A DNA stretch of 64,000 nt, from NCBI RefSeq assembly GCF_014905115.1, contig NZ_CP041235.1, forward strand, positions 930,001 to 994,000, in the 5' to 3' direction. Below, piece after piece: positions 1-64,000 of this stretch. The DNA comes from Sulfurimonas sediminis. Lineage in GTDB: Bacteria > Campylobacterota > Campylobacteria > Campylobacterales > Sulfurimonadaceae. Position numbers and translations under genes: made by a program. How positions within the stretch are numbered: the stretch's first letter is position 1; each line of letters starts with the position of its first letter. The notes under the pieces are model-generated. The model worked only from the letters and a program-made list of their open reading frames with translations. It did not search any database and was not told the origin of the DNA.

Positions 1-1084
1 TCATCTTCATTAACTCTTCGGGTCTGTTGGAGTTTTTAATGGCATTTTCTTTTGAGATAATATTTTTTTGAAGCAGTTCTATGAGCTGTTGTGTCTGTGT
101 TGTCATATGCGTCTCTTGCTGGTTTAACTGCATTTGAGAATAAATCTGGTGCACTTTGTCCTCTCGTATTTGATTTTGGATTGCCGGATTTGTAATAAGT
201 ATCTCTTGTGTGGCCACTTTACCGCCGCCTATTCTTGGAATAAGTGTCTGTGCAATAACCGCTACCAAAGAAGAGGAGAGTTGTGCCCGAATTTGGGCCT
301 GTTCTTCCCCGTCAAATACATCAATGATACGGTTAATTGTTCCGGGAGCCGAGTTTGTGTGCAGGGTTCCAAAAACCAGGTGACCGGTTTCGGCTGCTGT
401 AAGTGCTGCTCCGATGGTTTCAGCATCACGCATCTCCCCGATAAGGATGATATCAGGGTCTTGTCTTAGTGAATATTTGAGTGCTGTGGCAAATGATTCT
501 GTACTGTTTCCAACATCGCGTTGGGAAAAAAGAGATTTGATGTTTTTATGAACGAATTCCACAGGGTCTTCAATGGTGATAATATGACGGCGTTCTGTCA
601 TATTTATCTCATGTAACATGGAAGCAAGTGTTGTTGATTTACCTGAACCTGTCGGACCGGTTACCAAAATAAGTCCTTTTTCTTTTTTTACCAGTTCTTT
701 GAAAATAGGTGGATTTCCATATTCATCAAGTGTTGGAATGTCTATAGGAATCATACGAAATGCACAGGCAATTCCATGAATGGTTCTGTAAAAGTTTGCA
801 CGAAAACGACCAACATCTTTGAGTTCAAATGAGAAATCCAGTTCATTGCGCTCTTCAAAAACTTTCTTTTGTTTGTCTTCAATGAGAGAATAGGCCATCT
901 CTTCAATATCATTGGCGGTAAGCACAGGAAGATTTAAAGCGCGTAACTCTTTGTCTATTCTGATTTGCGGTTCACTGCCCACAACAAGGTGTAAATCCGA
1001 AGATTTAAATGCCAAGACACTTTTTAACAGCTTTTTGATATCTAAGCGTTGCGTAGAACTCTCTGTTTTTGCTTCTTCATTCAT
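1..1084 (-). CDS. pilT: Type IV pilus retraction ATPase PilT (3' end cut by window edge)
   Basis: Hexameric ATPase that powers pilus retraction and twitching at the inner membrane. The minus-strand frame starts at ATG 1084-1082 and stays open to the edge, giving 361 codons, so only the extreme C-terminus is missing. The Walker A motif GPTGSGKST lies at about residues 143-151, followed by IEDPVEF, the Asp box GEMRDAETI and the His box HTNSAPGTINR, the order expected of PilT/GspE-family ATPases. The start overlaps the stop of the ArsC-like gene (ATGA), so the two are translationally coupled. PilT is preferred over PilU because of the compact length and the intact motifs, but PilU cannot be excluded without alignment. 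Confidence 0.92.
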   Translation of the reverse strand, partial: MNEEAKTESSTQRLDIKKLLKSVLAFKSSDLHLVVGSEPQIRIDKELRALNLPVLTANDIEEMAYSLIEDKQKKVFEERNELDFSFELKDVGRFRANFYRTIHGIACAFRMIPIDIPTLDEYGNPPIFKELVKKEKGLILVTGPTGSGKSTTLASMLHEINMTERRHIITIEDPVEFVHKNIKSLFSQRDVGNSTESFATALKYSLRQDPDIILIGEMRDAETIGAALTAAETGHLVFGTLHTNSAPGTINRIIDVFDGEEQAQIRAQLSSSLVAVIAQTLIPRIGGGKVATQEILITNPAIQNQIREDKVHQIYSQMQLNQQETHMTTQTQQLIELLQKNIISKENAIKNSNRPEELMKM

Positions 1085-1422
1085 AAAAAACTCCTTTGGT
1101 ATTGTTCTTCATTGAAACCGACAAGAACATCATCGTTGTACTCTACGACAGGACGCTTAATCAGCAGGTTTTCTGTGCAGAGCCACTCTTGTTGCTGTTG
1201 CGCATCCAGGTTCAGTTCTTTGAGTTTGAGATTTCTGTATGTTGTACTTCTGGTATTAAAGAGGGGTTTGATGCCGACTTTTGATACCCAGTAGTCTATT
1301 TTCTCACATGGAAGTTTTTGTGTTTTAAAGTCAAAAAGCTCATATGCAAGATCATGCTTTTTAAAAAAAGAGAGTGCCTTTTTGACGCTGTCACAGTTCT
1401 TAATGCCATAAACTTTTATCAT
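1081..1422 (-). CDS. ArsC/Spx-family thioredoxin-fold reductase
   Basis: Small (113 aa) thioredoxin-fold protein of the ArsC/YffB/Spx family. It starts MIKVYGIKNCDSVKKA, with a single N-terminal Cys in the typical NCDS context, and ends with the family's ...IKRPVVEY...VGFNEEQY segment. The ATG at 1422 is chosen over an upstream in-frame ATG because the fold begins directly there. Family members act as glutathione- or thioredoxin-linked reductases or as regulators; the substrate here is unknown. It lies between gatC and pilT in a tight minus-strand operon. Confidence 0.8.
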   Translation of the reverse strand: MIKVYGIKNCDSVKKALSFFKKHDLAYELFDFKTQKLPCEKIDYWVSKVGIKPLFNTRSTTYRNLKLKELNLDAQQQQEWLCTENLLIKRPVVEYNDDVLVGFNEEQYQRSFL

Positions 1423-1426
1423 GGAA

Positions 1427-1717
1427 CTACTCAATAATTTTAGGAACGATGAAAAAATCATCTGCACTTTTTGGAGCGTGCTTTAAAATTTCCTGGCTGA
1501 TGGTAATATCACACTGGGGAATGTCTTCGCGTAAAGGTGTTGCTCTGTCATCCATAGCAAAAGTACTGTCCACTTCACTTGTATCCAACTCACTTAAATT
1601 CTCTACAAAACTTACTATTTCTGAGAGTTGCGATATAATTTCTTCACGTTTATCATCGCTTACATGTAAATAGGAAAGTTTTTCCAGTCGTGTTAATAGT
1701 GTGTCATCTACTTGCAT
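1427..1717 (-). CDS. gatC: Asp/Glu-tRNA(Asn/Gln) amidotransferase subunit C
   Basis: GatC stabilises the GatCAB complex that converts misacylated Glu-tRNA(Gln) or Asp-tRNA(Asn) to the correct amide form. The 96-aa product has the usual GatC layout: an N-terminal LEKLSYLHVSDDKRE helix, then Glu-rich helices, then MDDRATPLREDIP, and a C-terminus rich in APKSADDFFIVPKI. The start at 1717 is preceded by an AGGACAG-like ribosome site; an upstream extension to about 2002 reads through the divergent promoter gap and is rejected. gatA and gatB are not in the window. Confidence 0.9.
   Translation of the reverse strand: MQVDDTLLTRLEKLSYLHVSDDKREEIISQLSEIVSFVENLSELDTSEVDSTFAMDDRATPLREDIPQCDITISQEILKHAPKSADDFFIVPKIIE
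1660..1669. repeat. TTACATGTAA decamer, first of 16 exact copies
   Basis: This perfect palindrome starts at 1660, 3888, 3973, 9952, 16872, 17661, 19397, 26242, 44478, 46691, 48851, 49956, 50588, 51374, 55128 and 61933. With about 63% A+T, chance predicts roughly 0.2 copies. All lie in coding regions, on both strands, in two reading frames (as LHV or as T-C-N/K). Near matches with one base changed are at 26620, 27736, 42473, 42520 and 48278. Confidence 0.8.
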
Positions 1718-1835
1718 TGTCTGTCCTGTATAATAGTTTATTTTGATTTTATCATATATTTGATAAAACTTTAACTTATTTATGGGTAATATTAGAAACT
1801 TTATAAAACAATCGAATAGATATAAGGAAGAATTT

Positions 1836-2432
1836 TTGAGTTTAAAAGAAAATATTGAAATGGTAAAAGAAGAGCTGACATCAGAAGAAAAGTTTTTTGA
1901 AAAAGCAGTGGTTACAGAGAAATTTATAAAAAAATATAAAAAGTTGATGATAGGTTCCGTTGTGGCAATTACACTGTTTGTAGCCGGTGACATTGCATAC
2001 AATATCAGTAAACAGCATACACTTGAAGCGGCAAACCAGGCGCTTTTGACATTACAGAAGAATCCGAAAGATGAAGCGACACTGGCAACTTTGGCTTCAT
2101 TGAGTCCAAACCTGCATGATCTTTGGGTCTATTCCCAGGCCGTTGTCAGCAAAAATATAAAAGAATTGGAAAAACTGCAAAATTCTCAGGCTTTACTGCT
2201 TGGTGATTTGTCAAGTTATGAAGTGGCACAAAATCTTCAGGATATCAATAAACTTGAAGAGTACGCTGAAAAACAAGATGCCATATACCAGGACTTGGCT
2301 CAGGTGCAACTTGCAATTTTACTGATGCATGACAAAAAGATAGAAGAGGCACATTCAAAACTCAGTATGATCAGTGTAAACTCTCCATTGGCACAGGTTT
2401 CTCGTGCTTTAATGCACTATGGAGTAAAATAG
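1836..2432 (+). CDS. YfgM-like membrane-anchored TPR protein
   Basis: A 198-aa protein with a cytoplasmic acidic N-terminus, one transmembrane helix at about residues 37-55, and a helical repeat-type periplasmic domain. This architecture, and the BamB-like lipoprotein directly downstream, match the yfgM-bamB arrangement of other Proteobacteria, where YfgM is an ancillary SecYEG/chaperone factor. The TTG at 1836 is chosen because AAGGAAG (1824-1830) sits 5 bases upstream; the alternative ATG at 1782 has no clear ribosome site. Function is inferred from architecture and neighbour, not from strong motif identity. Confidence 0.6.
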   Translation: MSLKENIEMVKEELTSEEKFFEKAVVTEKFIKKYKKLMIGSVVAITLFVAGDIAYNISKQHTLEAANQALLTLQKNPKDEATLATLASLSPNLHDLWVYSQAVVSKNIKELEKLQNSQALLLGDLSSYEVAQNLQDINKLEEYAEKQDAIYQDLAQVQLAILLMHDKKIEEAHSKLSMISVNSPLAQVSRALMHYGVK

Positions 2433-2435
2433 ACT

Positions 2436-3431
2436 TTGAAAACATATATATTTTTAGCATCAATGATGCTTGTATTGCTGAGCGGATGTAGTACAAAAGA
2501 GGTCTTTACACCAAAAAAAGTTTCTTATGACTGGAAAAATCATGCCAAAATTGAAGATGAAATAGTTGATATTTCATCAAATATGGCACTTTTGGATAAT
2601 GGAAAAGTTTTAGACAGAGACGGAAATATAAGCATACAAATTGACAAAGAACATCAAAGGGTACTCGGAGAAAGTGACGGTTGGGTTTTATCTGCCGCAA
2701 TTGACGGAAACTTGACGCTTACATCAGAGCAATCAGCGAAAACGACAAAACATTTTGCCTTAAAAAGAACAATAGCAACCGCAGGTGTCAAAGATAATAT
2801 TTTGGCAGTTTTATTTGCCAACAATGAAATAGCCTTATATGATATGCCTTCAAAAGAGCTCTTGTTTAAAGAGCAGGGCGGTAAAGCGATAGCAAATGAT
2901 ATTCGAATTGTTCAGCCATACTTTATGAATGATCTGGTGATCTTTTCAACATTGGACGGCAAAGTCATCATTGTGAATACAAAACTGAAAAAAAGACTCA
3001 GAACTGTCATAGTCTCGTCTGATGATTATTTTAACAATATTGTCTATTTCAGTATATTTGATGATAAAATTATTGCCGCAAGTGATTCCAAAATCTTGTC
3101 ACTTTCGCAAAAAGAACTGCGTGCCAAATATGAATTACGAAATATCGTGCATGATGAAAAAGCTTTGTATATTACAACAAAACAGGGAGAAATACTCTCC
3201 TTGACACCCTCTTTGCAGCTTGAGTCTAAAATAAAGTTTCCTTTTGCGCACTTTTTGGGGATGATCAGTGATGGAGATAATTTATATGTTCTGGAAAAAG
3301 AGGGGTATATGATAGTGGTCAATAAAAAAACATTTGATTATACCATTCATGAAGTGGATTTGGATGACGGGCTTGTTTTTGTCGGTAAAAAAGCCTTCTT
3401 TGTAGATAATGAGAAAATCTCTATACAATAG
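2436..3431 (+). CDS. BamB-like outer-membrane lipoprotein (beta-propeller)
   Basis: A 331-aa lipoprotein: hydrophobic signal peptide with lipobox LLSGC, predicted lipidated Cys at residue 18. The rest is repetitive beta-rich sequence with short blocks such as DNGKVLD, DGKVIIVNTK and NKKTFDY, as in WD40/PQQ-like propellers of BamB. BamB assists the BAM complex in inserting outer-membrane beta-barrels. The start is TTG with GGAG at 2421-2424. It follows the yfgM-like gene with 3 bases between them, and its stop directly abuts the recombinase ATG. Confidence 0.65.
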   Translation: MKTYIFLASMMLVLLSGCSTKEVFTPKKVSYDWKNHAKIEDEIVDISSNMALLDNGKVLDRDGNISIQIDKEHQRVLGESDGWVLSAAIDGNLTLTSEQSAKTTKHFALKRTIATAGVKDNILAVLFANNEIALYDMPSKELLFKEQGGKAIANDIRIVQPYFMNDLVIFSTLDGKVIIVNTKLKKRLRTVIVSSDDYFNNIVYFSIFDDKIIAASDSKILSLSQKELRAKYELRNIVHDEKALYITTKQGEILSLTPSLQLESKIKFPFAHFLGMISDGDNLYVLEKEGYMIVVNKKTFDYTIHEVDLDDGLVFVGKKAFFVDNEKISIQ

Positions 3432-4259
3432 ATGTCAAACGAACTGGAAGCTTTTTTAGAGTATATTACTGTAACAAGGGCTTTGAGTAAAAAGAGTGTG
3501 GAGGCATACAAAAGTGACTTGTGTGCCATTGAAGAAAAACTCTCAAAACCGTTGATTTTTCTTGACACACAAAAACTTATGACGCTTTTGTCTTCGTATG
3601 AAAACAAACGCACACTCAACAGAAAACTCTCCTCCGTCAATGCTTTTTTTGAATTTTGCTACAGGCAGCAGTTCAGCAGTGAAAAAACAAAACTGAAATT
3701 TGCAAAAATTCCAAAACTTCTTCCGAAATTTTTATCTTATGAAGATATATTACACGGTCTGGACCTGATAGACAGAAGCAACTGGATAGGCTTGCGAGAC
3801 TATGCCCTTATACTGTTTTTATATGCAAGCGGCACGCGTATCAGCGAATGTCTGGAACTGGAACTCGGCGATATAGAAGGCGGATGGTTACATGTAAGGC
3901 ATGCAAAAGGAGAAAAAGAGCGAATTGTTCCTTTGGCAAAAGTTGCAAAAGGGGCAATAGATGCCTATCTGCTTACATGTAACATGCAAAAAGAGTATGT
4001 CTGGTGTAATTACCAGGGAGGAAAACTCAGTCGGATTTCCGCGTATAAAATAACACAAAAATACCTTGGAGTCTCCCCTCATGTACTGCGTCACTCTTAT
4101 GCAACTTCACTGATTCGGGGCGGAGCCGATTTACGGGTAGTACAGGAACTTTTAGGACATGCTTCACTGCTGACAACACAAATATACACCCATATTCAAA
4201 AACAGGATTTAAAAGATACTGTAGAAGTATGTCATCCTATGGCAAAGGAGTCACTGTGA
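3432..4259 (+). CDS. xerH: XerH-like tyrosine recombinase
   Basis: Site-specific tyrosine recombinase, probably the single-recombinase chromosome-dimer resolvase typical of Campylobacterota. The N-terminal SAM-like DNA-binding domain (about residues 1-100) is followed by the catalytic domain with the full set of residues: R136 (SGTRISE), K159 (AKGEKER), H217 and R220 (SPHVLRHSYAT), H243 (LLGHASLLTT), Y252 (QIYTHI). At 275 aa it is short, like XerH and XerD, and the chromosomal context is not that of a phage or integron integrase. No dif-like site was recognised nearby. The symbol rests on family and lineage, not on alignment. Confidence 0.8.
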   Translation: MSNELEAFLEYITVTRALSKKSVEAYKSDLCAIEEKLSKPLIFLDTQKLMTLLSSYENKRTLNRKLSSVNAFFEFCYRQQFSSEKTKLKFAKIPKLLPKFLSYEDILHGLDLIDRSNWIGLRDYALILFLYASGTRISECLELELGDIEGGWLHVRHAKGEKERIVPLAKVAKGAIDAYLLTCNMQKEYVWCNYQGGKLSRISAYKITQKYLGVSPHVLRHSYATSLIRGGADLRVVQELLGHASLLTTQIYTHIQKQDLKDTVEVCHPMAKESL

Positions 4260-4732
4260 ATACAACAAACAACAAAATATTTTCCTATGCTTTTTTGGAT
4301 TCACTCTTCTTTACACAGAACAAATGGCATCAGCACGGTGTTTTGGTTCATACTCTGCGTGTGACATATTATGCGCTTAAAGCGGGAGATTTCAAGTTTT
4401 TTGCTGCAGCACTTTTGCATGATATCGGAAAGCCTTTTGTCGCTTATAAGAAAGATGCGGAAGATTATGAGTTTCATGAGTGGAGTTTTACGGACCATGA
4501 AGAGAAAAGTTATCAGATTATAAAAAACTGGCCTTTTATCAGCGAATACACGAAAAAAATTGTACGGTATCATTACCTTATCCGGGATATTAAAAAGTCA
4601 AAAAAAGAAGACCTCCCGAGATATGCCCAAAAAAAAGAAATCTGGGATGCTTTGGACGAGGATTTGCAAGAGGATTTACAAAGGTTTTTGCACTATGATG
4701 ATCTGGGAAAAGGTAAAAAAAGAAGAGATTAA
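4256..4732 (+). CDS. HD-domain phosphohydrolase
   Basis: A 158-aa metal-dependent HD-family protein with H32, the H55-D56 pair in LLHDIGKP, and a later HDEE-type/histidine segment (DHEEKSY, RYHYLIR). It probably hydrolyses a nucleotide or phosphoester; the substrate is unknown. The GTG start at 4256 is supported by AAGGAG (4245-4250) five bases upstream and overlaps the recombinase stop by four bases. The C-terminus is strongly basic (GKGKKRRD). Confidence 0.75.
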   Translation: MNTTNNKIFSYAFLDSLFFTQNKWHQHGVLVHTLRVTYYALKAGDFKFFAAALLHDIGKPFVAYKKDAEDYEFHEWSFTDHEEKSYQIIKNWPFISEYTKKIVRYHYLIRDIKKSKKEDLPRYAQKKEIWDALDEDLQEDLQRFLHYDDLGKGKKRRD

Positions 4733-5063
4733 TACAACTGTAACAATTTCGCTATATAATGTGCCATGTGAATAAAGAGTAATTCAATACGATCAGGTTA
4801 AGCAGTTTTTTGGAACCTAGGTTTTAACCTCGATGCCATTAAGTTAAGTATTTATTTGGAACCGGTACTTCAGTGCCGGCTGAGAGTGGCAAGACTATTG
4901 CAACAGCCGGCACTGCAGAAAAAAATTTAGTTTTTTTCTAAGTCATGCTTTAGCATAGAAAGTACCGGTTCCAAATAAATACTTAACTTAATGGCGGTGA
5001 TGGGCTCTGAAAAAGCCGTTTAATTAGGCTGAAGAATATATTTCAAAAAAAGGTTAAAAAAAT
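4733..5063. other. Intergenic region holding a nested palindromic element
   Basis: These 331 bases contain no credible gene. They include the 161-bp element at 4835-4995. Upstream of it is a palindrome ACCTAGGT with flanking GGTTAA...TTAACC, and a second copy of the word TTGGAACC (4810-4817) that also occurs in the element arm. Downstream, GGCT...AGCC near 5004-5020 can form a small hairpin. I see no convincing tRNA, tmRNA or riboswitch. Confidence 0.7.
4835..4995. repeat. 161-bp nested palindromic element, MITE-like
   Basis: Outer arms of 36 bases (4835-4870 and 4960-4995) are perfect inverted repeats beginning GCCATTAAGTTAAG. Inside are three further hairpins: a GC-rich 12-bp stem CAGTGCCGGCTG (4871-4882 with 4904-4915), an A/T stem of 8 bp (4918-4938) and a short ATGC-TTTA-GCAT stem (about 4944-4955). 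The whole could fold as a four-way junction in DNA or RNA. The termini loosely resemble IS4-family ends from memory, and no exact target duplication is visible. It carries no coding capacity and appears once in this window. Confidence 0.8.
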
Positions 5064-5567
5064 ATGAAAAAATTTATGCCGATTCTTCTTATCGGAATTA
5101 TTGTTATTGTTATTGTTACACTTTTTCTCTCTTTGGAAAAAACTCAGAAAATGGTTGTTATCAAAGAGGGAAATCTCAAGCAACTGCCTTTGAAAATGGA
5201 GTTGCACAAGTTTCAAGACAGTGACTGTGGTATGGTCATAGATGATTTGACATATGCCTCTCAGGTTGTCGCACCCGATGGGAAGACCTGGTTTTTTCAT
5301 GATCATGGGGATTTTGTGCATTGGCTCAGTGACAAAAAGTTTAAAGATTCTGCTGTTATATGGGTAATGAGCAGAGATACGCACCGGTGGATAGACGGAA
5401 GAAAGGCCTACTATACATTAAATGAACTGACACCTATGGGGTATGGTTTTGGAGCTTATGAGCACAAAAAAGAGGGCATGGTCGATTTTGATACGATGCG
5501 TCTAAAAATGCTCCGGGGTGAAACAATGAAAGATCCAAAAATAAGAAAACAGCTACTGGGACAATAG
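5064..5567 (+). CDS. NosL-like membrane-anchored protein
   Basis: A 167-aa protein with one N-terminal transmembrane helix (about residues 5-24) and an extracytoplasmic domain carrying the motif D-C55-G-M57, which in NosL-family lipoproteins takes part in copper binding. Further NosL-like features are the FFHDHGDFVHWL segment and a WIDGRKAYYTL block. A role as a copper chaperone or respiratory-enzyme assembly factor is inferred. The next gene encodes a TauE/SafE-like membrane protein of the kind often found with cytochrome oxidase and metal-handling genes, and starts 2 bases after this stop. Confidence 0.65.
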   Translation: MKKFMPILLIGIIVIVIVTLFLSLEKTQKMVVIKEGNLKQLPLKMELHKFQDSDCGMVIDDLTYASQVVAPDGKTWFFHDHGDFVHWLSDKKFKDSAVIWVMSRDTHRWIDGRKAYYTLNELTPMGYGFGAYEHKKEGMVDFDTMRLKMLRGETMKDPKIRKQLLGQ

Positions 5568-5568
5568 T

Positions 5569-6276
5569 GTGGATACGGTAAATTTACTAACAATTGTCAC
5601 TATTGCTTTTTTAGGCTCTTTTGGGCACTGTATCGGTATGTGCGGGGGTATCGTCCTTGCCTATTCAACGATTAAAATTGAACCTGCAAGCTCCAAGGTC
5701 TCCAAAACAGTTGCCCATTTGCTGTATAACTTTGGACGTGTACTGACTTATACAATTTTAGGAGCACTCTTTGGTGCAATCGGCGGGGTGGCAACGTTTA
5801 GCAATACTGCAAACGGTACACTGCTCATCATCGCAGGAACTGCCATGATTTTGGCAGGTTTGTCTTTAATGGGAAAAATAAAATTTTTGACAGTGATAGA
5901 ACACTCCATCTCTTCATCAAGTTTTTACAAAAAATCTTTTCAAAAAATTTTGCATTCAAAATCAAACACAAGTTTTTTTATTTTGGGAATGCTCAACGGT
6001 CTGCTTCCATGCGGTTTTGTCTACTTTTTTGCCATCACGGCTGCAAGTACGGCAAGTCCGCTTTACGGCGCTTTGGTAATGTTTATCTTTGGTATTAGCA
6101 CCATCCCTGCAATGTTTTCTTTAGGATTTTTATCTTCACTGGCATCTGCAACAAGTTTTAGAAATATGATGATGAGCCTCTCTTCTGTGGCTGTGATTTT
6201 ATATGGAATATTTACGATTTACAATGGGTATGACTACTTGACAAATCCTCTCAGAACACTGTTGCAGTGTCATTAA
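5569..6276 (+). CDS. TauE/SafE-like (DsbD_2-type) six-TM membrane protein
   Basis: A 235-aa multi-spanning protein opening with the family hallmark FGHCIGMCGG near residues 19-28 and repeating a related LNGLLPCGFVYF motif in the second half, so it has the internal duplication of the DsbD_2/UreH-like family. Members handle thiols or metals in cytochrome c oxidase maturation. The start is GTG, immediately after the NosL-like gene, suggesting one transcript and a shared copper or haem-enzyme assembly role (inference). Confidence 0.75.
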   Translation: MDTVNLLTIVTIAFLGSFGHCIGMCGGIVLAYSTIKIEPASSKVSKTVAHLLYNFGRVLTYTILGALFGAIGGVATFSNTANGTLLIIAGTAMILAGLSLMGKIKFLTVIEHSISSSSFYKKSFQKILHSKSNTSFFILGMLNGLLPCGFVYFFAITAASTASPLYGALVMFIFGISTIPAMFSLGFLSSLASATSFRNMMMSLSSVAVILYGIFTIYNGYDYLTNPLRTLLQCH

Positions 6277-6302
6277 GTAAAAATTTAATGTACTTGCGTT
6301 AC

Positions 6303-7208
6303 TTACAAGAGTGGTGTTCCCTGTTCCTGATGCCATGAGAGAATGAATTGCCAAGCTTCTTCTGCATTGTCTGCAAATGTAATGATCTCTGTATCCTGCG
6401 GGGCAATGACACCCTCATCTTTTAAAAATTCAAAATCTATTGCTTTGTTCCAGTAGCTTTTGCCGACAAGGATCACAGGAATTGTCTGTGATTTTCTTGT
6501 TTGAATCAGTGTCAGTGTCTCAAACAGTTCATCAAAAGTTCCAAATCCGCCCGGATAAATCACCAAAGCTTTTGCACGGTTTAAAAAATGGAGTTTTCTG
6601 ATGGCAAAATAGTGAAACAAAAAACATAAATCAGGGGTAATATATGGGTTGGGATACTGCTCATGCGGCAGTTTAATATTTAAACCTATACTTTTCGCTC
6701 CAACATCATAGGCCCCGCGATTGGCTGCTTCCATAATGCCGGGACCGCCTCCGGTCATTATAGTGACACGGCAGTCTTCAGCACTCTTTCCGCTTTTTCC
6801 TACAAGTTGACCGAATTTTCTGGCATCATCATAGTAAATACTTTTGCCAACCATCCGTTCTGCAACATATAGTTCATGTAAGAGGTCTCTGTTGTTGGGT
6901 TTTTTCTGCAGCATTTCTCCAATGGCCGAAAGCCGTTTCATTGCAGTCTCTTTCTCGACTATCCGTGCACTTCCAAAGACAACTATGGTATGTTCTATGC
7001 CGTGTTTTTTCATTTGAAGTTCCGGTTTGAGGTAATCAAGTTCGAGTCGGACACCTCTTGCCTCATAAGAGTTAATGAACTCTTTGTCTTCTTCCGCCAT
7101 TGCATATGTCGGGCTTTTCATAATGGTTTTTATAAGCTCTAATGACTGCGGGTCTTCTTCTTGCAGTTTTGGATGTTCCCAGGGTAAAACAGTTTTATTT
7201 TTTTGCAT
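6303..7208 (-). CDS. LOG-family protein (Rossmann, nucleotide 5'-monophosphate hydrolase type)
   Basis: A 301-aa protein with the two diagnostic motifs of the LOG/TIGR00730 family: GGGPGIMEAANRGA and the catalytic PGGFGTFDELFE. Family members cleave nucleotide or cytokinin riboside 5'-monophosphates at the N-glycosidic bond; some act in purine salvage. It is longer than the classic 190-aa LOG proteins because of an N-terminal extension of about 75 residues, as in PpnN-related forms. It is the last gene of the minus-strand ATPase-PPK2 operon. Confidence 0.85.
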   Translation of the reverse strand: MQKNKTVLPWEHPKLQEEDPQSLELIKTIMKSPTYAMAEEDKEFINSYEARGVRLELDYLKPELQMKKHGIEHTIVVFGSARIVEKETAMKRLSAIGEMLQKKPNNRDLLHELYVAERMVGKSIYYDDARKFGQLVGKSGKSAEDCRVTIMTGGGPGIMEAANRGAYDVGAKSIGLNIKLPHEQYPNPYITPDLCFLFHYFAIRKLHFLNRAKALVIYPGGFGTFDELFETLTLIQTRKSQTIPVILVGKSYWNKAIDFEFLKDEGVIAPQDTEIITFADNAEEAWQFILSWHQEQGTPLL

Positions 7209-7218
7209 TTACAATTCC

Positions 7219-8484
7219 TTAAAATATATGTTCAAAATAGAGTCCCCATACGATGGTAATAACACCTAAGAGAGAAATCCACAGTGCCGATTTATAGGTA
7301 TTTTTTATTGTACCAAACCATAAAGCATAAATAGCTTTAAGCAGGTTGTTGCTTCCTGCGGCTATCATTATAGCGGCAGTTGTCTGGGTGTCCTCGATAG
7401 AGAACTTGCCTGTCAGTATAGAGAGAATAAAGGGATCAATATCGGTAAAACCGACTAAAAAAGAGAGTATTTCCAGTCCTGATGTTCCGTAATGCTTCGT
7501 CACAAAATGGGTAATGACAATCATGGCAACAAACAAAAAGGCAAACAAAAAAGCAGTTTTGAGTTCCAAAGGGTTGTGGTCGACAATTTCAACATTTTCC
7601 TGGGTTTTTTGTCCGCTTTTCAAATAAAACAGAGAAATCAGAAATCCTGTAAGTGCCAGGAGTATAAAAGGAAAAAGCAGACTTTTCCCAATCTCAATAT
7701 TAAAAATCAAGGCAATGACAATGAGACGCAGATACATCACCGAGGTTGCTGAAATAATCGCTGCATCTATGACGGCATACCCTTGCAGCTGTTTTGCTTT
7801 TCTTGCCAGTACAACAGTTGTCGCAGTCGAAGAGTAAGAGCCGCCAAATATTCCTGTAAGGTAGTAGCCTTTGGAGGGGAAAAAATATTTTTGCAATATA
7901 TAACCACCGTAACTGATGCCCGAAATCACCACAACAGCCAGCCAGATTTTAAAAGGAGAAAGAGGAATGTAGGGAATGATTTTTGTATCGGGAAGCAGAG
8001 GCAGGATGACGACAGAGAGGAGTATCATTTTACTTAATGTTTCAAATTCACTGATATTGATCTCTTGTGTAAACTTCTCAACTTCTTTGTTGACATTTAG
8101 AATAAAAACAATACTGACATACAGCAGGGCTGTCATCCACAATGCCTGTGTCTGAATAAGTGCGCCAAAAGAGTAGACTAAAAGCATGACAATATAGAGC
8201 AGGATACTGCGTTGGTTTTCTTGAAGATTTTTTTGATAGAGCAGGGCATACAAGAGTGTAATTGATAAAAACCCTCCCGCATACAGAATATGCAGACTCG
8301 AATCAACCGCAAATAAAACAAAGCCTAAAATTCCTACAAAACTGTAGGTGCGTACATCTCCAAAGAAAAGATTTTCTGTTTTGGAAGTGATATGCTGTTT
8401 TCTGTATGATTTGACTTCGAGTCCGACCAAAAAGCTAAAAACAGTGACAACCAGAAAATGTACCAAATCAATATTTAAACTCAT
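7219..8484 (-). CDS. MgtC/DUF4010-like integral membrane protein
   Basis: A 421-aa protein with about 12 predicted membrane segments. The N-terminal half (LVGLEVKSYRKQ) resembles the MgtC/SapB family, and the C-terminal half with GGSYSSTATTVVLARKAK and FLVGFTDIDPFILS resembles DUF4010. Transport substrate is unknown; Mg or stress-linked ion homeostasis is only suggested by the family. It overlaps the PPK2 stop by four bases, so it is translationally coupled. Confidence 0.75.
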   Translation of the reverse strand: MSLNIDLVHFLVVTVFSFLVGLEVKSYRKQHITSKTENLFFGDVRTYSFVGILGFVLFAVDSSLHILYAGGFLSITLLYALLYQKNLQENQRSILLYIVMLLVYSFGALIQTQALWMTALLYVSIVFILNVNKEVEKFTQEINISEFETLSKMILLSVVILPLLPDTKIIPYIPLSPFKIWLAVVVISGISYGGYILQKYFFPSKGYYLTGIFGGSYSSTATTVVLARKAKQLQGYAVIDAAIISATSVMYLRLIVIALIFNIEIGKSLLFPFILLALTGFLISLFYLKSGQKTQENVEIVDHNPLELKTAFLFAFLFVAMIVITHFVTKHYGTSGLEILSFLVGFTDIDPFILSILTGKFSIEDTQTTAAIMIAAGSNNLLKAIYALWFGTIKNTYKSALWISLLGVITIVWGLYFEHIF

Positions 8485-9239
8485 TTATAAATCAATCCTT
8501 TTGTATAACAGCTCTCATCAAAAAGGCATACGACATTGTGATCAAAGCGTAAACACTCTTTGTTCTTGTCTTTATAATCAACCTGTGATAAAAAATGTTT
8601 GAGGGTATTGATTCGTGCTGCTTTTTTGTCATCACTGTGGACAACATACCAGGGGGCAAAGACAAAGGAGGTTTTGTTAAACATCTCATCGCGTGCATTT
8701 GAGTAGGCTTTCCAGTGTTTTTGTGCCTGTTCGTCAATCGGGCTGAGCTTCCACTGCTTGAGAGGGTCTTTTTTTCTCTCTTTGAGGCGTTTTTCCTGTT
8801 CTTCTTTTGAAATATCAAGATAATACTTGATAAAAATCATTTCGGCATTGACTAAGAGGTGCTCAAAATTACCTACCTCTTTCATAAAATTTTCATACTC
8901 CTTTTGTGTACAAAAATTCATGACTTTTTCCACGCCGGCTCTGTTGTACCAACTGCGGTTAAAAAAGACCATTTCTCCACCGATGGGGAGTTCCGGGACA
9001 TATCTTTGAAAATACCATGATTTTTTATCAATATCGCTTGGTTTGCCAAGTGCAACCACTCTGGCATCACGAGGACTTAAATGCTCGGTAAAACGTTTTA
9101 TCATACCATCTTTTCCTGCAGCGTCACGACCTTCAAAAATTATACATACTTTTAGGTTTTTTTTAATAACTTCTTTTTGAAATTTTACAAGTTCAACCTG
9201 AAGCCTGTAAAGTTCTTCATTATATTCTTTTTTTTTCAT
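8481..9239 (-). CDS. ppk2: Polyphosphate kinase 2
   Basis: PPK2 transfers phosphate between polyphosphate and nucleotides. The 252-aa sequence has the PPK2 Walker A GRDAAGKDG (about residues 37-45), the EHLSPRDARVVALGKPS lid, and the Walker B region FFNRSWYNRAGVEKVM, plus the conserved QWKLSPID segment. It is a single-domain form. Its ATG overlaps the stop of the proton ATPase gene, so the polyphosphate-using kinase may supply nucleotide triphosphate to the coexpressed pump (inference). Confidence 0.93.
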   Translation of the reverse strand: MKKKEYNEELYRLQVELVKFQKEVIKKNLKVCIIFEGRDAAGKDGMIKRFTEHLSPRDARVVALGKPSDIDKKSWYFQRYVPELPIGGEMVFFNRSWYNRAGVEKVMNFCTQKEYENFMKEVGNFEHLLVNAEMIFIKYYLDISKEEQEKRLKERKKDPLKQWKLSPIDEQAQKHWKAYSNARDEMFNKTSFVFAPWYVVHSDDKKAARINTLKHFLSQVDYKDKNKECLRFDHNVVCLFDESCYTKGLIYK

Positions 9240-11866
9240 TACAGCGCCTCCTCTCCATAGCGTTTTTCATAATATCGAACAACTATGCGTTTGACCATAT
9301 CATTAAACACAAACCATACACTTACATAGCCCCATAAAAAGAGGGCCCATTGCCAGTTGATTCTGGTCATGAGTCCAAAACTGTACAGACCTATGGCCGT
9401 GCCGATGAGTGCTGTCAAAAAAGATGCCAGGAAAAGCGGCCATGAGGGATAGGGCTTTTTAAAGAACCAGTCAGCTATACGGGTGTTAAAAATCGTATAA
9501 TGCCCGGCGAGAATAAGCTTGACAAAGAAGAGTGTCTGGACAAATCCCAAAAATGATTTATCATCATGCATATCAATCCATGAGGGAACTTCGGGCAGGA
9601 ACATTGCCGTATCGGGATGTGATTTCAAATAGACCATTGTGATATAAAAGATGGTAAAAGAGCTGAGCACTCCGGCAACTCCAAGCCAACTCGAGAGAAT
9701 AAAGACGATTTTCATATCCCATCGTACCGGTTTTTCTTCCACTTTTGTGTTGTCATAAGCAATTGCCATAATGGGAATATCATTGAGCAGTGCCAAAAGA
9801 ATAATCATAATCGCAGTAATTGGATAAAAATCAAACACCACAATAGCCAGTGTCATAAATGCCAAAATACGAATGGTTTCTGCTATACGGTAAACAACAT
9901 AGCTTTTCATTCTCTCAAATACTATACGTGCCTGCTCAATCGCATCTACAATTACATGTAAACCCGGAGCCATAAGCACAATATCTGCTGCTGCCCGCGC
10001 GGCATCAGTCGCACCGCTTACCGCAATACCGCAGTCGGCTTTTTTAAGTGCAGGGGCATCATTGACACCGTCACCGGTCATACCGACAATATGGTCTGCT
10101 TTTTGAAGCTTGTCTACTATAAAGTATTTGTCTTCTGGAAAAACCTGTGCAAAACCGTCGGCATTTTCAATGATTTTGACAATTTCACTCTCATGCTGAC
10201 GGACAGTTCCCTCAGGAAGCGGCTGTGCATCAAGCTCTTTTTGCACTTCTTCGACTATCTGGGCTACCTCTTTTTTGATTTCCTCTTTGTCCGCATCTTT
10301 TTGCAAAGTTTTCAATATTGAACGTACGATGATTTCTGAAAGATAGATGTACTCTTTTGTACTCTGTCCTTTGAGCTCTTTGATGTTTTCTATATCTTGT
10401 CCGATATTTAAAATACCGGCAATATATTTTGCAACAGCGATATTGTCGCCGGTAACCATTTTCACCGCCACACCTTTTGCATTTGCTTCGGCTATGGCTT
10501 CCTTGGAGTCCTCTCTCGGAGGATCAAAAAGCGGAATGAGTCCGGCAAAATGGTAGAGATCCTCTTCGCATTTTTTATAGGCCACACCAAGTGTTCGAAA
10601 TCCTTTTTGTGCAAAATCATCTACCTTTTTGTAGGCTTCTTTTTTATCAAACTCTTTTTCATCACATAACTCTATAATAACCTGAGGAGCCCCTTTGGTA
10701 TAAATGAATCCATCCTCAAAGACGCCTTCTGTTTTTTTATGTACCGGATCAAAAGGGATGAACTTTTTCATCTTTGATTTTTGAAGTTCTTTGCTGAGGT
10801 TATGCGCCTCAATATAGTCAAAAATCGGCTTTTCTATCGGGTCTTCATTCTCTTTTTTGCTGGCATATGCAGCATAAAGCAGCAGCTGCTCTTGAGTAAA
10901 GTCTCCGACAAGATACGGCTTGGCAAGACTCATAATGTTTTGCGTGAGCGTACCTGTTTTATCTGAACACAAAATGTCCATGCCGGCTGCTTCTTCAATG
11001 GCCGAGAGTTTGGTAACAATGGCCTCTTTGGTTGCCAGGACTCTGGCACCGAGTGCCATAGTCACTGTCAAAACTGCAGGCATTGCCACAGGAATCGCCG
11101 AAATGGTTAAAATAAGCGCAAATATCAGCAGGTCCAAAAGCGGTTCGCCTCTGGAGATTCCATGCCAGATGATAATCCCTATAAGGACAACGGTCACAGC
11201 AATGAGAAAATCTCCCACTTTGATAACCATTTTTTGGAAATGTCCCTGCTCCTCTTTTTCAGCCTTAGCGACAAGACCGACCGTTTTGCCAAAGTAGGTG
11301 TTAATTCCAGTAGCTGTTACACGTGCTGTCATTTCACCCTGTTTGATAATGGCATTGGCATAAAGATCATCCTCGGCCTGTTTGTTGACAGGCAGAGATT
11401 CTCCTGTCAGTGCAGACTGGTCAACCTGCAGAAACTCTCCTCCGCCCAGGAGTTTACAGTCTGCCGGAACAACATCTCCTATTTTTACTTTGATAATATC
11501 ATCGGGTACAAGCTCTTTTGCATCAATACTCTGCCATCTTCCCTCACGCAAAACAAGTGCTTTTCTTGCCAGTTTTTTCTTTAAAACGGCAATGGCACTC
11601 AATGCTTTTGACTCTTGATAAAAATCAACAAAAGCATTGACAAGCAGCATAAACAAGATGACAGCAAAATCTTCCCACCTGCGTGCAATGGCAGAAAGAA
11701 CAGCAGCCGTTTCAATCATCCACGGAATAGGTCCCCAAAATCGCCGTAAAAGTCGATGCAGCCAACTCTCTTCTTTTTCATTTAATTCATTGTAGCCGTA
11801 TTTTTCCAGGCGTTTTTGTACTTCTTCTTGTGTCAATCCGCTTAAATTATCATCATATGTTTCCAT
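9239..11866 (-). CDS. P3A-type plasma-membrane H+-ATPase
   Basis: An 875-aa P-type ATPase resembling fungal/plant Pma1 proton pumps. Visible motifs: actuator LTGES (154-157), phosphorylation site SDKTGTLT with D302, KGAPQVI in the nucleotide domain, and TGDGVNDAP near 597. Ten membrane segments are spread around residues 43-80, 217-275 and 640-850. A charged helical insertion of about 60 residues (roughly 500-562, rich in K and E) lies between the VKMVTGDN segment and the FPEDKY motif and looks unusual for the family. It is first in an operon with PPK2, the DUF4010-like protein and LOG. Confidence 0.9.
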   Translation of the reverse strand: METYDDNLSGLTQEEVQKRLEKYGYNELNEKEESWLHRLLRRFWGPIPWMIETAAVLSAIARRWEDFAVILFMLLVNAFVDFYQESKALSAIAVLKKKLARKALVLREGRWQSIDAKELVPDDIIKVKIGDVVPADCKLLGGGEFLQVDQSALTGESLPVNKQAEDDLYANAIIKQGEMTARVTATGINTYFGKTVGLVAKAEKEEQGHFQKMVIKVGDFLIAVTVVLIGIIIWHGISRGEPLLDLLIFALILTISAIPVAMPAVLTVTMALGARVLATKEAIVTKLSAIEEAAGMDILCSDKTGTLTQNIMSLAKPYLVGDFTQEQLLLYAAYASKKENEDPIEKPIFDYIEAHNLSKELQKSKMKKFIPFDPVHKKTEGVFEDGFIYTKGAPQVIIELCDEKEFDKKEAYKKVDDFAQKGFRTLGVAYKKCEEDLYHFAGLIPLFDPPREDSKEAIAEANAKGVAVKMVTGDNIAVAKYIAGILNIGQDIENIKELKGQSTKEYIYLSEIIVRSILKTLQKDADKEEIKKEVAQIVEEVQKELDAQPLPEGTVRQHESEIVKIIENADGFAQVFPEDKYFIVDKLQKADHIVGMTGDGVNDAPALKKADCGIAVSGATDAARAAADIVLMAPGLHVIVDAIEQARIVFERMKSYVVYRIAETIRILAFMTLAIVVFDFYPITAIMIILLALLNDIPIMAIAYDNTKVEEKPVRWDMKIVFILSSWLGVAGVLSSFTIFYITMVYLKSHPDTAMFLPEVPSWIDMHDDKSFLGFVQTLFFVKLILAGHYTIFNTRIADWFFKKPYPSWPLFLASFLTALIGTAIGLYSFGLMTRINWQWALFLWGYVSVWFVFNDMVKRIVVRYYEKRYGEEAL

Positions 11867-11945
11867 TCCAAGAACCTTGTTGTATTCGCTCTAAAAACAT
11901 TTTAGCACAATATGTTATAATAAAAGAAAAATAAAGGCTTATTTT

Positions 11946-12767
11946 ATGAAGAGCTCAATAATTGAGAGTATAAAATCGCTTCCTCCTCTTTCAAAAACCA
12001 TTATTGATATTAACCGGGTTTATGCGGATGAAGAGGCCGGTGTCGGTGACTTGGTCAAGGTTGTGGAACGTGATCCTATGATAGTTGCCAATTTACTTAA
12101 ACATGCCAATTCTCCTTTGTATGGGTTTGGGAGAGAGATTAAAAGTGTTGCACAGGCTGTTTCACTTTTTGGTATGAGTATGACACGCTCTATTGCGCTT
12201 GGAAATTCTGTTCGTAAACTTTTAAATGTAGATATGCAACCTTACGGAGTAACAAGTGAAAAATTTGCAGAAATCTCCAGTATGCAGGCAACGCTTATGC
12301 GTAAATGGTATACAAAAATAGATAAACAAAAGGCTGATACATTGTATTTGGCTGCATTTTTGCAAGAAACCGGAAAAATTCTCATAGCAAGTGATGTAAT
12401 CCAGGAAGATGAAGGTGTGAGTTTTCAATCAGAAGCAGAGCATTCAAACAATTTGGCAGAGCTGGAAAAAGCATATGTAGAAGTGACAAGTTCTCAGGTA
12501 ACAGCAAAAATCTTTGAGCACTGGGGTTTTGAAAAAGAATTTGTGGAGATGATTCGTTATGCGGACAATCCTTTGAGTGCACCGGAAGAGGTACAGGAGT
12601 ATGCTACTGCTTTGAATATAGTCAAGACTGTCATTCCTGTTAATAGTCCTTTGTCCGAGCAGGCAATGAATTTTGGACTCAAACGTGCCAAAGACAGCGG
12701 TTGCGATGCGAGCATACTGCAAGAGACAATCAATGATATGCTTGATGCTGCAGAGGTTTCTTCATGA
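11946..12767 (+). CDS. HDOD-domain signalling protein
   Basis: A 273-aa stand-alone HDOD protein: VVERDPMIVANLLKHANSPLYGFGREIKSVAQAVSLFG matches the start of the HDOD domain in order (quoted here in overlapping pieces of the motif VERDP, LLKHANSP, SVAQAVSLFG). The domain is related to HD phosphohydrolases but lacks the HD doublet and usually acts as a regulator in stress, motility or c-di-GMP circuits. A TATAAT at 11916-11921 lies 24 bases before the start. Its stop overlaps polA by four bases. Confidence 0.85.
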   Translation: MKSSIIESIKSLPPLSKTIIDINRVYADEEAGVGDLVKVVERDPMIVANLLKHANSPLYGFGREIKSVAQAVSLFGMSMTRSIALGNSVRKLLNVDMQPYGVTSEKFAEISSMQATLMRKWYTKIDKQKADTLYLAAFLQETGKILIASDVIQEDEGVSFQSEAEHSNNLAELEKAYVEVTSSQVTAKIFEHWGFEKEFVEMIRYADNPLSAPEEVQEYATALNIVKTVIPVNSPLSEQAMNFGLKRAKDSGCDASILQETINDMLDAAEVSS

Positions 12768-15487
12768 GTAAAACAGTTACAGTTATAGACACATTCGGAT
12801 TTTTCTTTCGGAGTTTTTACGCACTCCCTCAGCATTTACGCACAAAGGATGGTTTTCCGACCGGACTTTTGACAGGCTTTACAAACTTTATAGCAACCCT
12901 GCAAAAAGAACATGACAGTGATTATATAATTTTTGCCATAGATTTCAAAGGGGATACCTTTAGAAATGAAATAGATGTCAACTACAAAGCAAACCGCAGT
13001 GCTCCTCCGCCGGAACTGACACAGCAACTTCCTGTAGCCATAGAATGGATAAACAAGATGGGATACAAAACACTTGGCAAGAGTGGGTTTGAAGCAGATG
13101 ATATTATTGCTACTCTCGTAAAGTGTGCAAAAGAAAAAGGGTATAAAGTACGTATAGTGTCTCATGACAAGGATTTGTGTCAACTGATAGATGATGACAA
13201 TGTTGTTTTAGTTGATGCGATTAAAAGAAAGTATATTAATGAAAAAGACTGTTATGATAAATATGGCGTGACTCCAAAACAGTTTATAGACTATCAGTCC
13301 ATCCTCGGAGATAGTGCAGATAATGTTCCGGGCGTTAAAGGTATAGGCAAAGTCGGTGCCGAAAAACTTCTCAAAGAGTATGGGTCACTTGACAATATTT
13401 ATGCTCATATAGACGAAATCAAAGGAGCAACGCAAAAAAAACTGCTTGAGTCAAAAGAACAGGCGTATATGTCAAAAGAGCTTGTGACTCTGCATCCTGA
13501 TGTTTTTGACTGTAAAGATTTTGATTTTGAAGAGTATAAAATGGATATTGAAAATCCATTTTTAAATATTTATGATGAACTTGTCAAATATGAACAAAAT
13601 GCAATACTCAGAACATTACATGCAAAAAATATGGTAAGTCCTGAGCGTCAGGAGAGCGCAAAAAAACTTCAGCAATCGTGTGAAGAAAAAGCTTCAAAAC
13701 TGGATTTTAAAGCAACTCTTTTAACAGATGAAAAAGAGCTCAATGCAGTGCTGGACAAACTTGATGCAGAGACACTCGTTGCTTTTGATACTGAGACAAC
13801 AGGGCTTGACTATATAAAACACAAGCTTGTAGGTTTTAGTTTCTCTTTTAATGATGAAGAGGCCTATTATGTGCCTTTTGGGCATTTTTATTTGGGTGTT
13901 GCCGATCAGGTAAGCAAAGAGGTTGCAAAAAGTGCCATGCGTCGTATTTTTAACTCTCGTGTAGTCGGTCACAACATAAAATTTGATTTGCATTTTGTCA
14001 CACGTTTTTTAGACGAAAAAGAGTTGCCTATATATTGTGACAGTATGATTTTGGCATGGCTGATTAATCCTGAATCGGCTTTAAGTCTTGACAAACTTTC
14101 TGACAAACTCTTAGGGCATGAAATGGTGCATTTTAAAGATACGGTAAAAAAAGGAGAAAATTTTTCTACCGTGGAACTTGATGATGCCTGTGTATATGCC
14201 GCAGAAGATGCTTTTATAACACGAAAACTCTATAAACTCTTTTTACAAAAACTGGAACTCCAGGATGCGACACACCTCATAGAAGAGGCAAAAAGAGTTG
14301 AAATTCCGTTTATTCATACGCTTTTGAAAATGGAAGAAGAGGGCATAGAAGTAGACACAGCCTTTTTGGAGAAGTTTTTGGTTGAGGTAAAAGAGACACT
14401 GGAACATCTGACAAAAAGTATTTATGAACTTGTGGGAAGTGAGTTTAACATTAATTCAACACAGCAGTTGGGAAAAATACTTTTTGAAAAACTCGAACTT
14501 CCTGTGGGAAAAAAGACAAAAACAGGCTACTCTACAGATGAAAAAGTGCTCAGTTCCTTAAAAGAGAAACATCCCGTCATTCCAAAACTACTGGAGTATC
14601 GTGAAGTACATAAACTCTACTCTACCTATATAGATCCGCTCTTAAAACTGGCAGATGAAGATGAACGCCATAGAATTCATACCTCTTTTGTGCAAACCGG
14701 AACGGCAACAGGAAGATTGAGCTCAAAGAATCCGAATCTTCAAAATATTCCGACAAGAACACCACTTGGTGCAAAAATCCGTAGAGCATTTGTAGCCGGT
14801 GAGGGTAAAAAACTTATAGGTATTGATTACTCACAGATGGAACTGCGCCTTTTGGCACACTTTTCACAGGATCCTGTTTTGGTGGATGCTTTTATGCATG
14901 ACAAAGATATTCACTTACAGACTGCTGTAGTTTTGTTTGGCGAAGAAGAAGCACCGGCAAAAAGAAATATAGCCAAAACGGTAAATTTTGGACTGCTTTA
15001 CGGAATGGGACAGAAAAAACTCTCAGATACTCTGGGCATTACAACCAAAGAGGCAAAAGCAATTATCGAGAAGTATTTTACATCTTTCCCAACGGTGAAA
15101 AATTATTTTCGCTCCATAGTAGAACTTTCAAAGCAGCAAGGATATGTAGAAACACTGCTCAAACGCAGACGCTATTTTGACTATGAAAATGCAACACCGA
15201 TGTACAGAGCAGCCTATGAAAGAGAAGCGGTCAATACTGTTTTTCAGGGAAGTGTGAGTGATATTATAAAACTCAGTATGAATAAAATCCATACTGTTAT
15301 TAATGAGGAAAAACTGCCGGCAAAAATGCTGTTACAAATCCACGATGAACTGATTTTTGAAGTCGATGAAAAAGTGGCTGATGAACTTGGTAATAGATTT
15401 AGAGATATTATGGATCATATTGTAGAGTTAAATATACCGTTAAAAGCAAGTTTGAATATTGGCGATAATTGGGGAGAATTAAAGTAA
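12764..15487 (+). CDS. polA: DNA polymerase I
   Basis: A full-length 907-aa PolA. The N-terminal 5' nuclease (about 1-290) includes GFEADDIIATL and GDSADNVPGVKGIGKVGA. The 3'-5' exonuclease domain keeps the catalytic FDTETTG motif, so proofreading is likely intact. The polymerase domain has DYSQMELRLLAHFSQD (motif A), KTVNFGLLYGMGQ (motif B) and QIHDELIFEV (motif C). It functions in Okazaki-fragment maturation and repair. It is coupled to the HDOD gene upstream and overlaps the aldo/keto reductase start by one base. Confidence 0.97.
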   Translation: MSKTVTVIDTFGFFFRSFYALPQHLRTKDGFPTGLLTGFTNFIATLQKEHDSDYIIFAIDFKGDTFRNEIDVNYKANRSAPPPELTQQLPVAIEWINKMGYKTLGKSGFEADDIIATLVKCAKEKGYKVRIVSHDKDLCQLIDDDNVVLVDAIKRKYINEKDCYDKYGVTPKQFIDYQSILGDSADNVPGVKGIGKVGAEKLLKEYGSLDNIYAHIDEIKGATQKKLLESKEQAYMSKELVTLHPDVFDCKDFDFEEYKMDIENPFLNIYDELVKYEQNAILRTLHAKNMVSPERQESAKKLQQSCEEKASKLDFKATLLTDEKELNAVLDKLDAETLVAFDTETTGLDYIKHKLVGFSFSFNDEEAYYVPFGHFYLGVADQVSKEVAKSAMRRIFNSRVVGHNIKFDLHFVTRFLDEKELPIYCDSMILAWLINPESALSLDKLSDKLLGHEMVHFKDTVKKGENFSTVELDDACVYAAEDAFITRKLYKLFLQKLELQDATHLIEEAKRVEIPFIHTLLKMEEEGIEVDTAFLEKFLVEVKETLEHLTKSIYELVGSEFNINSTQQLGKILFEKLELPVGKKTKTGYSTDEKVLSSLKEKHPVIPKLLEYREVHKLYSTYIDPLLKLADEDERHRIHTSFVQTGTATGRLSSKNPNLQNIPTRTPLGAKIRRAFVAGEGKKLIGIDYSQMELRLLAHFSQDPVLVDAFMHDKDIHLQTAVVLFGEEEAPAKRNIAKTVNFGLLYGMGQKKLSDTLGITTKEAKAIIEKYFTSFPTVKNYFRSIVELSKQQGYVETLLKRRRYFDYENATPMYRAAYEREAVNTVFQGSVSDIIKLSMNKIHTVINEEKLPAKMLLQIHDELIFEVDEKVADELGNRFRDIMDHIVELNIPLKASLNIGDNWGELK

Positions 15488-16506
15488 TGCAGTTCAGATA
15501 TATAGGAAAAACAGGTTTACGAGTAAGCCCGATATGTCTTGGAACTATGACCTTTGGAACGCAGACACCTGATGAAAAAGTAGCTTTTGAAATTATGGAC
15601 AAAGCGTATGATGCGGGGGTGAATTTTTTTGATACGGCAGAGTTGTATCCTGTTCCTCCCTCTGCAAAACTAGCCGGTATAACGGAAGAAATAGTAGGAC
15701 GATGGCTCAAAACAAAACCGCGTGAGAGCATTATACTTGCTACAAAGGTTGCAGGGGCTGCAAACGGTTGGTTTGTTCCGCCTGTTCGTCACGGACTGAC
15801 AGCGATAGACAGTTTTCATATTGAGAGGGCGGTTGAGGGAAGTCTCAAACGTTTGGGTACTGACTATATAGATTTGTACCAGATGCACTGGCCGGATACC
15901 ATAGTGCCGATTGAGGAGAGTCTTAAAGCTTTCGACAGGCTTGTGAAAAGCGGCAAGGTACGTTATATCGGAACGTCCAACGATACGGCATATGGTACTT
16001 CAAAAGCACTGATGACAAGCGAATTCAAAGGATATGCCCGATTTGAGTCTATTCAAAACAATTTTTCTCTTTTAAATCGAAGATTTTTGGATGAACTTGC
16101 TGTGCTTTGTGAAAAAGAACAGATTTCGCTTTTACCGTATTCACCACTTGCAGGCGGAGTCTTGAGCGGCAAATACAATCAGACAAATAATACAACAGGA
16201 AGATTTGCAACGTATGTACAGTCAAAAAATGCAAGACAAAGAGCCATGGCACAAAGATTTTTAAATGACAAGACGCTTGTCTCGACGCAAAAATATTTAA
16301 AAATAGCACATGATGCAGGGCTTGACCCGGTAACTATGGCGATTGCCTGGTCCAAACAGTTCTCTTTTGTCGCATCCACTATTATAGGTGCCACACAATC
16401 AGCACAACTTGATGCGAGTTTGGCGGCAATGGATTTAGAACTTTCACAGGAAGTGCTTGACGCCTGTGACAAAGTGCATCAGGAAATTTTATACCCTATG
16501 GGTTAG
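15487..16506 (+). CDS. Aldo/keto reductase
   Basis: A 339-aa NADPH-dependent aldo/keto reductase of the YajO/Tas-like type. The catalytic tetrad is visible as D and Y in FDTAELY, K in ILATKVAG and H in YQMHWPD; the cofactor-binding end has STIIGATQ. The ATG at 15487 fits the family start (MQFRYIGKTGLRVSPICLG) and has GGGGAG about 9 bases upstream inside the polA 3' end. The substrate is not predictable from sequence. Confidence 0.9.
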   Translation: MQFRYIGKTGLRVSPICLGTMTFGTQTPDEKVAFEIMDKAYDAGVNFFDTAELYPVPPSAKLAGITEEIVGRWLKTKPRESIILATKVAGAANGWFVPPVRHGLTAIDSFHIERAVEGSLKRLGTDYIDLYQMHWPDTIVPIEESLKAFDRLVKSGKVRYIGTSNDTAYGTSKALMTSEFKGYARFESIQNNFSLLNRRFLDELAVLCEKEQISLLPYSPLAGGVLSGKYNQTNNTTGRFATYVQSKNARQRAMAQRFLNDKTLVSTQKYLKIAHDAGLDPVTMAIAWSKQFSFVASTIIGATQSAQLDASLAAMDLELSQEVLDACDKVHQEILYPMG

Positions 16507-16519
16507 GTATGTATAGTTT

Positions 16520-16774
16520 TTATTTGTCTCTTGTAACTGAATAAATAAAGCTAAAAACTTCGGCAATTGCTTTGTACATTTGCGGTGGAACTTCTTTGTC
16601 CAATTCCACTTTAGACAAAAGTTCTACCAAGTCTTCATCTTTTTTAAGCGGTACACCGTTTTCTTTGGCGAGTTGGATGATTTTTTGTGCCGTTTTTCCT
16701 TCACCTTTGGCGCTGACCAGGGGGGCCTGGTTTTTTTCTTTGTCATATTTGAGTGCGACGGCTTTTGTTTTCAT
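16520..16774 (-). CDS. FlhB C-terminal-domain-like protein
   Basis: An 84-aa protein resembling the cytoplasmic domain of the flagellar export switch protein FlhB: VALKYDKEKNQAPLVSAKGEG, then AQKIIQLAKENGVPL, then VPPQMYKAIAEVFSFIY. It lacks the NPTH autocleavage motif and all membrane segments, so it is a stand-alone FlhB-C paralogue. The gene overlaps the FliK-like gene by four bases, pairing a hook-length protein with a substrate-switch domain, which fits their known physical partnership. Confidence 0.8.
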   Translation of the reverse strand: MKTKAVALKYDKEKNQAPLVSAKGEGKTAQKIIQLAKENGVPLKKDEDLVELLSKVELDKEVPPQMYKAIAEVFSFIYSVTRDK

Positions 16775-17703
16775 ACTTTTACCTCAAAACCCATCTCCAA
16801 ATCATCATTTACCTGCTTTTCATATTTGTTTTGCTCTGTCTGTGTAAAACGGATGTCTTTTGGCACTATATTTACATGTAATAGCTGTTTTTTGAGGCTT
16901 GGCATATTGTTTTGCAAAAGAGACTTGAGTGTTTCATTTTTAGTACTGATATTTATACTCAGTTGATTTTCTTCAAAAAGTGCCAATCGTAAGTCAAGTT
17001 CACCGTACTCTTTTAACTGGAGATGAATGTCGCAAAAAAATTTCTTGTTTTTTGCATTTTTAAGCGTTATATTGCCTTCTTCGAGTGCATCCCAGCGATA
17101 AGGAATGTAGAGTGATGCAGAATTTTGAAGGTGTGAGATGAGTTGGTTGTAGTCAATCTGAAGCAGGAGTTTGTCTATAGCTTTGAGAATTTCTTGTTTG
17201 TTTGGCTGTGCAGAATTACTGAGTTCTTCATGTACTTTGAGTAAAACTGCTTTAAGATCGGATGCAAAAACCTCTTTTGGGTTTGTTGCGTTTTTGATGT
17301 TTGCTTCTAAAAAAATACCGGAATTTTTGAGTTTTGTTTTGAGATCTTTTGGATGTATGTCTTGGATGTTTGTCAAAATTTTTTCAAGTGTTTTTTCCAA
17401 AGGCAGTGAGGTTTTGTTCTGTCTTAAGGTGTGTAGAAGCTCTTTGAGTGTTGCATTTGTATTTGTCAGATTTTTCAGTGTCGGATTGTTTTTCAACAAA
17501 TCAAGCAAGAGTTGGTTTTGTTTGGTGTCTGCATGAAGAGACTGTTTAAGCAGGGCATCCAAAACAGAACCCAAATCTTTTGCTTTACTGAGTCTCTGCA
17601 ACTCCTGTGGAGAAACACTTTTTAAAACCTCCGCCAAAGCTTTGTTGGTATTTGGCAGGATTACATGTAACTGCTTGGAAGAGGCATTGTTTAATTTTAT
17701 CAT
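16771..17703 (-). CDS. FliK-like flagellar hook-length control protein
   Basis: A 310-aa low-complexity N-terminal region rich in L, K, N and T followed by a C-terminal beta-rich segment (about 205-290: GNITLKNA..., CDIHLQLKEYGELDLRLALFE, LSINISTKNETLKSLLQNNMPSLKKQL) that matches the conserved FliK C-terminal domain. FliK measures hook length and triggers FlhB to switch export specificity. The coupled FlhB-C-like gene supports this. The assignment relies on fold-like pattern and neighbour. Confidence 0.7.
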   Translation of the reverse strand: MIKLNNASSKQLHVILPNTNKALAEVLKSVSPQELQRLSKAKDLGSVLDALLKQSLHADTKQNQLLLDLLKNNPTLKNLTNTNATLKELLHTLRQNKTSLPLEKTLEKILTNIQDIHPKDLKTKLKNSGIFLEANIKNATNPKEVFASDLKAVLLKVHEELSNSAQPNKQEILKAIDKLLLQIDYNQLISHLQNSASLYIPYRWDALEEGNITLKNAKNKKFFCDIHLQLKEYGELDLRLALFEENQLSINISTKNETLKSLLQNNMPSLKKQLLHVNIVPKDIRFTQTEQNKYEKQVNDDLEMGFEVKV

Positions 17704-17755
17704 AGCCTAAGTTTATCATACTTGAGTATAATACGCAAAAAAACAGAGAGAGAAA

Positions 17756-18184
17756 ATGGATAAAAAAATAGAAGAAATTTTAAATATCTGGCATAAACAT
17801 TTTGCAGACGAAGCAAACCAATACTCCGAATATGAACCCTCGGATATTGAATATTTTGTAGGCTGTATGCTCTATAATCATTTTGCATTTTCCAAAGCAC
17901 ATCACAACCTTAAAACTATGGATTTAAGTTATGATTTTTTGTCTGCCTGCGGGGATGAATATGAAGTGATACAAAAGATGATAGCCGACATAAAGTTTGA
18001 AGATGAAACAAAGGCTTTGGCATTTTTGCAAAATTATATACAAGAAGCAAAAGCAAAATATACAAAACCCGAGCTTTATCTGCTTGACAGACTTGACTAT
18101 CATGTCAGTGCAATGGCAGAGCGTTATGCAAAAAATGTGGATGTGCAGAAAATAGATTTTCAAAATCCTTTGTTGAAAAAATAA
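17756..18184 (+). CDS. Conserved-looking small protein of unknown function
   Basis: A 142-aa soluble, acidic, mostly helical protein with no motif I recognise. It has two Cys (YFVGCMLYNHF, FLSACGDEYE), several aromatic residues and a Lys-rich end. A GAGAGA ribosome site precedes the ATG, and its stop overlaps the ThiE-like start by one base, so it is expressed with that gene. No function is proposed. Confidence 0.75.
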   Translation: MDKKIEEILNIWHKHFADEANQYSEYEPSDIEYFVGCMLYNHFAFSKAHHNLKTMDLSYDFLSACGDEYEVIQKMIADIKFEDETKALAFLQNYIQEAKAKYTKPELYLLDRLDYHVSAMAERYAKNVDVQKIDFQNPLLKK

Positions 18185-18702
18185 TGAAAAAGTATCTTAT
18201 AACATCCACACCTTCGTATTTTCAACTCAGAAAACATAGGCCGGATTTTGCCCTGTACCGTGACAAAGAAAATAAAAATTATGCAACAGAAGCACAAAAT
18301 TTTGTGCAAATGTGCAAACCCTTACACGAACTCAAGGTGTTTTTGCACCAAGAATATAACTTGGCTAAGGAATTGGGTGCAGATGGCGTGCATTTGACAT
18401 CACAACAGTTTGATGACATTGAAAAAGCAAAAGAACTGGGACTTGAAGTCATCATCAGTACACATACGCATGATGAAGTACATGTAGCCGAGGCGATGGG
18501 AGCTGATTATGTGACGTATAGCCCTGTATTTTCGTCTCCGGGTAAAGGGGAACCCAAAGGTGTGCAGGATTTACAGAGTATAGCGGGGATGACAGATGTC
18601 AAAATTTTTGCCCTTGGCGGGATTGTCACGCAAGAGCAGATTGATGCGATAAGTGAAACAAATGTCTACGGCTTTGCTTCTATACGTTACTTTTTAGGCT
18701 GA
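18184..18702 (+). CDS. ThiE/TenI-like thiamine phosphate synthase family protein
   Basis: A 172-aa TIM-barrel protein with ThiE/TenI motifs: GADGVHLTSQQ, ISTHTHDEV, the phosphate-binding YVTYSPVFSSPGKGEPKG and a final FALGGI...ASIRYF. It is shorter than typical ThiE (about 210 aa) and lacks part of the N-terminal strand region, so it may be a TenI-like paralogue or salvage variant instead of the main thiamine phosphate synthase. Confidence 0.75.
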   Translation: MKKYLITSTPSYFQLRKHRPDFALYRDKENKNYATEAQNFVQMCKPLHELKVFLHQEYNLAKELGADGVHLTSQQFDDIEKAKELGLEVIISTHTHDEVHVAEAMGADYVTYSPVFSSPGKGEPKGVQDLQSIAGMTDVKIFALGGIVTQEQIDAISETNVYGFASIRYFLG

Positions 18703-18718
18703 TTTAGGTAGATAATTT

Positions 18719-18747
18719 TTGCACTTACACTGATAAGGTGCTATAAT
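18719..18747 (+). promoter_or_regulatory. Sigma-70-type promoter of tetR1 and group 2 hydrogenase
   Basis: TTGCAC (18719-18724) and TATAAT (18742-18747) are separated by 17 bases, a near-consensus promoter, 26 bases upstream of the tetR1 ATG. No TGAAT-N4-ATTCA operator is seen here, in contrast to the other hydrogenase promoters, so this operon may not be autoregulated through that site. Confidence 0.7.
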
Positions 18748-18773
18748 CAGAAAATATAATTATTGGGAAGAGT

Positions 18774-19370
18774 ATGGCAAGAGCAACAAAAGAAGAGCGT
18801 AAAAACGGAATAATTTCTGCGGCACTGGAACTTTTTTCTGAAAACGGATTTTATATTACAACCATTCCTGACATAGCGAAAAAAGTCGGTATGAGTGTCG
18901 GTAACTTTTACAACTATTTTAGTTCAAAAGATATTCTGGCAAAAGAACTCATTATGTATATATCAGAATATCTTGGGAAAAATATCCGTTGTATCAATGA
19001 GAGTGATATACGCACCCAGGAAAAAATTGAAAAAATTGTCTCCATGTATTTTGATACGGCCAAAGAGAGACCGGAGATGATAGAGTATTTTTTACGTGTC
19101 TACCTCTCAAATAGAGAAGTTTTTAAAGACGGATGCGAGGGAATGATATGTGTTTCTCCTTTTATTACGGAAATGATGATATTTTTTGAAAACGGTGTGG
19201 CTTCAGGTGAGCTGCATGATCAGGATTTCTTCTCAGCTTTTGGGCTTTTTATGGGCTATTTGGGTGGTATGGTATTTCTTTACGGTGAAAAAATTCTTCC
19301 TGAACCATTGGATGATTATAAACAGTCAATTTCTGAGAACATTTATAATGCACTCAAAACAAGAACATAA
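18774..19370 (+). CDS. TetR-family regulator 1 (hydrogenase-linked)
   Basis: A 198-aa TetR regulator. The N-terminal helix-turn-helix (about 10-55) includes ITTIPDIAKKVGMSVGNFYNYFSSKD. The ligand domain contains RPEMIEYFLRVYLSNREVF followed by DGCEGMIC, two cysteines that could sense redox or metal. A clear paralogue lies at 39302-39886, sharing PEMIEYF-RVYLSNRE. The gene overlaps the group 2 small-subunit start by 23 bases. It is a candidate for binding the TGAAT-N4-ATTCA sites in this region (inference). Confidence 0.88.
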   Translation: MARATKEERKNGIISAALELFSENGFYITTIPDIAKKVGMSVGNFYNYFSSKDILAKELIMYISEYLGKNIRCINESDIRTQEKIEKIVSMYFDTAKERPEMIEYFLRVYLSNREVFKDGCEGMICVSPFITEMMIFFENGVASGELHDQDFFSAFGLFMGYLGGMVFLYGEKILPEPLDDYKQSISENIYNALKTRT

Positions 19371-20253
19371 ATTAAAAGTTTTTTGGCTGCAGGGCCTTAC
19401 ATGTAACGGGAATGCTCACTCTTTTTTAAATCTGGATTACCTAGGCGAACTGTTAGAAAAGATAGAGTTTTTACACCATCCTCTTTTACCTGCAAAATAC
19501 GCTTTAAGTGAAATGGCGGAGTGTAAAACAGGCTGTGATGTTTTGATATTTGAAGGGGCATATGATCCGTCTTTAAAAAGGGCAGGTGTTTTTGTAGACA
19601 AAATACTTCGCCATTATGCAAAAAATGCCAAATACATTATAGCAGTCGGTACCTGTGCCAGTTTTGGCGGCATATTCAAGGCGACTTCTCCCCAGACAAA
19701 TTCCGGTATACTTTTTAATGAAAACGATAAAAATGGTCCGCTGCAGGAATATAATGAAAAAATTATTAACTTATCCGGATGTCCGGTTCATCCGGAGTGG
19801 CTGGGTTTTACATTGAATATGATTATTGACAGACGCAAGATTGTTCTTGATGAAGAACACAGACCACAGGAACTTTACAGCTCCCTGGTGCATCACGGCT
19901 GCACACGAAACGAATATTTTGAATGGAAAGTGGATGTGAACCATTTTGGTCAAAAGGAAGGCTGCCTGTTTTACAAGCAGGGTTGTCGCGCACCGATGAC
20001 ACACGGATCATGCAATACAATTCTCTGGAATGGTGTAAATTCCAAAACAAGATCGGGAACACCCTGTTTTGGCTGTACAGAGAGTGACTTTCCAAGAACA
20101 AATTTTTTTGAGACAAAAACAAATATGTCCATACCGGCAGATGCTCCTGTCGGTGTACCAAAGAGAGCTTACCTGACTGTAACAGGTATTGCAAAAACAT
20201 TCCATATAAAACGACTTGAGGAGCCTTTGATTGATTACAAAAACAATACTTGA
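19348..20253 (+). CDS. Cytoplasmic group 2-like [NiFe] hydrogenase small subunit
   Basis: A 301-aa electron-transfer subunit without a Tat signal, hence cytoplasmic. Iron-sulfur ligands: proximal C19 in LTCNGN, then VGTCASFGG and LSGCPVHPEW; medial/distal ligands in VHHGCTRNEYF, GCLFYKQGCRAP and GTPCFGCTESDF. The usual CxxC of the proximal cluster is C19-N-G-N22, so the second Cys is replaced by Asn. The ATG at 19348 is preferred over an earlier frame that only overlaps tetR1. Partner of the large subunit with which it overlaps by 23 bases. It resembles HupU/HupS of group 2; whether it is a sensor or a cytoplasmic uptake enzyme is not decidable here. Confidence 0.88.
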   Translation: MHSKQEHKLKVFWLQGLTCNGNAHSFLNLDYLGELLEKIEFLHHPLLPAKYALSEMAECKTGCDVLIFEGAYDPSLKRAGVFVDKILRHYAKNAKYIIAVGTCASFGGIFKATSPQTNSGILFNENDKNGPLQEYNEKIINLSGCPVHPEWLGFTLNMIIDRRKIVLDEEHRPQELYSSLVHHGCTRNEYFEWKVDVNHFGQKEGCLFYKQGCRAPMTHGSCNTILWNGVNSKTRSGTPCFGCTESDFPRTNFFETKTNMSIPADAPVGVPKRAYLTVTGIAKTFHIKRLEEPLIDYKNNT

Positions 20254-21532
20254 GCAGATAGAGGGTGAAGCCTCACTCTATTTTGATATGAAAGACAATC
20301 TCGTCGATTTTGTAACCATAGCCTTTCCTCATTTCAGAGGTATGGAAAAGATGCTTGAAGGCAAAAATGCTATGGATGCTTTGGTGATTACTCCAAGAGT
20401 ATGCGGTATTTGCGGACATTCTCATGTTTTGGCAAGTGTGAGAGCCATAGAAGATGCTTATAAAAACAGTGGCTTTACTGTAAATATAACACAAAAAGCA
20501 TCAAAGGTACGAGAACTTACTCTTGTTTTGGAACTTATTCAAAACCATCTGAAATGGATTTATTTGGTGCTTGTCCCGCATCTCAAAGAACTTTGCGGAT
20601 CAAAAGAACTGCTCAATACTCCTCTTAAAGGTGCCTATGGTGCTTCTTTGGCAACAAAAATTCTGGCAATTTTTGCCGGACAGTGGCCACACTCTTCTTA
20701 TATGGTTCCCGGAGGGATTACAAGTGATTTTACCTACGTGGACCTTACAAAGGCAAAAAGTCATTTGCAAAAACTGACAGAGTATTTTGAAACAGAGACT
20801 TTAGGAGTGAGTGTTGAGGAGTTTTTATCTTTTGAATCATGTAAAGATTTTGCATCGCTTGAGAGTGATTTTGCAAAAATAGAGCATTTATTGATAGATT
20901 TGGGAATGCAGAAAAAAGGTCATGCCAAAGATGCTTTTTTAAGTCTGGGTACTCATGAGTTTTCCCATGCTGCAAAAGTAAAAGGGACAAAGCTTTTCAA
21001 GGTAGTTTCAAAATATATAGATACCCAAGATGCCTATGCGCCGGATGAGAAAAGTTACGCGAAAAATGCTCTTTATAAAAAGCAGTTTTATGAAACAGGT
21101 CCCCTTGCACGTTGCATGGCAAAAGAGTTCAAACTCATAAAAAATATGCACAGAAGATTTAAAGACAGTGCCTATACCCGTGTTATGGCGCGTATTTATG
21201 AAACTGCACACCTTCTTGCGTTTTGTAAAAAACTTTTAGATGAGATAGATATCAGTGAAGTATCCTGCATAGAGACTATTGCGCTTAAAAACATCTCAGG
21301 AATAGGAGAAGGGGTTGTGGAAGCACCCAGAGGGCCGTTAATTCACAGAGTGCAAATAAAAGAGGGTATTATAAAGTCTTACAAAATCATCACTCCGACA
21401 CAGTACAATATAGCAAGCGGCACAAAAGAAAACCCTTCCCCCGCACAACAGGCAATGCTGCATTGCTCACAGGCAGATGCAAAATTTATATTTCGTACCT
21501 TTGATGTCTGTTCTGTGTGTACTACTCACTAG
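20231..21532 (+). CDS. Cytoplasmic group 2-like [NiFe] hydrogenase large subunit
   Basis: A 433-aa catalytic subunit. The active-site motifs are RVCGICGHSH with C58 and C61 and the C-terminal DVCSVCTTH with C427 and C430. The protein ends right after this motif, so there is no C-terminal extension to cleave, as in regulatory (HupV/HoxC-like) hydrogenases. The usual Pro of DPC is Val. The TTG start is supported by GAGGAG about 7 bases upstream and retains the IEGEA motif with its functional Glu. The pair is expressed with tetR1. No partner kinase gene is present. Confidence 0.88.
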   Translation: MITKTILEQIEGEASLYFDMKDNLVDFVTIAFPHFRGMEKMLEGKNAMDALVITPRVCGICGHSHVLASVRAIEDAYKNSGFTVNITQKASKVRELTLVLELIQNHLKWIYLVLVPHLKELCGSKELLNTPLKGAYGASLATKILAIFAGQWPHSSYMVPGGITSDFTYVDLTKAKSHLQKLTEYFETETLGVSVEEFLSFESCKDFASLESDFAKIEHLLIDLGMQKKGHAKDAFLSLGTHEFSHAAKVKGTKLFKVVSKYIDTQDAYAPDEKSYAKNALYKKQFYETGPLARCMAKEFKLIKNMHRRFKDSAYTRVMARIYETAHLLAFCKKLLDEIDISEVSCIETIALKNISGIGEGVVEAPRGPLIHRVQIKEGIIKSYKIITPTQYNIASGTKENPSPAQQAMLHCSQADAKFIFRTFDVCSVCTTH

Positions 21533-21539
21533 TTTAGTT

Positions 21540-21557
21540 CCAAAACAATATAGGAAA
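21540..21557 (+). promoter_or_regulatory. Shared upstream motif CCAAAA...ATATAGGAAA (hydA copy)
   Basis: An AT-rich block that recurs at 33924-33941 and 39914-39932. All three lie upstream of hydrogenase or nickel promoters, 52 to 260 bases before the nearest operator. The downstream bases (AAATTTA) also match between the first two copies. It may be an activator site or UP-like element; AT-rich chance is possible. Confidence 0.35.
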
Positions 21558-21619
21558 AAAACAAATTTAGTTTAATTTAAAAATTCTTATATTTGTTTAA
21601 GTTATTCTTTTGTAATATG

Positions 21620-21633
21620 TGAATGATTATTCA
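21620..21633. promoter_or_regulatory. TetR-type operator, hydA copy
   Basis: TGAATGATTATTCA: perfect 5-bp arms TGAAT/ATTCA with a 4-base spacer. It lies 21 bases before the hydA ATG, where a transcription start would be expected, so binding would repress. Three other copies with the same arms sit in the equivalent place upstream of other hydrogenase genes. Confidence 0.65.
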
Positions 21634-21654
21634 TAAATAGAGAAGGAGTCAGCT

Positions 21655-22890
21655 ATGGCGGATAGAATTGAAGGTGTAAAAAAACTCTTTACATCAAAAA
21701 GTGCACGCGTTGAGACAAATAAAGGGGATGCTTATTATGAAAAGCTGTTTGAAAAGTGTCAGGCCCGTATTGAAGAGTTAAAAACGCAACAACCGATAAA
21801 TAACAGACTGGACATTACTGATGTTTTGGAGATGCAGGGAATCGAGAGAAGGGATTTTTTAAAGTGGGCAAGTGCAGTAACCGGTATGCTTATGCTTCCG
21901 GCTTCTTTTACTCCGCTTGTAGCTGACGCTGCGCTGCTTATGAACAGAGCGCCTGTTATCTGGCTGGAACTCTCAGACTGCGCAGGAAATTCAGAGGCAC
22001 TACTACGTTCAGATGGACCACAAATTGATGAAATTGTACTTGATATTATCTCTTTGGAGTTTCACGAAACACTTCAGGCTGCTTCAGGACATCAGGCTGA
22101 AAAACAGCTTGAAGATGCGATGGAGACTTTTAAAGACAAATACCTTCTGTTTGTAGAGGGAGCGGTACCTCTTGGTATGAACGGACAGTTTGGAACTATA
22201 GGTGCAAGCGGTGAGACTATGCATGACCACCTGTTGCGTGTAGCAAAACATGCAGCTGCTGTTGTTGCAGTTGGAAGCTGTGCGACTTTTGGAGGAGTTC
22301 CTGCGGCTGCTCCAAATCCGACAGGTGCAGTTGGTGTGATGGATGTTATACAGGGCAAACCTCTTATCAATATTCCTGCCTGTCCTGCCAATCCTGCAAA
22401 TATGGTAGGAGTTATTTTGCACTACATCTTAACCGGACAGGTTCCGGAACTGGATTCACTGCTTCGTCCGAAGTTTGCTTTTGGATATAGAATTCATGAC
22501 AACTGTGAGCGTCGTGCACACTTTGATGCAGGTGAATATGTGGAAGAGTGGGGTGACGAGGGTGCAAAAAACAACTTTTGTCTCTATAAAGTCGGCTGTA
22601 AAGGTCCAATGACATTCAACAACTGTTCTATAGTAAGATATAACGAGGGTGTAAACTGGCCTGTTGGTGTAGGTCGTGGATGTATCGGTTGTTCAGAACC
22701 GGATTTCTGGGATAAATATGCATACGAGAGACCAATGGCAGATGCGAAAATAAAAGCACCTACCGGCGGTGTGGAAAAAACTGTTGATGAGTTTGGTTTG
22801 GGACTCTTGACCGCAGCGGGTATCGGTATAGGTATTCATGCAGTGGCCAGTGCAGTAGCAGGGAAGAAAGAAGATGGAGGAGAAGCATAA
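21655..22890 (+). CDS. hydA: Group 1 [NiFe] uptake hydrogenase small subunit HydA
   Basis: A 411-aa iron-sulfur subunit of a membrane-bound, periplasm-facing H2-uptake hydrogenase. It has a twin-arginine signal at RRDFLKW (R65, R66), placed unusually far in because of a 64-residue N-terminal extension, and a C-terminal hydrophobic anchor (about 380-402). Cluster ligands: C109 in SDCAGNSE, C209 in GSCATFGG, C243 in PACPANPAN, and a set near H-DNC, NFCLYKVGC and GCIGCSEPDFW. The proximal CxxC is C109-A-G-N112, so Asn replaces the second Cys. A strong AGAAGGAG ribosome site precedes the ATG. It heads hydABC and carries the TGAAT-N4-ATTCA operator. Confidence 0.93.
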   Translation: MADRIEGVKKLFTSKSARVETNKGDAYYEKLFEKCQARIEELKTQQPINNRLDITDVLEMQGIERRDFLKWASAVTGMLMLPASFTPLVADAALLMNRAPVIWLELSDCAGNSEALLRSDGPQIDEIVLDIISLEFHETLQAASGHQAEKQLEDAMETFKDKYLLFVEGAVPLGMNGQFGTIGASGETMHDHLLRVAKHAAAVVAVGSCATFGGVPAAAPNPTGAVGVMDVIQGKPLINIPACPANPANMVGVILHYILTGQVPELDSLLRPKFAFGYRIHDNCERRAHFDAGEYVEEWGDEGAKNNFCLYKVGCKGPMTFNNCSIVRYNEGVNWPVGVGRGCIGCSEPDFWDKYAYERPMADAKIKAPTGGVEKTVDEFGLGLLTAAGIGIGIHAVASAVAGKKEDGGEA

Positions 22891-24671
22891 TGGCAAAGAA
22901 ACATATAGTAGTTGACCCTATAACAAGAATCGAGGGTCATTTAAGAATAGAGGCAATTATAGATGAGAACAATACAATTGTAGATGCGTATGCTTCCTCA
23001 ACACTCTTTAGAGGGATTGAGACAATTTTAAAAGGGCGTGATCCACGCGATGCGGGATTGTTGGCCATGCGTATTTGTGGTGTTTGTACGGGAACGCATT
23101 ATCAGAGAAGTATTGAAGCTGTAGAAGATGCTTTTGATATTACCATTCCTAAAAATGCGCGTTTGGTGCGTAACCTTATTCAAGGGGCGCTTTATATGCA
23201 TGACCATTTGGTGCACTTTTACCACCTGCATGCACTTGATTTTGTGGATGTTGTTTCAGCACTCTCGGCAGATCCGAAAAAAGCGGCAAAAGAAGCAGAA
23301 AAATGGGCAGGTGTAGCAGGTACAGCACCTTTTATCGCTGGTGGGACATCCTTTAAAGAGATTCAAGATCGTGTTGCTAAATTTGTAAAGCAGGGTCGTC
23401 TTGGAATCTTTGGAAATGGTTACTGGGGTAATAAGCACTATAAGCTTACACCTGAACAAAATCTTATTGGTGTTGCACACTACTTAAAAGCTCTTGATAT
23501 TCAAAGAGATATGGCAAAAATGCAGGCTATTTTTGGCGGGAAAAATCCGCATCCGCAGTCTATTGTTGTCGGTGGGGTGACCTGTGTGCAGGATATTCAA
23601 AACCCTGCAAGAATTGCTTTGTTTAAACAGCTTTTACAAGATACCACAAAGTTTGTCAAGCAGGCCTACCTTCCGGATGTTTATATGGCCGGAACAATGT
23701 ATGCCGATGAGGCAACGGACTCAAAAGCGACATTTACTGAACTTATGCAGGGCAAAGGTGTCGGTGGAACCGGCGGAGGTCTGCTAAACTATATGACCTA
23801 TGGGGATTTCAGACTTGATGATACCGGTTTTTACAAAGCAAAAACACTTTTTCCTAGTGGGATTGTCTATGGCGGCGATTTGTCAAAAGTTGAAGATGTT
23901 GATCCGCAAAAAATTGCAGAAGATGTCACACATTCATGGTATGCAGGTACAGGAAAACCCGAACATCCGTATGATGGTACAACCATTCCTGAATATACCG
24001 GACTTGATAAAAAAGAGGATGGCATAGCCTACCTTAAAACTAATGAAAAATACTCCTGGATCAAGTCACCGATTTACAATGATACCCGTGTTGAAGTCGG
24101 ACCTTTGGCGCGTATGGTTGTCGGTGTTGCCAAAAAAGATGAGCGTATTACAAAATACGTAACAAACTTCCTCAAACGCGGTAATTTACCGACGGCGGTA
24201 CTTTTCAGTACAGTCGGACGTACAGCCGCCCGTGCAATTGAGACTGAACTGATGGCTGATGTCATGGTTGAGTGGGTAGATGAGTTGGCTGCAAATGCAG
24301 CAAGCGGAGATTTGCGAACATGGACAGAATTTGATTTTGACAAGGTCAGTGTGAAGACAAAAGGGATGGGACTTGCCGAAGCACCTCGTGGAGCACTCGG
24401 TCACTGGGTAAGAGTAGAAAACGGAAAAATTTCCAATTATCAGGCAGTAGTGCCTTCAACATGGAATGCTGCACCACGAGATTACAAAGGCCGTTTGGGA
24501 GCATACGAAGCAGCACTTATCGGTACAAAAGTAGCAGACCCAGAGCAGCCTCTTGAAATTATTCGTACCATTCATAGTTTTGATCCTTGTATCGCGTGTG
24601 CAGTGCATGTTGTTGATACAAAGGGTAAGGAACTCGGTGTCTATAAAATAGATACCGGTTGCAGTATCTAA
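22890..24671 (+). CDS. hydB: Group 1 [NiFe] uptake hydrogenase large subunit HydB
   Basis: A 593-aa catalytic subunit with ITRIEGHLRI, RICGVCTGTH (C63, C66) and DPCIACAVH (C567, C570). Twenty residues follow H573 and would be removed by a maturation protease after nickel insertion, the only large subunit of the three in this region that has such an extension. The start overlaps the hydA stop by one base. It is exported with HydA through the Tat pathway and passes electrons via HydC to the quinone pool. Confidence 0.96.
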   Translation: MAKKHIVVDPITRIEGHLRIEAIIDENNTIVDAYASSTLFRGIETILKGRDPRDAGLLAMRICGVCTGTHYQRSIEAVEDAFDITIPKNARLVRNLIQGALYMHDHLVHFYHLHALDFVDVVSALSADPKKAAKEAEKWAGVAGTAPFIAGGTSFKEIQDRVAKFVKQGRLGIFGNGYWGNKHYKLTPEQNLIGVAHYLKALDIQRDMAKMQAIFGGKNPHPQSIVVGGVTCVQDIQNPARIALFKQLLQDTTKFVKQAYLPDVYMAGTMYADEATDSKATFTELMQGKGVGGTGGGLLNYMTYGDFRLDDTGFYKAKTLFPSGIVYGGDLSKVEDVDPQKIAEDVTHSWYAGTGKPEHPYDGTTIPEYTGLDKKEDGIAYLKTNEKYSWIKSPIYNDTRVEVGPLARMVVGVAKKDERITKYVTNFLKRGNLPTAVLFSTVGRTAARAIETELMADVMVEWVDELAANAASGDLRTWTEFDFDKVSVKTKGMGLAEAPRGALGHWVRVENGKISNYQAVVPSTWNAAPRDYKGRLGAYEAALIGTKVADPEQPLEIIRTIHSFDPCIACAVHVVDTKGKELGVYKIDTGCSI

Positions 24672-24682
24672 GGAGAACAATT

Positions 24683-25417
24683 ATGAAACCTAAATACAAA
24701 CAAGTCAAAAGGATGACGGCTTTTATGCGACTCAACCACTGGGTTGTCGCATTCAGCATGGTAGGTGCGGTGATAACCGGACTCTATATAGGGCATCCTT
24801 ATTATCAGACACTGATTGCTGAACCTGCTGTTATGAAGTATGTGATGGCATGGAACCGATGGGTGCATTTTATGATTGCAATCATATTTGATGTCAGCAG
24901 TATTGTCATCGCGTATCTTTATTTCTTTTCAAGATTTGAAAAGCCATATAAAAAGATAATTCCGACGGCAGGAAACATCAAGGAATTTTTTGAGGTAATC
25001 ATAAACCTTGTTATGTTGAACCGCCGTAAAAAGTTTGACTCTACCCATAGTGACAGTTTCAATACTGTTTTCTTTTTGCTGTTTCACTTAATGCTTGCAT
25101 GGATGCTTTTGACCGGACTGCAACTCTATGTACACGGGCTTGAATCCGGGTTGAGTTCTATCGGATCATGGTGGCCCTGGATGTTGCATTTGGTGACAGA
25201 CTGGACCCTGCCGGTTTCATCATGGATGATTGGTTCAACGGCAACGGGAACAAATATTATGGATGTGCGTATTGTGCATCATATGACTATGTGGTTTATC
25301 CTTTCCTGGGTGGCATTTCATATCTATTATCAGGTATGGCGTACCATATTTTGGAAAGAGGGAGACATCGGTATTGTTGTCAGCGGTACCAAATTTGTTA
25401 AAGAGAAAGAAGCATAG
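24683..25417 (+). CDS. hydC: Hydrogenase cytochrome b subunit HydC
   Basis: A 244-aa four-helix membrane protein of the NiFe-hydrogenase cytochrome b family. Haem-ligand histidines are visible in RLNHWVVAFS, RWVHFMIAI, LLFHLMLAWML and VHHMTMWFILSWVAFHIY. It oxidises the HydAB electrons and reduces menaquinone. The ATG at 24683 has AAGGAG (about 24670-24675) upstream. It is the last membrane partner of the hydABC operon, followed 41 bases later by hydE. Confidence 0.93.
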   Translation: MKPKYKQVKRMTAFMRLNHWVVAFSMVGAVITGLYIGHPYYQTLIAEPAVMKYVMAWNRWVHFMIAIIFDVSSIVIAYLYFFSRFEKPYKKIIPTAGNIKEFFEVIINLVMLNRRKKFDSTHSDSFNTVFFLLFHLMLAWMLLTGLQLYVHGLESGLSSIGSWWPWMLHLVTDWTLPVSSWMIGSTATGTNIMDVRIVHHMTMWFILSWVAFHIYYQVWRTIFWKEGDIGIVVSGTKFVKEKEA

Positions 25418-25458
25418 CGCTTCTTTCTGACACAGAAAAATCATTTAAAAGGCATTCA

Positions 25459-27384
25459 ATGGCATTCATCTTGGAATTACACACAACATCTTCTCAAAAC
25501 TATCTTTATAATACAATCGTATCTATTGTAAAAACTTATGATATTGTTGCAGACATATCGCAAAGAGAGGGAAAAATCATTTGTGCTTTTGCATCAGAAC
25601 ATGGAAATTTACAAGCGTGTCTTGATACAATTGCACAAAAACTGCCGGCTTCTATCTTCTTAAAATCTTCTAAAAGTTATAAAAATGAGGAAGAAGTCTC
25701 TTCAAGCATAGAATTAAAGAATGAATATCCTTTAAATTTAGGACTATGTCCCTCCTGTCAAAAAGAGATGTTTGATGTAAGTTCACGCAGGTATTACTAC
25801 CCATTTACCTCATGTAGCTGTTGCGGGGGTAATTACAGTTTTCTAAATACCTATCCCTATGAGCGAAAAAACACTTCTATGAAATTTGTTGTTCCCTGTG
25901 AATCGTGTAAAGTAGAGATGCAAAGTGCCGGTTTTAGAGAATCACATCATATTAACAGCTGCCAGGAGTGTGGTGTACCGGTACGTCTTGTAAACAAATC
26001 GAGTGAACGCTATGCCAATGATGCAGGAAGTTTTCGTACGATGTTTGAGGTGGCGGCAAAAGCACTCAAAGATGAGAAAAAACTGCTTATAAAAACGACA
26101 ATGGGGTACCGTCTTTTTTATACAACGGCCACAATGCACAATGATTCTATACTTATGATGATAAATGCGACAAAAATAACAGACCACCTCTCCTTGATTA
26201 CAGAGGAGTTTAATGCTCTACTTGGTATTGAGCGGCCGCTCTTACATGTAACGCTTAAAAATGAAGCGCTTAAAGAAAAGCTTGGACGCAATACCGCCTA
26301 TGTAAAGTATCCTGATGACGGGTTTTGTATTTTGCTGGGAGCGGAATTGCAAAAACTCGGAGTAGATTTCATTGCCTATGAAGATGCGGATGCTGCCTGT
26401 GAGGCTGATATACTAATGGATTATGATCTGGAAATAACACCGCAAAACGACATGCGAATTTTCTTAAATAAAGATGTTTCTTTTATTGCTCAGGGAGAGA
26501 GAGTCTCTTTTCCCTCACATAATTTGAAAAAACGAAATGTTTTGTCTATTGCTGACGAATATATCGGGTTTGCCAAAGAAGATCAGATGTTTTTTGAGAA
26601 GATGGAACATTTCGACTCTTTACATGTAGAGAGAGTAAATGTTATAGAGGGTACAGAAGAAGTGTATCATTCAAATCAGCATATTTTTATGCCTGAAGAG
26701 GCTTCCTTTATGTCTGTAATTGCAGAACACGAGGTTTTTGGACAAAAATGTGTCGGAGCCTATTTTGATGAAGAGCCTTCTTTTTTATATTATGACGGCA
26801 AAAATGTTCTTAGAGTTGTGCCTCCAAAAGCATTTGATGGTAAAAACATCATAGAAGATATAAAAAACCTCAGAGAAGGGTCTGACAGACTTGTCGTAAA
26901 TTTAGAAAAAAACATGCCCCTTATTTATGAAAAACTGCTTCATTTGCAAGAAAAAAAAGATGTAAAGCTTTTTGAGGCAGTGGCAATTTTACTTGGCATT
27001 GAAGATGAATCGATGCGGGGCGTTGTCAATGAAGCGATGAAGTTTGTGGGAAAAGGTGGCATCCAAATTGATACGCATGTAAGTGATAACCGTTTTGACC
27101 ATGCAGCTTTTCTCTCTAGTATCATCTCTTACCAGTTGGCTGATGTAAGTACCTCAATTCTTGCGTATTCGATTTTTGAGAGTTTTGGGGACTACTTTAA
27201 TGATATTTTACAAGAACTCAAAGCCAAGACAAAAGCCAAACACATTATACTCTGTGGAACACACTTTTCAAACCAGTCACTCTTTTCAAGAATGCAAAGA
27301 AACCTGAAAATGTCTCCCCCTCTTATGAACAAGAATTATTCAATTGGCAAGGAGAATGCTGTTGTCGGCGGAGTCTATTTGTAG
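25459..27384 (+). CDS. hydE: HypF-related hydrogenase accessory protein HydE-like
   Basis: A 641-aa protein that looks like a degenerate HypF. It has a tandem zinc-finger region (LCPSCQKEMF, SCSCCGGNY, PCESCKVEM, SCQECG) and a Kae1-like C-terminal part ending in IILCGTHFSNQSLF. The acylphosphatase start and the YrdC catalytic blocks are not recognisable. This matches HydE of Helicobacter/Wolinella hydrogenase operons, needed for hydrogenase activity by a mechanism not well defined. True HypF starts eight bases later, so the two homologues sit side by side. The symbol is by synteny and family resemblance. Confidence 0.7.
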   Translation: MAFILELHTTSSQNYLYNTIVSIVKTYDIVADISQREGKIICAFASEHGNLQACLDTIAQKLPASIFLKSSKSYKNEEEVSSSIELKNEYPLNLGLCPSCQKEMFDVSSRRYYYPFTSCSCCGGNYSFLNTYPYERKNTSMKFVVPCESCKVEMQSAGFRESHHINSCQECGVPVRLVNKSSERYANDAGSFRTMFEVAAKALKDEKKLLIKTTMGYRLFYTTATMHNDSILMMINATKITDHLSLITEEFNALLGIERPLLHVTLKNEALKEKLGRNTAYVKYPDDGFCILLGAELQKLGVDFIAYEDADAACEADILMDYDLEITPQNDMRIFLNKDVSFIAQGERVSFPSHNLKKRNVLSIADEYIGFAKEDQMFFEKMEHFDSLHVERVNVIEGTEEVYHSNQHIFMPEEASFMSVIAEHEVFGQKCVGAYFDEEPSFLYYDGKNVLRVVPPKAFDGKNIIEDIKNLREGSDRLVVNLEKNMPLIYEKLLHLQEKKDVKLFEAVAILLGIEDESMRGVVNEAMKFVGKGGIQIDTHVSDNRFDHAAFLSSIISYQLADVSTSILAYSIFESFGDYFNDILQELKAKTKAKHIILCGTHFSNQSLFSRMQRNLKMSPPLMNKNYSIGKENAVVGGVYL

Positions 27385-27391
27385 AAAAAAA

Positions 27392-29650
27392 ATGAAAGTC
27401 AGCGGTGTCGTTCAAGGTGTCGGTTTTAGACCCTTTATCTATACCCTGGCGAAAAAATACAAGCTATCTGGGTTTGTATTCAATGACGGCAGTGGTGTAG
27501 TGATTGAAGTAGAGGGAGAGAATGAAAATATCATCAACTTTATACAAAATATAGAAACTTCCCCACCGCCACTTAGCAGGATTGATGCTTGTAGCAGTGA
27601 AGCTATAGAACTAAAATTTGATGATGAGTTTGTTATTGTTAACTCTCAATACAATACTCCCCTTACTATGCTGAGTCCTGATATTGCAATGTGTGATGAG
27701 TGTAAACGCGAAATGTTTGACTCAAAAAACCGCCGTTACATGTATCCGTTTATAAACTGTATCAACTGTGGACCGAGATATACGATTGTTGAGCATCTTC
27801 CTTATGATAGAAAAAACACATCAATGAAAAGCTTTGAAATGTGTGATGAATGTAGGAAAGAGTATGAAGATCCGACAAATCGGCGTTATCATGCCCAGCC
27901 AATTTCATGCTATGCATGTGGACCAAAGATAGAACTTGTCTCTTTGATGGATGAATGTAGCGCAAAAGATGCGGAGGCAATAGAAAAAATTTGTGATTGC
28001 ATAAGAGAAGGAAAAACAGTTGCCGTAAAAGGCTTGGGTGGATTTCATCTTATATGTGATGCAACGAATGAAAAAGCTGTTATGTTGTTAAGAATTAACA
28101 AACACAGGCCAACTAAACCACTGGCTGTAATGTTTGAGACTATACAAGATATACAAAAGGTTTGTACTGTTTCAAAAAGAGAAAAAGAACTGCTTCTTTC
28201 AAAAGAGAGACCCATTGTTTTAGCAAAAAAGAAAAAGAATCAAAATCTTCTTTGTAAATATATTGCGCCAAATATCAATACAATAGGAGTTTTTCTACCT
28301 TATACTCCACTTCACGAGCTTATTTTAAAAAAGCTCAAAAGCCCCATTGTGGCTACGAGTGCAAATTTGAGTGATGAGCCGATTATCAAAGATCAAAGAG
28401 AGCTTTTTCAAAAGTTACCTCTTGTTGTAGGTGTTTCACTCAATCATAACCGAGATATAGTCAACGGATGCGATGACAGTGTGATGATGCATGTAGCAAA
28501 TCAAAATATGACACTGCGTTTGGCTAGAGGCTTTGCTCCACTTAGTTTTACCACAAAGATAAAAAAGAGTAAAAATATTTTGGCCCTGGGTGCACAACAA
28601 AAAAGTACTGTTACTTTAGCGTTTAACGGAAATATAGTGATGTCACCATATATTGGAGATCTAAATACAGTTGATTCTATGGAGTATTTTGAAAGAACTA
28701 TAGAGACTTTTCAAAGGTTTTATAATTTTAAAGCCGATGTAGTTGTATGTGACAAACATCCAAAGTATGAAACAACTAAATGGGCAAAAAAGTACATACA
28801 AAAAAATCCTCAATGTGAATTGATACAGGTACAACATCATTATGCTCATGCCCTCAGTACAATGGCAGAGTATAATCTTGATGAAGAGGTTTTGGCTTTT
28901 TGTTTTGATGGTACCGGTTATGGTGACGATGGAGTATTGTGGGGTGGTGAAGTGATTTTAGCGACAAACTACAACTACAGACGAGTATACCATTTAGAAG
29001 AGTTTTTATTGATAGGGGGTGAAAAAGCGATTAAAGAGCCTAGAAGAGTTGCTCTTTCGCTTTTGTTTGAGATTTTTTCTCTTGAAGAGATATACAGCAT
29101 GCAAAATGACTTTGTTGCATCATTTGAAAAACAGGAGATACAAACACTCTATCTGATGCGAAAAAGAGCAATAAATTCTGTCAAAACCACTTCAGTAGGC
29201 AGGCTTTTTGATGCGCTCTATGCTTTGAGTGGTTTTTTAGAACCCTTACAATATGAAGGAGAGAGTGGTATGGTTTTGGAGAGTCTCTCCTGTGAATTTC
29301 AGACAAAAAAGAAGTATAAATTTGAGTTAAAAAATGACTATATCAGTTGTAAAAATCTTATAAAAAGTGTTTTAAATGAAGAAAAAAAAGAGCTTATCGC
29401 TGGAAAATTTATAAATGCCTTGGCAGACATAATATTACAGATTAGTTTACAGTTTCCAAACAAAAGAGTAGTCTTAAGCGGAGGTGTATTTCAAAATGCT
29501 GACTTGCTAAAGAGAGTTATTGCAATGTTTGAGAAAAACAGTATTGCATATACTATAGCATCAAAAGTACCGGTCAATGACAGTGGCATATCACTAGGAC
29601 AGGCGTTTTACGCTCTCCATCAAAACAGTAGCAAGGATGATTATGAATAA
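27392..29650 (+). CDS. hypF: Carbamoyltransferase HypF
   Basis: HypF makes the thiocarbamate on HypE that becomes the cyanide ligands of the NiFe site. The 752-aa product has an acylphosphatase domain (GVVQGVGFRPF), a double zinc finger (CDECKREMF, CINCGPRYT, CDECRKEYEDP, CYACGP), a YrdC-like domain (KGLGGFHLICDA, RPTKPLAVMF) and a Kae1-like domain (QHHYAHALSTMAE, FCFDGTGYGDDG). ATG 27392 is chosen as it starts exactly at MKVSGVVQGVGF; a TTG at 27344 and ATG at 27356 would add residues outside the family. Its end overlaps the next gene. Confidence 0.95.
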   Translation: MKVSGVVQGVGFRPFIYTLAKKYKLSGFVFNDGSGVVIEVEGENENIINFIQNIETSPPPLSRIDACSSEAIELKFDDEFVIVNSQYNTPLTMLSPDIAMCDECKREMFDSKNRRYMYPFINCINCGPRYTIVEHLPYDRKNTSMKSFEMCDECRKEYEDPTNRRYHAQPISCYACGPKIELVSLMDECSAKDAEAIEKICDCIREGKTVAVKGLGGFHLICDATNEKAVMLLRINKHRPTKPLAVMFETIQDIQKVCTVSKREKELLLSKERPIVLAKKKKNQNLLCKYIAPNINTIGVFLPYTPLHELILKKLKSPIVATSANLSDEPIIKDQRELFQKLPLVVGVSLNHNRDIVNGCDDSVMMHVANQNMTLRLARGFAPLSFTTKIKKSKNILALGAQQKSTVTLAFNGNIVMSPYIGDLNTVDSMEYFERTIETFQRFYNFKADVVVCDKHPKYETTKWAKKYIQKNPQCELIQVQHHYAHALSTMAEYNLDEEVLAFCFDGTGYGDDGVLWGGEVILATNYNYRRVYHLEEFLLIGGEKAIKEPRRVALSLLFEIFSLEEIYSMQNDFVASFEKQEIQTLYLMRKRAINSVKTTSVGRLFDALYALSGFLEPLQYEGESGMVLESLSCEFQTKKKYKFELKNDYISCKNLIKSVLNEEKKELIAGKFINALADIILQISLQFPNKRVVLSGGVFQNADLLKRVIAMFEKNSIAYTIASKVPVNDSGISLGQAFYALHQNSSKDDYE

Positions 29651-30200
29651 AAAAATAGCACTTATCGGCAGTGGTAATGCCTTTTTCAAAGATGAAGGCA
29701 TAGGACTTTATGCGGGGAAATTTTTAAAAGAAAACTTTGATTTTGAACCCGAAATTGAGATAGTAGACGGAGGTACATTGGGTTTTAAACTTATGCCTCT
29801 TTTACAGGAGTTTGATGAAGTTATTATAGTTAACACTGCATCTGATGATACAAAAAAAACGGGAGAGATCAGTGTAAAAACAACTGATGAGTTTTTAGAC
29901 GGAGATCTTGTGAAAAAAACTGCCAATGAAGTTGAAATTGCTGAAATGCTGCAAATTTGCTCTATGAGTGAAAAAATGGCAGAGACAACGGTCATCAGCA
30001 TCGTTCCGGAGGATATTATATCGGTAGAAGTGGCATTGAGCGAGGCTCTTGCGTCGCATTGGCAAAACTATATAAATGTTATTTTGCAGACCTTGAAAAA
30101 TATGGGAATTATTGCCAAAGAAAAAGAAAAAAGATGCTCTTTAGAAAATATTTTGCATATATTTGCCAATCCGAGTATAGAATTTAATCGTGGTTTTTAA
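29643..30200 (+). CDS. Divergent hydrogenase maturation protease homologue (HyaD/HydD type)
   Basis: A 185-aa member of the HyaD/HybD family that cleaves the C-terminal peptide of large subunits. The N-terminal GSGNAFFKDEGIGLYA is canonical, including the first metal ligand Glu. The second-ligand region reads VIIVNTAS, where Asp is usual, and the His region reads TANEVEIAEML, with no His. So two of the three nickel-sensing ligands appear altered. The start at 29643 is preferred to 29637 because AAGGA is then spaced by 5 bases. It overlaps the 3' end of hypF. Confidence 0.7.
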   Translation: MNKKIALIGSGNAFFKDEGIGLYAGKFLKENFDFEPEIEIVDGGTLGFKLMPLLQEFDEVIIVNTASDDTKKTGEISVKTTDEFLDGDLVKKTANEVEIAEMLQICSMSEKMAETTVISIVPEDIISVEVALSEALASHWQNYINVILQTLKNMGIIAKEKEKRCSLENILHIFANPSIEFNRGF

Positions 30201-30230
30201 CAGGAATATAAGATAGAATATATTAATATA

Positions 30231-30244
30231 TGAATGTTCATTCA
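30231..30244. promoter_or_regulatory. TetR-type operator in a convergent gap
   Basis: TGAATGTTCATTCA: 6-bp arms TGAATG/CATTCA with a 2-base centre, the best of the four copies. A TAGAAT at 30214-30219 lies 11 bases upstream, matching the -10-to-operator spacing of the hypB copy. The flanking genes end here from both sides, so it cannot serve either one and implies a separate plus-strand transcript. Confidence 0.6.
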
Positions 30245-30259
30245 TTTTTGAGATTTTGG

Positions 30260-30373
30260 ATGCAACTACGACTTTTTCATGATAATGCAGATATGAGATA
30301 TATCCACAACTCCTGTAATTCCTCAAAGTTCAAAGCAAATTACATCTGCATTATCGATTTAGTGGGTTTTTGA
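30260..30373 (+). CDS. Possible short ORF (37 aa) downstream of an operator
   Basis: An ATG at 30260 with GAGA six bases upstream opens a 37-codon frame (begins MQLRLFHDNADM, ends LVGF) that stops at 30371-30373. It lies 15 bases after the 30231 operator, in the same relative place as other operon starts. It overlaps the last 23 bases of the antisense protease gene. It has two Cys and no known motif. It could be a real small protein, the remnant of a longer gene, or just the body of a structured RNA. Confidence 0.25.
   Translation: MQLRLFHDNADMRYIHNSCNSSKFKANYICIIDLVGF
30281..30355. repeat. 12-bp inverted repeat in the 3' gap
   Basis: GATAATGCAGAT (30281-30292) is perfectly complementary to ATCTGCATTATC (30344-30355), with a 51-base loop. 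The right arm covers the stop codon of the minus-strand protease gene. It could form the closing stem of a small RNA or be part of mRNA 3' end structure; it lacks the T tract of an ordinary terminator. Confidence 0.5.
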
Positions 30374-30887
30374 AATTTTCAATAATAGCTTCCAATGAGA
30401 CAACTTGTTCATGTTTGCTTACTTGAATTCCCTCTTTTTGCAAGATAGTAATGACAGTATCAATATATGTAGCAAAAGTCTTCTGCATAGTCATACTTAA
30501 CCCTATACATACATCAATTTTTTGTGGCACTATACCGATGATACTCGATTTAGGAATCTCTTTTCCCATAAGTTCTAAAATATCAAAACACTGCAATACA
30601 CCTATTTCATGTGCTCCACCAGAATTTAGACCATATCCTGTAAGTTCATTTGACGGTATATGATAGATACTGCCGGGTTTGTCATCTATCTCAATGGCAT
30701 CAAGAATGATGATATGTTTATACTCCATAAAAAGATTTAAGAGATTTATGCCTTCAATACCGCCATTGACAATATCTGTCTGCGGAGAAAATGTGTAGTT
30801 TTTTTCCAGGTATTGTGAAGCATAGACAGCTACACCATCATCAAATTCTAAAATGTTTCCTACGCTCAGTAGTGCTAATTGTTTCAT
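30351..30887 (-). CDS. Hydrogenase maturation protease (canonical type)
   Basis: A 178-aa HyaD/HybD-family endopeptidase. All metal-ligand positions are filled: Asp in EFDDGVAVYA, Asp in IILDAIEIDD and His in GGAHEIGVLQC. It therefore is the likelier enzyme to trim the 20-residue extension of HydB. It lies on the opposite strand to hydABC, coupled (ATGA overlap) to a transposase-like gene and behind the nickel transporter genes. Confidence 0.85.
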   Translation of the reverse strand: MKQLALLSVGNILEFDDGVAVYASQYLEKNYTFSPQTDIVNGGIEGINLLNLFMEYKHIIILDAIEIDDKPGSIYHIPSNELTGYGLNSGGAHEIGVLQCFDILELMGKEIPKSSIIGIVPQKIDVCIGLSMTMQKTFATYIDTVITILQKEGIQVSKHEQVVSLEAIIENFKNPLNR

Positions 30888-31567
30888 GTCTGCTCTTTAA
30901 AATAGTTTTGTATGAGAAGTTTTAAAGCTTCTTCTTTTGAATAATTGAATTTAAACTCAAACTCTTTAAGGTAGTAGGCAAAATATTCGTTGGAAATCCC
31001 TTTGTATAAGGTAATATTTGCCTCAAAATACTCCCAGAATTTCACGATGGTATTGTAATATTTGGAGACTTTGATAATCCTGCTCTGACGCTTGAATTTG
31101 TTCAGCTCTTCTATATATACCTCTTCAATCTGATCTTGTAAAAACTGTGCTTTGTATTTGTGCAAAGAGGGCATTAAAATGGTGTAAATGTAGCCTTCAT
31201 AATCAAAAGTCAAAAAATTATAGGCATCAAAAAGTGCATTTTTTTGGCTTTTTTTTGATTTTTCTATATAGAAATACTCATCATACTCAACGCTTTTTTC
31301 TCTGATTTTTTCATAATGTTCTTCTGAAACAGCGGCACATAACAGACGAAAATTATGATAATAGTTTTTTGTTGAAATGTAGGAAATATGGTAAAGTTTA
31401 GAGGCTTCAAGGGCACTGATATTGCGAATAAAACACTCCATCAAAAAGAGTATTTTATTGACTCTCGCACGAGAATATTTTTTCTTGCAAGAGGAACATT
31501 TTAGGTTGTTTGTTGCTGTTTTGTAAACATAGTGTTTGCAATACAAACATTCTTGCTGCCAGATCAT
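30884..31567 (-). CDS. IS1595-like transposase-derived protein in the nickel operon
   Basis: A 227-aa protein resembling IS1595-type transposases: an N-terminal zinc ribbon (C7, C10 in CLYCKH and a CSSCKK pair), a helix-turn-helix-like segment (NISALEASKLYHISY) and the family's typical end KGISNEYFAYYLKEFEFKFNY. The middle part with the DDE acids is divergent, and no terminal inverted repeats are seen. AGGAGG precedes the ATG by 7 bases. It is co-oriented with cbiMNQO and overlaps the protease start, so it looks domesticated. A role as a DNA-binding regulator is only a guess. Confidence 0.6.
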   Translation of the reverse strand: MIWQQECLYCKHYVYKTATNNLKCSSCKKKYSRARVNKILFLMECFIRNISALEASKLYHISYISTKNYYHNFRLLCAAVSEEHYEKIREKSVEYDEYFYIEKSKKSQKNALFDAYNFLTFDYEGYIYTILMPSLHKYKAQFLQDQIEEVYIEELNKFKRQSRIIKVSKYYNTIVKFWEYFEANITLYKGISNEYFAYYLKEFEFKFNYSKEEALKLLIQNYFKEQT

Positions 31568-31585
31568 ATGTAAACCTCCTCCCCT

Positions 31586-32341
31586 TTAAAAATGTAAATG
31601 ATAGTGAGAATGTGTAAAATCTTTTTTATGCCTGTGTTTGTGTTTGTGGATAAGATTTGCTTTTTGTAAAGTTTGTAAATCTTTAAAAAGTTTTTCAATA
31701 TCTCCGTCATATACCATTGTATGTTTTTCATCAAGCACAATAGCTCTGTTGCTCACTTCATAGGCTATACTCAAATCATGTGTTGCGACTATGACTGTTG
31801 TCTCTATTTCAAGCATTAAGTCTACAAACCAGCCGGTAGTTCTTGGATCCATCGCAGCTGTAGGCTCATCCAAAAGCAAAATTTCCGGTTCATAAATTAA
31901 AATGGAAGCAAGAACAACTTTTTGTTTTTCACCACCGCTGAGTTCAAGCGGGTTTTTATCTAAAAGATGTGCAATGCCGAACTTTTCACTTATTGCCAGT
32001 ACTTTTTTGTCAATGTTCTCTTCATCAAATTCACGCAAAGAAAAGGCTATTTCATCTTTTACGGTGGGATTGAAAATCATGCTTTCGGGATTTTGAAAAA
32101 GGATGCCTACTTTTTTTCGGAAGTTTTTGTCAATATTTTTTTTGCTAACCTTTTTTGTATGAAAAAGATACTCTCCTTTTTTTGGAAAATAGAGGGCGGC
32201 TAAAATTCTTAAAAGAGTTGATTTTCCGCTTCCATTACTGCCTAAAAGTACGACTTTTTCACCTTTGTTGATTGTGAGTGAAATGTCATGTAAGACTTTT
32301 TTTTCTTCATACGAAAACTCTATATTTTGCAGTGTTATCAA
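31586..32341 (-). CDS. cbiO: Nickel/cobalt ECF transporter ATPase CbiO/NikO
   Basis: A 251-aa ABC ATPase with Walker A GSNGSGKST, the Q loop LFQNPES, signature LSGGEKQKV, Walker B LLLDEPTAAMD and the H loop ATHDLSI. It energises CbiMNQ. The last 20 or so residues are His-rich (HKHKHRHKKDF, HSHYHLHF), a probable metal-binding tail. It overlaps cbiQ by four bases. Nickel rather than cobalt is inferred from the hydrogenase context. Confidence 0.9.
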   Translation of the reverse strand: MITLQNIEFSYEEKKVLHDISLTINKGEKVVLLGSNGSGKSTLLRILAALYFPKKGEYLFHTKKVSKKNIDKNFRKKVGILFQNPESMIFNPTVKDEIAFSLREFDEENIDKKVLAISEKFGIAHLLDKNPLELSGGEKQKVVLASILIYEPEILLLDEPTAAMDPRTTGWFVDLMLEIETTVIVATHDLSIAYEVSNRAIVLDEKHTMVYDGDIEKLFKDLQTLQKANLIHKHKHRHKKDFTHSHYHLHF

Positions 32342-32874
32342 AAAAATCCCCTTGCCTTCATCGCTAATGTTCTCTCTTTTGAATCTTTTAATGCTTTAGA
32401 GAAGAAAAATTCAAAGACTCTGAGAATGAACTTTTTTTCTCTTGAGTGGAGTTTTTTTATGACTCTTGCTTTGTATGCAAGTGTAAAATCTTCATAGGTT
32501 TTTTTATAAGAGATGATTTGAGAGAGTGTAATCATCAGTAAAAAACTTAAATCTTTGGAAAAAGCAAAAAATTCCACCATATTAATTTTGTGAAAAAAAT
32601 AAAATACAAAATATGTTATCGTAAAAACTTTAAGATTGATGTAAAAGATATAATGATAAGGGTCAATACCCTTGAGAGACGCAACAATAAAATACCCAAG
32701 AGAGACACTTAGATTAAAAAAGAGAAGCGACTTCACTGCTCTTTTAGTGATATAGAGTACTTGCTTATAAGAAAGAAGAAGTAAAACAGCTAAAAACAAA
32801 GCTGTAAAAACCATCTTTTTTAATGAAAGAATCAGTAAAAGAGAGGCAATAAAAAAGAGTCTATGCAGAACCAT
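32338..32874 (-). CDS. cbiQ: Nickel/cobalt ECF transporter permease CbiQ/NikQ
   Basis: A 178-aa integral membrane T-component with several transmembrane helices and the C-terminal basic motif region (YEDFTLAYKARVIKKL and SKERTLAMKARGFF), where the two AxARG-like coupling sites contact the ATPase. It is on the short side for CbiQ. ATG 32874 has AGGA five bases upstream and is preferred to a longer frame that overlaps cbiN by 65 bases. Confidence 0.8.
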   Translation of the reverse strand: MVLHRLFFIASLLLILSLKKMVFTALFLAVLLLLSYKQVLYITKRAVKSLLFFNLSVSLGYFIVASLKGIDPYHYIFYINLKVFTITYFVFYFFHKINMVEFFAFSKDLSFLLMITLSQIISYKKTYEDFTLAYKARVIKKLHSREKKFILRVFEFFFSKALKDSKERTLAMKARGFF

Positions 32875-33169
32875 GATTATCCTGTTTTTTGGCTGTGATT
32901 TTTGTAAAAATATAAAAAATCCCATAGACCAGAACCAAACCGAGCAGGGCAGAGAGATAGTAACTGACTACTTCATTCATTCCGTTTATGGAGTAATCAG
33001 GTAGAGGTGAGGAGAGGGTATGTGCATTTTTAATCCCAGTTGGTATAAAACCCAGAATTTTTTCATAATAATCCTCTTCCCATTCTCCCCATGCCGGATT
33101 TTCACTCAAAAGCCCAAGAGGGACCGCTACAATTAAAAGAGACAAGAGAAGATAAAGTTTATTTTTCAT
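32861..33169 (-). CDS. cbiN: CbiN/NikN-like component (PDGLE-type)
   Basis: A 102-aa protein with two membrane segments, one at each end, and a central extracytoplasmic loop containing LPDYSINGMNEVVSYYLSA, similar to PDGLE-domain N-components. It assists metal entry through CbiM. It overlaps cbiM by 11 bases and cbiQ by 14, the usual tight packing of cbiMNQO. Confidence 0.8.
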   Translation of the reverse strand: MKNKLYLLLSLLIVAVPLGLLSENPAWGEWEEDYYEKILGFIPTGIKNAHTLSSPLPDYSINGMNEVVSYYLSALLGLVLVYGIFYIFTKITAKKQDNHGSA

Positions 33170-33806
33170 AAGAGAGCTCCCTGTTTTTTCCTTTAAGATA
33201 GTTATAAATCAGTTGTGTAAATATTCCTTCAACCATTCCGAAAAAGAGCATATGAGAACCAACCAGTGCCACCATTGTTGTTTTTAAATCAAAAGGAAAG
33301 TAAAGCGGCTGTCCGTTATGTGTCCAAAACAATGGCTGTATGCCAAGGGCAACTGCCACAACAAAGGATGAACTGACAATACCCACCCAGCCTGCCAAAA
33401 ATGGTGCAAATTTTTTGTTCTTAAATATCTTAAAAACAAAATAGGCACCAAATGAGCCTGTCAGTGCCATAGAAAGAGCATTGAGTGCATATGCTGAAAT
33501 GCCTCCGTCGCCAAAGACTACAGCCTGTATAAGCAGTACCAAACTCACAGAAATGAAACCTACCCAGGGTCCAAATAGTATAGCAATAAGTGCAGCACCA
33601 ACTGCATGCCCGCTGGTTCCTCCCGGAACAGGAATGTTAAACATCATAATAATAAAACTCATTGCGCTTAAAGCTCCTATAAGAGGAAGTGTTTCTTCAT
33701 TCAGTTTTTCTTTGAGCTTTTTGAGTCCATAAATCCAAAGGGGCAGAGCAACAGCATAAGTCGCAATGACAGTTGTCGGAGATATATAGCCATCTGGTAT
33801 GTGCAT
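33159..33806 (-). CDS. cbiM: Nickel/cobalt ECF transporter substrate component CbiM/NikM
   Basis: A 215-aa membrane protein starting MHIPDGYIS, the hallmark of CbiM/NikM in which the free amino end, His2 and a later His bind the metal. The GTSGHAVGAAL block carries that His. It probably brings nickel for the three hydrogenases. GAGGA precedes the ATG. The gene is first of a minus-strand run through cbiO, the transposase-like gene and the protease. Confidence 0.92.
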   Translation of the reverse strand: MHIPDGYISPTTVIATYAVALPLWIYGLKKLKEKLNEETLPLIGALSAMSFIIMMFNIPVPGGTSGHAVGAALIAILFGPWVGFISVSLVLLIQAVVFGDGGISAYALNALSMALTGSFGAYFVFKIFKNKKFAPFLAGWVGIVSSSFVVAVALGIQPLFWTHNGQPLYFPFDLKTTMVALVGSHMLFFGMVEGIFTQLIYNYLKGKNRELSYEK

Positions 33807-34222
33807 TATTTTTCCTCATAAAATATTATCTCTAATTGTATAGATTTTAAATGATTTGCAGATAAAAAAGAGGAGTTCTTATGTAGTTTTGGAACCAAAA
33901 ATGAATATTTATTTAGAAATATCCCAAAACTATATAAGAAATAAGTAAATTTACCTTTTTTATACCGTTTTTATTGTTGGGTGCTGAATGGTTACTAAAA
34001 AATTTAATCTTTATCTCGTGACAAATAAGCATCTTTCACCTGTTAAAATTGAAGCAATCTGAAAGAGAAATTACCTTTAGAAAGTAAATTGTGTTTCTAA
34101 AAGTTTCATTTACTAAATAAATTATTACATCAGCAAAGTTAATTATAAATTTAAGAAATTTTAATGATATCATTCTAAATGAATATTCATTCGCCTATAT
34201 AAAGACTAATTATCGGAGTGAT
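33807..34222. promoter_or_regulatory. Divergent regulatory region of cbiM and the group 4 operon
   Basis: 416 AT-rich bases without a gene. Toward cbiM: a 9-bp inverted repeat TAGTTTTGG (33884-33892) with CCAAAACTA (33924-33932) encloses a weak operator TGAATATTTATTTA (33902-33915, one arm mismatch). The CCAAAACTATATAAGAAA block (33924-33941) matches those at 21540 and 39914. In the middle, TTTAGAAA and TTTCTAAA (34076-34083, 34094-34101) form an 8-bp stem. Toward the group 4 operon: the operator at 34180-34193. Confidence 0.6.
34180..34193. promoter_or_regulatory. TetR-type operator, group 4 hydrogenase copy
   Basis: TGAATATTCATTCG, one arm base from the TGAAT-N4-ATTCA consensus; it also contains the perfect 12-bp palindrome ATGAATATTCAT (34179-34190). 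It lies 29 bases before the first gene of the group 4 operon, the same place as the other copies. Confidence 0.6.
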
Positions 34223-34516
34223 ATGACAAAGATATTAAATGAAACATGTATCAGAATGTATTGTGAATCTGAGGGAAGATGTCATGGTATTGTGTTTGTC
34301 TTTTTTGATGAAACTCAAAAAGAAAATATTTTGCACAATGTAAATCTACTCGCACATAGACATAGAGTACATCCTGATGTCACTGTAAGTGTCAGGGAAA
34401 AATACGGAGAGGTTTTTATTGATTTTTATGATGAATATCACCATGAAGATCAATATTTTTTTGAGGATTTAGTTTCGGTACTTGGTGCTAAATTATGTGA
34501 TTGTGAGGACTTATAA
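34223..34516 (+). CDS. Unknown Cys/His-rich small protein leading the group 4 operon
   Basis: A 97-aa protein I do not recognise. The N-terminus has three Cys in CIRMYCESEGRCHG; the middle and C-terminal parts have many His and acidic residues (AHRHRVHPD, YDEYHHEDQYFFED) and a final CDCED. It could bind a metal or cluster. GGAG lies upstream of the ATG, and the stop overlaps the small-subunit start by one base, so it is translated with the hydrogenase and is probably part of its assembly or complex (inference). Confidence 0.75.
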   Translation: MTKILNETCIRMYCESEGRCHGIVFVFFDETQKENILHNVNLLAHRHRVHPDVTVSVREKYGEVFIDFYDEYHHEDQYFFEDLVSVLGAKLCDCEDL

Positions 34517-35397
34517 TGAGTAAAGAAGTTGTTCCTAAATTATTTAGAGTAAATACAGGAAGTTGTAATGGTTGTGATGTGGAGTTTGTTGCAACTGCGT
34601 TTGTAGATAAATTTGAGCTTGAGAGTTTAGGGGTTGAGCTTGTTGAGCATATAAATGAAGCAAATGTATTGGTTGTTACTGGACCATTAACTGCAAGAAG
34701 TGAACCATTTTTAAAGAAATATGTTGCTCAAATGAGAAAGCCATACGCTGTTGTTGGTATAGGTACTTGTTCTGTTACAAGTGGGATTTTTAGAGATTCT
34801 TATGCTATTGAAGGTCCTACAGATAAAATCGTAGATGTTGATATCAATGTTGCTGGATGTCCTCCTCGACCTGAATCTATCGCCGAAGGAGTTGCTAAAG
34901 GCATTAAGGTGCTTCAACAAAAGTTGAATGGGGAGGCTACTCCTAAAACACTCGATATGATATTTTCTGACTTTACAGCTCCAGCTTCATTTAGAGGTAA
35001 AATTGATTTAAATGAAGATATGTGTACTGCATGTAGAACTTGCGAAACTGTTTGTCCTTCAGGGGCTATTGAGATATCAGCTGTTGAGGGTGGATTTATT
35101 CATAAGGTTTGGCATAACTCATGTTGTTTTTGTGGAAATTGTGCTTACTTTTGTCCTACTGGTGCTATTTTTAATACAAATAGTTTTGACACTGCAAAAA
35201 CACAAGATGAAAAATATAGTGAAGTAAATGTAGGGCATATAAATTATGAGACTTGTAGCTGCTGTGGTGAAAATTATATGCCACCATCGCGTGGATTACT
35301 AGGGAAAGCTTATGTTCATGATGATGTCAGCAAGTTGAATGATGCAATTTGTCCGGCGTGTAGAAAAGAAGCAAATTTTAAAAGGATGTATGGATGA
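34516..35397 (+). CDS. Group 4-related [NiFe] hydrogenase small subunit fused to 2x[4Fe-4S] ferredoxin
   Basis: A 293-aa cytoplasmic subunit. Residues 1-140 are NuoB/CooL-like with proximal-cluster ligands C17, C20 (CNGCDVEF), C85 and C115. A two-cluster ferredoxin domain follows (C170-173-176-180 and C203-206-209-213), corresponding to separate CooX-like proteins in other enzymes. The last part has a further paired set C247/C249/C250 and C279/C282 that could bind zinc or a cluster. Unlike the two uptake enzymes, the proximal motif keeps CxxC. It overlaps the NuoC-like gene by four bases. Confidence 0.85.
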   Translation: MSKEVVPKLFRVNTGSCNGCDVEFVATAFVDKFELESLGVELVEHINEANVLVVTGPLTARSEPFLKKYVAQMRKPYAVVGIGTCSVTSGIFRDSYAIEGPTDKIVDVDINVAGCPPRPESIAEGVAKGIKVLQQKLNGEATPKTLDMIFSDFTAPASFRGKIDLNEDMCTACRTCETVCPSGAIEISAVEGGFIHKVWHNSCCFCGNCAYFCPTGAIFNTNSFDTAKTQDEKYSEVNVGHINYETCSCCGENYMPPSRGLLGKAYVHDDVSKLNDAICPACRKEANFKRMYG

Positions 35398-35900
35398 ATA
35401 TAGAAGAGTTTAATAATGCAATAAAAAATAATATAGTGTCGCAGTATACATTGCATGATGATGTTGATAGTTATGGAAATCCTAACAGCTGGATTAAGTT
35501 GACAAACAAAAATGATATTGAAGCGATTGCAAAAAGTGTAAGTGCCTATAAAGGAAGATGTGTTGTTATGTCTGTTTATAGAAATGAAGATGGTTCTCAT
35601 ATGCTGATATATCATTTTGATATTGATGGGATGCTTATTAATGTTGAAGTCCCTCTTGCAAGTGATGATAAAAATTTCATATCTATTACACCAATTTTAC
35701 CGAGTGCCAACTGGGCTGAGAGAGAAGCACGAGAGATGTATAATCTTGAACCTGTAGGTCATCCATGTAAAGATAGACTTTTTCTAGACCCTTCTATGCC
35801 AAAAGGAGAAATGGCTGAATATATTTCTCTCTCAAAAGCACAAGTGGGATTGAGCGACACAGATATATTATGGAATAAAGTAAATGAGGGGATTAAGTAA
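35394..35900 (+). CDS. NuoC/HycE-N-like hydrogenase subunit
   Basis: A 168-aa protein ending with the 30-kDa-subunit signature SANWAEREAREMYNLEPVGHP followed by RLFLDP, as in NuoC and in CooU/EchD of group 4 hydrogenases. It helps join small and large subunits in the peripheral arm. In this window it is a separate gene, not fused to the large subunit. It overlaps the large-subunit start by one base. Confidence 0.82.
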   Translation: MNIEEFNNAIKNNIVSQYTLHDDVDSYGNPNSWIKLTNKNDIEAIAKSVSAYKGRCVVMSVYRNEDGSHMLIYHFDIDGMLINVEVPLASDDKNFISITPILPSANWAEREAREMYNLEPVGHPCKDRLFLDPSMPKGEMAEYISLSKAQVGLSDTDILWNKVNEGIK

Positions 35901-36991
35901 TGAGTGAAAAGATAGCAATAGGTCCATTTAATCCAGAATTAGAAGAGTCTGTATATTTCAAACTAAAAGCAGATGAAAATAGAATAGTAACCGATGTTGA
36001 AATAATAAATGGTTTTATTCATAGAGGAATGGAAGGTCTTGTAACAAAGAAAAACTTTATGCAAAATCTTATTTTAACAGAGAGAGTCTGTTCTTTGTGT
36101 TCAAACAATCATCCATTTACATATGCTATGGCTGTGGAAAAAATTTCAGGCATTAAAATTCCTCTTCGTGCTGAAGCACTGCGAGTAGTTGCTGATGAAG
36201 TAAAAAGAGTTGCATCAGATATGTTTAACTTGGCAATGCTTACACATCTCGCACATACACATGACCTGATGAAAGAGACGATGAATATTCGCGAGCATAT
36301 GCAAGATTTAAAAGAGGTTATTTGGGGTAACAGAATGGATATGAGTGTTAATATTCTCACTGGTACCAAATATGATCTTGACGAAGGAAAGATAGAGATA
36401 ATTTTAGAGAAACTAAAAATTGTTGAATCACAAGTAAGAGCCCTGCAAGAGAAATATGAAAACTCTGAGGCATTTAAAGAGAAGACGATTGGTGTTGGTG
36501 TTTTACCAAAAGAGGACGCACTGAGTATAGGTGTAACAGGTCCGGTGGCAAGAGGAAGCGGGATAAATAATGATGTTAGAGTCATTGCTCCTTACTCTCT
36601 TTATGCAATACGCCCAGAGATTCGTCCAAATGTTACTCTTAGAACAGAGGGTGATGTGTATGCAAGAGCTATGGTTCGTTTTGGTGACATTTTAGAGGCT
36701 ATTCGCATCATAAAAGATGTCGTTGCTGATTTACCTGAAGGTCCTACATACTTAGAAAAGAGACCGCATATTCCTGCTGGTGAAGCAGTTGTAAGAACGG
36801 AAGCTCCTCGTGGAGAACTTATATATTATCTTAAAACAGATGGTTCTCAAAAACCAGAGAGAATGCGATGGAAAGTACCAACTTTTACAAACTGGGAAGC
36901 CCTAAAAGTTATGATTTTAGGGGATAAGGTCGATAATGTAACGATGATTCTTAATAGTATTGATCCATGTATTTCATGTACAGAAAGATAG
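35900..36991 (+). CDS. Group 4-related [NiFe] hydrogenase large subunit
   Basis: A 363-aa NuoD-like catalytic subunit that retains the nickel ligands: RVCSLCSNNH (C64, C67) and DPCISCTER (C357, C360). NuoD of complex I lacks these, so this is a hydrogenase. The chain ends at the Arg of the C-terminal motif, so there is no peptide to cleave, as recalled for CooH-type subunits. No proton-pumping membrane subunits (HyfB/C, CooM/K-like) are in the window, so the enzyme may be soluble or its membrane part lies elsewhere. Confidence 0.87.
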   Translation: MSEKIAIGPFNPELEESVYFKLKADENRIVTDVEIINGFIHRGMEGLVTKKNFMQNLILTERVCSLCSNNHPFTYAMAVEKISGIKIPLRAEALRVVADEVKRVASDMFNLAMLTHLAHTHDLMKETMNIREHMQDLKEVIWGNRMDMSVNILTGTKYDLDEGKIEIILEKLKIVESQVRALQEKYENSEAFKEKTIGVGVLPKEDALSIGVTGPVARGSGINNDVRVIAPYSLYAIRPEIRPNVTLRTEGDVYARAMVRFGDILEAIRIIKDVVADLPEGPTYLEKRPHIPAGEAVVRTEAPRGELIYYLKTDGSQKPERMRWKVPTFTNWEALKVMILGDKVDNVTMILNSIDPCISCTER

Positions 36992-37004
36992 AGGGAAGTA
37001 GGTT

Positions 37005-37508
37005 ATGAGAAATAATAGATTTATATATGCTGATCCAGATAAATGTATAGGGTGTATTAACTGTGAACTTGCTTGTAGTGCAAGTCATATGGATCTTGAT
37101 ATTGATACGGTTTATGCAATGGCAGCAAGGGGTGAGACAATCGCACCTTCAAGAAATAAAGTTTTAACTCTAAATGGAAAAACTGCACCGATGCAGTGTA
37201 TGCAATGTCCTGATGCACCATGTCTTGAAGGGTGTCCTGTAGATATTATTAAATTTGAAGATGACTTTGTAAAGTATTACGAAAGTGACTGTATTGGGTG
37301 TCAAAGTTGTGATATGGTTTGTCCATATGGTGCTGTTGTTATGGCAGCAAATATAAAAAAAGATGCTCCTGTTAGTCAAATGGTTGCACTTACTTGTGAT
37401 TTGTGTGGCGGAGAAAATGGTAAGCAGGCATGTGTAAATATCTGTCCTACAGATGCAATTGCTCTAATAGATTATGAAGAGTTTGCAGTTATACAGAATA
37501 GAAGATAA
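37005..37508 (+). CDS. Polyferredoxin (HycB/CooF-like, up to four [4Fe-4S])
   Basis: A 167-aa electron-transfer protein with four Cys groups: DKCIGCINCELACS, MQCMQCPDAPCLEGCP, SDCIGCQSCDMVCPYG and LTCDLCGG..ACVNICP. This is the HycB/CooF/DmsB-type layout. It likely connects the hydrogenase small subunit to the GltD-like flavoprotein encoded two genes downstream. The 13-base gap and shared strand make it part of the same operon. Confidence 0.87.
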   Translation: MRNNRFIYADPDKCIGCINCELACSASHMDLDIDTVYAMAARGETIAPSRNKVLTLNGKTAPMQCMQCPDAPCLEGCPVDIIKFEDDFVKYYESDCIGCQSCDMVCPYGAVVMAANIKKDAPVSQMVALTCDLCGGENGKQACVNICPTDAIALIDYEEFAVIQNRR

Positions 37509-37514
37509 GCAAGT

Positions 37515-37853
37515 ATGCACGAATACAGTATTGTTCAGTCAATGTTAGATCTTTGTGAGAAACATTCAAAAGGGCAAGAAGTTGCAAAAGTTGCTGTAAA
37601 GATAGGAAAGATGAGTGGAATAGAACCTCACTTTCTTAAAGAGAGCTTTGAAGTTTTCAAAGAGGGGACAGTTTGCCAGGATGCTACTATGGATATGCAG
37701 ATTATCGAGATTACCATTGAGTGTCAAAAGTGTAAAAAGGTTGCAGTTGTAGATAGTTTTAATTTTTATTGTCCCTATTGTCAAGGGGGCGATACAAAAG
37801 TGCTTACTGGACAAGAGATGCATATTGATTATATAGAATTAAAGGAGGTGTGA
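37515..37853 (+). CDS. hypA: Hydrogenase nickel incorporation protein HypA (copy 1)
   Basis: A 112-aa HypA. The N-terminal MHEYS provides the nickel-binding His2 and Glu3, and the zinc site is C73/C76 with C90/C93 (CQKCKK, CPYCQG). It delivers nickel with HypB. A second copy lies at 47990-48331; this one is in the group 4 operon and may be dedicated to that enzyme. Confidence 0.93.
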   Translation: MHEYSIVQSMLDLCEKHSKGQEVAKVAVKIGKMSGIEPHFLKESFEVFKEGTVCQDATMDMQIIEITIECQKCKKVAVVDSFNFYCPYCQGGDTKVLTGQEMHIDYIELKEV

Positions 37854-37856
37854 CCG

Positions 37857-39287
37857 ATGGAAAGAAAAAAACAGTATTTGAAGATTAAAAAAGAGATACC
37901 AAAGAAAAGAGAAGCACAAGAGAGAAAGATGGATTTTCATCCAACATATCATCTGTTTTCTCATAAAGAGGCTGATGCACAGTCAGAGAGATGTATCAAG
38001 TGTCCAATTGACCTACTCAAAGATATGAGTGGAGAATTTAGTTTTTGTCGTACAGGTTGTCCGTTGGAAAATAAAATTCCTATTTGGATAGAAAAAGTAA
38101 AACAGAATGATATAAAAGGGGCATTTGAAGCAAGTAATGAAACTTCTCCTTTTCCTGAAATTCTTGGTATGGTGTGTCCTCATGATGTGTTGTGTCAGGG
38201 AGGTTGTACAATCTCTAAAACTGAATCAGGGAGTGTTACTATCGGTGCTATTGAAGTTTATCTGAATGAAGAGGCTTTTAAAATGGGACTGAAGCCTGAT
38301 TATGGGACAAATGCAGTAAAATCTGGTAAAAAAGTAGCGATTATAGGAAGTGGACCTGCTGGGATGAGTTGTGCTACATTTTTGCTTCGTGGTGGCGTAA
38401 GTGTTGATATGTTTGAAAAATCAGACCGCCCAGGTGGACTCTTGACATATGGTATTCCAAATTTTAAAATTAAGAAAGATGTCATTTTAAGAAGATTTCG
38501 ATGGATGCAAGAGGCAGGAATGAATCTGCATCTCAATACAGATATAGAGACACCAGAACAGATGAAGCAACTTATAGATGAGTATGATGCAATTTTTGTT
38601 GGTCTTGGAGCACCAAATAGTCGTGGTGCAAGAATGAAAAATGAAGATGCTCATGGTGTTTATCATGTTATGGATATTTTACGCCATGCACAAAAAATGG
38701 TTTTTGAAGACTTTTATGAAAATATTTTAAAAGACAAGCGTGTAGTTGTTATCGGTGGAGGTGACTCTGCTATGGATGCGGTGAGAACTTCAGTAAGAAT
38801 GAAAGCAAAATCTGTGACATGTGCCTATAGACGAGATCAGGCAAATATGCCAGGGAGTGCAAAAGAGGTTATAAATGCACAAGAAGAGGGTGTAATATTT
38901 GAGTTTTATACGGCACCAAAAGAAGTTGTAGTAGATGAAGGTCGCCATGTAAAAGGGGTGATTTGTCAAAGAACAGCATTGGGCGAACCAGGTGAAGATG
39001 GAAGACGCCGTTTGGAAGTTGTAGAAGATAGTGACTTTGTTATTGATTGTGATGTTATTATATTGGCATTAGGTTTTGATAACTATGAATTTCCATGGTA
39101 TGATGATGCAGAGATAAATACCGGAAAATGGGGTGATATTATTGTTGATGAAAATAAAAGAACCTCAAACAAAAGAATTTATGCAGGTGGAGATGCCGTT
39201 CGTGGCGCTGATTTAGCAGTTACTGCTGCTGCAGATGGACGAGAGGCAGCACTCTCTATATTAAGAGATTTTGGAATTTCACTATAG
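37857..39287 (+). CDS. GltD-like FAD/NAD(P)-dependent flavoprotein
   Basis: A 476-aa protein of the glutamate synthase small-subunit family. The N-terminal iron-sulfur part has CIKCP, CRTGCP and CPHDVLCQGGC. Two dinucleotide motifs follow: GSGPAGMSCA for FAD and GGGDSAMDAV for NAD(P), and the final GGDAVRGADLAV. AAAGGAGGTG is a very strong ribosome site. No GltB-like large subunit is nearby, so the protein probably exchanges electrons between the hydrogenase ferredoxins and NAD(P)H instead of making glutamate (inference from position). Confidence 0.85.
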   Translation: MERKKQYLKIKKEIPKKREAQERKMDFHPTYHLFSHKEADAQSERCIKCPIDLLKDMSGEFSFCRTGCPLENKIPIWIEKVKQNDIKGAFEASNETSPFPEILGMVCPHDVLCQGGCTISKTESGSVTIGAIEVYLNEEAFKMGLKPDYGTNAVKSGKKVAIIGSGPAGMSCATFLLRGGVSVDMFEKSDRPGGLLTYGIPNFKIKKDVILRRFRWMQEAGMNLHLNTDIETPEQMKQLIDEYDAIFVGLGAPNSRGARMKNEDAHGVYHVMDILRHAQKMVFEDFYENILKDKRVVVIGGGDSAMDAVRTSVRMKAKSVTCAYRRDQANMPGSAKEVINAQEEGVIFEFYTAPKEVVVDEGRHVKGVICQRTALGEPGEDGRRRLEVVEDSDFVIDCDVIILALGFDNYEFPWYDDAEINTGKWGDIIVDENKRTSNKRIYAGGDAVRGADLAVTAAADGREAALSILRDFGISL

Positions 39288-39301
39288 AAAGAGGTAGAGT
39301 T

Positions 39302-39886
39302 ATGAAAAAGGTTTTAAAAAAAAATCAGATTATAATGTTTGCTTTAAAACTTTTTTCAAAAAAAGGTTTTTATAACACGAAAATATCTGATATTTCCAAA
39401 GATATAGGGATGAGTGTTGGTCATTTTTATAACTATTTTCCATCAAAGAAAAGTTTGGCAAAAGATTCTATCCGTTATGTTACATCACAACTTGCAGAAA
39501 ATCTAAGAGAGATAAATGCTCAAGAGATTTCACAAAAAGAGAAAATCTATGCATTTGTGAAGGGATATTTTGCTTTTATATCGGAATATCCAGAGATGAT
39601 AGAGTACTTTTTTCGTGTTTATTTATCCAACAGAGAACTCTTTTGTGATGAGGAAGATTGTGGATTTTCTTTAGCAAAAGAGTTCATAGATGAAATTGAG
39701 ACACTTATAAATGTTGGTGTTGCAAAGGGTGAATTTAAAGAGAAAAATTTCTATGTAACTTTTGCTTTTATCACAGGAACGCTTGGTGCTATTACTTTTT
39801 TAAGCGGTGAAGATGTTTTAGAAAATGATTTAAGCATTTATATCGACGAGGTTTCAAACTCTATATATAATGCTTTAGTGTGTTAA
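39302..39886 (+). CDS. TetR-family regulator 2 (hydrogenase-linked)
   Basis: A 194-aa TetR regulator paralogous to the one at 18774-19370. The helix-turn-helix has KISDISKDIGMSVGHFYNYFPSKK and the ligand domain YPEMIEYFFRVYLSNRELF followed by CDEEDCGF, again two Cys just after the shared motif. It is the last gene of the group 4 operon, 14 bases after the flavoprotein. It is one of the two candidates for binding TGAAT-N4-ATTCA, including in its own promoter. Confidence 0.88.
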   Translation: MKKVLKKNQIIMFALKLFSKKGFYNTKISDISKDIGMSVGHFYNYFPSKKSLAKDSIRYVTSQLAENLREINAQEISQKEKIYAFVKGYFAFISEYPEMIEYFFRVYLSNRELFCDEEDCGFSLAKEFIDEIETLINVGVAKGEFKEKNFYVTFAFITGTLGAITFLSGEDVLENDLSIYIDEVSNSIYNALVC

Positions 39887-39913
39887 AATTTTGGAAGATT
39901 TCTACCTATAAAT

Positions 39914-39932
39914 CCAAAAAAGATATAAGAAA
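39914..39932 (+). promoter_or_regulatory. Shared upstream motif (hypB copy)
   Basis: CCAAAAAAGATATAAGAAA, the third copy of the block at 21540 and 33924, placed 52 bases before the hypB operator. Confidence 0.3.
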
Positions 39933-39962
39933 CACTTTTTTTTATATCTTTTTTATCTACTA

Positions 39963-39971
39963 TGTTATAAT
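39963..39971 (+). promoter_or_regulatory. Extended -10 promoter of hypBCDE
   Basis: TGTTATAAT is an extended -10 (TGn then TATAAT at 39966-39971) without a good -35 box, as is common in Campylobacterota. The predicted start (about 39978) is just before the operator at 39984-39997, a typical repression layout. Confidence 0.6.
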
Positions 39972-39983
39972 ATATTCTACAAT

Positions 39984-39997
39984 TGAATAAATATTCA
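39984..39997. promoter_or_regulatory. TetR-type operator, hypB copy
   Basis: TGAATAAATATTCA, perfect TGAAT/ATTCA arms with a 4-base spacer. It starts 12 bases downstream of the -10 and 30 bases before the hypB ATG. Confidence 0.65.
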
Positions 39998-40027
39998 CTT
40001 AGAATTTATTATATAAGGAAGATAAAT

Positions 40028-40822
40028 ATGTGTGCAGATTGCGGATGTAGTATAACAGGAACAAATTTAGGAGATGGACACCATCATCATCATCATCATC
40101 ACGAAAATGGGCACAGTCATGAACACCAAGCAGCTCATGAAACACTGCATCACAATCCACAGCTTAACGATGCAAAAACAATCAGTGTAATTACAAAAAT
40201 TTTAGACAAAAATAATCATGAAGCAGCACATAACCGTGCTCATTTTGAAAAACATAATGTTTTAAGTATTAATCTTATGAGTTCTCCCGGAAGTGGAAAA
40301 ACAACACTTTTAGAAAATATGGCAGAGATGGCTAAGTTTAAATTTGGTGTTGTTGAGGGAGATTTAGAGACGAGTCGTGATGCTGAAAGAATTAAGGCAA
40401 AAGGTATTCCTGCATACCAAATTCAAACGGGAAGTGCTTGTCATTTAGATGCTTTTATGGTGCATAAAGGTTTGCATGAAATGCCGCTTGAAGAGATTGA
40501 TGTCTGTTTTATAGAGAATGTTGGAAATCTTGTCTGTCCAGCCTCTTATGATGTAGGTGCACATTTAAATATAGTTTTGGTTTCTATTCCTGAGGGGAGT
40601 GATAAAATAGAAAAATACCCAGTTATGTTTCGTCAGGCTGATTTAATTTTAATTACCAAAACAGATTTAATAGAATATTTTGATTATGATTTGGAACATG
40701 AAAAACAAGAAGCACGAAAAATTAAGCCAGGTGTAGATATTTTAGAAGTAAATATCAAAGATAAAGCTTCTATTCAAAGAGTTATTGATTGGATAGAATT
40801 CAAAAGAACAATGAGAGGCTAA
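40028..40822 (+). CDS. hypB: Hydrogenase maturation GTPase HypB
   Basis: A 264-aa GTPase that delivers nickel. It opens with the high-affinity metal motif CADCGCS and a His run (eight consecutive His at about 19-26, then more His) that can store nickel. The P-loop SSPGSGKTTLLE, DLETSRDAERI and TKTDLI complete the G domain. The ATG at 40028 starts at MCADCGC; an upstream frame from 39983 overlaps the operator and is rejected. AAGGAAG precedes the ATG. First gene of hypBCDE. Confidence 0.95.
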   Translation: MCADCGCSITGTNLGDGHHHHHHHHENGHSHEHQAAHETLHHNPQLNDAKTISVITKILDKNNHEAAHNRAHFEKHNVLSINLMSSPGSGKTTLLENMAEMAKFKFGVVEGDLETSRDAERIKAKGIPAYQIQTGSACHLDAFMVHKGLHEMPLEEIDVCFIENVGNLVCPASYDVGAHLNIVLVSIPEGSDKIEKYPVMFRQADLILITKTDLIEYFDYDLEHEKQEARKIKPGVDILEVNIKDKASIQRVIDWIEFKRTMRG

Positions 40823-40823
40823 T

Positions 40824-41114
40824 ATGTGTTTGTCAATTCCAAGTAAAGTTGTAAAAATAGATAAAGAGCGAAATGTTGCTGTAGTTGATACTATGGGTGT
40901 TACAAGAGAAGCAGGGCTTGATCTGATGCAAGAAGACGAGGTGAAAATAGGGGACTATGTTTTGTTGCATATAGGTTTTGTAATGAATAAAATAGATGAA
41001 GAGGATGCGTTAGAATCTTTAAAAGTATATAATGAAATTTTAGAAAAGCTTGATGAAGAAGAGAGGCGGCAACTGGTACAAGAGGATGATAACTGTCCAA
41101 ATAGAGGTGCATAA
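40824..41114 (+). CDS. hypC: HypC/HybG-family maturation chaperone
   Basis: A 96-aa chaperone that begins MCLSIPSKVV; Cys2 binds the Fe(CN)2CO unit while shuttling between HypD and the large subunit. It has the usual DVKIGDYVLLHIGFVMNKIDEEDA core. Only one hypC is seen here for three hydrogenases. Confidence 0.94.
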   Translation: MCLSIPSKVVKIDKERNVAVVDTMGVTREAGLDLMQEDEVKIGDYVLLHIGFVMNKIDEEDALESLKVYNEILEKLDEEERRQLVQEDDNCPNRGA

Positions 41115-42259
41115 TGGCTGAGTTGCAATTAAAGGATTTGTATGATGGCTTTCGTAATCCTGAAGTGATTCAAGGTTTTGCAAAGCTTATCAATGAAGAA
41201 GCAAAAAAGCTTTCTCGTCCGATTAATATTATGGAAGTTTGTGGTGGACATACACACTCTATTATGAAGTTTGGACTGCCACAACTTCTACCGGAAAATA
41301 TTAATTTTATTCATGGTCCTGGGTGTCCTGTATGTATTATGCCAAAAGAGAGAATTGATCATGCTTACATCTTAGCAGAGCTTGATGATACGATTTTGGT
41401 TACACTTGGGGATATGATAAAAGTACCGGGAAGTCATGGAAGTTTGCAAGATGCAAGAGCAAAAGGTGCGGATGTGCGTTTTGTTTACTCACCGCTTGAT
41501 ACACTCAAAATTGCTCAAGAAAATCCAGATAAAAAAGTCATCTTCTTTGCCATCGGCTTTGAAACTACAACACCTATGACAACTTCACTTATAGACATTG
41601 TTATAAAAAAAGAGATAAAAAACATTTTCTTTCATATCAATCATGTCACGGTTCCTGAGGTGATGGTCGAGCTTATAGACAGCAGAGATGAACATGTAGA
41701 TAGTTACAACAATAGAATTGATGCCTTTTTGGGACCTTCACATGTAAGCGTTATAACGGGAAGTAAAATTTATGAAAAATTTCCAAAAGAGTATAATCGA
41801 CCTGTGGTTGTTGCAGGGTTTGAACCTGTAGATATTATGGAAGCTATTTTAATGATACTGAGACAATTTAACGAAGGGCGATGTGAACTTGAAGTTGAGT
41901 ACAAGCGTCTTGTATCGTATGATGGGAATACTATAGCACAGGCACTTATAGAAAAATATTTTGAAAAAGCTTCTTTGTTTAAATGGCGTGGACTTGGCAA
42001 TGTACCTAAAAGCGGATATAAACTCAAAGAGGAGTTTGCTTTTTTGGATGCTGAACATATATATTCGGATATTTTACCAAAAGAGGAGATAGAAGACCAT
42101 AAACTTTGTATCTGTGGTGATATATTGCGTGGTATGGCAAAACCAAATGAATGTACTATTTTTGGTACAGCCTGTAAACCGCAAACACCGCTTGGAAGTT
42201 GTATGGTTAGTAGTGAAGGTGCTTGTGCAGCATATTATAAATATGGAAATTTATTATGA
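41114..42259 (+). CDS. hypD: Hydrogenase maturation protein HypD
   Basis: A 381-aa iron-sulfur scaffold on which the Fe(CN)2CO centre is built. It has MEVCGGHTHSIMKFG, HGPGCPVCIMP, FAIGFETTTPMT and the C-terminal cluster-binding Cys set (CICGDILRG, CTIFGTACKPQTPLGSCMVS). One-base overlap with hypC and four-base overlap with hypE show strong coupling. Confidence 0.96.
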   Translation: MAELQLKDLYDGFRNPEVIQGFAKLINEEAKKLSRPINIMEVCGGHTHSIMKFGLPQLLPENINFIHGPGCPVCIMPKERIDHAYILAELDDTILVTLGDMIKVPGSHGSLQDARAKGADVRFVYSPLDTLKIAQENPDKKVIFFAIGFETTTPMTTSLIDIVIKKEIKNIFFHINHVTVPEVMVELIDSRDEHVDSYNNRIDAFLGPSHVSVITGSKIYEKFPKEYNRPVVVAGFEPVDIMEAILMILRQFNEGRCELEVEYKRLVSYDGNTIAQALIEKYFEKASLFKWRGLGNVPKSGYKLKEEFAFLDAEHIYSDILPKEEIEDHKLCICGDILRGMAKPNECTIFGTACKPQTPLGSCMVSSEGACAAYYKYGNLL

Positions 42260-43254
42260 ATAAACAGATAACTCTGGCTATGGGCAATGGTGGTGAAGAA
42301 AATAACGAGCTAATCTCTAAAATTTTTTATAAAGCATTTAAAAATGAGATACTTGAAAAAAGTGAAGATGCCGCAGTAATACATGGTGGAGAACTCGCTT
42401 TTTCAACTGACAGTTTTACGGTAAGCCCTCTCTTCTTTGAAGGGGCAGATATAGGAAAGCTGGCTATATGCGGTACATGTAATGATCTTGCTATGATGGG
42501 TGCAAAGCCAAAATATCTTACATGTAGTGTGATCATAGAGGAGGGGTTTTCTACTCGTGAGCTTGAAAAAATTGTGCGTAGTATGAAAAAAGAGCTTGAA
42601 ATTAACGGTGCTATTGTTGTAAGTGGTGATACAAAAGTTGTGCCTCGTGGAAGTGTGGATAAAATTTTTATCAATACAACAGGTATAGGAACTATTATAA
42701 AAAAAGGGATAAGTTCTAACAATATTTCAACAGATGATGTCATACTTGTTTCAAGAGATATAGGCAGACACGGAGCGACTATTTTTGCAGCAAGAGAGGG
42801 AATAGAACTCTCAAGTACATTAGAGAGTGATTGTGCATCACTGATAGAGCAAGTAGAGGCTCTACTTGAAGCAGATGTTTGTGTGACCGCAATGCGAGAT
42901 GCAACACGGGGTGGTGTGAGTGCTGTACTTAATGAGTGGGCAAAACAGTCTGATATCTGTATAGAGGTAGAAGAAGAGAGTATTCCTGTCTCTCAAGAGG
43001 TGTATGGTATATGTGAGATGTTGGGCTTTGAAGCATTGAATCTTGCAAATGAAGGTACTTTCGTTTTGGCAGTAAAAAAAGAGGATGCACAAAAAGCACT
43101 TGAAATACTGCATAGTTTTGAAAACTCCAAAAATGCTGTGAAAATTGCCAATGTAAGTCAACAATATAAACAAAAAGTAATACTGCTCAGTTCATATGGA
43201 ACGAAAAGATTTTTGGATGCACCTACAGGAGAACTGTTACCTCGTATTTGTTAA
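42256..43254 (+). CDS. hypE: Hydrogenase expression/formation protein HypE
   Basis: A 332-aa PurM-like enzyme that dehydrates the thiocarbamoyl group at its own C-terminal Cys to make cyanide. The protein ends PRIC, the required C-terminal cysteine. It also has FSTDSFTVSPLFFEGADIG and RDATRGGVSAVLNEWA. Last gene of hypBCDE. Confidence 0.96.
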   Translation: MNKQITLAMGNGGEENNELISKIFYKAFKNEILEKSEDAAVIHGGELAFSTDSFTVSPLFFEGADIGKLAICGTCNDLAMMGAKPKYLTCSVIIEEGFSTRELEKIVRSMKKELEINGAIVVSGDTKVVPRGSVDKIFINTTGIGTIIKKGISSNNISTDDVILVSRDIGRHGATIFAAREGIELSSTLESDCASLIEQVEALLEADVCVTAMRDATRGGVSAVLNEWAKQSDICIEVEEESIPVSQEVYGICEMLGFEALNLANEGTFVLAVKKEDAQKALEILHSFENSKNAVKIANVSQQYKQKVILLSSYGTKRFLDAPTGELLPRIC

Positions 43255-43345
43255 AAGTTGTAGAAGTCTATTTAAGCTACTTATGTAGCAAAAGAGTATA
43301 AAAAAAGAAGCTATAATAAATTTTAATTTTTATAAAGGGAAAATT

Positions 43346-44209
43346 ATGTCTTTGATTATGTTGATAATAATGAATTTAGCGGTTATGGCTTCGCTTTATG
43401 TAGCTCTATTTATTTTGAGTAGTTTTTTTGGTATTTATATTGACCAACAGAGCATGAGTGGGCTTTTTATGATGGCCGCACTTTTTGGATTTGGAGGGAG
43501 TTTTATCTCTCTTTTTATGTCTAAATGGATGGCAATCCGTGGAATGGGGGTAGAGATAATCGAATACCCTAACAATGAGTTTGAAAGATGGTTAATGAGT
43601 ACCATTGAGAAACTTTCTGATGAGGCGGGTATTGGTATGCCTGAAGTTGGTATATTTGATGCACCACCAAATGCGTTTGCAACAGGTTGGGATAAAAACA
43701 ATTCTCTTGTTGCTGTAAGTACCGGACTTATTGAAAGTATGGATAGAAGTGAAATAGAGGGTGTTCTTGCACATGAAATAAGCCATGTGAAAAATGGTGA
43801 TATGGTGACAATGACACTGATGCAAGGTGTTTTAAATACTTTTGTCATATTTATCTCTCGTTTACTTGCTTCTATGGTTGCACGAGACAGAAATGGCAAT
43901 ACAAATCATATGATGTATTTTATGATTAGTATGGCATTAGAGATGGTTTTTTCTCTCTTTGCAACAGCAATTTTGATGTGGTACTCAAGATATAGAGAGT
44001 ACCGTGCAGACGAGGGAGCAGTTGATTTGAGTGGACCAGAGGGAATATACTATGCTCTTGCCAAATTGGGGCGTATTCCAAAAGAGGAGTTGGCACTCAA
44101 TGATGATTACAGAGCATTTGGGATAGTTGGGTTTTTAGGAAGTTTTTTTGCCTCACACCCTCCTATAGAAGCACGGCTTGAGCATATACAAGAGTATAGT
44201 AGAAGTTAG
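43346..44209 (+). CDS. htpX: M48 zinc metalloprotease HtpX
   Basis: A 287-aa membrane protease with two N-terminal transmembrane helices, the zinc motif LAHEISHVKNGD (HEISH) and a later Glu ligand in YRADEGAVDLSG. It degrades damaged membrane proteins. A TATAAT at 43312-43317 is 28 bases upstream. It is placed between hyp genes, with no obvious hydrogenase role. Confidence 0.94.
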   Translation: MSLIMLIIMNLAVMASLYVALFILSSFFGIYIDQQSMSGLFMMAALFGFGGSFISLFMSKWMAIRGMGVEIIEYPNNEFERWLMSTIEKLSDEAGIGMPEVGIFDAPPNAFATGWDKNNSLVAVSTGLIESMDRSEIEGVLAHEISHVKNGDMVTMTLMQGVLNTFVIFISRLLASMVARDRNGNTNHMMYFMISMALEMVFSLFATAILMWYSRYREYRADEGAVDLSGPEGIYYALAKLGRIPKEELALNDDYRAFGIVGFLGSFFASHPPIEARLEHIQEYSRS

Positions 44210-44212
44210 CAG

Positions 44213-45328
44213 ATGAACAGAAAAAAAAGAGTTGTTATTCTTGGTGGTGGTTACGGTGGTATTAAAACATTAGAAACTTTGGCGGACAATGAAAGTATTG
44301 AAGTGACGCTCATAGATAAAAACCGTTATCATTATCTTCAAACTGAAAGCTATAATCTTGTTGCATTAAAGAGTTCTTTGGATGATATTATCATCCCTTT
44401 GGACACTCTTGTCAAAGGAATAGATAAAAATTTTTGTTTTATCCAAGATGAAGTTGTCAAGGTAGATACCCATACGGTTACATGTAAAGAGGGGGAATAT
44501 TTTTTTGACTACCTCATAATAGCAGTGGGGGTAAAGACACTACTTCCTTCTATCTTTAGAAATGAGCACCTTTTTGAAGTTAAAAATCTCTCCAATGCCT
44601 TACATTTGAAACACTCTTTTGAAGATACTATCGTAAAACATCTCAAAAAAGAGAAAACACACACAAATATAGTTGTTGTTGGTGGCGGTTCTAGCGGTGT
44701 TGAGATTGCTGCTGAGATGCAAAACTATCTTTTGAAATTAAATTTAGCACAGGAGATACAAATCTCCTTAATCGCAGATGCCTTTTTGGGTGAACTTGAT
44801 GAAGACTCTAGAAAAAAAGCACTACAAACTTTGCAAAACAGTGGCATACGCATACTGCAAAAAATGGTACAAAAAGTTGAAGGAAATAATTTATATCTTG
44901 AGGATGAACTTATTGCATTTGATTTTGGGGTAGTAGCCATTGGGCTTGAAGCAAGTGAATTTATAAAAAACCTTGGCTTTGAAAAAGAGAAAAATTTTTT
45001 AAAAGTTGATGAGTATCTGCGAGTAGATGAGCATATATTTGCTATAGGGGATTGTGTATTTTTGAAAGATAAAAGAGGTGAAACACTACCACAAACTGCA
45101 CAAACCGCAGAACAAAGTGGAGTTATTGCTGCAAAAAATATTCTTCGTACAATTCAACAAAAACCACTTATCAAAGCAAACATAAAAATCTACGGTCTTG
45201 CCATAGCCCTTGGAGGCAAGTTTGCCATCGCAACAGCATCATTTGTCAAAGTAGATGGAATACTTGGGTATTTGGGAAAAAAAGCGATAGAACAGTTTTA
45301 CAAAATCCCGCTTAAGCTTAAGTCATAA
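44213..45328 (+). CDS. NDH-2-like FAD-dependent NAD(P) oxidoreductase
   Basis: A 371-aa flavoprotein of the type II NADH dehydrogenase family: FAD motif GGGYGGIKTL, NAD motif GGGSSGVEIA and FAIGDCVFLKD. A C-terminal amphipathic segment (LGYLGKKAIEQFYKIPLKL) may attach it to the membrane. It could pass NADH electrons to menaquinone; sulfide:quinone reductase is less likely as the redox Cys pair is not visible. Confidence 0.8.
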   Translation: MNRKKRVVILGGGYGGIKTLETLADNESIEVTLIDKNRYHYLQTESYNLVALKSSLDDIIIPLDTLVKGIDKNFCFIQDEVVKVDTHTVTCKEGEYFFDYLIIAVGVKTLLPSIFRNEHLFEVKNLSNALHLKHSFEDTIVKHLKKEKTHTNIVVVGGGSSGVEIAAEMQNYLLKLNLAQEIQISLIADAFLGELDEDSRKKALQTLQNSGIRILQKMVQKVEGNNLYLEDELIAFDFGVVAIGLEASEFIKNLGFEKEKNFLKVDEYLRVDEHIFAIGDCVFLKDKRGETLPQTAQTAEQSGVIAAKNILRTIQQKPLIKANIKIYGLAIALGGKFAIATASFVKVDGILGYLGKKAIEQFYKIPLKLKS

Positions 45329-45345
45329 AAAGTAGAGGATTTAAT

Positions 45346-46314
45346 ATGAGTGATATAGTAATTTATGAAGATGGAGCACTTGCACTTAATGCAACAGTTG
45401 AAAATGAGACTGTTTGGTTGCGACAAAATGAGATTGCAAAGCTTTTTAATAAAGATAGAACAGTTGTTACAAGACATATAAATAATATTTTAAAAGACAA
45501 TGAGGTCGATGAAAAAAGCAATGTGCAAAAAATGCACATTGCAAATTCTGATAAGCCGGTAAAATTTTACAGTCTTGATATTATCTTGGCAGTTGGTTAT
45601 AGGACAAATTCTTTTAAAGCTATTAAATTTCGCCAATGGGCTACAAAGGTTTTAAAAAGTTATCTTATAAAAGGTTATGCTCTAAATCAAAAAAAACTGC
45701 AGCAACAAAAATTGCAAGAGCTTAAAAATACTATAAATCTTATTAAACAGAGCATGAGTCAAAAAGAGTTATCGCCAAATGAAGCGAAAGGTTTTGTCGA
45801 GATTGTAAGCAATTATGCAAAAAGTTGGGCATTGCTACAAGGGTATGATGAGCAGAGCTTGCAAGAGGTGGCAGAGACAAAAGAGCAAAAGTTTATATTA
45901 GATTACGACGAAGCCAAAGAGGCGATAGCGGAGCTAAAAAGAGTTCTTGTAGCCAAAGGCGAAGCGACCAAGCTTTTCGGGCAGGAAAAGGCAGATGAAC
46001 TCAAGGGTAACTTGCTCAATATCTATCAAAGCTTTGGCGGAGTGGAACTTCTACCATCAGTAGAGCAAAAAGCCGCAAATTTACTTTACTATATTATAAA
46101 AGGACATCCGTTTAACGATGGAAACAAACGAATAGGTGCGTATTTATTTGTGCTTTTTTTACACAAAAACGACATACTCTATAAAATAAACGGTGAACCA
46201 AAGATAAATGACAATGCTTTAGCTTCTTTAGCTTTGCTTGTAGCTACCTCTGCCCCTGAACAAAAAGATATTATTATTAAGTTGGTTATGAATATGTTGG
46301 TAGATAATGAGTAA
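45346..46314 (+). CDS. RhuM-Fic/Doc fusion protein
   Basis: A 322-aa two-domain protein. Residues 1-110 are RhuM-like (ETVWLRQNEIAKLFNKDRTVVTRHI, then GYRTNSFKAIKFRQWATKVL). The C-terminal half is a Fic/Doc domain with HPFNDGNKRIG, closer to Doc (GNK) than to AMP-transferring Fic (GNGR). Doc phosphorylates EF-Tu; other targets are possible. No antitoxin gene is seen beside it; the helical middle part may be inhibitory. It lies between hydrogenase genes and may be a mobile insertion. Confidence 0.85.
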   Translation: MSDIVIYEDGALALNATVENETVWLRQNEIAKLFNKDRTVVTRHINNILKDNEVDEKSNVQKMHIANSDKPVKFYSLDIILAVGYRTNSFKAIKFRQWATKVLKSYLIKGYALNQKKLQQQKLQELKNTINLIKQSMSQKELSPNEAKGFVEIVSNYAKSWALLQGYDEQSLQEVAETKEQKFILDYDEAKEAIAELKRVLVAKGEATKLFGQEKADELKGNLLNIYQSFGGVELLPSVEQKAANLLYYIIKGHPFNDGNKRIGAYLFVLFLHKNDILYKINGEPKINDNALASLALLVATSAPEQKDIIIKLVMNMLVDNE

Positions 46315-46347
46315 AAGAGCTACGGGAATTTGGCAAAGGTCTGTTAA

Positions 46348-47997
46348 ATGAAAATTACTCTTCTTGTCACTGCATTTAATTCCTTGACACAGGTGGCATA
46401 TAGTTATTTTAAAGAGAAAAAGTATAATATTGATGTAGTGTTTGCCATCAATGAAAAACAGATGATAGACGAGGTTTTTGCTTTTAGCCCCGATTTTATT
46501 TTGTGTCCATTTTTAAAGAAGTTTGTACCAAAAGAGATTTATGAAAACATTGATACCTACATTGTTCATCCTGGTGTATTGGGTGACAGAGGGGCATATG
46601 CGATAGATAATGCCATCAGGCTTGACAAAAAAGAGTGGGGCGTTACTATTCTTAAAGCAAATGGTATGTTTGACAGTGGTGATGTTGTCATTACATGTAA
46701 TTTTAGAATGCGGTCAGCGTATAAATCGAGTATATATAGAAATGAAGTAATAACAACTTTTTACAGTATGCTTGATGATTTTTTAAAAAATAGACAAAGC
46801 AAAAAGTTTATATTACAACCAGATTTACCAATGCACCAAACACTATCTCAAAAAGAGAGAGCGATTGACTGGCAAAAAGATACAACACAGGAGATTTTAA
46901 AAAAAATATATATGAGCGATTCTTATCCTGGAGTAAAAGATGAAATTTTAGGAGTAGAATGTTATTTGTATGGAGCATGGAGAGAGGAAAAACTAAGGGG
47001 TGAACCAAAAGAGATTCTTGCTAAACGAGACGGTGCTGTCTGTTTGGGAACTGTTGATGGAGCGATCTGGATTACCCATCTTAAAGAGCCAAATCGTTTT
47101 AAACTTCCTGCGACCTATGTTTTAAAAGAGCGATTGCAAGGGGTAAAAGAGCAAAGACTGCCTTTGATTTTTGATAAAAGTTATAAAACTTTTTATGAAA
47201 TAAGCTGTGATATAAGAGAAGAAGTGGCATATTTGTATTTTAATTTTCACAACGGTGCTTTTAGCAGTGACAAGTGCATGAAGCTTAAATATGCCTTTGA
47301 GTATATTAAAGAGCAGGTAAAAATTGTTGTACTGATGGGTGGAGAAGATTTTTTTAGTAATGGCATTCATCTGAATATTTTAGAAGATAGTAAAAAAAAT
47401 GGTGAAGATGGCTGGAGCAACATTAATGCTATGAATGATTTGGTAAAAAGTATTCTTTTTGCAGATGAAGTGATAACAGTTGCCTCTTTATCAAAAAATG
47501 CAGGAGCGGGTGGTGTATTTTTGGCACTTGCTTGTGATTATGTGGTAGCATGTAATGAAGTTGTATTAAATCCTCATTACAAAACTTTAGGGCTTAGTGG
47601 TAGTGAATATCATAGTTATCTATTACCAAAACGGACAGGAAAGCAGATGGCTGAGAAAATTTTAGAGGAGTGTTTGCCTATGAATGCGAGTCAAGCAAGA
47701 GAGATAGGTCTTGTGGATAAACTTTTTATGTTAGAGGGTTATGAACAATCTCTTAAAAATTTTTGTCTTGATTTGCTTTTTGATGAAGATGCTTATGAAG
47801 ATTTTATATGGAAAAAAGGGGATTATTTGCAAGAAAATAAAATGATGATAGAGGGTTGTAGAAAAAAGGAGATAGAAATTATGTACCCAGAGTTTTGGGA
47901 AAAAGAGAGCGTATTTCATACTTTAAGATATGAATTTGTTTATAAAATATGTCCACAAGCGACACCGAAAAGATTAAAAGGAGTAGAGTGTGCATGA
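46348..47997 (+). CDS. hypX: HypX (HoxX)-type CO-ligand synthase
   Basis: A 549-aa fusion of an N-terminal formyl-transferase-like domain (about 1-260; HPGVLGDRGAYAIDNAI, KKEWGVTIL) and a C-terminal enoyl-CoA hydratase-like domain (MGGEDFFSNGIHLN, NAGAGGVFLALACDYV). HypX makes the CO ligand of the NiFe centre from formyl-tetrahydrofolate under aerobic conditions. Its presence suggests hydrogenase maturation in oxygen. It overlaps hypA2 by eight bases. Confidence 0.92.
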   Translation: MKITLLVTAFNSLTQVAYSYFKEKKYNIDVVFAINEKQMIDEVFAFSPDFILCPFLKKFVPKEIYENIDTYIVHPGVLGDRGAYAIDNAIRLDKKEWGVTILKANGMFDSGDVVITCNFRMRSAYKSSIYRNEVITTFYSMLDDFLKNRQSKKFILQPDLPMHQTLSQKERAIDWQKDTTQEILKKIYMSDSYPGVKDEILGVECYLYGAWREEKLRGEPKEILAKRDGAVCLGTVDGAIWITHLKEPNRFKLPATYVLKERLQGVKEQRLPLIFDKSYKTFYEISCDIREEVAYLYFNFHNGAFSSDKCMKLKYAFEYIKEQVKIVVLMGGEDFFSNGIHLNILEDSKKNGEDGWSNINAMNDLVKSILFADEVITVASLSKNAGAGGVFLALACDYVVACNEVVLNPHYKTLGLSGSEYHSYLLPKRTGKQMAEKILEECLPMNASQAREIGLVDKLFMLEGYEQSLKNFCLDLLFDEDAYEDFIWKKGDYLQENKMMIEGCRKKEIEIMYPEFWEKESVFHTLRYEFVYKICPQATPKRLKGVECA

Positions 47998-48331
47998 GTA
48001 CAGTATTGTTCAGGCACTTTTAGATCAGATAGAAGATATAGCTGATAAAAATGATGCAAAAAAAGTTACAAAGATTATCGTAAAAATTGGTGTTATGAGT
48101 GGAATAGAAACACACCTGCTTGAGGTTGCTTTTAATACCTTTAAAGAAAAGACTATAGCTGATGGTGCGGAGTTTGTTATGAACATTCAGCCACTTACCA
48201 TAGAGTGTGAGAAGTGCAAAAAAGTGAGTGAGTTGGAAAAAGTTCACTATTGTTGTCAAGAGTGTGGTTCAGTTGATGTACATGTAATAGATGGGGAAGA
48301 GATGTTTCTCATGAGTTTGGAAATGGAGTAG
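47990..48331 (+). CDS. hypA: Hydrogenase nickel incorporation protein HypA (copy 2)
   Basis: A 113-aa HypA with GTG start and AAAAGGAG upstream. It keeps the His2/Glu3 nickel site (MHEYS) and zinc Cys (CEKCKK, CCQEC with an extra adjacent Cys). It is about as similar in pattern to the copy at 37515 as paralogues usually are. Coupled to hypX, it may serve the aerobic uptake enzymes. Confidence 0.92.
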   Translation: MHEYSIVQALLDQIEDIADKNDAKKVTKIIVKIGVMSGIETHLLEVAFNTFKEKTIADGAEFVMNIQPLTIECEKCKKVSELEKVHYCCQECGSVDVHVIDGEEMFLMSLEME

Positions 48332-48333
48332 AG

Positions 48334-49107
48334 ATGCAAGAGTATTGGGAAGCGTATATGAAGCCTATAGACGGGCATGCGGCAATGGTATCATTGAATG
48401 CAGGTATAGCAGACAGTGTACCTGATGAGGAATACATGTATGTGGGATTTGTCAAAGTAAAACTGAATAATCCAAAAGAGGATGGTTTGGTTTCAGAACA
48501 AGAGGGTGATGATGTCGGATTTATAGAAGACAGGCTGGAGATGGAGTCTTTGCGATATCGAAATGGAAAATATATAGGACGCATTATCACGCAGGGTGAA
48601 GTTAATTTTATCTATGCCTTGAAAATGGATTTTGAATGGCAAAATACTGTGCAGGATGCAATGAAACACTTTGGCGAGTATAGTTATGAGTTTGGCTCAC
48701 GCATAGACAGCGAATGGGAGGTTTATCAAAAACTTCTCTTTCCGAATGTAAAAGAGTGGCAGATCATCACCAATCATCATGCCTGCGACAATCTTAAAGA
48801 ACAAGGCGATGATCTTCATCAGACCAGGGCAATTGAGCATAAAAGCTACTTTACATGTAATGATGACAGAGAAGCATTTGCGCAAAAAATTCAGGAGATG
48901 GGTTTTAAAGAACAAAAAAGAAGTGAAGTCCCTTTTAGAGATGAAACAATGTACGGTATTTCTTTTTACAGAAAGGATAAGCCTTTTTATTATGACATAG
49001 ATGCTTTGACTGTGGAACTTATAGATGTGAGTGAAGCTTATAATGGCAAATATGACGGTTGGGAGTGTGCTCTGGTAAAACCAATATGGCAGACTCAAAA
49101 AAAGTAA
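48334..49107 (+). CDS. DUF695 / RraB-domain protein
   Basis: A 257-aa protein: residues 1-140 are DUF695-like (WEAYMKPIDGHAAMVSLNAG...), residues 150-250 resemble RraB, an inhibitor of RNase E (ending in NGKYDGWECALVKP). RNase E itself is generally not found in Campylobacterota, so the partner here is uncertain. It is two bases after hypA2 and may simply be cotranscribed. Confidence 0.8.
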   Translation: MQEYWEAYMKPIDGHAAMVSLNAGIADSVPDEEYMYVGFVKVKLNNPKEDGLVSEQEGDDVGFIEDRLEMESLRYRNGKYIGRIITQGEVNFIYALKMDFEWQNTVQDAMKHFGEYSYEFGSRIDSEWEVYQKLLFPNVKEWQIITNHHACDNLKEQGDDLHQTRAIEHKSYFTCNDDREAFAQKIQEMGFKEQKRSEVPFRDETMYGISFYRKDKPFYYDIDALTVELIDVSEAYNGKYDGWECALVKPIWQTQKK

Positions 49108-49111
49108 TTTT

Positions 49112-50353
49112 TTATTTTAAAAGTTTGCCTGCAAGAAAGCCACTGGCAAATGACCATTGGAGGTTGTAGCCTCCGCAGGGTCCGTCAAGATTCATCACCT
49201 CTCCGCAAAAATACAAACCGTCTATAATTTTACTTTGCATTGTTTTTGGGTTGATTTCTTTGAGTGAAACACCGCCTCTTGTAATCATGGCCATTTTGAA
49301 GCCGTCATGTCCTGTAACGGTGAGGGGTGTCCATGCTAAGAGTGAAATAAGTCTGTCACGTTTTTTCCCTTCGAGTTTTTTGTATGGCATGTCTGGCTCT
49401 ATTTCCGCTAATCGGCACAGTTCAAGGCTGAGTGCTTCTGGCAAAAGAATTTTGAGCAGTTGCAAGATGTTTGTCATCTTTTCTTTTGCACTCTCTTTTT
49501 TGAAATGCTCCCGTATCTGCTCCTCATTTTTTCCTTTTGTCAGATTCAACAGCAGAGGCACTTCGCCGTATTTTTTTAACAGAGGTGTCACTTCTCTGGC
49601 AAAGTCAAGCACAACCGGTCCGCGTATGCCGGAGTTTGTAAAAATCAAATCACCTTTTGCACGCAGTTTTTTATGTTTTTTCAAATTTACACGCAGTTCA
49701 ACCTTTGCAATGGTGTCTGCACGGCAGTTTTTGACCCAGTTCTCTTTTGTTTTTAAGGGCATCATGGCAGGGGAGAGGTCGGTTACTTTATGACCGACTT
49801 CACTGGCAAGATTGTAGCCGTCACCCTCAGCACCAAGCACTGGGTAGCCAAGCCCACCGGTTGCGATGATGACATTGGGTGCATAAAAGATGTCTGTTTG
49901 TGTTTTAACCCCGTCTATGTGATTGCCGGTTGCCAAAAGCCTTGTGACTCTTTGGTTACATGTAACGCTGACGCCGAGTCTGAGCATCTCTTTTTGGAGT
50001 CCGGAAATGATAGTGGCAGAAGAGTGTGATGTGGGGAAAATTCTAAATCCGTCAGGGGCATGGGTTTGTACACCGATTTCATCCATAAAAGTCACAAGAG
50101 CTTTGTTGTCAAAAGCTTTGAGTGCATCTTGCATAAAACGTCCCTCTCTTCCGAAACGTGCCATGAAATCTTCATTTGAAAGGGTGTTTGTAAGATTGCA
50201 TCTACCACCGCCTGTAGCTTTTAACTTAGAAGCTATTTTTGAGAGCTTTTCTAAAAGCAGGACTTTTTTGCCTTCTCTTGCGGCAACGATAGCAGCAATG
50301 ATGCCGGCTGCACCGCTTCCGACAATGATAACATCGTATTTGTCTCTATTCAT
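49112..50353 (-). CDS. BaiN/HI0933-like NAD(P)/FAD flavoprotein
   Basis: A 413-aa flavoprotein with VGSGAAGIIAAI near the start, the TGGGRCNLTN motif, ATGGLGYPVLGAEGDGY and a final CGEVMNLDGPCGGYNLQWSFASG, all diagnostic of the BaiN/HI0933 (YhiN) family. The reaction in most bacteria is unknown. It lies convergent to the DUF695/RraB gene. Confidence 0.9.
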   Translation of the reverse strand: MNRDKYDVIIVGSGAAGIIAAIVAAREGKKVLLLEKLSKIASKLKATGGGRCNLTNTLSNEDFMARFGREGRFMQDALKAFDNKALVTFMDEIGVQTHAPDGFRIFPTSHSSATIISGLQKEMLRLGVSVTCNQRVTRLLATGNHIDGVKTQTDIFYAPNVIIATGGLGYPVLGAEGDGYNLASEVGHKVTDLSPAMMPLKTKENWVKNCRADTIAKVELRVNLKKHKKLRAKGDLIFTNSGIRGPVVLDFAREVTPLLKKYGEVPLLLNLTKGKNEEQIREHFKKESAKEKMTNILQLLKILLPEALSLELCRLAEIEPDMPYKKLEGKKRDRLISLLAWTPLTVTGHDGFKMAMITRGGVSLKEINPKTMQSKIIDGLYFCGEVMNLDGPCGGYNLQWSFASGFLAGKLLK

Positions 50354-50366
50354 AGTGTAATTTTAG

Positions 50367-50372
50367 TATAAT
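50367..50372 (+). promoter_or_regulatory. Promoter of a possibly leaderless DTW gene
   Basis: TATAAT at 50367-50372 ends only seven bases before the ATG at 50380, so the mRNA would begin at or next to the start codon. No ribosome site fits between. Confidence 0.4.
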
Positions 50373-50379
50373 TGCATTA

Positions 50380-51039
50380 ATGAAAACTTATTATGGTGAT
50401 AGAGAAAAATGTTATAAGTGTTACAGACCCAAAAGTTCGTGCATGTGCGGGCATTTTGAGCATATCAATACGCAAACAAAATTTGTCATTTTGATGCATC
50501 CAAAAGAGTTTAAAAAGGTCAAAAACAATACGGGGCATTTTACCTATCAAAGCCTTACAAATTCCGAACTTTTTATCGGAATTGACTTTACATGTAACGC
50601 AAGAATTAATGAAATTATTGCCACACATGAGAGTTATATACTTTTTCCCTCAGAAGATGCTGTGAACCTGACATCAACAAATCCAAAAAAGAGTGAAAAA
50701 CCTCTGGCAGTTTTTCTGATAGATTCGACCTGGAGCTGTACAAAAAAAATGTTCACACAAAGCAAAAATCTGCAAAAACTCAAACATATGAGCTTTACAA
50801 CGGCAAAAACCTCACAGTATGAGATAAAAGTACAGCCGGAGGAAAATTATCTCTCTACGATAGAATCAACACTGGTGGTACTGGAGTTATTGGACAGATG
50901 GAAAATAGAGCAGATAAAGCAAGAACAGTTAGCCGGCTTTTTAAAACCGTTTCATGCCATGATAGCGTACCAAAAAGAGCTGATACAAAATCCACGCTCT
51001 CATGCGGTACGCTTTAAAAGAAGAGTAAATCAGGCTTGA
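50380..51039 (+). CDS. DTW-domain tRNA-uridine aminocarboxypropyltransferase
   Basis: A 219-aa TapT-like enzyme that adds a 3-amino-3-carboxypropyl group from SAM to tRNA uridine. It has the N-terminal zinc motif CYKCYRPKSSCMCGH and the DTW signature in LIDSTWSCTKK. The last 10 bases overlap the antisense gene at 51030-51425. Confidence 0.87.
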   Translation: MKTYYGDREKCYKCYRPKSSCMCGHFEHINTQTKFVILMHPKEFKKVKNNTGHFTYQSLTNSELFIGIDFTCNARINEIIATHESYILFPSEDAVNLTSTNPKKSEKPLAVFLIDSTWSCTKKMFTQSKNLQKLKHMSFTTAKTSQYEIKVQPEENYLSTIESTLVVLELLDRWKIEQIKQEQLAGFLKPFHAMIAYQKELIQNPRSHAVRFKRRVNQA

Positions 51040-51425
51040 GTTTTGAGTGCCTCTACCCATTCATAAACAACCTTTTGGAGTTGTTCATTTGGAACTTCTA
51101 AAAAACTGACCTCAAAACTCTCATCCAATTCACAAACACCTATACTTCTGGGACGCACTGCAAGCATTTTTGCATTTGGTAACTGTTTGCCAAAACAAAA
51201 TACAATGTTTTTTGCATCTTTGATTTCAGGGGCAATAGTAGCGTCTTGCAATGAAGATGTGTGTTGATAGTGATCGAAAATCGCTATAAAAGTAGCTACA
51301 GGGTGTTCTTGTATGCGTTCTTGAAAATAGGCAATAATATCATCTGCATTTTTGAAACTTATTTCATTTTTCTTTACATGTAATGAAAAGACGGGATACT
51401 TGTCCATAAGATTTGTTTTTGTCAT
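51030..51425 (-). CDS. Hypothetical protein (DUF6858-like)
   Basis: A 131-aa protein with KNEISFKNADDIIAYFQERI, FIAIFDHYQHTSS, IKDAKNIVFCFGKQLPN and RPRSIGVCELDES. I recall such proteins as a small conserved family (DUF6858) in sulfur-oxidising Campylobacterota, with no known activity; the name is uncertain. It contains a TTACATGTAA decamer. Confidence 0.65.
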   Translation of the reverse strand: MTKTNLMDKYPVFSLHVKKNEISFKNADDIIAYFQERIQEHPVATFIAIFDHYQHTSSLQDATIAPEIKDAKNIVFCFGKQLPNAKMLAVRPRSIGVCELDESFEVSFLEVPNEQLQKVVYEWVEALKTQA

Positions 51426-51495
51426 CAGCTAATCCTAATTATAATTTTGCCTAAAGTATATCTTATAATAATTATAATTAGATTAGATAATTAAT

Positions 51496-52170
51496 TTACT
51501 TGTTAAACATAATGGAGCCAAGACGAACCATATTGGAACCACACTCAATTGCGAGTTCAAAATCTCCGCTCATCCCCATAGAACAGATGCTGGTATTTGG
51601 AAGTTGTGTGAATATTTCATGGGTTGTTTCAAAACTTTTTCTCACTACTGCTTTATCTTCACTGTGTGCGCCTATGCTCATAACACCTTTAAGGTTAATA
51701 TTTGGACATTCATTGATGATTTGTGTATATATCGTCACTGCATCTTCGGGCATCACACCGTGTTTGCTCGTTTCTTTTGCCGAATTTATCTGCAGTAGAC
51801 AATCGAGTGTCATCTCTTTTGCAAGCAGTCTTTTTTGCAGTTCATGGGCAAGTTCTAATGAATCCAGGGCTTGAAAAAGACTTGGATTAATGTCTAAAAG
51901 ATTGTTGATTTTATTTTTTTGCAGATTGCCTATAAAATGCCACTCAATCGGTAAATCTTCAAGCTCTTTGGCTTTGGCTTTTAGGTCCTGCACCTTGTTC
52001 TCACCAAAAGCACGCTGACCGATGCGGTAAAGTCTTTGTATCTCATCAGCTGTTGAGTATTTACTCACAGCGACAATTTTAACAATATGGTGCTCACTTA
52101 CTTTTAAGCGCGCCGTCTCAACCCGTCTGATAACATCATCTATATATAATTTGTACTCAATTTCGTTCAT
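51496..52170 (-). CDS. YggS-family PLP-binding protein
   Basis: A 224-aa pyridoxal-phosphate homeostasis protein with the PLP Lys in VAVSKYS, FGENKVQDLKAKA, WHFIGNLQKNK and a final CSMGMSGDFELAIECGSNMVRLGS. ATG 52170 (MNEIEYKL) has AGGATT upstream and is preferred to a frame extending to 52278 into the promoter. Confidence 0.92.
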   Translation of the reverse strand: MNEIEYKLYIDDVIRRVETARLKVSEHHIVKIVAVSKYSTADEIQRLYRIGQRAFGENKVQDLKAKAKELEDLPIEWHFIGNLQKNKINNLLDINPSLFQALDSLELAHELQKRLLAKEMTLDCLLQINSAKETSKHGVMPEDAVTIYTQIINECPNINLKGVMSIGAHSEDKAVVRKSFETTHEIFTQLPNTSICSMGMSGDFELAIECGSNMVRLGSIMFNK

Positions 52171-52324
52171 TTTAATCCTAGTTGCCTGTTTCTTTGTTAA
52201 TATTATACTGTTTAGTAGTTTTAATGGTAATAAAAGATTAACAGATATTTTAAGAAATAATGAAAATTTCATAATCATATGCTAAAGTAAGAAATGTGAT
52301 TATTTTCTTTGGAGATGTGAAACA

Positions 52325-54394
52325 ATGTTTAGAAAAATGCAACTCAAAACCAGACTTTATATAACACTCGGCGGTTTAATAGTTCTGATATTTATCACTG
52401 GAGAATGGAGTTTATGGAAGTCTTCTCAAATTAATAAAAGAGTTGATAATATTTACACGCAAGAAGTTATTCCTTTGGAGAATATTTCTCATTTAAAAGG
52501 TGCTCTGTATAGAATAAGAGATAGAAGTTTAAGACTTATTGATACTAAAGATAAAAATATTATATCTAAGCATAAAAAAGTCATTCAAGAACAAGAAAAA
52601 AGAATTAAACAAGAACTTGAAATATATGATAATACAAGATTATCGAAAGAAGAAAAACTAGAACTGCAAAAATTCAAAACAAATTTTCAAAAGTATCTGA
52701 CAATTATAAAAAAGCAAATATATCCAAAACTTATGCAATCAAATGAAAAAACATTGGAAAACATTTTATATAAAAAAGCAATTCTTGAATTTAGAAAAGC
52801 AAGAGAGGCACTCAATCGTCTCTCAGAATATCAAATAAGACGAGCAAAACTCCGTCATCAACATTCGCAGGAAATATACTATAAACAGATGATTACTATT
52901 CAAATAATATTATTAATTATTATAAGCTTCAGTATATATTTTGCAAAATCACTGATGGGTTCTATAGTAGAGCCAATTCGTCAAATTAACGATGTGTTAG
53001 CAAAAATTACTCATGAAGATTTTTCAAAAAGAATTAATATTTCATCTCATGATGAGTTAGGTAAAATGTCTGGAATGTTAAATAATAGTATTGCAACATT
53101 ACAAAGAACTTTTCAAGAACTTTCTTTACTTGTAAATAATGATAGGATCACAAATTTACCAAATCGAAAAAGTTTTTATGAAGTAGTTGAAAAGTACTTA
53201 AGTTCAGAGAGAAACCATCATAGTCTATTTGCTGTAATGTTTATAGATGTAGACAATTTTAAAAATATTAATGATACCTATGGACATACAATAGGGGATA
53301 AACTTTTAGAAATTATTGCAAAGCGTATGAAATCCTGTATTAGAGAAAATGATATGCTAGCCCGTTTAGGAGGAGATGAATTTGCTATATTTTTACAAGA
53401 TATTAAAAATAACATTATTGCTGGTAATATAGCAAATAAAATCATAGATATAATTCAAAAACCGATTTACATTAACCGACATACTATTTTTACATCTGTT
53501 TCTATTGGTATCTATGTGTCTGGACAACAAAATCTTTCACAAGAAAAAATTCTTTCATATGCAGATATAGCAATGTATGCAGCAAAAAATTCAGGAAAAT
53601 CACAATATAGTTATTTTAATCAAGACATGTATAAGCAAGTTGAAAAAGAGGCATTGATTGAAATACAATTAAGAGATGCTATTAAAAACCAAGAGTTTTT
53701 GGTTTATTTTCAACCTATTGTTGAACCAAAAACAGAGGCTCTTTATGGTGTTGAATCTTTATTAAGATGGAAAAAAGAGGGTGAAATAATTTCTCCAATC
53801 TATTTTATAAAGCAACTCGAAAGTAACGGTATGATACTTGATATAACTTATATGCTGATAGAAAAAGTATTTGACATGATAGAACGTAACAAATTTTCTA
53901 GTATAGTCTCCATTAATCTTTCTATTTTACAGTTTTACGATGAAAATTTTATTCCTTTTCTTAAAAGACAATTAGAAAAATATAAAAATGTCAATCCTGA
54001 TAATATATATTTTGAGATTACAGAGAGTATTTTTGCACAAAATAATGATTTGATTCTTAGCACTATGGAACTTGTTAAAAAACTAGGATTTAAGTTTTCT
54101 CTAGATGATTTTGGAACTGGGTACTCTTCTTTATCTTATATTAAAGATTATCCAATCAATACTTTAAAAATAGATAAAAAGTTTGTAGATAATCTTTTAG
54201 AAGATATAAAAGCTCAAGAATTACTAGAAGGTATTGTTCACTTGGCAAAAACACTTCATTTGACAATTATTATAGAGGGTGTTGAAGATGTTGCCACTTT
54301 AAAAATTGTTACAAATCACAGCAATGTTAAAATTCAAGGGTATTATTACTATAAACCAATGCCTCAAGAAGAGTTTGAAAGACTTCTTAGTTGA
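52325..54394 (+). CDS. Membrane GGDEF-EAL c-di-GMP protein with 4-helix sensor
   Basis: A 689-aa protein: transmembrane helix at about 14-32, a periplasmic four-helix-bundle domain, a second helix near 190-208, HAMP, then GGDEF with intact RLGGDEFAIF and EAL with VESLLRW (Ser in place of Ala), DDFGTGYSS and FEITES. Both activities seem possible. It starts an AT-rich signalling block (52.3-60.2 kb). Confidence 0.92.
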   Translation: MFRKMQLKTRLYITLGGLIVLIFITGEWSLWKSSQINKRVDNIYTQEVIPLENISHLKGALYRIRDRSLRLIDTKDKNIISKHKKVIQEQEKRIKQELEIYDNTRLSKEEKLELQKFKTNFQKYLTIIKKQIYPKLMQSNEKTLENILYKKAILEFRKAREALNRLSEYQIRRAKLRHQHSQEIYYKQMITIQIILLIIISFSIYFAKSLMGSIVEPIRQINDVLAKITHEDFSKRINISSHDELGKMSGMLNNSIATLQRTFQELSLLVNNDRITNLPNRKSFYEVVEKYLSSERNHHSLFAVMFIDVDNFKNINDTYGHTIGDKLLEIIAKRMKSCIRENDMLARLGGDEFAIFLQDIKNNIIAGNIANKIIDIIQKPIYINRHTIFTSVSIGIYVSGQQNLSQEKILSYADIAMYAAKNSGKSQYSYFNQDMYKQVEKEALIEIQLRDAIKNQEFLVYFQPIVEPKTEALYGVESLLRWKKEGEIISPIYFIKQLESNGMILDITYMLIEKVFDMIERNKFSSIVSINLSILQFYDENFIPFLKRQLEKYKNVNPDNIYFEITESIFAQNNDLILSTMELVKKLGFKFSLDDFGTGYSSLSYIKDYPINTLKIDKKFVDNLLEDIKAQELLEGIVHLAKTLHLTIIIEGVEDVATLKIVTNHSNVKIQGYYYYKPMPQEEFERLLS

Positions 54395-54418
54395 AAATGA
54401 AATATAATTCATTTTCAA
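54391..54418. terminator. 11-bp hairpin at the end of the GGDEF-EAL gene
   Basis: TTGAAAATGAA (54391-54401) pairs with TTCATTTTCAA (54408-54418) around a 6-base loop. It covers the stop codon and is followed by T-rich DNA. It may be a weak intrinsic terminator or mRNA 3' protector. Confidence 0.4.
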
Positions 54419-54473
54419 TTCATTTTAATTTCATGATATGAAGTTATAATACTTATTAAAAAAAGGTTTCATC

Positions 54474-56423
54474 ATGTTAAAAAACATTACTATTAAACAG
54501 CAACTTCTCATTGTTCCAATTATTATATCTCTTGCTTTTATCTATCTGTATTATGCCATTGATTCTAATCTTGACAAACTAGAAGACAAGAGTCTGAAGG
54601 CTTCTGTTGCGAATAAGATTGTAAAAGAGATGTTAGAAGCCAGAATCAATGAAAAAAATTATATACGAAGACAAGATGCAAAGTATGCACAAGAGTTGAA
54701 AATGTTAGTACAGCAAAGTTTACAAAGAGCAAAAGAATTGAAAAATAGTTTTGAAGACCCTCAAAATAAAGAGCTTGTAAATAGTGTCATTGTAAATATT
54801 GAACAATACTTCAAGTTATTTGAAAAATTTCAACAGACAAGAGATGCTTTATTAAAAGAGCAGTCTGTTATGGTTAAAGAAGCACAAGATGTGGAAAATA
54901 TAGCTTATAAAGTACAAAAAATTCAAAAAAAACAGCTTGAACAGGTTATTCAAAAATCAAAAAATATTACAATTATTGCTGATGAGATAGAAGAAGCATC
55001 ACTTGCTGATAAGATAGTCAAAGAACTTTTACTCATGCGAATCGCTGAAAAAAATTATCTCCGTCGTAAAGATATTATGTATCAAGACCAAGTAGAAGAG
55101 TACATTAAAAAAATTACAAAACTTGCTTTACATGTAAAGCAAGTTTTAGATAGTCCAAAAAACAAACAAATGCTTGAAAATATTTTGCAAGCTTTAAAAG
55201 AGTATAAACAAGCATTTTATACTTTTAGTGAATTACGAGAAAAATCATTTAAAATAAATACACAAATGAAAAAAGAAGCAAGAGAGGCTCAAGAAGCTTT
55301 AGTTTCACTAAGAGAAGATCAAAAGAAAGAGAAAGAACAACTTGCTAATAACTTGCAGATACAGTTAATAACTCTTTTTGTTGCAATAGGTTTAGGTGTT
55401 ATTATTTTTATGTTATTTATTTCAACAGTGATAAGTAAAAATCTTATGCAGATTGCAAACGCAGCGAAAAATCTTGCTTCAGGTGATGGAGACTTGACAA
55501 AACGCATACATATAGAAGGAAAAAATGAACTCTCCTTAGTTGCCAAATATATTAATGACTTTATTCAAAAAGTGCAAAATGCAATTAGTGAAGCAAAAAA
55601 TGTGAGTACAGAAGCATCATCTATATCAAATGAACTTTCAGCTACTTCATTAGAAATAGGAAGAAGAGTAGAAGATGAAGCAAGTTTAGTTAAATCTATC
55701 AATAGTGATACTGAGCAGACAACACAAGAGGCAAGCTTTGTGGATAATACTGTTACAAGTATGTATGATATTTCTCAGCAGTCATTTGATGCATTACGTC
55801 AAACAACGCAAAAAATCAATGAACTTATAGCAACTGTTAAAGATTCTAGTGTAAAAGAAGAAGAACTTTCATTAAAAATGCAAGAACTAAAAGAGAGTAC
55901 AAATGATGTAAAAAGCATACTTGAACTCATTGGAGATATTGCAGAACAGACAAATCTTCTCTCTTTAAATGCAGCGATAGAAGCAGCACGAGCAGGAGAC
56001 CATGGTCGTGGTTTTGCCGTTGTGGCTGATGAAGTACGAAAACTTGCAGAAAGAACACAAAAAAGTTTAACAGAGATTAACGCTACTATCAATGTGGTGA
56101 CACAAGCAGTTGATGAGGCCAGTGATGATATGCAAGAAAATGCCACAGAAATTGCAGAGGCTGCAAAACAGGCAAGTGATGTTGAAGAGAACATAGATAA
56201 TGTAATGGATAGCATAGAAAAATCTAAAACAATGGCACAAGAGAGTTCAGAAGCAGTAGACAAACTAAAAAACAGAGTTATAGATATTTCTGAGAAAATG
56301 ACAAAATTGAATGATGTTTCTATTACGAATGCAAGAAGTGTAGAAGAGATTGCAGCGGCTGCAGAACACCAAAATGATATCATAGAAAAACTCAATTCTC
56401 AGCTGAGTAGTTTTAAAAGTTAA
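54474..56423 (+). CDS. Methyl-accepting chemotaxis protein with duplicated helical sensor (HBM-like)
   Basis: A 649-aa receptor: transmembrane helices at about 10-27 and 290-320. The periplasmic part has two similar blocks, [13 protein letters not shown] and [13 protein letters not shown], indicating the helical bimodular (HBM) domain that in other MCPs binds organic acids. HAMP follows, then the signalling tip [30 protein letters not shown] at 54445-54450 is its promoter. The C-terminus has no CheR pentapeptide. Confidence 0.92.
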
Positions 56424-56426
56424 GAG

Positions 56427-56981
56427 ATGAGAAAACTAATACTTATAGGTGCATCAACCGGTGGTCCTGGGCATATTAAAAAAATTATTACTCAATTAAA
56501 TAATATAACAACGGAATCATCGTTTATTATTGCACAGCATATGAATAAAGATATTTTAAAAAGCTTTGTTGACCAGCTTTCTACCTGCACAAAACTCCCC
56601 GTTTACCTTGTTCAAGATAAAAAAGTAATCGAACCTGCTTCTATTTATGTCTGTAATGAAAGTTTAAGATTTTCATCAATTCATCCACTTATATTAGAAT
56701 CTATAGATGAAGAGACAATATACGTTCCTAGTATAGATACATTATTTCACTCAGCAACAAAATGCCTGCCTGATTATGGAATTATAGCCATAATATTAAC
56801 AGGTATAGGGGATGATGGAATGTTGGGAATAGATACTCTTTATAAAAAAGGAGCTCTGTGTATAGCCGAAAGTCAAAGTAGTGCCAAGGTGTATGGAATG
56901 CCAAAAGCAGCCTCTGAACATAATCCAAACATTGAAGTCATGGATATAGAGGATATTGTGAAGTTTTTACATAATGTTTAA
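56427..56981 (+). CDS. cheB: CheB-type methylesterase without receiver domain
   Basis: A 184-aa stand-alone CheB catalytic domain. Catalytic residues are visible: Ser in GASTGGPGHI, His in IAQHMNK, Asp in TGIGDDGMLG. It lacks the N-terminal receiver domain, so phosphorylation control is missing. It lies 3 bases after the MCP and overlaps cheR by eight bases. Confidence 0.9.
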   Translation: MRKLILIGASTGGPGHIKKIITQLNNITTESSFIIAQHMNKDILKSFVDQLSTCTKLPVYLVQDKKVIEPASIYVCNESLRFSSIHPLILESIDEETIYVPSIDTLFHSATKCLPDYGIIAIILTGIGDDGMLGIDTLYKKGALCIAESQSSAKVYGMPKAASEHNPNIEVMDIEDIVKFLHNV

Positions 56982-57783
56982 TATTTTTTCAAATAAAGCA
57001 ATACAAGATATAGAGCAATCTTCTGAGGTTTTTACTGTAGATACTCATGATTCAATGGAACTATATAGCTATATAGAAACAAAGTCTGGTATAGAGTTAG
57101 ATATAAATAAACCAATTATAAAACAAAAAATAATTGACTATTGTAAAAAACATAATATAAAATCATTTGCAACATTATTGAATAAAATAAAGATAGACGA
57201 GTTTTTTTTTAAAAGGTTTGTAACACTTATAACTATTAATGAGACCTATTTTTTTCGTGAAGCAGAACAGATTAAAAATGCTCTTTATGTATATAAGAAG
57301 CAAAACAGTTCATGTCTTGATATACTGTGTTTACCATCTTCAACTGGAGAAGAGGTTTATAGTACTATTATTATCGCTCTTGAGATGCATTTGAATAACT
57401 TTCGAGTTGTAGGTGTTGATATAGATCAAGTGGTTATACAAAAGGCGAGAGAGGGTATATATAATGAACGATCTGTTCATAGAATAGAGGAAGATATTTT
57501 AGAAAAATATTTTACAATAAAAAATAATAATTACAATATTAAAGAGTCTATAAAAAAATATGCTATTTTTACACAATGTAATCTTTTTGAGGAGAGTTTA
57601 TCAACTATAGGTAAGTTTGACATAATCTTTTCTAGAAATATGTTTATCTATTTTAATGATGCGAAAAAAATTTTAGCATATAAACAGTTAGAGAAACTAA
57701 AAAAGTATAATGATACAAAAATATATCTTGGACATGCAGATATTTCAAGCAGTTTAGATAATTACATACGGAGACAGAAATGA
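56974..57783 (+). CDS. cheR: CheR-type chemotaxis methyltransferase
   Basis: A 269-aa SAM-dependent methyltransferase that methylates MCPs. It has INETYFFREAEQI, CLPSSTGEEVYS (the SAM site, CxxSSGEE-like) and FDIIFSRNMFIYFN. The nearby MCP is the probable substrate. No cheA, cheW or cheY accompanies the block. Confidence 0.92.
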   Translation: MFNIFSNKAIQDIEQSSEVFTVDTHDSMELYSYIETKSGIELDINKPIIKQKIIDYCKKHNIKSFATLLNKIKIDEFFFKRFVTLITINETYFFREAEQIKNALYVYKKQNSSCLDILCLPSSTGEEVYSTIIIALEMHLNNFRVVGVDIDQVVIQKAREGIYNERSVHRIEEDILEKYFTIKNNNYNIKESIKKYAIFTQCNLFEESLSTIGKFDIIFSRNMFIYFNDAKKILAYKQLEKLKKYNDTKIYLGHADISSSLDNYIRRQK

Positions 57784-58520
57784 AAAAGCTTTCTTTAACA
57801 ATGCTATTTATAGGTGTAGTGAATATAAACTTATATGCAGAAACACTAATTGCTGACAGACCAGGATTTAGCACAGGGACATATACTGTTGCACCAGGTA
57901 TGTTTAATATTGAGATGGGGTATAATTATACTTTTGATACAGTTTCATCGAAAAATGACACACAAGATTTTCCTCTTTTTGAACTTCGTACCGGTATAAC
58001 TGAAAATTTAGAGTTTGATTTTTTGCTAGATGGATGGAGTACCACAAAAGATTTTACAGAGCGTATAAGTTCTGATATAACTATAGCTGGAAAATATAGT
58101 TTTTTAGAAAATGAGATATATAATATTTCATTTATGACCCTCATTACATTTCCAACAGGTACTGAAAATGATTTTAAACCAAAAAATATTTCACCACTTT
58201 TTGGATTGTTATGGGATTATACAGTAGATGCAAGTGTGTCGCTTTTCGGAACATTTCAGGCAAGTACCTATAGAGATGAAAAACGTATTTATGATTTTCA
58301 ACCGGCAGTTGGAGCAACATTTTCGCATACAGATAAATTTGCGAGCTATATTGAACTGTACTTTATAGTACCATCTTCCTCAAGTATCATTACAGAAGTA
58401 ATTGATGGAGGTTTTACATATCTGCTTCGAGACAATATACAACTTGACATAAATGGAGGATTAGGGCTCAATAATGAGTCTAAAGATTTTTTAGGATTTG
58501 GTATAGCAATCGGATTCTAA
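57780..58520 (+). CDS. Putative outer-membrane beta-barrel protein
   Basis: A 246-aa protein with a signal peptide (about 1-21, ...NLYAE), then ADRPGFSTGTYTVAPGMFNIEMGY and repeated alternating strands ending LGLNNESKDFLGFGIAIGF with a terminal Phe. It resembles the meta-pathway/phenol-degradation transporter family (PF13557-like). The substrate is unknown; it may import the ligand sensed by the MCP (speculative). It overlaps cheR by four bases. Confidence 0.7.
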   Translation: MKKLSLTMLFIGVVNINLYAETLIADRPGFSTGTYTVAPGMFNIEMGYNYTFDTVSSKNDTQDFPLFELRTGITENLEFDFLLDGWSTTKDFTERISSDITIAGKYSFLENEIYNISFMTLITFPTGTENDFKPKNISPLFGLLWDYTVDASVSLFGTFQASTYRDEKRIYDFQPAVGATFSHTDKFASYIELYFIVPSSSSIITEVIDGGFTYLLRDNIQLDINGGLGLNNESKDFLGFGIAIGF

Positions 58521-59527
58521 CTTGTATAAAATTTCACTGCTACAAAAGTACCTTTGCCTTTTTGACTTCGAATTTTTATGGAAGCGCTATGAAGTTCAAA
58601 AATCCAAGTTGCAAGGCTGAGCCCAAGACCATAGCCATCATTATTAGATAGAGTATTTTTACCTCTATAATATGGATGAAAAATTAATTTTAAATCTTTT
58701 TTGTCAATACCTATTCCATTATCTACAATTGTAAGGTTAATAAAGTTGTTTCTTTTTCTAAGAATAATTTTTATTTTTTGTTGCTCTAAAGAGTATTTAA
58801 TAGCATTGTCTATTATATTTCCTATTGCATGTTCTAATAATTCTAAATGACCATGTATAGAGATTGCTTGATTTATTTCTGTGTCTATGTTTAATTTTTT
58901 ATTTTTAATATTTTTTTCTTTTTCTTGAAGTATTTTATAAATAATATCATTGAGAAAAACTCTTTGCATGGAAGTATGCAGTTGTTTAATATTATTATTG
59001 GAAACATAAAGCATTTGAGAAATTATATTTTCAAGAGTATTAATTTTTTTTATAAAATTTTGTATTTCATAAGATATGTTTTTATCAAGAGACGTATAAT
59101 ATAAAAAATATTCTAAATTTGTTTTGAGTTGTGTCAAGGGGGTTTTTAGCTCGTGCGCTATGTTAGAATTAAAGGATTGTACTACTTTGTTTTTTTGTTT
59201 TAGATAAATGATAATTTTATTTATTTCTTGAATAAATTTTTGAATATCTTGTAAATTCTCAGGTTCTTTTAATGGATGTATATCATCTAACATAATATTG
59301 TTTTCAATCTCAATTATACTTATATTGATGTATTGCTTGAGATTCAAAAGTTTAAGCTTGATGAAAAGAAAATATACAACAGTAACAATATTAAAGATAA
59401 TGTAAAGTTTAAGATATGGTTTTAGAGAAGCAATGTTGATAAAATAAATAGTATGAATTAGAAGAATAGTAATTAAAAGAAAAATTTTTATATATTTGAA
59501 AGAATTATTCAACAATTTTATAACCAA
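58517..59527 (-). CDS. Sensor histidine kinase
   Basis: A 336-aa kinase with two N-terminal membrane helices and almost no periplasmic sensor loop. The H box is SNIAHELKTPLTQLK, N box NIIDNAIKYS, G1 DNGIGIDKKD and G2 GYGLGLSLA. It is coupled to the OmpR-like regulator upstream, forming a two-component system. Confidence 0.92.
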   Translation of the reverse strand: MVIKLLNNSFKYIKIFLLITILLIHTIYFINIASLKPYLKLYIIFNIVTVVYFLFIKLKLLNLKQYINISIIEIENNIMLDDIHPLKEPENLQDIQKFIQEINKIIIYLKQKNKVVQSFNSNIAHELKTPLTQLKTNLEYFLYYTSLDKNISYEIQNFIKKINTLENIISQMLYVSNNNIKQLHTSMQRVFLNDIIYKILQEKEKNIKNKKLNIDTEINQAISIHGHLELLEHAIGNIIDNAIKYSLEQQKIKIILRKRNNFINLTIVDNGIGIDKKDLKLIFHPYYRGKNTLSNNDGYGLGLSLATWIFELHSASIKIRSQKGKGTFVAVKFYTS

Positions 59528-60173
59528 TGCCTCTAATTGTTTGTATGACTTTTTTATCTTTTGGATTTTCTATTTTTTTTCTAAGATTATAGATTGTTAC
59601 ATTAAGTAGATTTGGGTCTATGAAATTTTCCATATTCCATATATAGTCAATAATTTCTGTTTTAGGGACAACATGGTTTTTTCTTTTCATAAGAAGTAAT
59701 AGAAGATTAAACTCATTGTTTCTGAGGTAAATTGTTTCTTCTCCTTTTTTAACTTCTCTAGACATTATGTTGAGTGTTATATCATATACTTTTAATATAT
59801 GGCTTTTTAGATTGTTTGAACGCTTTGAAAGAGCACGAATACGAGCAACAAGCTCAACAAAACGAAAAGGTTTTGTCAGATAATCATCAGCTCCTTTATT
59901 GAGACCATCGACTATATCATCAGATGTATTACAGGCACTAAGCATTAACAGAGGTGTATTGTTGTCATTTTCTCTCATTTTAAGACACAAAGAACTACCA
60001 TCACCGTCAGGCAAAATTTTGTCTAATATAATAACATCATACTTTTTTATCTGCAGGTATTCGTTTGCTAAATATATAGAATCAATTGAATCAAGAATAA
60101 AACCTTCTTCTTTTAAGCCTTTTTCTAATATTTGTACTAATTTTTTATCATCTTCAATCAGTAGAACATTCAT
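59505..60173 (-). CDS. OmpR-family response regulator
   Basis: A 222-aa regulator: receiver domain with phospho-acceptor Asp in IILDKILPDGDG and Lys in YLTKPFR; winged-helix domain with LRNNEFNLLLLLMKR and IQTIRGIGYKI. Targets are unknown; the neighbouring outer-membrane barrel and MCP are candidates. Confidence 0.94.
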   Translation of the reverse strand: MNVLLIEDDKKLVQILEKGLKEEGFILDSIDSIYLANEYLQIKKYDVIILDKILPDGDGSSLCLKMRENDNNTPLLMLSACNTSDDIVDGLNKGADDYLTKPFRFVELVARIRALSKRSNNLKSHILKVYDITLNIMSREVKKGEETIYLRNNEFNLLLLLMKRKNHVVPKTEIIDYIWNMENFIDPNLLNVTIYNLRKKIENPKDKKVIQTIRGIGYKIVE

Positions 60174-60185
60174 ATTGTACCTTTT

Positions 60186-61238
60186 TTATCCTACCAATCT
60201 ATTTATATCGTTAAAAATTCCAAGTCCCATAAGCCCAAACAATATCACCCATCCGGCTATTGTCAGGTTGATGACAACTTTTTCACTCGGTTCTCTCCTA
60301 AAAAGCATCTCATACAGGTTAAACATTATATGCCCGCCGTCAAGTGCCGGAATAGGGAGCAGATTTAACACACCGAGATTAACAGAGATGAGTCCTGCAA
60401 AAAACAAAACACTCATCCAGCCGACTGCCGTTGCATCGGATGTGAGTTTTACAATGGAAATCACGCCACCCATTTCAGAAGCCGGTACATCTCCCATGAT
60501 GAGTTTTTTCAATCCTGTAAAAATCAGAGTAGAAGCAAACAGAGTCTGGTCTGTGGCATATTTGAGTTTGTCTGTAAAGTCAAGTTTTTGCTCATGCATG
60601 ACACCGGCTGCAGAGATACCTATCATTTTTCGTTTGACATCCTCGCCGTACATATTTTTTGCATCTTGGAGTTTTGGTTCAAGCTTGATAAATTTGATGT
60701 AGCCGTTTCTGTCTACTTTTAAAGCAACAGTGCCTTTTGCCGCAGCTATCATCTCAGCCATCTCTTTCCATGTTGTTATTTTTTTGCCGTTGATGCTCAT
60801 AATGGTATCATTGGACTCGAGTCCGGCAACATATGCAGGAGAATCTTTGACAACCGTTCCCACAACAGGGGCTAAAACCTGAGGATTGCCAAGTGCTATA
60901 ATGAAATACAGCAAAAAAGCCAGAATAAAATTTGCCGCAGGACCTGCCAAAAGAATGAGAATCTTTTGTAAAGGTGTTTTGGAGTTATAACTGTCAGAAT
61001 CATAGCTTTTTTTGGTTGGGTCAGCATCATCCTGGCCTTTCATTTTGACATAGCCGCCAAGAGGAATGGCCGAAATGCTCCATTCGGTGTTAAAAGCCCG
61101 AAAGGTAAAAAGGCGTTTGCCAAAACCGATGCTGAAAACTTCTACATAGACACCCATAAGACGGGCAACCGTGAAGTGTCCAAGCTCGTGGAAAAATATA
61201 AGTCCGGAGAGGACTAAGAGTGAAACAATCCAACTCAT
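60186..61238 (-). CDS. rseP: Site-2 metalloprotease RseP
   Basis: A 350-aa intramembrane protease: zinc motif FFHELGHF in the first helix, PDZ domain (about 120-205, GTVVKDSPAYVAGLESND), and the third motif NLLPIPALDGGH. It cleaves membrane-bound regulatory or signal peptides. It overlaps pgsA by four bases, the standard order. Confidence 0.94.
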   Translation of the reverse strand: MSWIVSLLVLSGLIFFHELGHFTVARLMGVYVEVFSIGFGKRLFTFRAFNTEWSISAIPLGGYVKMKGQDDADPTKKSYDSDSYNSKTPLQKILILLAGPAANFILAFLLYFIIALGNPQVLAPVVGTVVKDSPAYVAGLESNDTIMSINGKKITTWKEMAEMIAAAKGTVALKVDRNGYIKFIKLEPKLQDAKNMYGEDVKRKMIGISAAGVMHEQKLDFTDKLKYATDQTLFASTLIFTGLKKLIMGDVPASEMGGVISIVKLTSDATAVGWMSVLFFAGLISVNLGVLNLLPIPALDGGHIMFNLYEMLFRREPSEKVVINLTIAGWVILFGLMGLGIFNDINRLVG

Positions 61239-61789
61239 GCGTTTTGCTCCTTTAAAATTGCTTGTTTAAATCCCCACAAATATTCAAGTCCTGAGTATAC
61301 CGTTAAAAATACGGCAAACCAGAGCAGGGCAGACCCAAATGGCCAGTGCATCAGTAAGAAGCCTATGGCTATCATTTGGGCGACTGTTTTTATTTTGCCC
61401 GACCAGGAAGCTTTGACGCTTATGTTTTCGCTCACCGCAACGGTACGCAGTCCTGTAATGAAAAGCTCTCGGACTATGATGATGTAAATTGCCCATGGAG
61501 AAGCATCGCCCATAACCATAAGTCCTAAAAATGCCGCAAGTGTGAGCATTTTGTCGGCAAGCGGGTCAAGGATGGCACCAAGCATAGTCATCTGGTTCCA
61601 TTGTCTGGCTATATAACCGTCAAAGAAGTCTGTCACAGAAGCCAAAACAAACAAAAGTGAGGCAAAATAGTAGTTCCAGGTTATATCAAACCCGTTGTCG
61701 GTAAAAATCTGGGGATTGAGTATAATCCAAAACATCACAGGCGCAATGAGAATACGCAAAGATGCCAGTAAATTTGGTAAATTGAGCAA
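61235..61789 (-). CDS. pgsA: CDP-diacylglycerol-glycerol-3-phosphate 3-phosphatidyltransferase
   Basis: A 184-aa CDP-alcohol phosphatidyltransferase with the signature DFFDGYIARQWNQMTMLGAILDPLADK spread over residues about 53-80 (DG..AR...G...D...D) and several membrane helices. It makes phosphatidylglycerol phosphate. The start is TTG with AAGGAA upstream. Confidence 0.92.
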   Translation of the reverse strand: MLNLPNLLASLRILIAPVMFWIILNPQIFTDNGFDITWNYYFASLLFVLASVTDFFDGYIARQWNQMTMLGAILDPLADKMLTLAAFLGLMVMGDASPWAIYIIIVRELFITGLRTVAVSENISVKASWSGKIKTVAQMIAIGFLLMHWPFGSALLWFAVFLTVYSGLEYLWGFKQAILKEQNA

Positions 61790-61843
61790 AAAATTCCTTT
61801 TTAAAAATAGTAATGAGATTTTATCTATTTATTACTTATTAAA

Positions 61844-61865
61844 GCCTAATAGACTAAGATTAGGC
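61844..61865 (+). promoter_or_regulatory. Hairpin directly before the methyltransferase start
   Basis: GCCTAAT (61844-61850) pairs with ATTAGGC (61859-61865) with an 8-base loop and ends one base before the ATG. The only SD-like bases (AGG) are in the right arm, so folding should hide the ribosome site. It could regulate translation. Confidence 0.45.
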
Positions 61866-62495
61866 ATGAAGAAAATATGTCCCTTATGCCAAAACAGTGC
61901 AGGTTTGCTATACGAAGAGAGTCAAAGGTACTTTACATGTAAAGTCTGTCATTCAATATTTGTCGATGAAACAGACTTGCCGGATGCAAAAAGTGAAAAA
62001 GAACGCTATGAACTCCATGATGACAATGCCGAAGATGCAGGGTATCGAAAGTTTGTTTCTCCCATTACCACAAATATTGAAAAAGACTTTTCAAAAGAGG
62101 AGAGAGGGCTTGACTTTGGGGCCGGAACCTCGCAGATTATTACAAAGGTCATGCAGGAAAAAGGCTATACTATAAGTGCTTACGACCCTTATTTTCATCC
62201 GCACAAAGAGCTTTTAGAAAAAAAATATGATTATATTGCTTCGTGTGAAGTCATAGAGCATTTCTATCAGCCGGCAAAAGAGTTTGCACTGTTGAAATCT
62301 ATGCTCAAAAAAAATGCGAAATTATACCTTATGACTGATATGTATGATGAAAGTATAGAGTTTTCTTCGTGGTATTATAAAAATGACCCGACCCATGTCT
62401 TTTTTTATACAAAAAAAACATTTGAGTGGATTCAAAAGAGATTTGAATTTTCAAACCTCTTCATTGAAAAAAGGCTGATAATCCTCTCTAACTAG
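61866..62495 (+). CDS. Zinc-ribbon class I SAM methyltransferase
   Basis: A 209-aa protein with an N-terminal zinc ribbon (CPLCQNS, FTCKVCHS) and a methyltransferase-like core GLDFGAGTSQII, then YDYIASCEVIEHFYQP, then FFYTKKTFEWI. It is similar to the family of Cys-rich methyltransferases acting on small substrates; the target is unknown. The ATG at 61866 starts right at the zinc ribbon. Confidence 0.75.
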   Translation: MKKICPLCQNSAGLLYEESQRYFTCKVCHSIFVDETDLPDAKSEKERYELHDDNAEDAGYRKFVSPITTNIEKDFSKEERGLDFGAGTSQIITKVMQEKGYTISAYDPYFHPHKELLEKKYDYIASCEVIEHFYQPAKEFALLKSMLKKNAKLYLMTDMYDESIEFSSWYYKNDPTHVFFYTKKTFEWIQKRFEFSNLFIEKRLIILSN

Positions 62496-64000
62496 ACAGG
62501 ATCTTCAACGGAGACGGCTTTTTTCTCATGGAAATGAAAATGACTTTCTAAGTCTGACATGTAAAGTAAAACAGGAACAACGATAAGTGAAGCCACGACA
62601 GCCGCTACCGTACCAAATATAAGCGCAACACCGAGTCCGCCAAAGACGGCATCTTTTGCAAGCAGTGTAGAAGCGAGCATAATGGCGATGGCTGTTAAGA
62701 AGATAGGTTTTGCACGTGTAGCACTTGCATACGCGATAGCCTCAGCCTTGTGCATTCCTTTTTCACTCATCAGTGATTTTGTAAAGTCAATGAGCAAAAG
62801 AGAATTTCGTGAACTGATTCCTATAAGCGCGATAAAACCGATGAGTGATGTCGCCGTTAAAAAGAAGGTATCGGTTGTAAAAATATCCATAATCCAGTGA
62901 CCGACAATCACACCGATGATGGAAAGAAAAGAACCTAAAAGAATAATACCGCTGAGCGTATAACTTTTATAATAGATAACCATCAGTAAAAATATAAGTA
63001 TAAGAGCCGCTATAAAAGCACCCCCCAAGTCTCTAAATGTATCCATCGTAACTTTCATCTCACCGTCCCAGATGAGTTTATAGACTTTTCCTGTTGCTTT
63101 GTCTGTAAGGCGCAAATCAAAAAGACCTGTTTTTTCGACTTTGTACTCATCAGTAAAAGTGTTGATAATTGTATTTCTTGCATCAAGCAGAGGATAAACC
63201 TGAGAAACCATATCTGTTTCAGCTAAAACATTGGTCATCTGGTGCAAATCCTTACTCATAATCATCGGGTTGGATTTTTTAGGAATTACTGTGACAAGTT
63301 CCGTGACAGGTACCATCATGCCTTTGTTGTTCATGAGTTTGAGTGAAGCCAGTTTTGCTTTTACAGAGTCCAAATCTTTTTTACTGAATCTTCTTGAAGA
63401 GTCCGACAGGCGTAAAAAGAGAGGAATCTGATCGCTGTATTTGTCTGAATTTTTTACAGATATATCCATCCCTTCAAAAGCAAGGTATAAAATGTTGTTG
63501 AGCTGCTTGACAGTGAGCCCTGATTTTGCGATTTTTGTTGTATGGACAATGATTTCAAAAGTGTCATATATGTCATCTTCCATAATGTCAATATCAACAA
63601 GCCCCTGTGTATTTTGAAAAACTTTTTCAACACGTTTTGCCAGTTTTCTTATGCCCTGTGCATTATCGCCGTATATTTCAGCAACAATAGCCGAAAGCGT
63701 CGGAGGACCGGCAGGCGGCTCTACAAAAGAGATATGTGTATTTGGATAAAGCTTTTCACAGGCACCTTGAATAACAGGACGCAGACGTTGTACCATCAAA
63801 TAAGAAGGCTCTTCTCTCTCATGTTTTTTTGTAATATTTACGACAATTTCTGCAACATTTTCAGAGTTTTTAAACTGACTGCCTTTAATAAGTCCGGCAA
63901 AATCCAGCGGTGCACCCATACCTAAAAACACCTCTGTATCACGTACTTCTTTTTCATTTGTTATATAACTGCTGACACATTGTGTCACCTGTTGTGTCTG
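62492..64000 (-). CDS. RND efflux pump inner-membrane subunit (5' end cut)
   Basis: At least 500 residues of the C-terminal half of an AcrB/CzcA-family transporter. The membrane part has FLLMVIYYKSYTLSG, LIGISSRNSLLLIDF and TRAKPIFLTAIAIMLAS, which contains the conserved helix-11/12 region. The frame continues to the window edge with no start. The last residues are His-rich (HFHFHE). Substrate is unclear; metal or drug export possible. Confidence 0.88.
   Translation of the reverse strand, partial: QTQQVTQCVSSYITNEKEVRDTEVFLGMGAPLDFAGLIKGSQFKNSENVAEIVVNITKKHEREEPSYLMVQRLRPVIQGACEKLYPNTHISFVEPPAGPPTLSAIVAEIYGDNAQGIRKLAKRVEKVFQNTQGLVDIDIMEDDIYDTFEIIVHTTKIAKSGLTVKQLNNILYLAFEGMDISVKNSDKYSDQIPLFLRLSDSSRRFSKKDLDSVKAKLASLKLMNNKGMMVPVTELVTVIPKKSNPMIMSKDLHQMTNVLAETDMVSQVYPLLDARNTIINTFTDEYKVEKTGLFDLRLTDKATGKVYKLIWDGEMKVTMDTFRDLGGAFIAALILIFLLMVIYYKSYTLSGIILLGSFLSIIGVIVGHWIMDIFTTDTFFLTATSLIGFIALIGISSRNSLLLIDFTKSLMSEKGMHKAEAIAYASATRAKPIFLTAIAIMLASTLLAKDAVFGGLGVALIFGTVAAVVASLIVVPVLLYMSDLESHFHFHEKKAVSVEDPV

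Follow-up and report, generated by a model that had tools for sequence, protein, structure and literature searches.

The operon at positions 34223 to 39287 (+ strand) of the window, the 64,000-nucleotide stretch of DNA analyzed here (930001 to 994000 of a complete, single-contig Campylobacterota genome of 2.32 Mb), probably encodes a soluble H2:NADP+ oxidoreductase, that is, a cytoplasmic CooH-derived [NiFe]-hydrogenase that would have shed its ion-pumping arm while retaining a dedicated NADP(H) module. In textbooks, group 4 enzymes connect hydrogenases with complex I, and a membrane arm is characteristic of them. Within one phylum and one enzyme family, we found three forms, namely, armed, armed with the NADP module (Nautiliaceae), and armless with the NADP module; the outgroups are armed only. 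The matching loss of docking motifs makes the effect of removing the pump from an energy-converting enzyme testable. Furthermore, the operon is a candidate H2-to-NADPH route in Campylobacterota that use the reductive tricarboxylic acid (TCA) cycle, a gap that had been pointed out for Nautilia profundicola in 2009 (PMC2628731).

The genes form a single tight operon with intergenic gaps of −4 to +14 bp. It opens with orf97 (34223 to 34516, +), which encodes a small protein of 97 amino acids without a Pfam match, and continues with a hydrogenase small subunit in which NuoB-like CooL is fused to the two-cluster ferredoxin CooX (34516 to 35397, +; Oxidored_q6 and 4Fe-4S dicluster domains by Pfam). 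Next come a CooU/NuoC-like subunit (35394 to 35900, +; PF00329, Complex1_30kDa, E = 2.8e-14), the CooH-type [NiFe] large subunit (35900 to 36991, +; Complex1_49kDa/NiFeSe), a HycB/HydN-like polyferredoxin of the AegA-N/HydN/HycB type (37005 to 37508, +), the nickel insertion protein HypA (37515 to 37853, +; PF01155, E = 2.5e-29), and a hydrogenase-linked GltD flavoprotein (37857 to 39287, +). The last gene of the tight cluster, 14 bp after GltD, encodes a TetR-family regulator (39302 to 39886, +; PF00440). All of the genes named in a first-pass annotation of this DNA were present, in order and in frame, and Pfam and NCBIfam backed every named part of the operon except orf97; that annotation had left out orf97 and the TetR gene. 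Beyond the operon lie the maturation genes hypB, hypC, hypD, and hypE (39983 to 43254, +), with hypB assigned by Pfam and the other three by reading the translations. Divergent from the operon are CbiM-type nickel/cobalt uptake genes (31586 to 33806, −), whose metal range is predicted and whose CbiM, PDGLE, and ABC ATPase components were recognized by Pfam. Purifying selection on the armless operons is strong, with dN/dS values of about 0.02 to 0.1 in most comparisons.

The nickel ligands of CooH are intact (RVCSLC and DPCISCTER), and these two CxxC motifs, together with HypA inside the operon and HypB beside it, mark the enzyme as a [NiFe]-hydrogenase. The CooH protein stops exactly at the second nickel motif, as do CooH relatives and MbhL, and it therefore has no C-terminal tail to cut off. 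In a large-subunit tree with Hyf/Hyc, Ech, Mbh, and NuoD as references, the window CooH stood apart from all of these and grouped with Carboxydothermus CooH and other arm-bearing Coo loci (support, 100/99). An Ech or Hyf identity was ruled out by this tree. The earlier suggestion that the enzyme is related to group 4 was thus borne out and can be made more specific, as the phylogeny indicates that the window hydrogenase descends from a CO-induced-type (group 4c) enzyme. Like CooMKLXUH of the Carboxydothermus type, the operon encodes CooL, CooX, CooU, and CooH subunits and a polyferredoxin. Unlike that system, it lacks CooM, CooK, and CO dehydrogenase (the genome contained no TIGR01702 match for the catalytic subunit, CooS), its docking motifs are lost, CooL and CooX are fused, and GltD is added.

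CooM and CooK are the membrane subunits of the group 4c complex, and neither is encoded in the operon. A genome-wide profile search for NADHdh/NuoH returned one match, which belongs to complex I (C1:1941008); thus, there is no CooK. Antiporter-type proteins gave seven matches in the genome, of which three lie in complex I, three lie in an Mrp-like cluster without NuoH, and one is DabB-like (C1:443645), the Mrp-like and DabB-like labels having been assigned by inspecting translations. No antiporter-type or NuoH protein is encoded near the operon. The lack of a proton pump noted in the first-pass annotation therefore held both in the operon and, by profile searches, throughout the genome, and it is accompanied by the loss of docking motifs described below.

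The operon also carries a flavoprotein and a likely electron carrier to it. GltD has the features of a GltD-type NADP(H) flavoprotein, retaining the 4Fe-4S cluster cysteines, the FAD site, and the YRRD dinucleotide motif that are common to gltB-linked copies (alignment and Pfam). The polyferredoxin is nearest to HycB-type subunits, which shuttle electrons between a partner enzyme and a hydrogenase. Together, the polyferredoxin and GltD match Escherichia coli AegA end to end, the former over its N-terminal part and the latter over its C-terminal part. Because the two are one protein in AegA, contact between them is likely. The same regions match in YgfT, although the E. coli form is a single fused protein outside a hydrogenase operon, and the function of AegA and YgfT is unsettled (PMC8097209).

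In the mechanism that we propose, CooH would split H2 at its NiFe site, and the electrons would pass from the CooL cluster to the fused CooX ferredoxin domain and on to the HycB/HydN-like polyferredoxin. From there, they would travel through the 4Fe-4S clusters of GltD to its FAD and finally to NADP+. In the reverse direction, NADPH would drive the release of H2, and the clusters of CooX or the polyferredoxin may trade electrons with ferredoxin. From the sequences, we infer the formation of a complex, the electron path, its direction, the solubility of the enzyme, and the use of NADP rather than NAD as the acceptor, the last from similarity. The enzyme might reasonably serve the reductive TCA cycle, and the PntB transhydrogenase was not found in the window's genome.

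With no pump, the transfer of electrons from H2 to ferredoxin would be unaided unless the flavin bifurcates. In that case, the enzyme would be a soluble, group 4-derived [NiFe]-hydrogenase in which the oxidation of H2 is coupled to the simultaneous reduction of NADP+ and ferredoxin, or the reverse; low-potential ferredoxin would be made from H2 by coupling to NADP+ reduction, with the FAD of GltD as the branching flavin, as in NfnL. If this were true, flavin-based coupling would have taken over from chemiosmotic coupling inside one enzyme lineage. GltD is homologous to NfnL of the bifurcating transhydrogenase NfnSL (2e-77), several ferredoxin-type domains could feed a low-potential branch, and the loss of the pump takes away the usual push of electrons to ferredoxin. 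However, the closest solved relative of GltD is the small chain of an NADPH-dependent glutamate synthase, ahead of NfnL, so that GltD is closer to the nonbifurcating proteins, and the operon has no NfnS-type partner. Nfn, for its part, has no hydrogenase. We consider such a bifurcating enzyme unlikely.

We also weighed whether GltD could be a glutamate synthase small subunit merely located in the operon, with the hydrogenase using ferredoxin alone. The protein is a GltD homologue, it is the sole full-length GltD of the family in seven CooH genomes in which gltB is present (six Nautiliaceae genomes and G225), and in N. profundicola GAmH_1024, near coo genes 1032 to 1026, is given as glutamate synthase (PMC2628731). 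However, the window's genome has another gltB-gltD pair, which is adjacent (C1:1308945-1312347), and the operon copy is thus without a genetic link to GltB. Hydrogenase-linked GltDs form one clade (100/100) separate from the GltDs adjoining gltB, and they have a longer first cluster loop, CxxC-x14/15-CxxxC, that is absent from gltB-linked copies. In Nautiliaceae, GltD tracks CooH. Among 21 genomes of that family, GltD was present in 7/7 with CooH and in 1/14 without it, that one lying beside gltB, and at least 11 genomes have gltB without gltD; some of the 21 are incomplete, and among the 12 with at least 90% completeness the match between GltD and CooH was without exception. The clade, the cluster spacing, the co-occurrence with CooH, and the separate gltB-gltD pair support the link between flavoprotein and hydrogenase drawn in the first-pass annotation and indicate that the GltD of the operon is dedicated to the hydrogenase and not to glutamate synthase. 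A stray glutamate synthase subunit is disfavored by the same evidence and seems very improbable.

A main role in H2 release, with the enzyme acting as a safety valve for surplus NADPH or reduced ferredoxin rather than in uptake, has a similarly slim prospect. Coo enzymes evolve H2, and the NADPH couple (about −370 mV; PMC8097209) is near that of H2, so that the direction would be set by the H2 level. Nevertheless, the window also contains uptake hydrogenase genes, which suggest that H2 is an electron donor, and sequence alone cannot give the direction.

CooL of arm-bearing loci carries three near-invariant motifs, [RK]SP[WF], PRYDxERLG, and SPKHAD. These three motifs, whose definitions are post hoc, occurred in 11/11 arm-bearing loci and in 0/34 armless loci, the latter representing at most three independent lineages. 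CooX of arm-bearing loci starts with a segment like FLKIAIRNLLKGPTTDPYPFG, which is missing from armless loci. In the arm-bearing set, 72 CooL columns are invariant, and the ones that less than half of the armless sequences retain cluster at window residues 6 to 7, 24 to 39, and 44 to 57, with a few beyond; the cluster-ligand stretch CNGCDVE is retained in armless CooL. The loop motifs are also present in MbhJ and NuoB of solved structures and partly in HycG, and we take the loops that carry them to form the junction with NuoH in complex I. NuoB in complex I of the same genome retains the docking loops (SRFDFDRYG...SPRQAD). These comparisons suggest that the docking surface was lost along with the membrane arm. 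It is exceedingly improbable that the hydrogenase is still docked at the membrane, whether by borrowing NuoH from complex I or through an unrecognized partner. The genome does have NuoH and antiporter subunits, but the motifs retained by NuoB are lost here and the N-terminal segment of CooX is gone. Taken together, the group 4c descent, the lost arm and docking motifs, and the hydrogenase-linked GltD make a soluble NADP(H)-linked enzyme, as the first-pass annotation had it, the best reading, whereas the bifurcation that it suggested for this enzyme is not supported.

Next, we examined the distribution of the enzyme. Of the 397 Campylobacterota genomes sampled, 24 carried a CooH relative at E ≤ 1e-70; none of the 20 same-genus genomes listed did. 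What had been treated as an isolated case is thus less isolated, and parts of it have already been published. GltD lies directly downstream of HypA in all 24 genomes with CooH. At six Nautiliaceae loci (L067 to L071 and L090), CooM and CooK accompany the polyferredoxin, HypA, and GltD; this Nautiliaceae INTERMEDIATE form is intermediate, with the membrane arm and GltD together. A first reading of 25 loci, in which GltD and the membrane arm never occur together, is wrong because Nautiliaceae have both. Arm-bearing Coo loci outside Campylobacterota (L027, L030, L031, L035, and L037) had no GltD in the locus DNA examined, and the absence of the GltD-linked form outside the phylum comes from one pattern-based scan biased to close relatives. 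The simplest order of events is that GltD was gained by an armed enzyme first and that the arm was lost afterwards. In a concatenated tree, the Sulfurospirillum clade was basal, the window's clade stood beside Nautiliaceae, and the armless Nautiliaceae genome G004 (L072) grouped with armed relatives. In approximately unbiased (AU) tests, a single armless clade was marginally rejected when L072 was included (p = 0.047) but not when it was left out (p = 0.16). The arm was likely lost more than once. In CooH-bearing Nautiliaceae and in G225, this GltD is the only one and could also serve GltB.

Several related systems have been described. The armed Nautiliaceae enzymes, Hyd-3 of Nautilia PV-1 and cooMKLXUHF of N. 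profundicola, share the polyferredoxin, HypA, and GltD downstream with the window operon; however, they retain CooM, CooK, and the docking motifs, which the window enzyme does not. For the armed homologue of Nautilia PV-1, an NADPH-making role has been proposed from co-expression (PMC10092268), and for N. profundicola CooLH was described as having an enigmatic role, with the genes for the usual NAD(P)H routes missing (PMC2628731, 2009). The Ech-like cluster of Sulfurospirillum multivorans also encodes an armless CooH-type hydrogenase, and the genus has the same GltD. It differs in that the large subunits share about 54% identity, CooL and CooX are usually separate in Sulfurospirillum, and orf97 is lacking. 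The missing membrane genes of S. multivorans were called remarkable in a report that does not mention GltD (PMC5357620), and subunits of its Ech-like enzyme were detected by proteomics at low abundance (PMC6242987). In a vent Sulfurimonas, a CooLUHF cluster has been listed (PMC7952632). Our literature search, whose coverage was incomplete so that an earlier description is possible, found no paper that brings together the armless form, its GltD, the lost docking motifs, and the co-occurrence of GltD with the hydrogenase. Biochemical work on the armless form was likewise not found.

At the start of the operon, orf97 precedes the fused small-subunit gene in most of the loci that form a clade with the window operon. 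Its predicted structure has an alpha/beta fold (pLDDT 79) without a fold match at E ≤ 1e-3. Upstream of orf97, a perfect palindrome, AATGAATATTCATT (34178 to 34191), ends 31 nucleotides before the first ATG. Exact or one-mismatch copies lie 5′ of the same operon in relatives (L014, L021, L063, L065, and L066), and in L066 the palindrome separates the operon from a divergent TetR gene. From this placement, AATGAATATTCATT is probably a TetR operator. Within the window, near-copies of AATGAATATTCATT precede hydA and hypB, and a hydrogenase regulon under TetR control may reasonably be proposed. The hypB gene itself probably starts at 40028.

Within the window, 6 matches to the palindrome AATGAATATTCATT were found, against 1.4 expected. 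Copies with 0 to 2 mismatches lie at window position 21622, ahead of hydA; at 33900 and 34178, both in the interval that separates the coo operon from the metal-uptake genes; and at 39986, ahead of hypB. These copies may define a hydrogenase regulon under a TetR protein.

Most Nautiliaceae genomes that lack CooH carry the glutamate synthase gene gltB without gltD, and therefore glutamate synthase in these gltB-only genomes may receive its electrons from another donor, perhaps ferredoxin. In the complete-looking, CooH-bearing genome G225 (coo locus L100), gltB is present and the only full-length GltD of the family is the hydrogenase-linked copy, which may serve both the hydrogenase and glutamate synthase.

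Two hydrogenase clusters are present in the window, each adjoined by one member of a TetR paralogue pair (18774-19370 and 39302-39886; 49% identity). An additional hydrogenase large subunit of 433 amino acids (20231-21532), in which the final CxxC motif is the end of the protein, adjoins a typical uptake hydrogenase (21655-25417). A HypF-like protein (25459-27384) combines the HypF zinc finger with a weak Kae1-like match, and its gene is immediately followed by a full-length HypF-like gene (27344-29650). Pfam gave no match for a 227-amino-acid protein (30884-31567, reverse strand) that has the metal-uptake genes on one side and a hydrogenase protease on the other.
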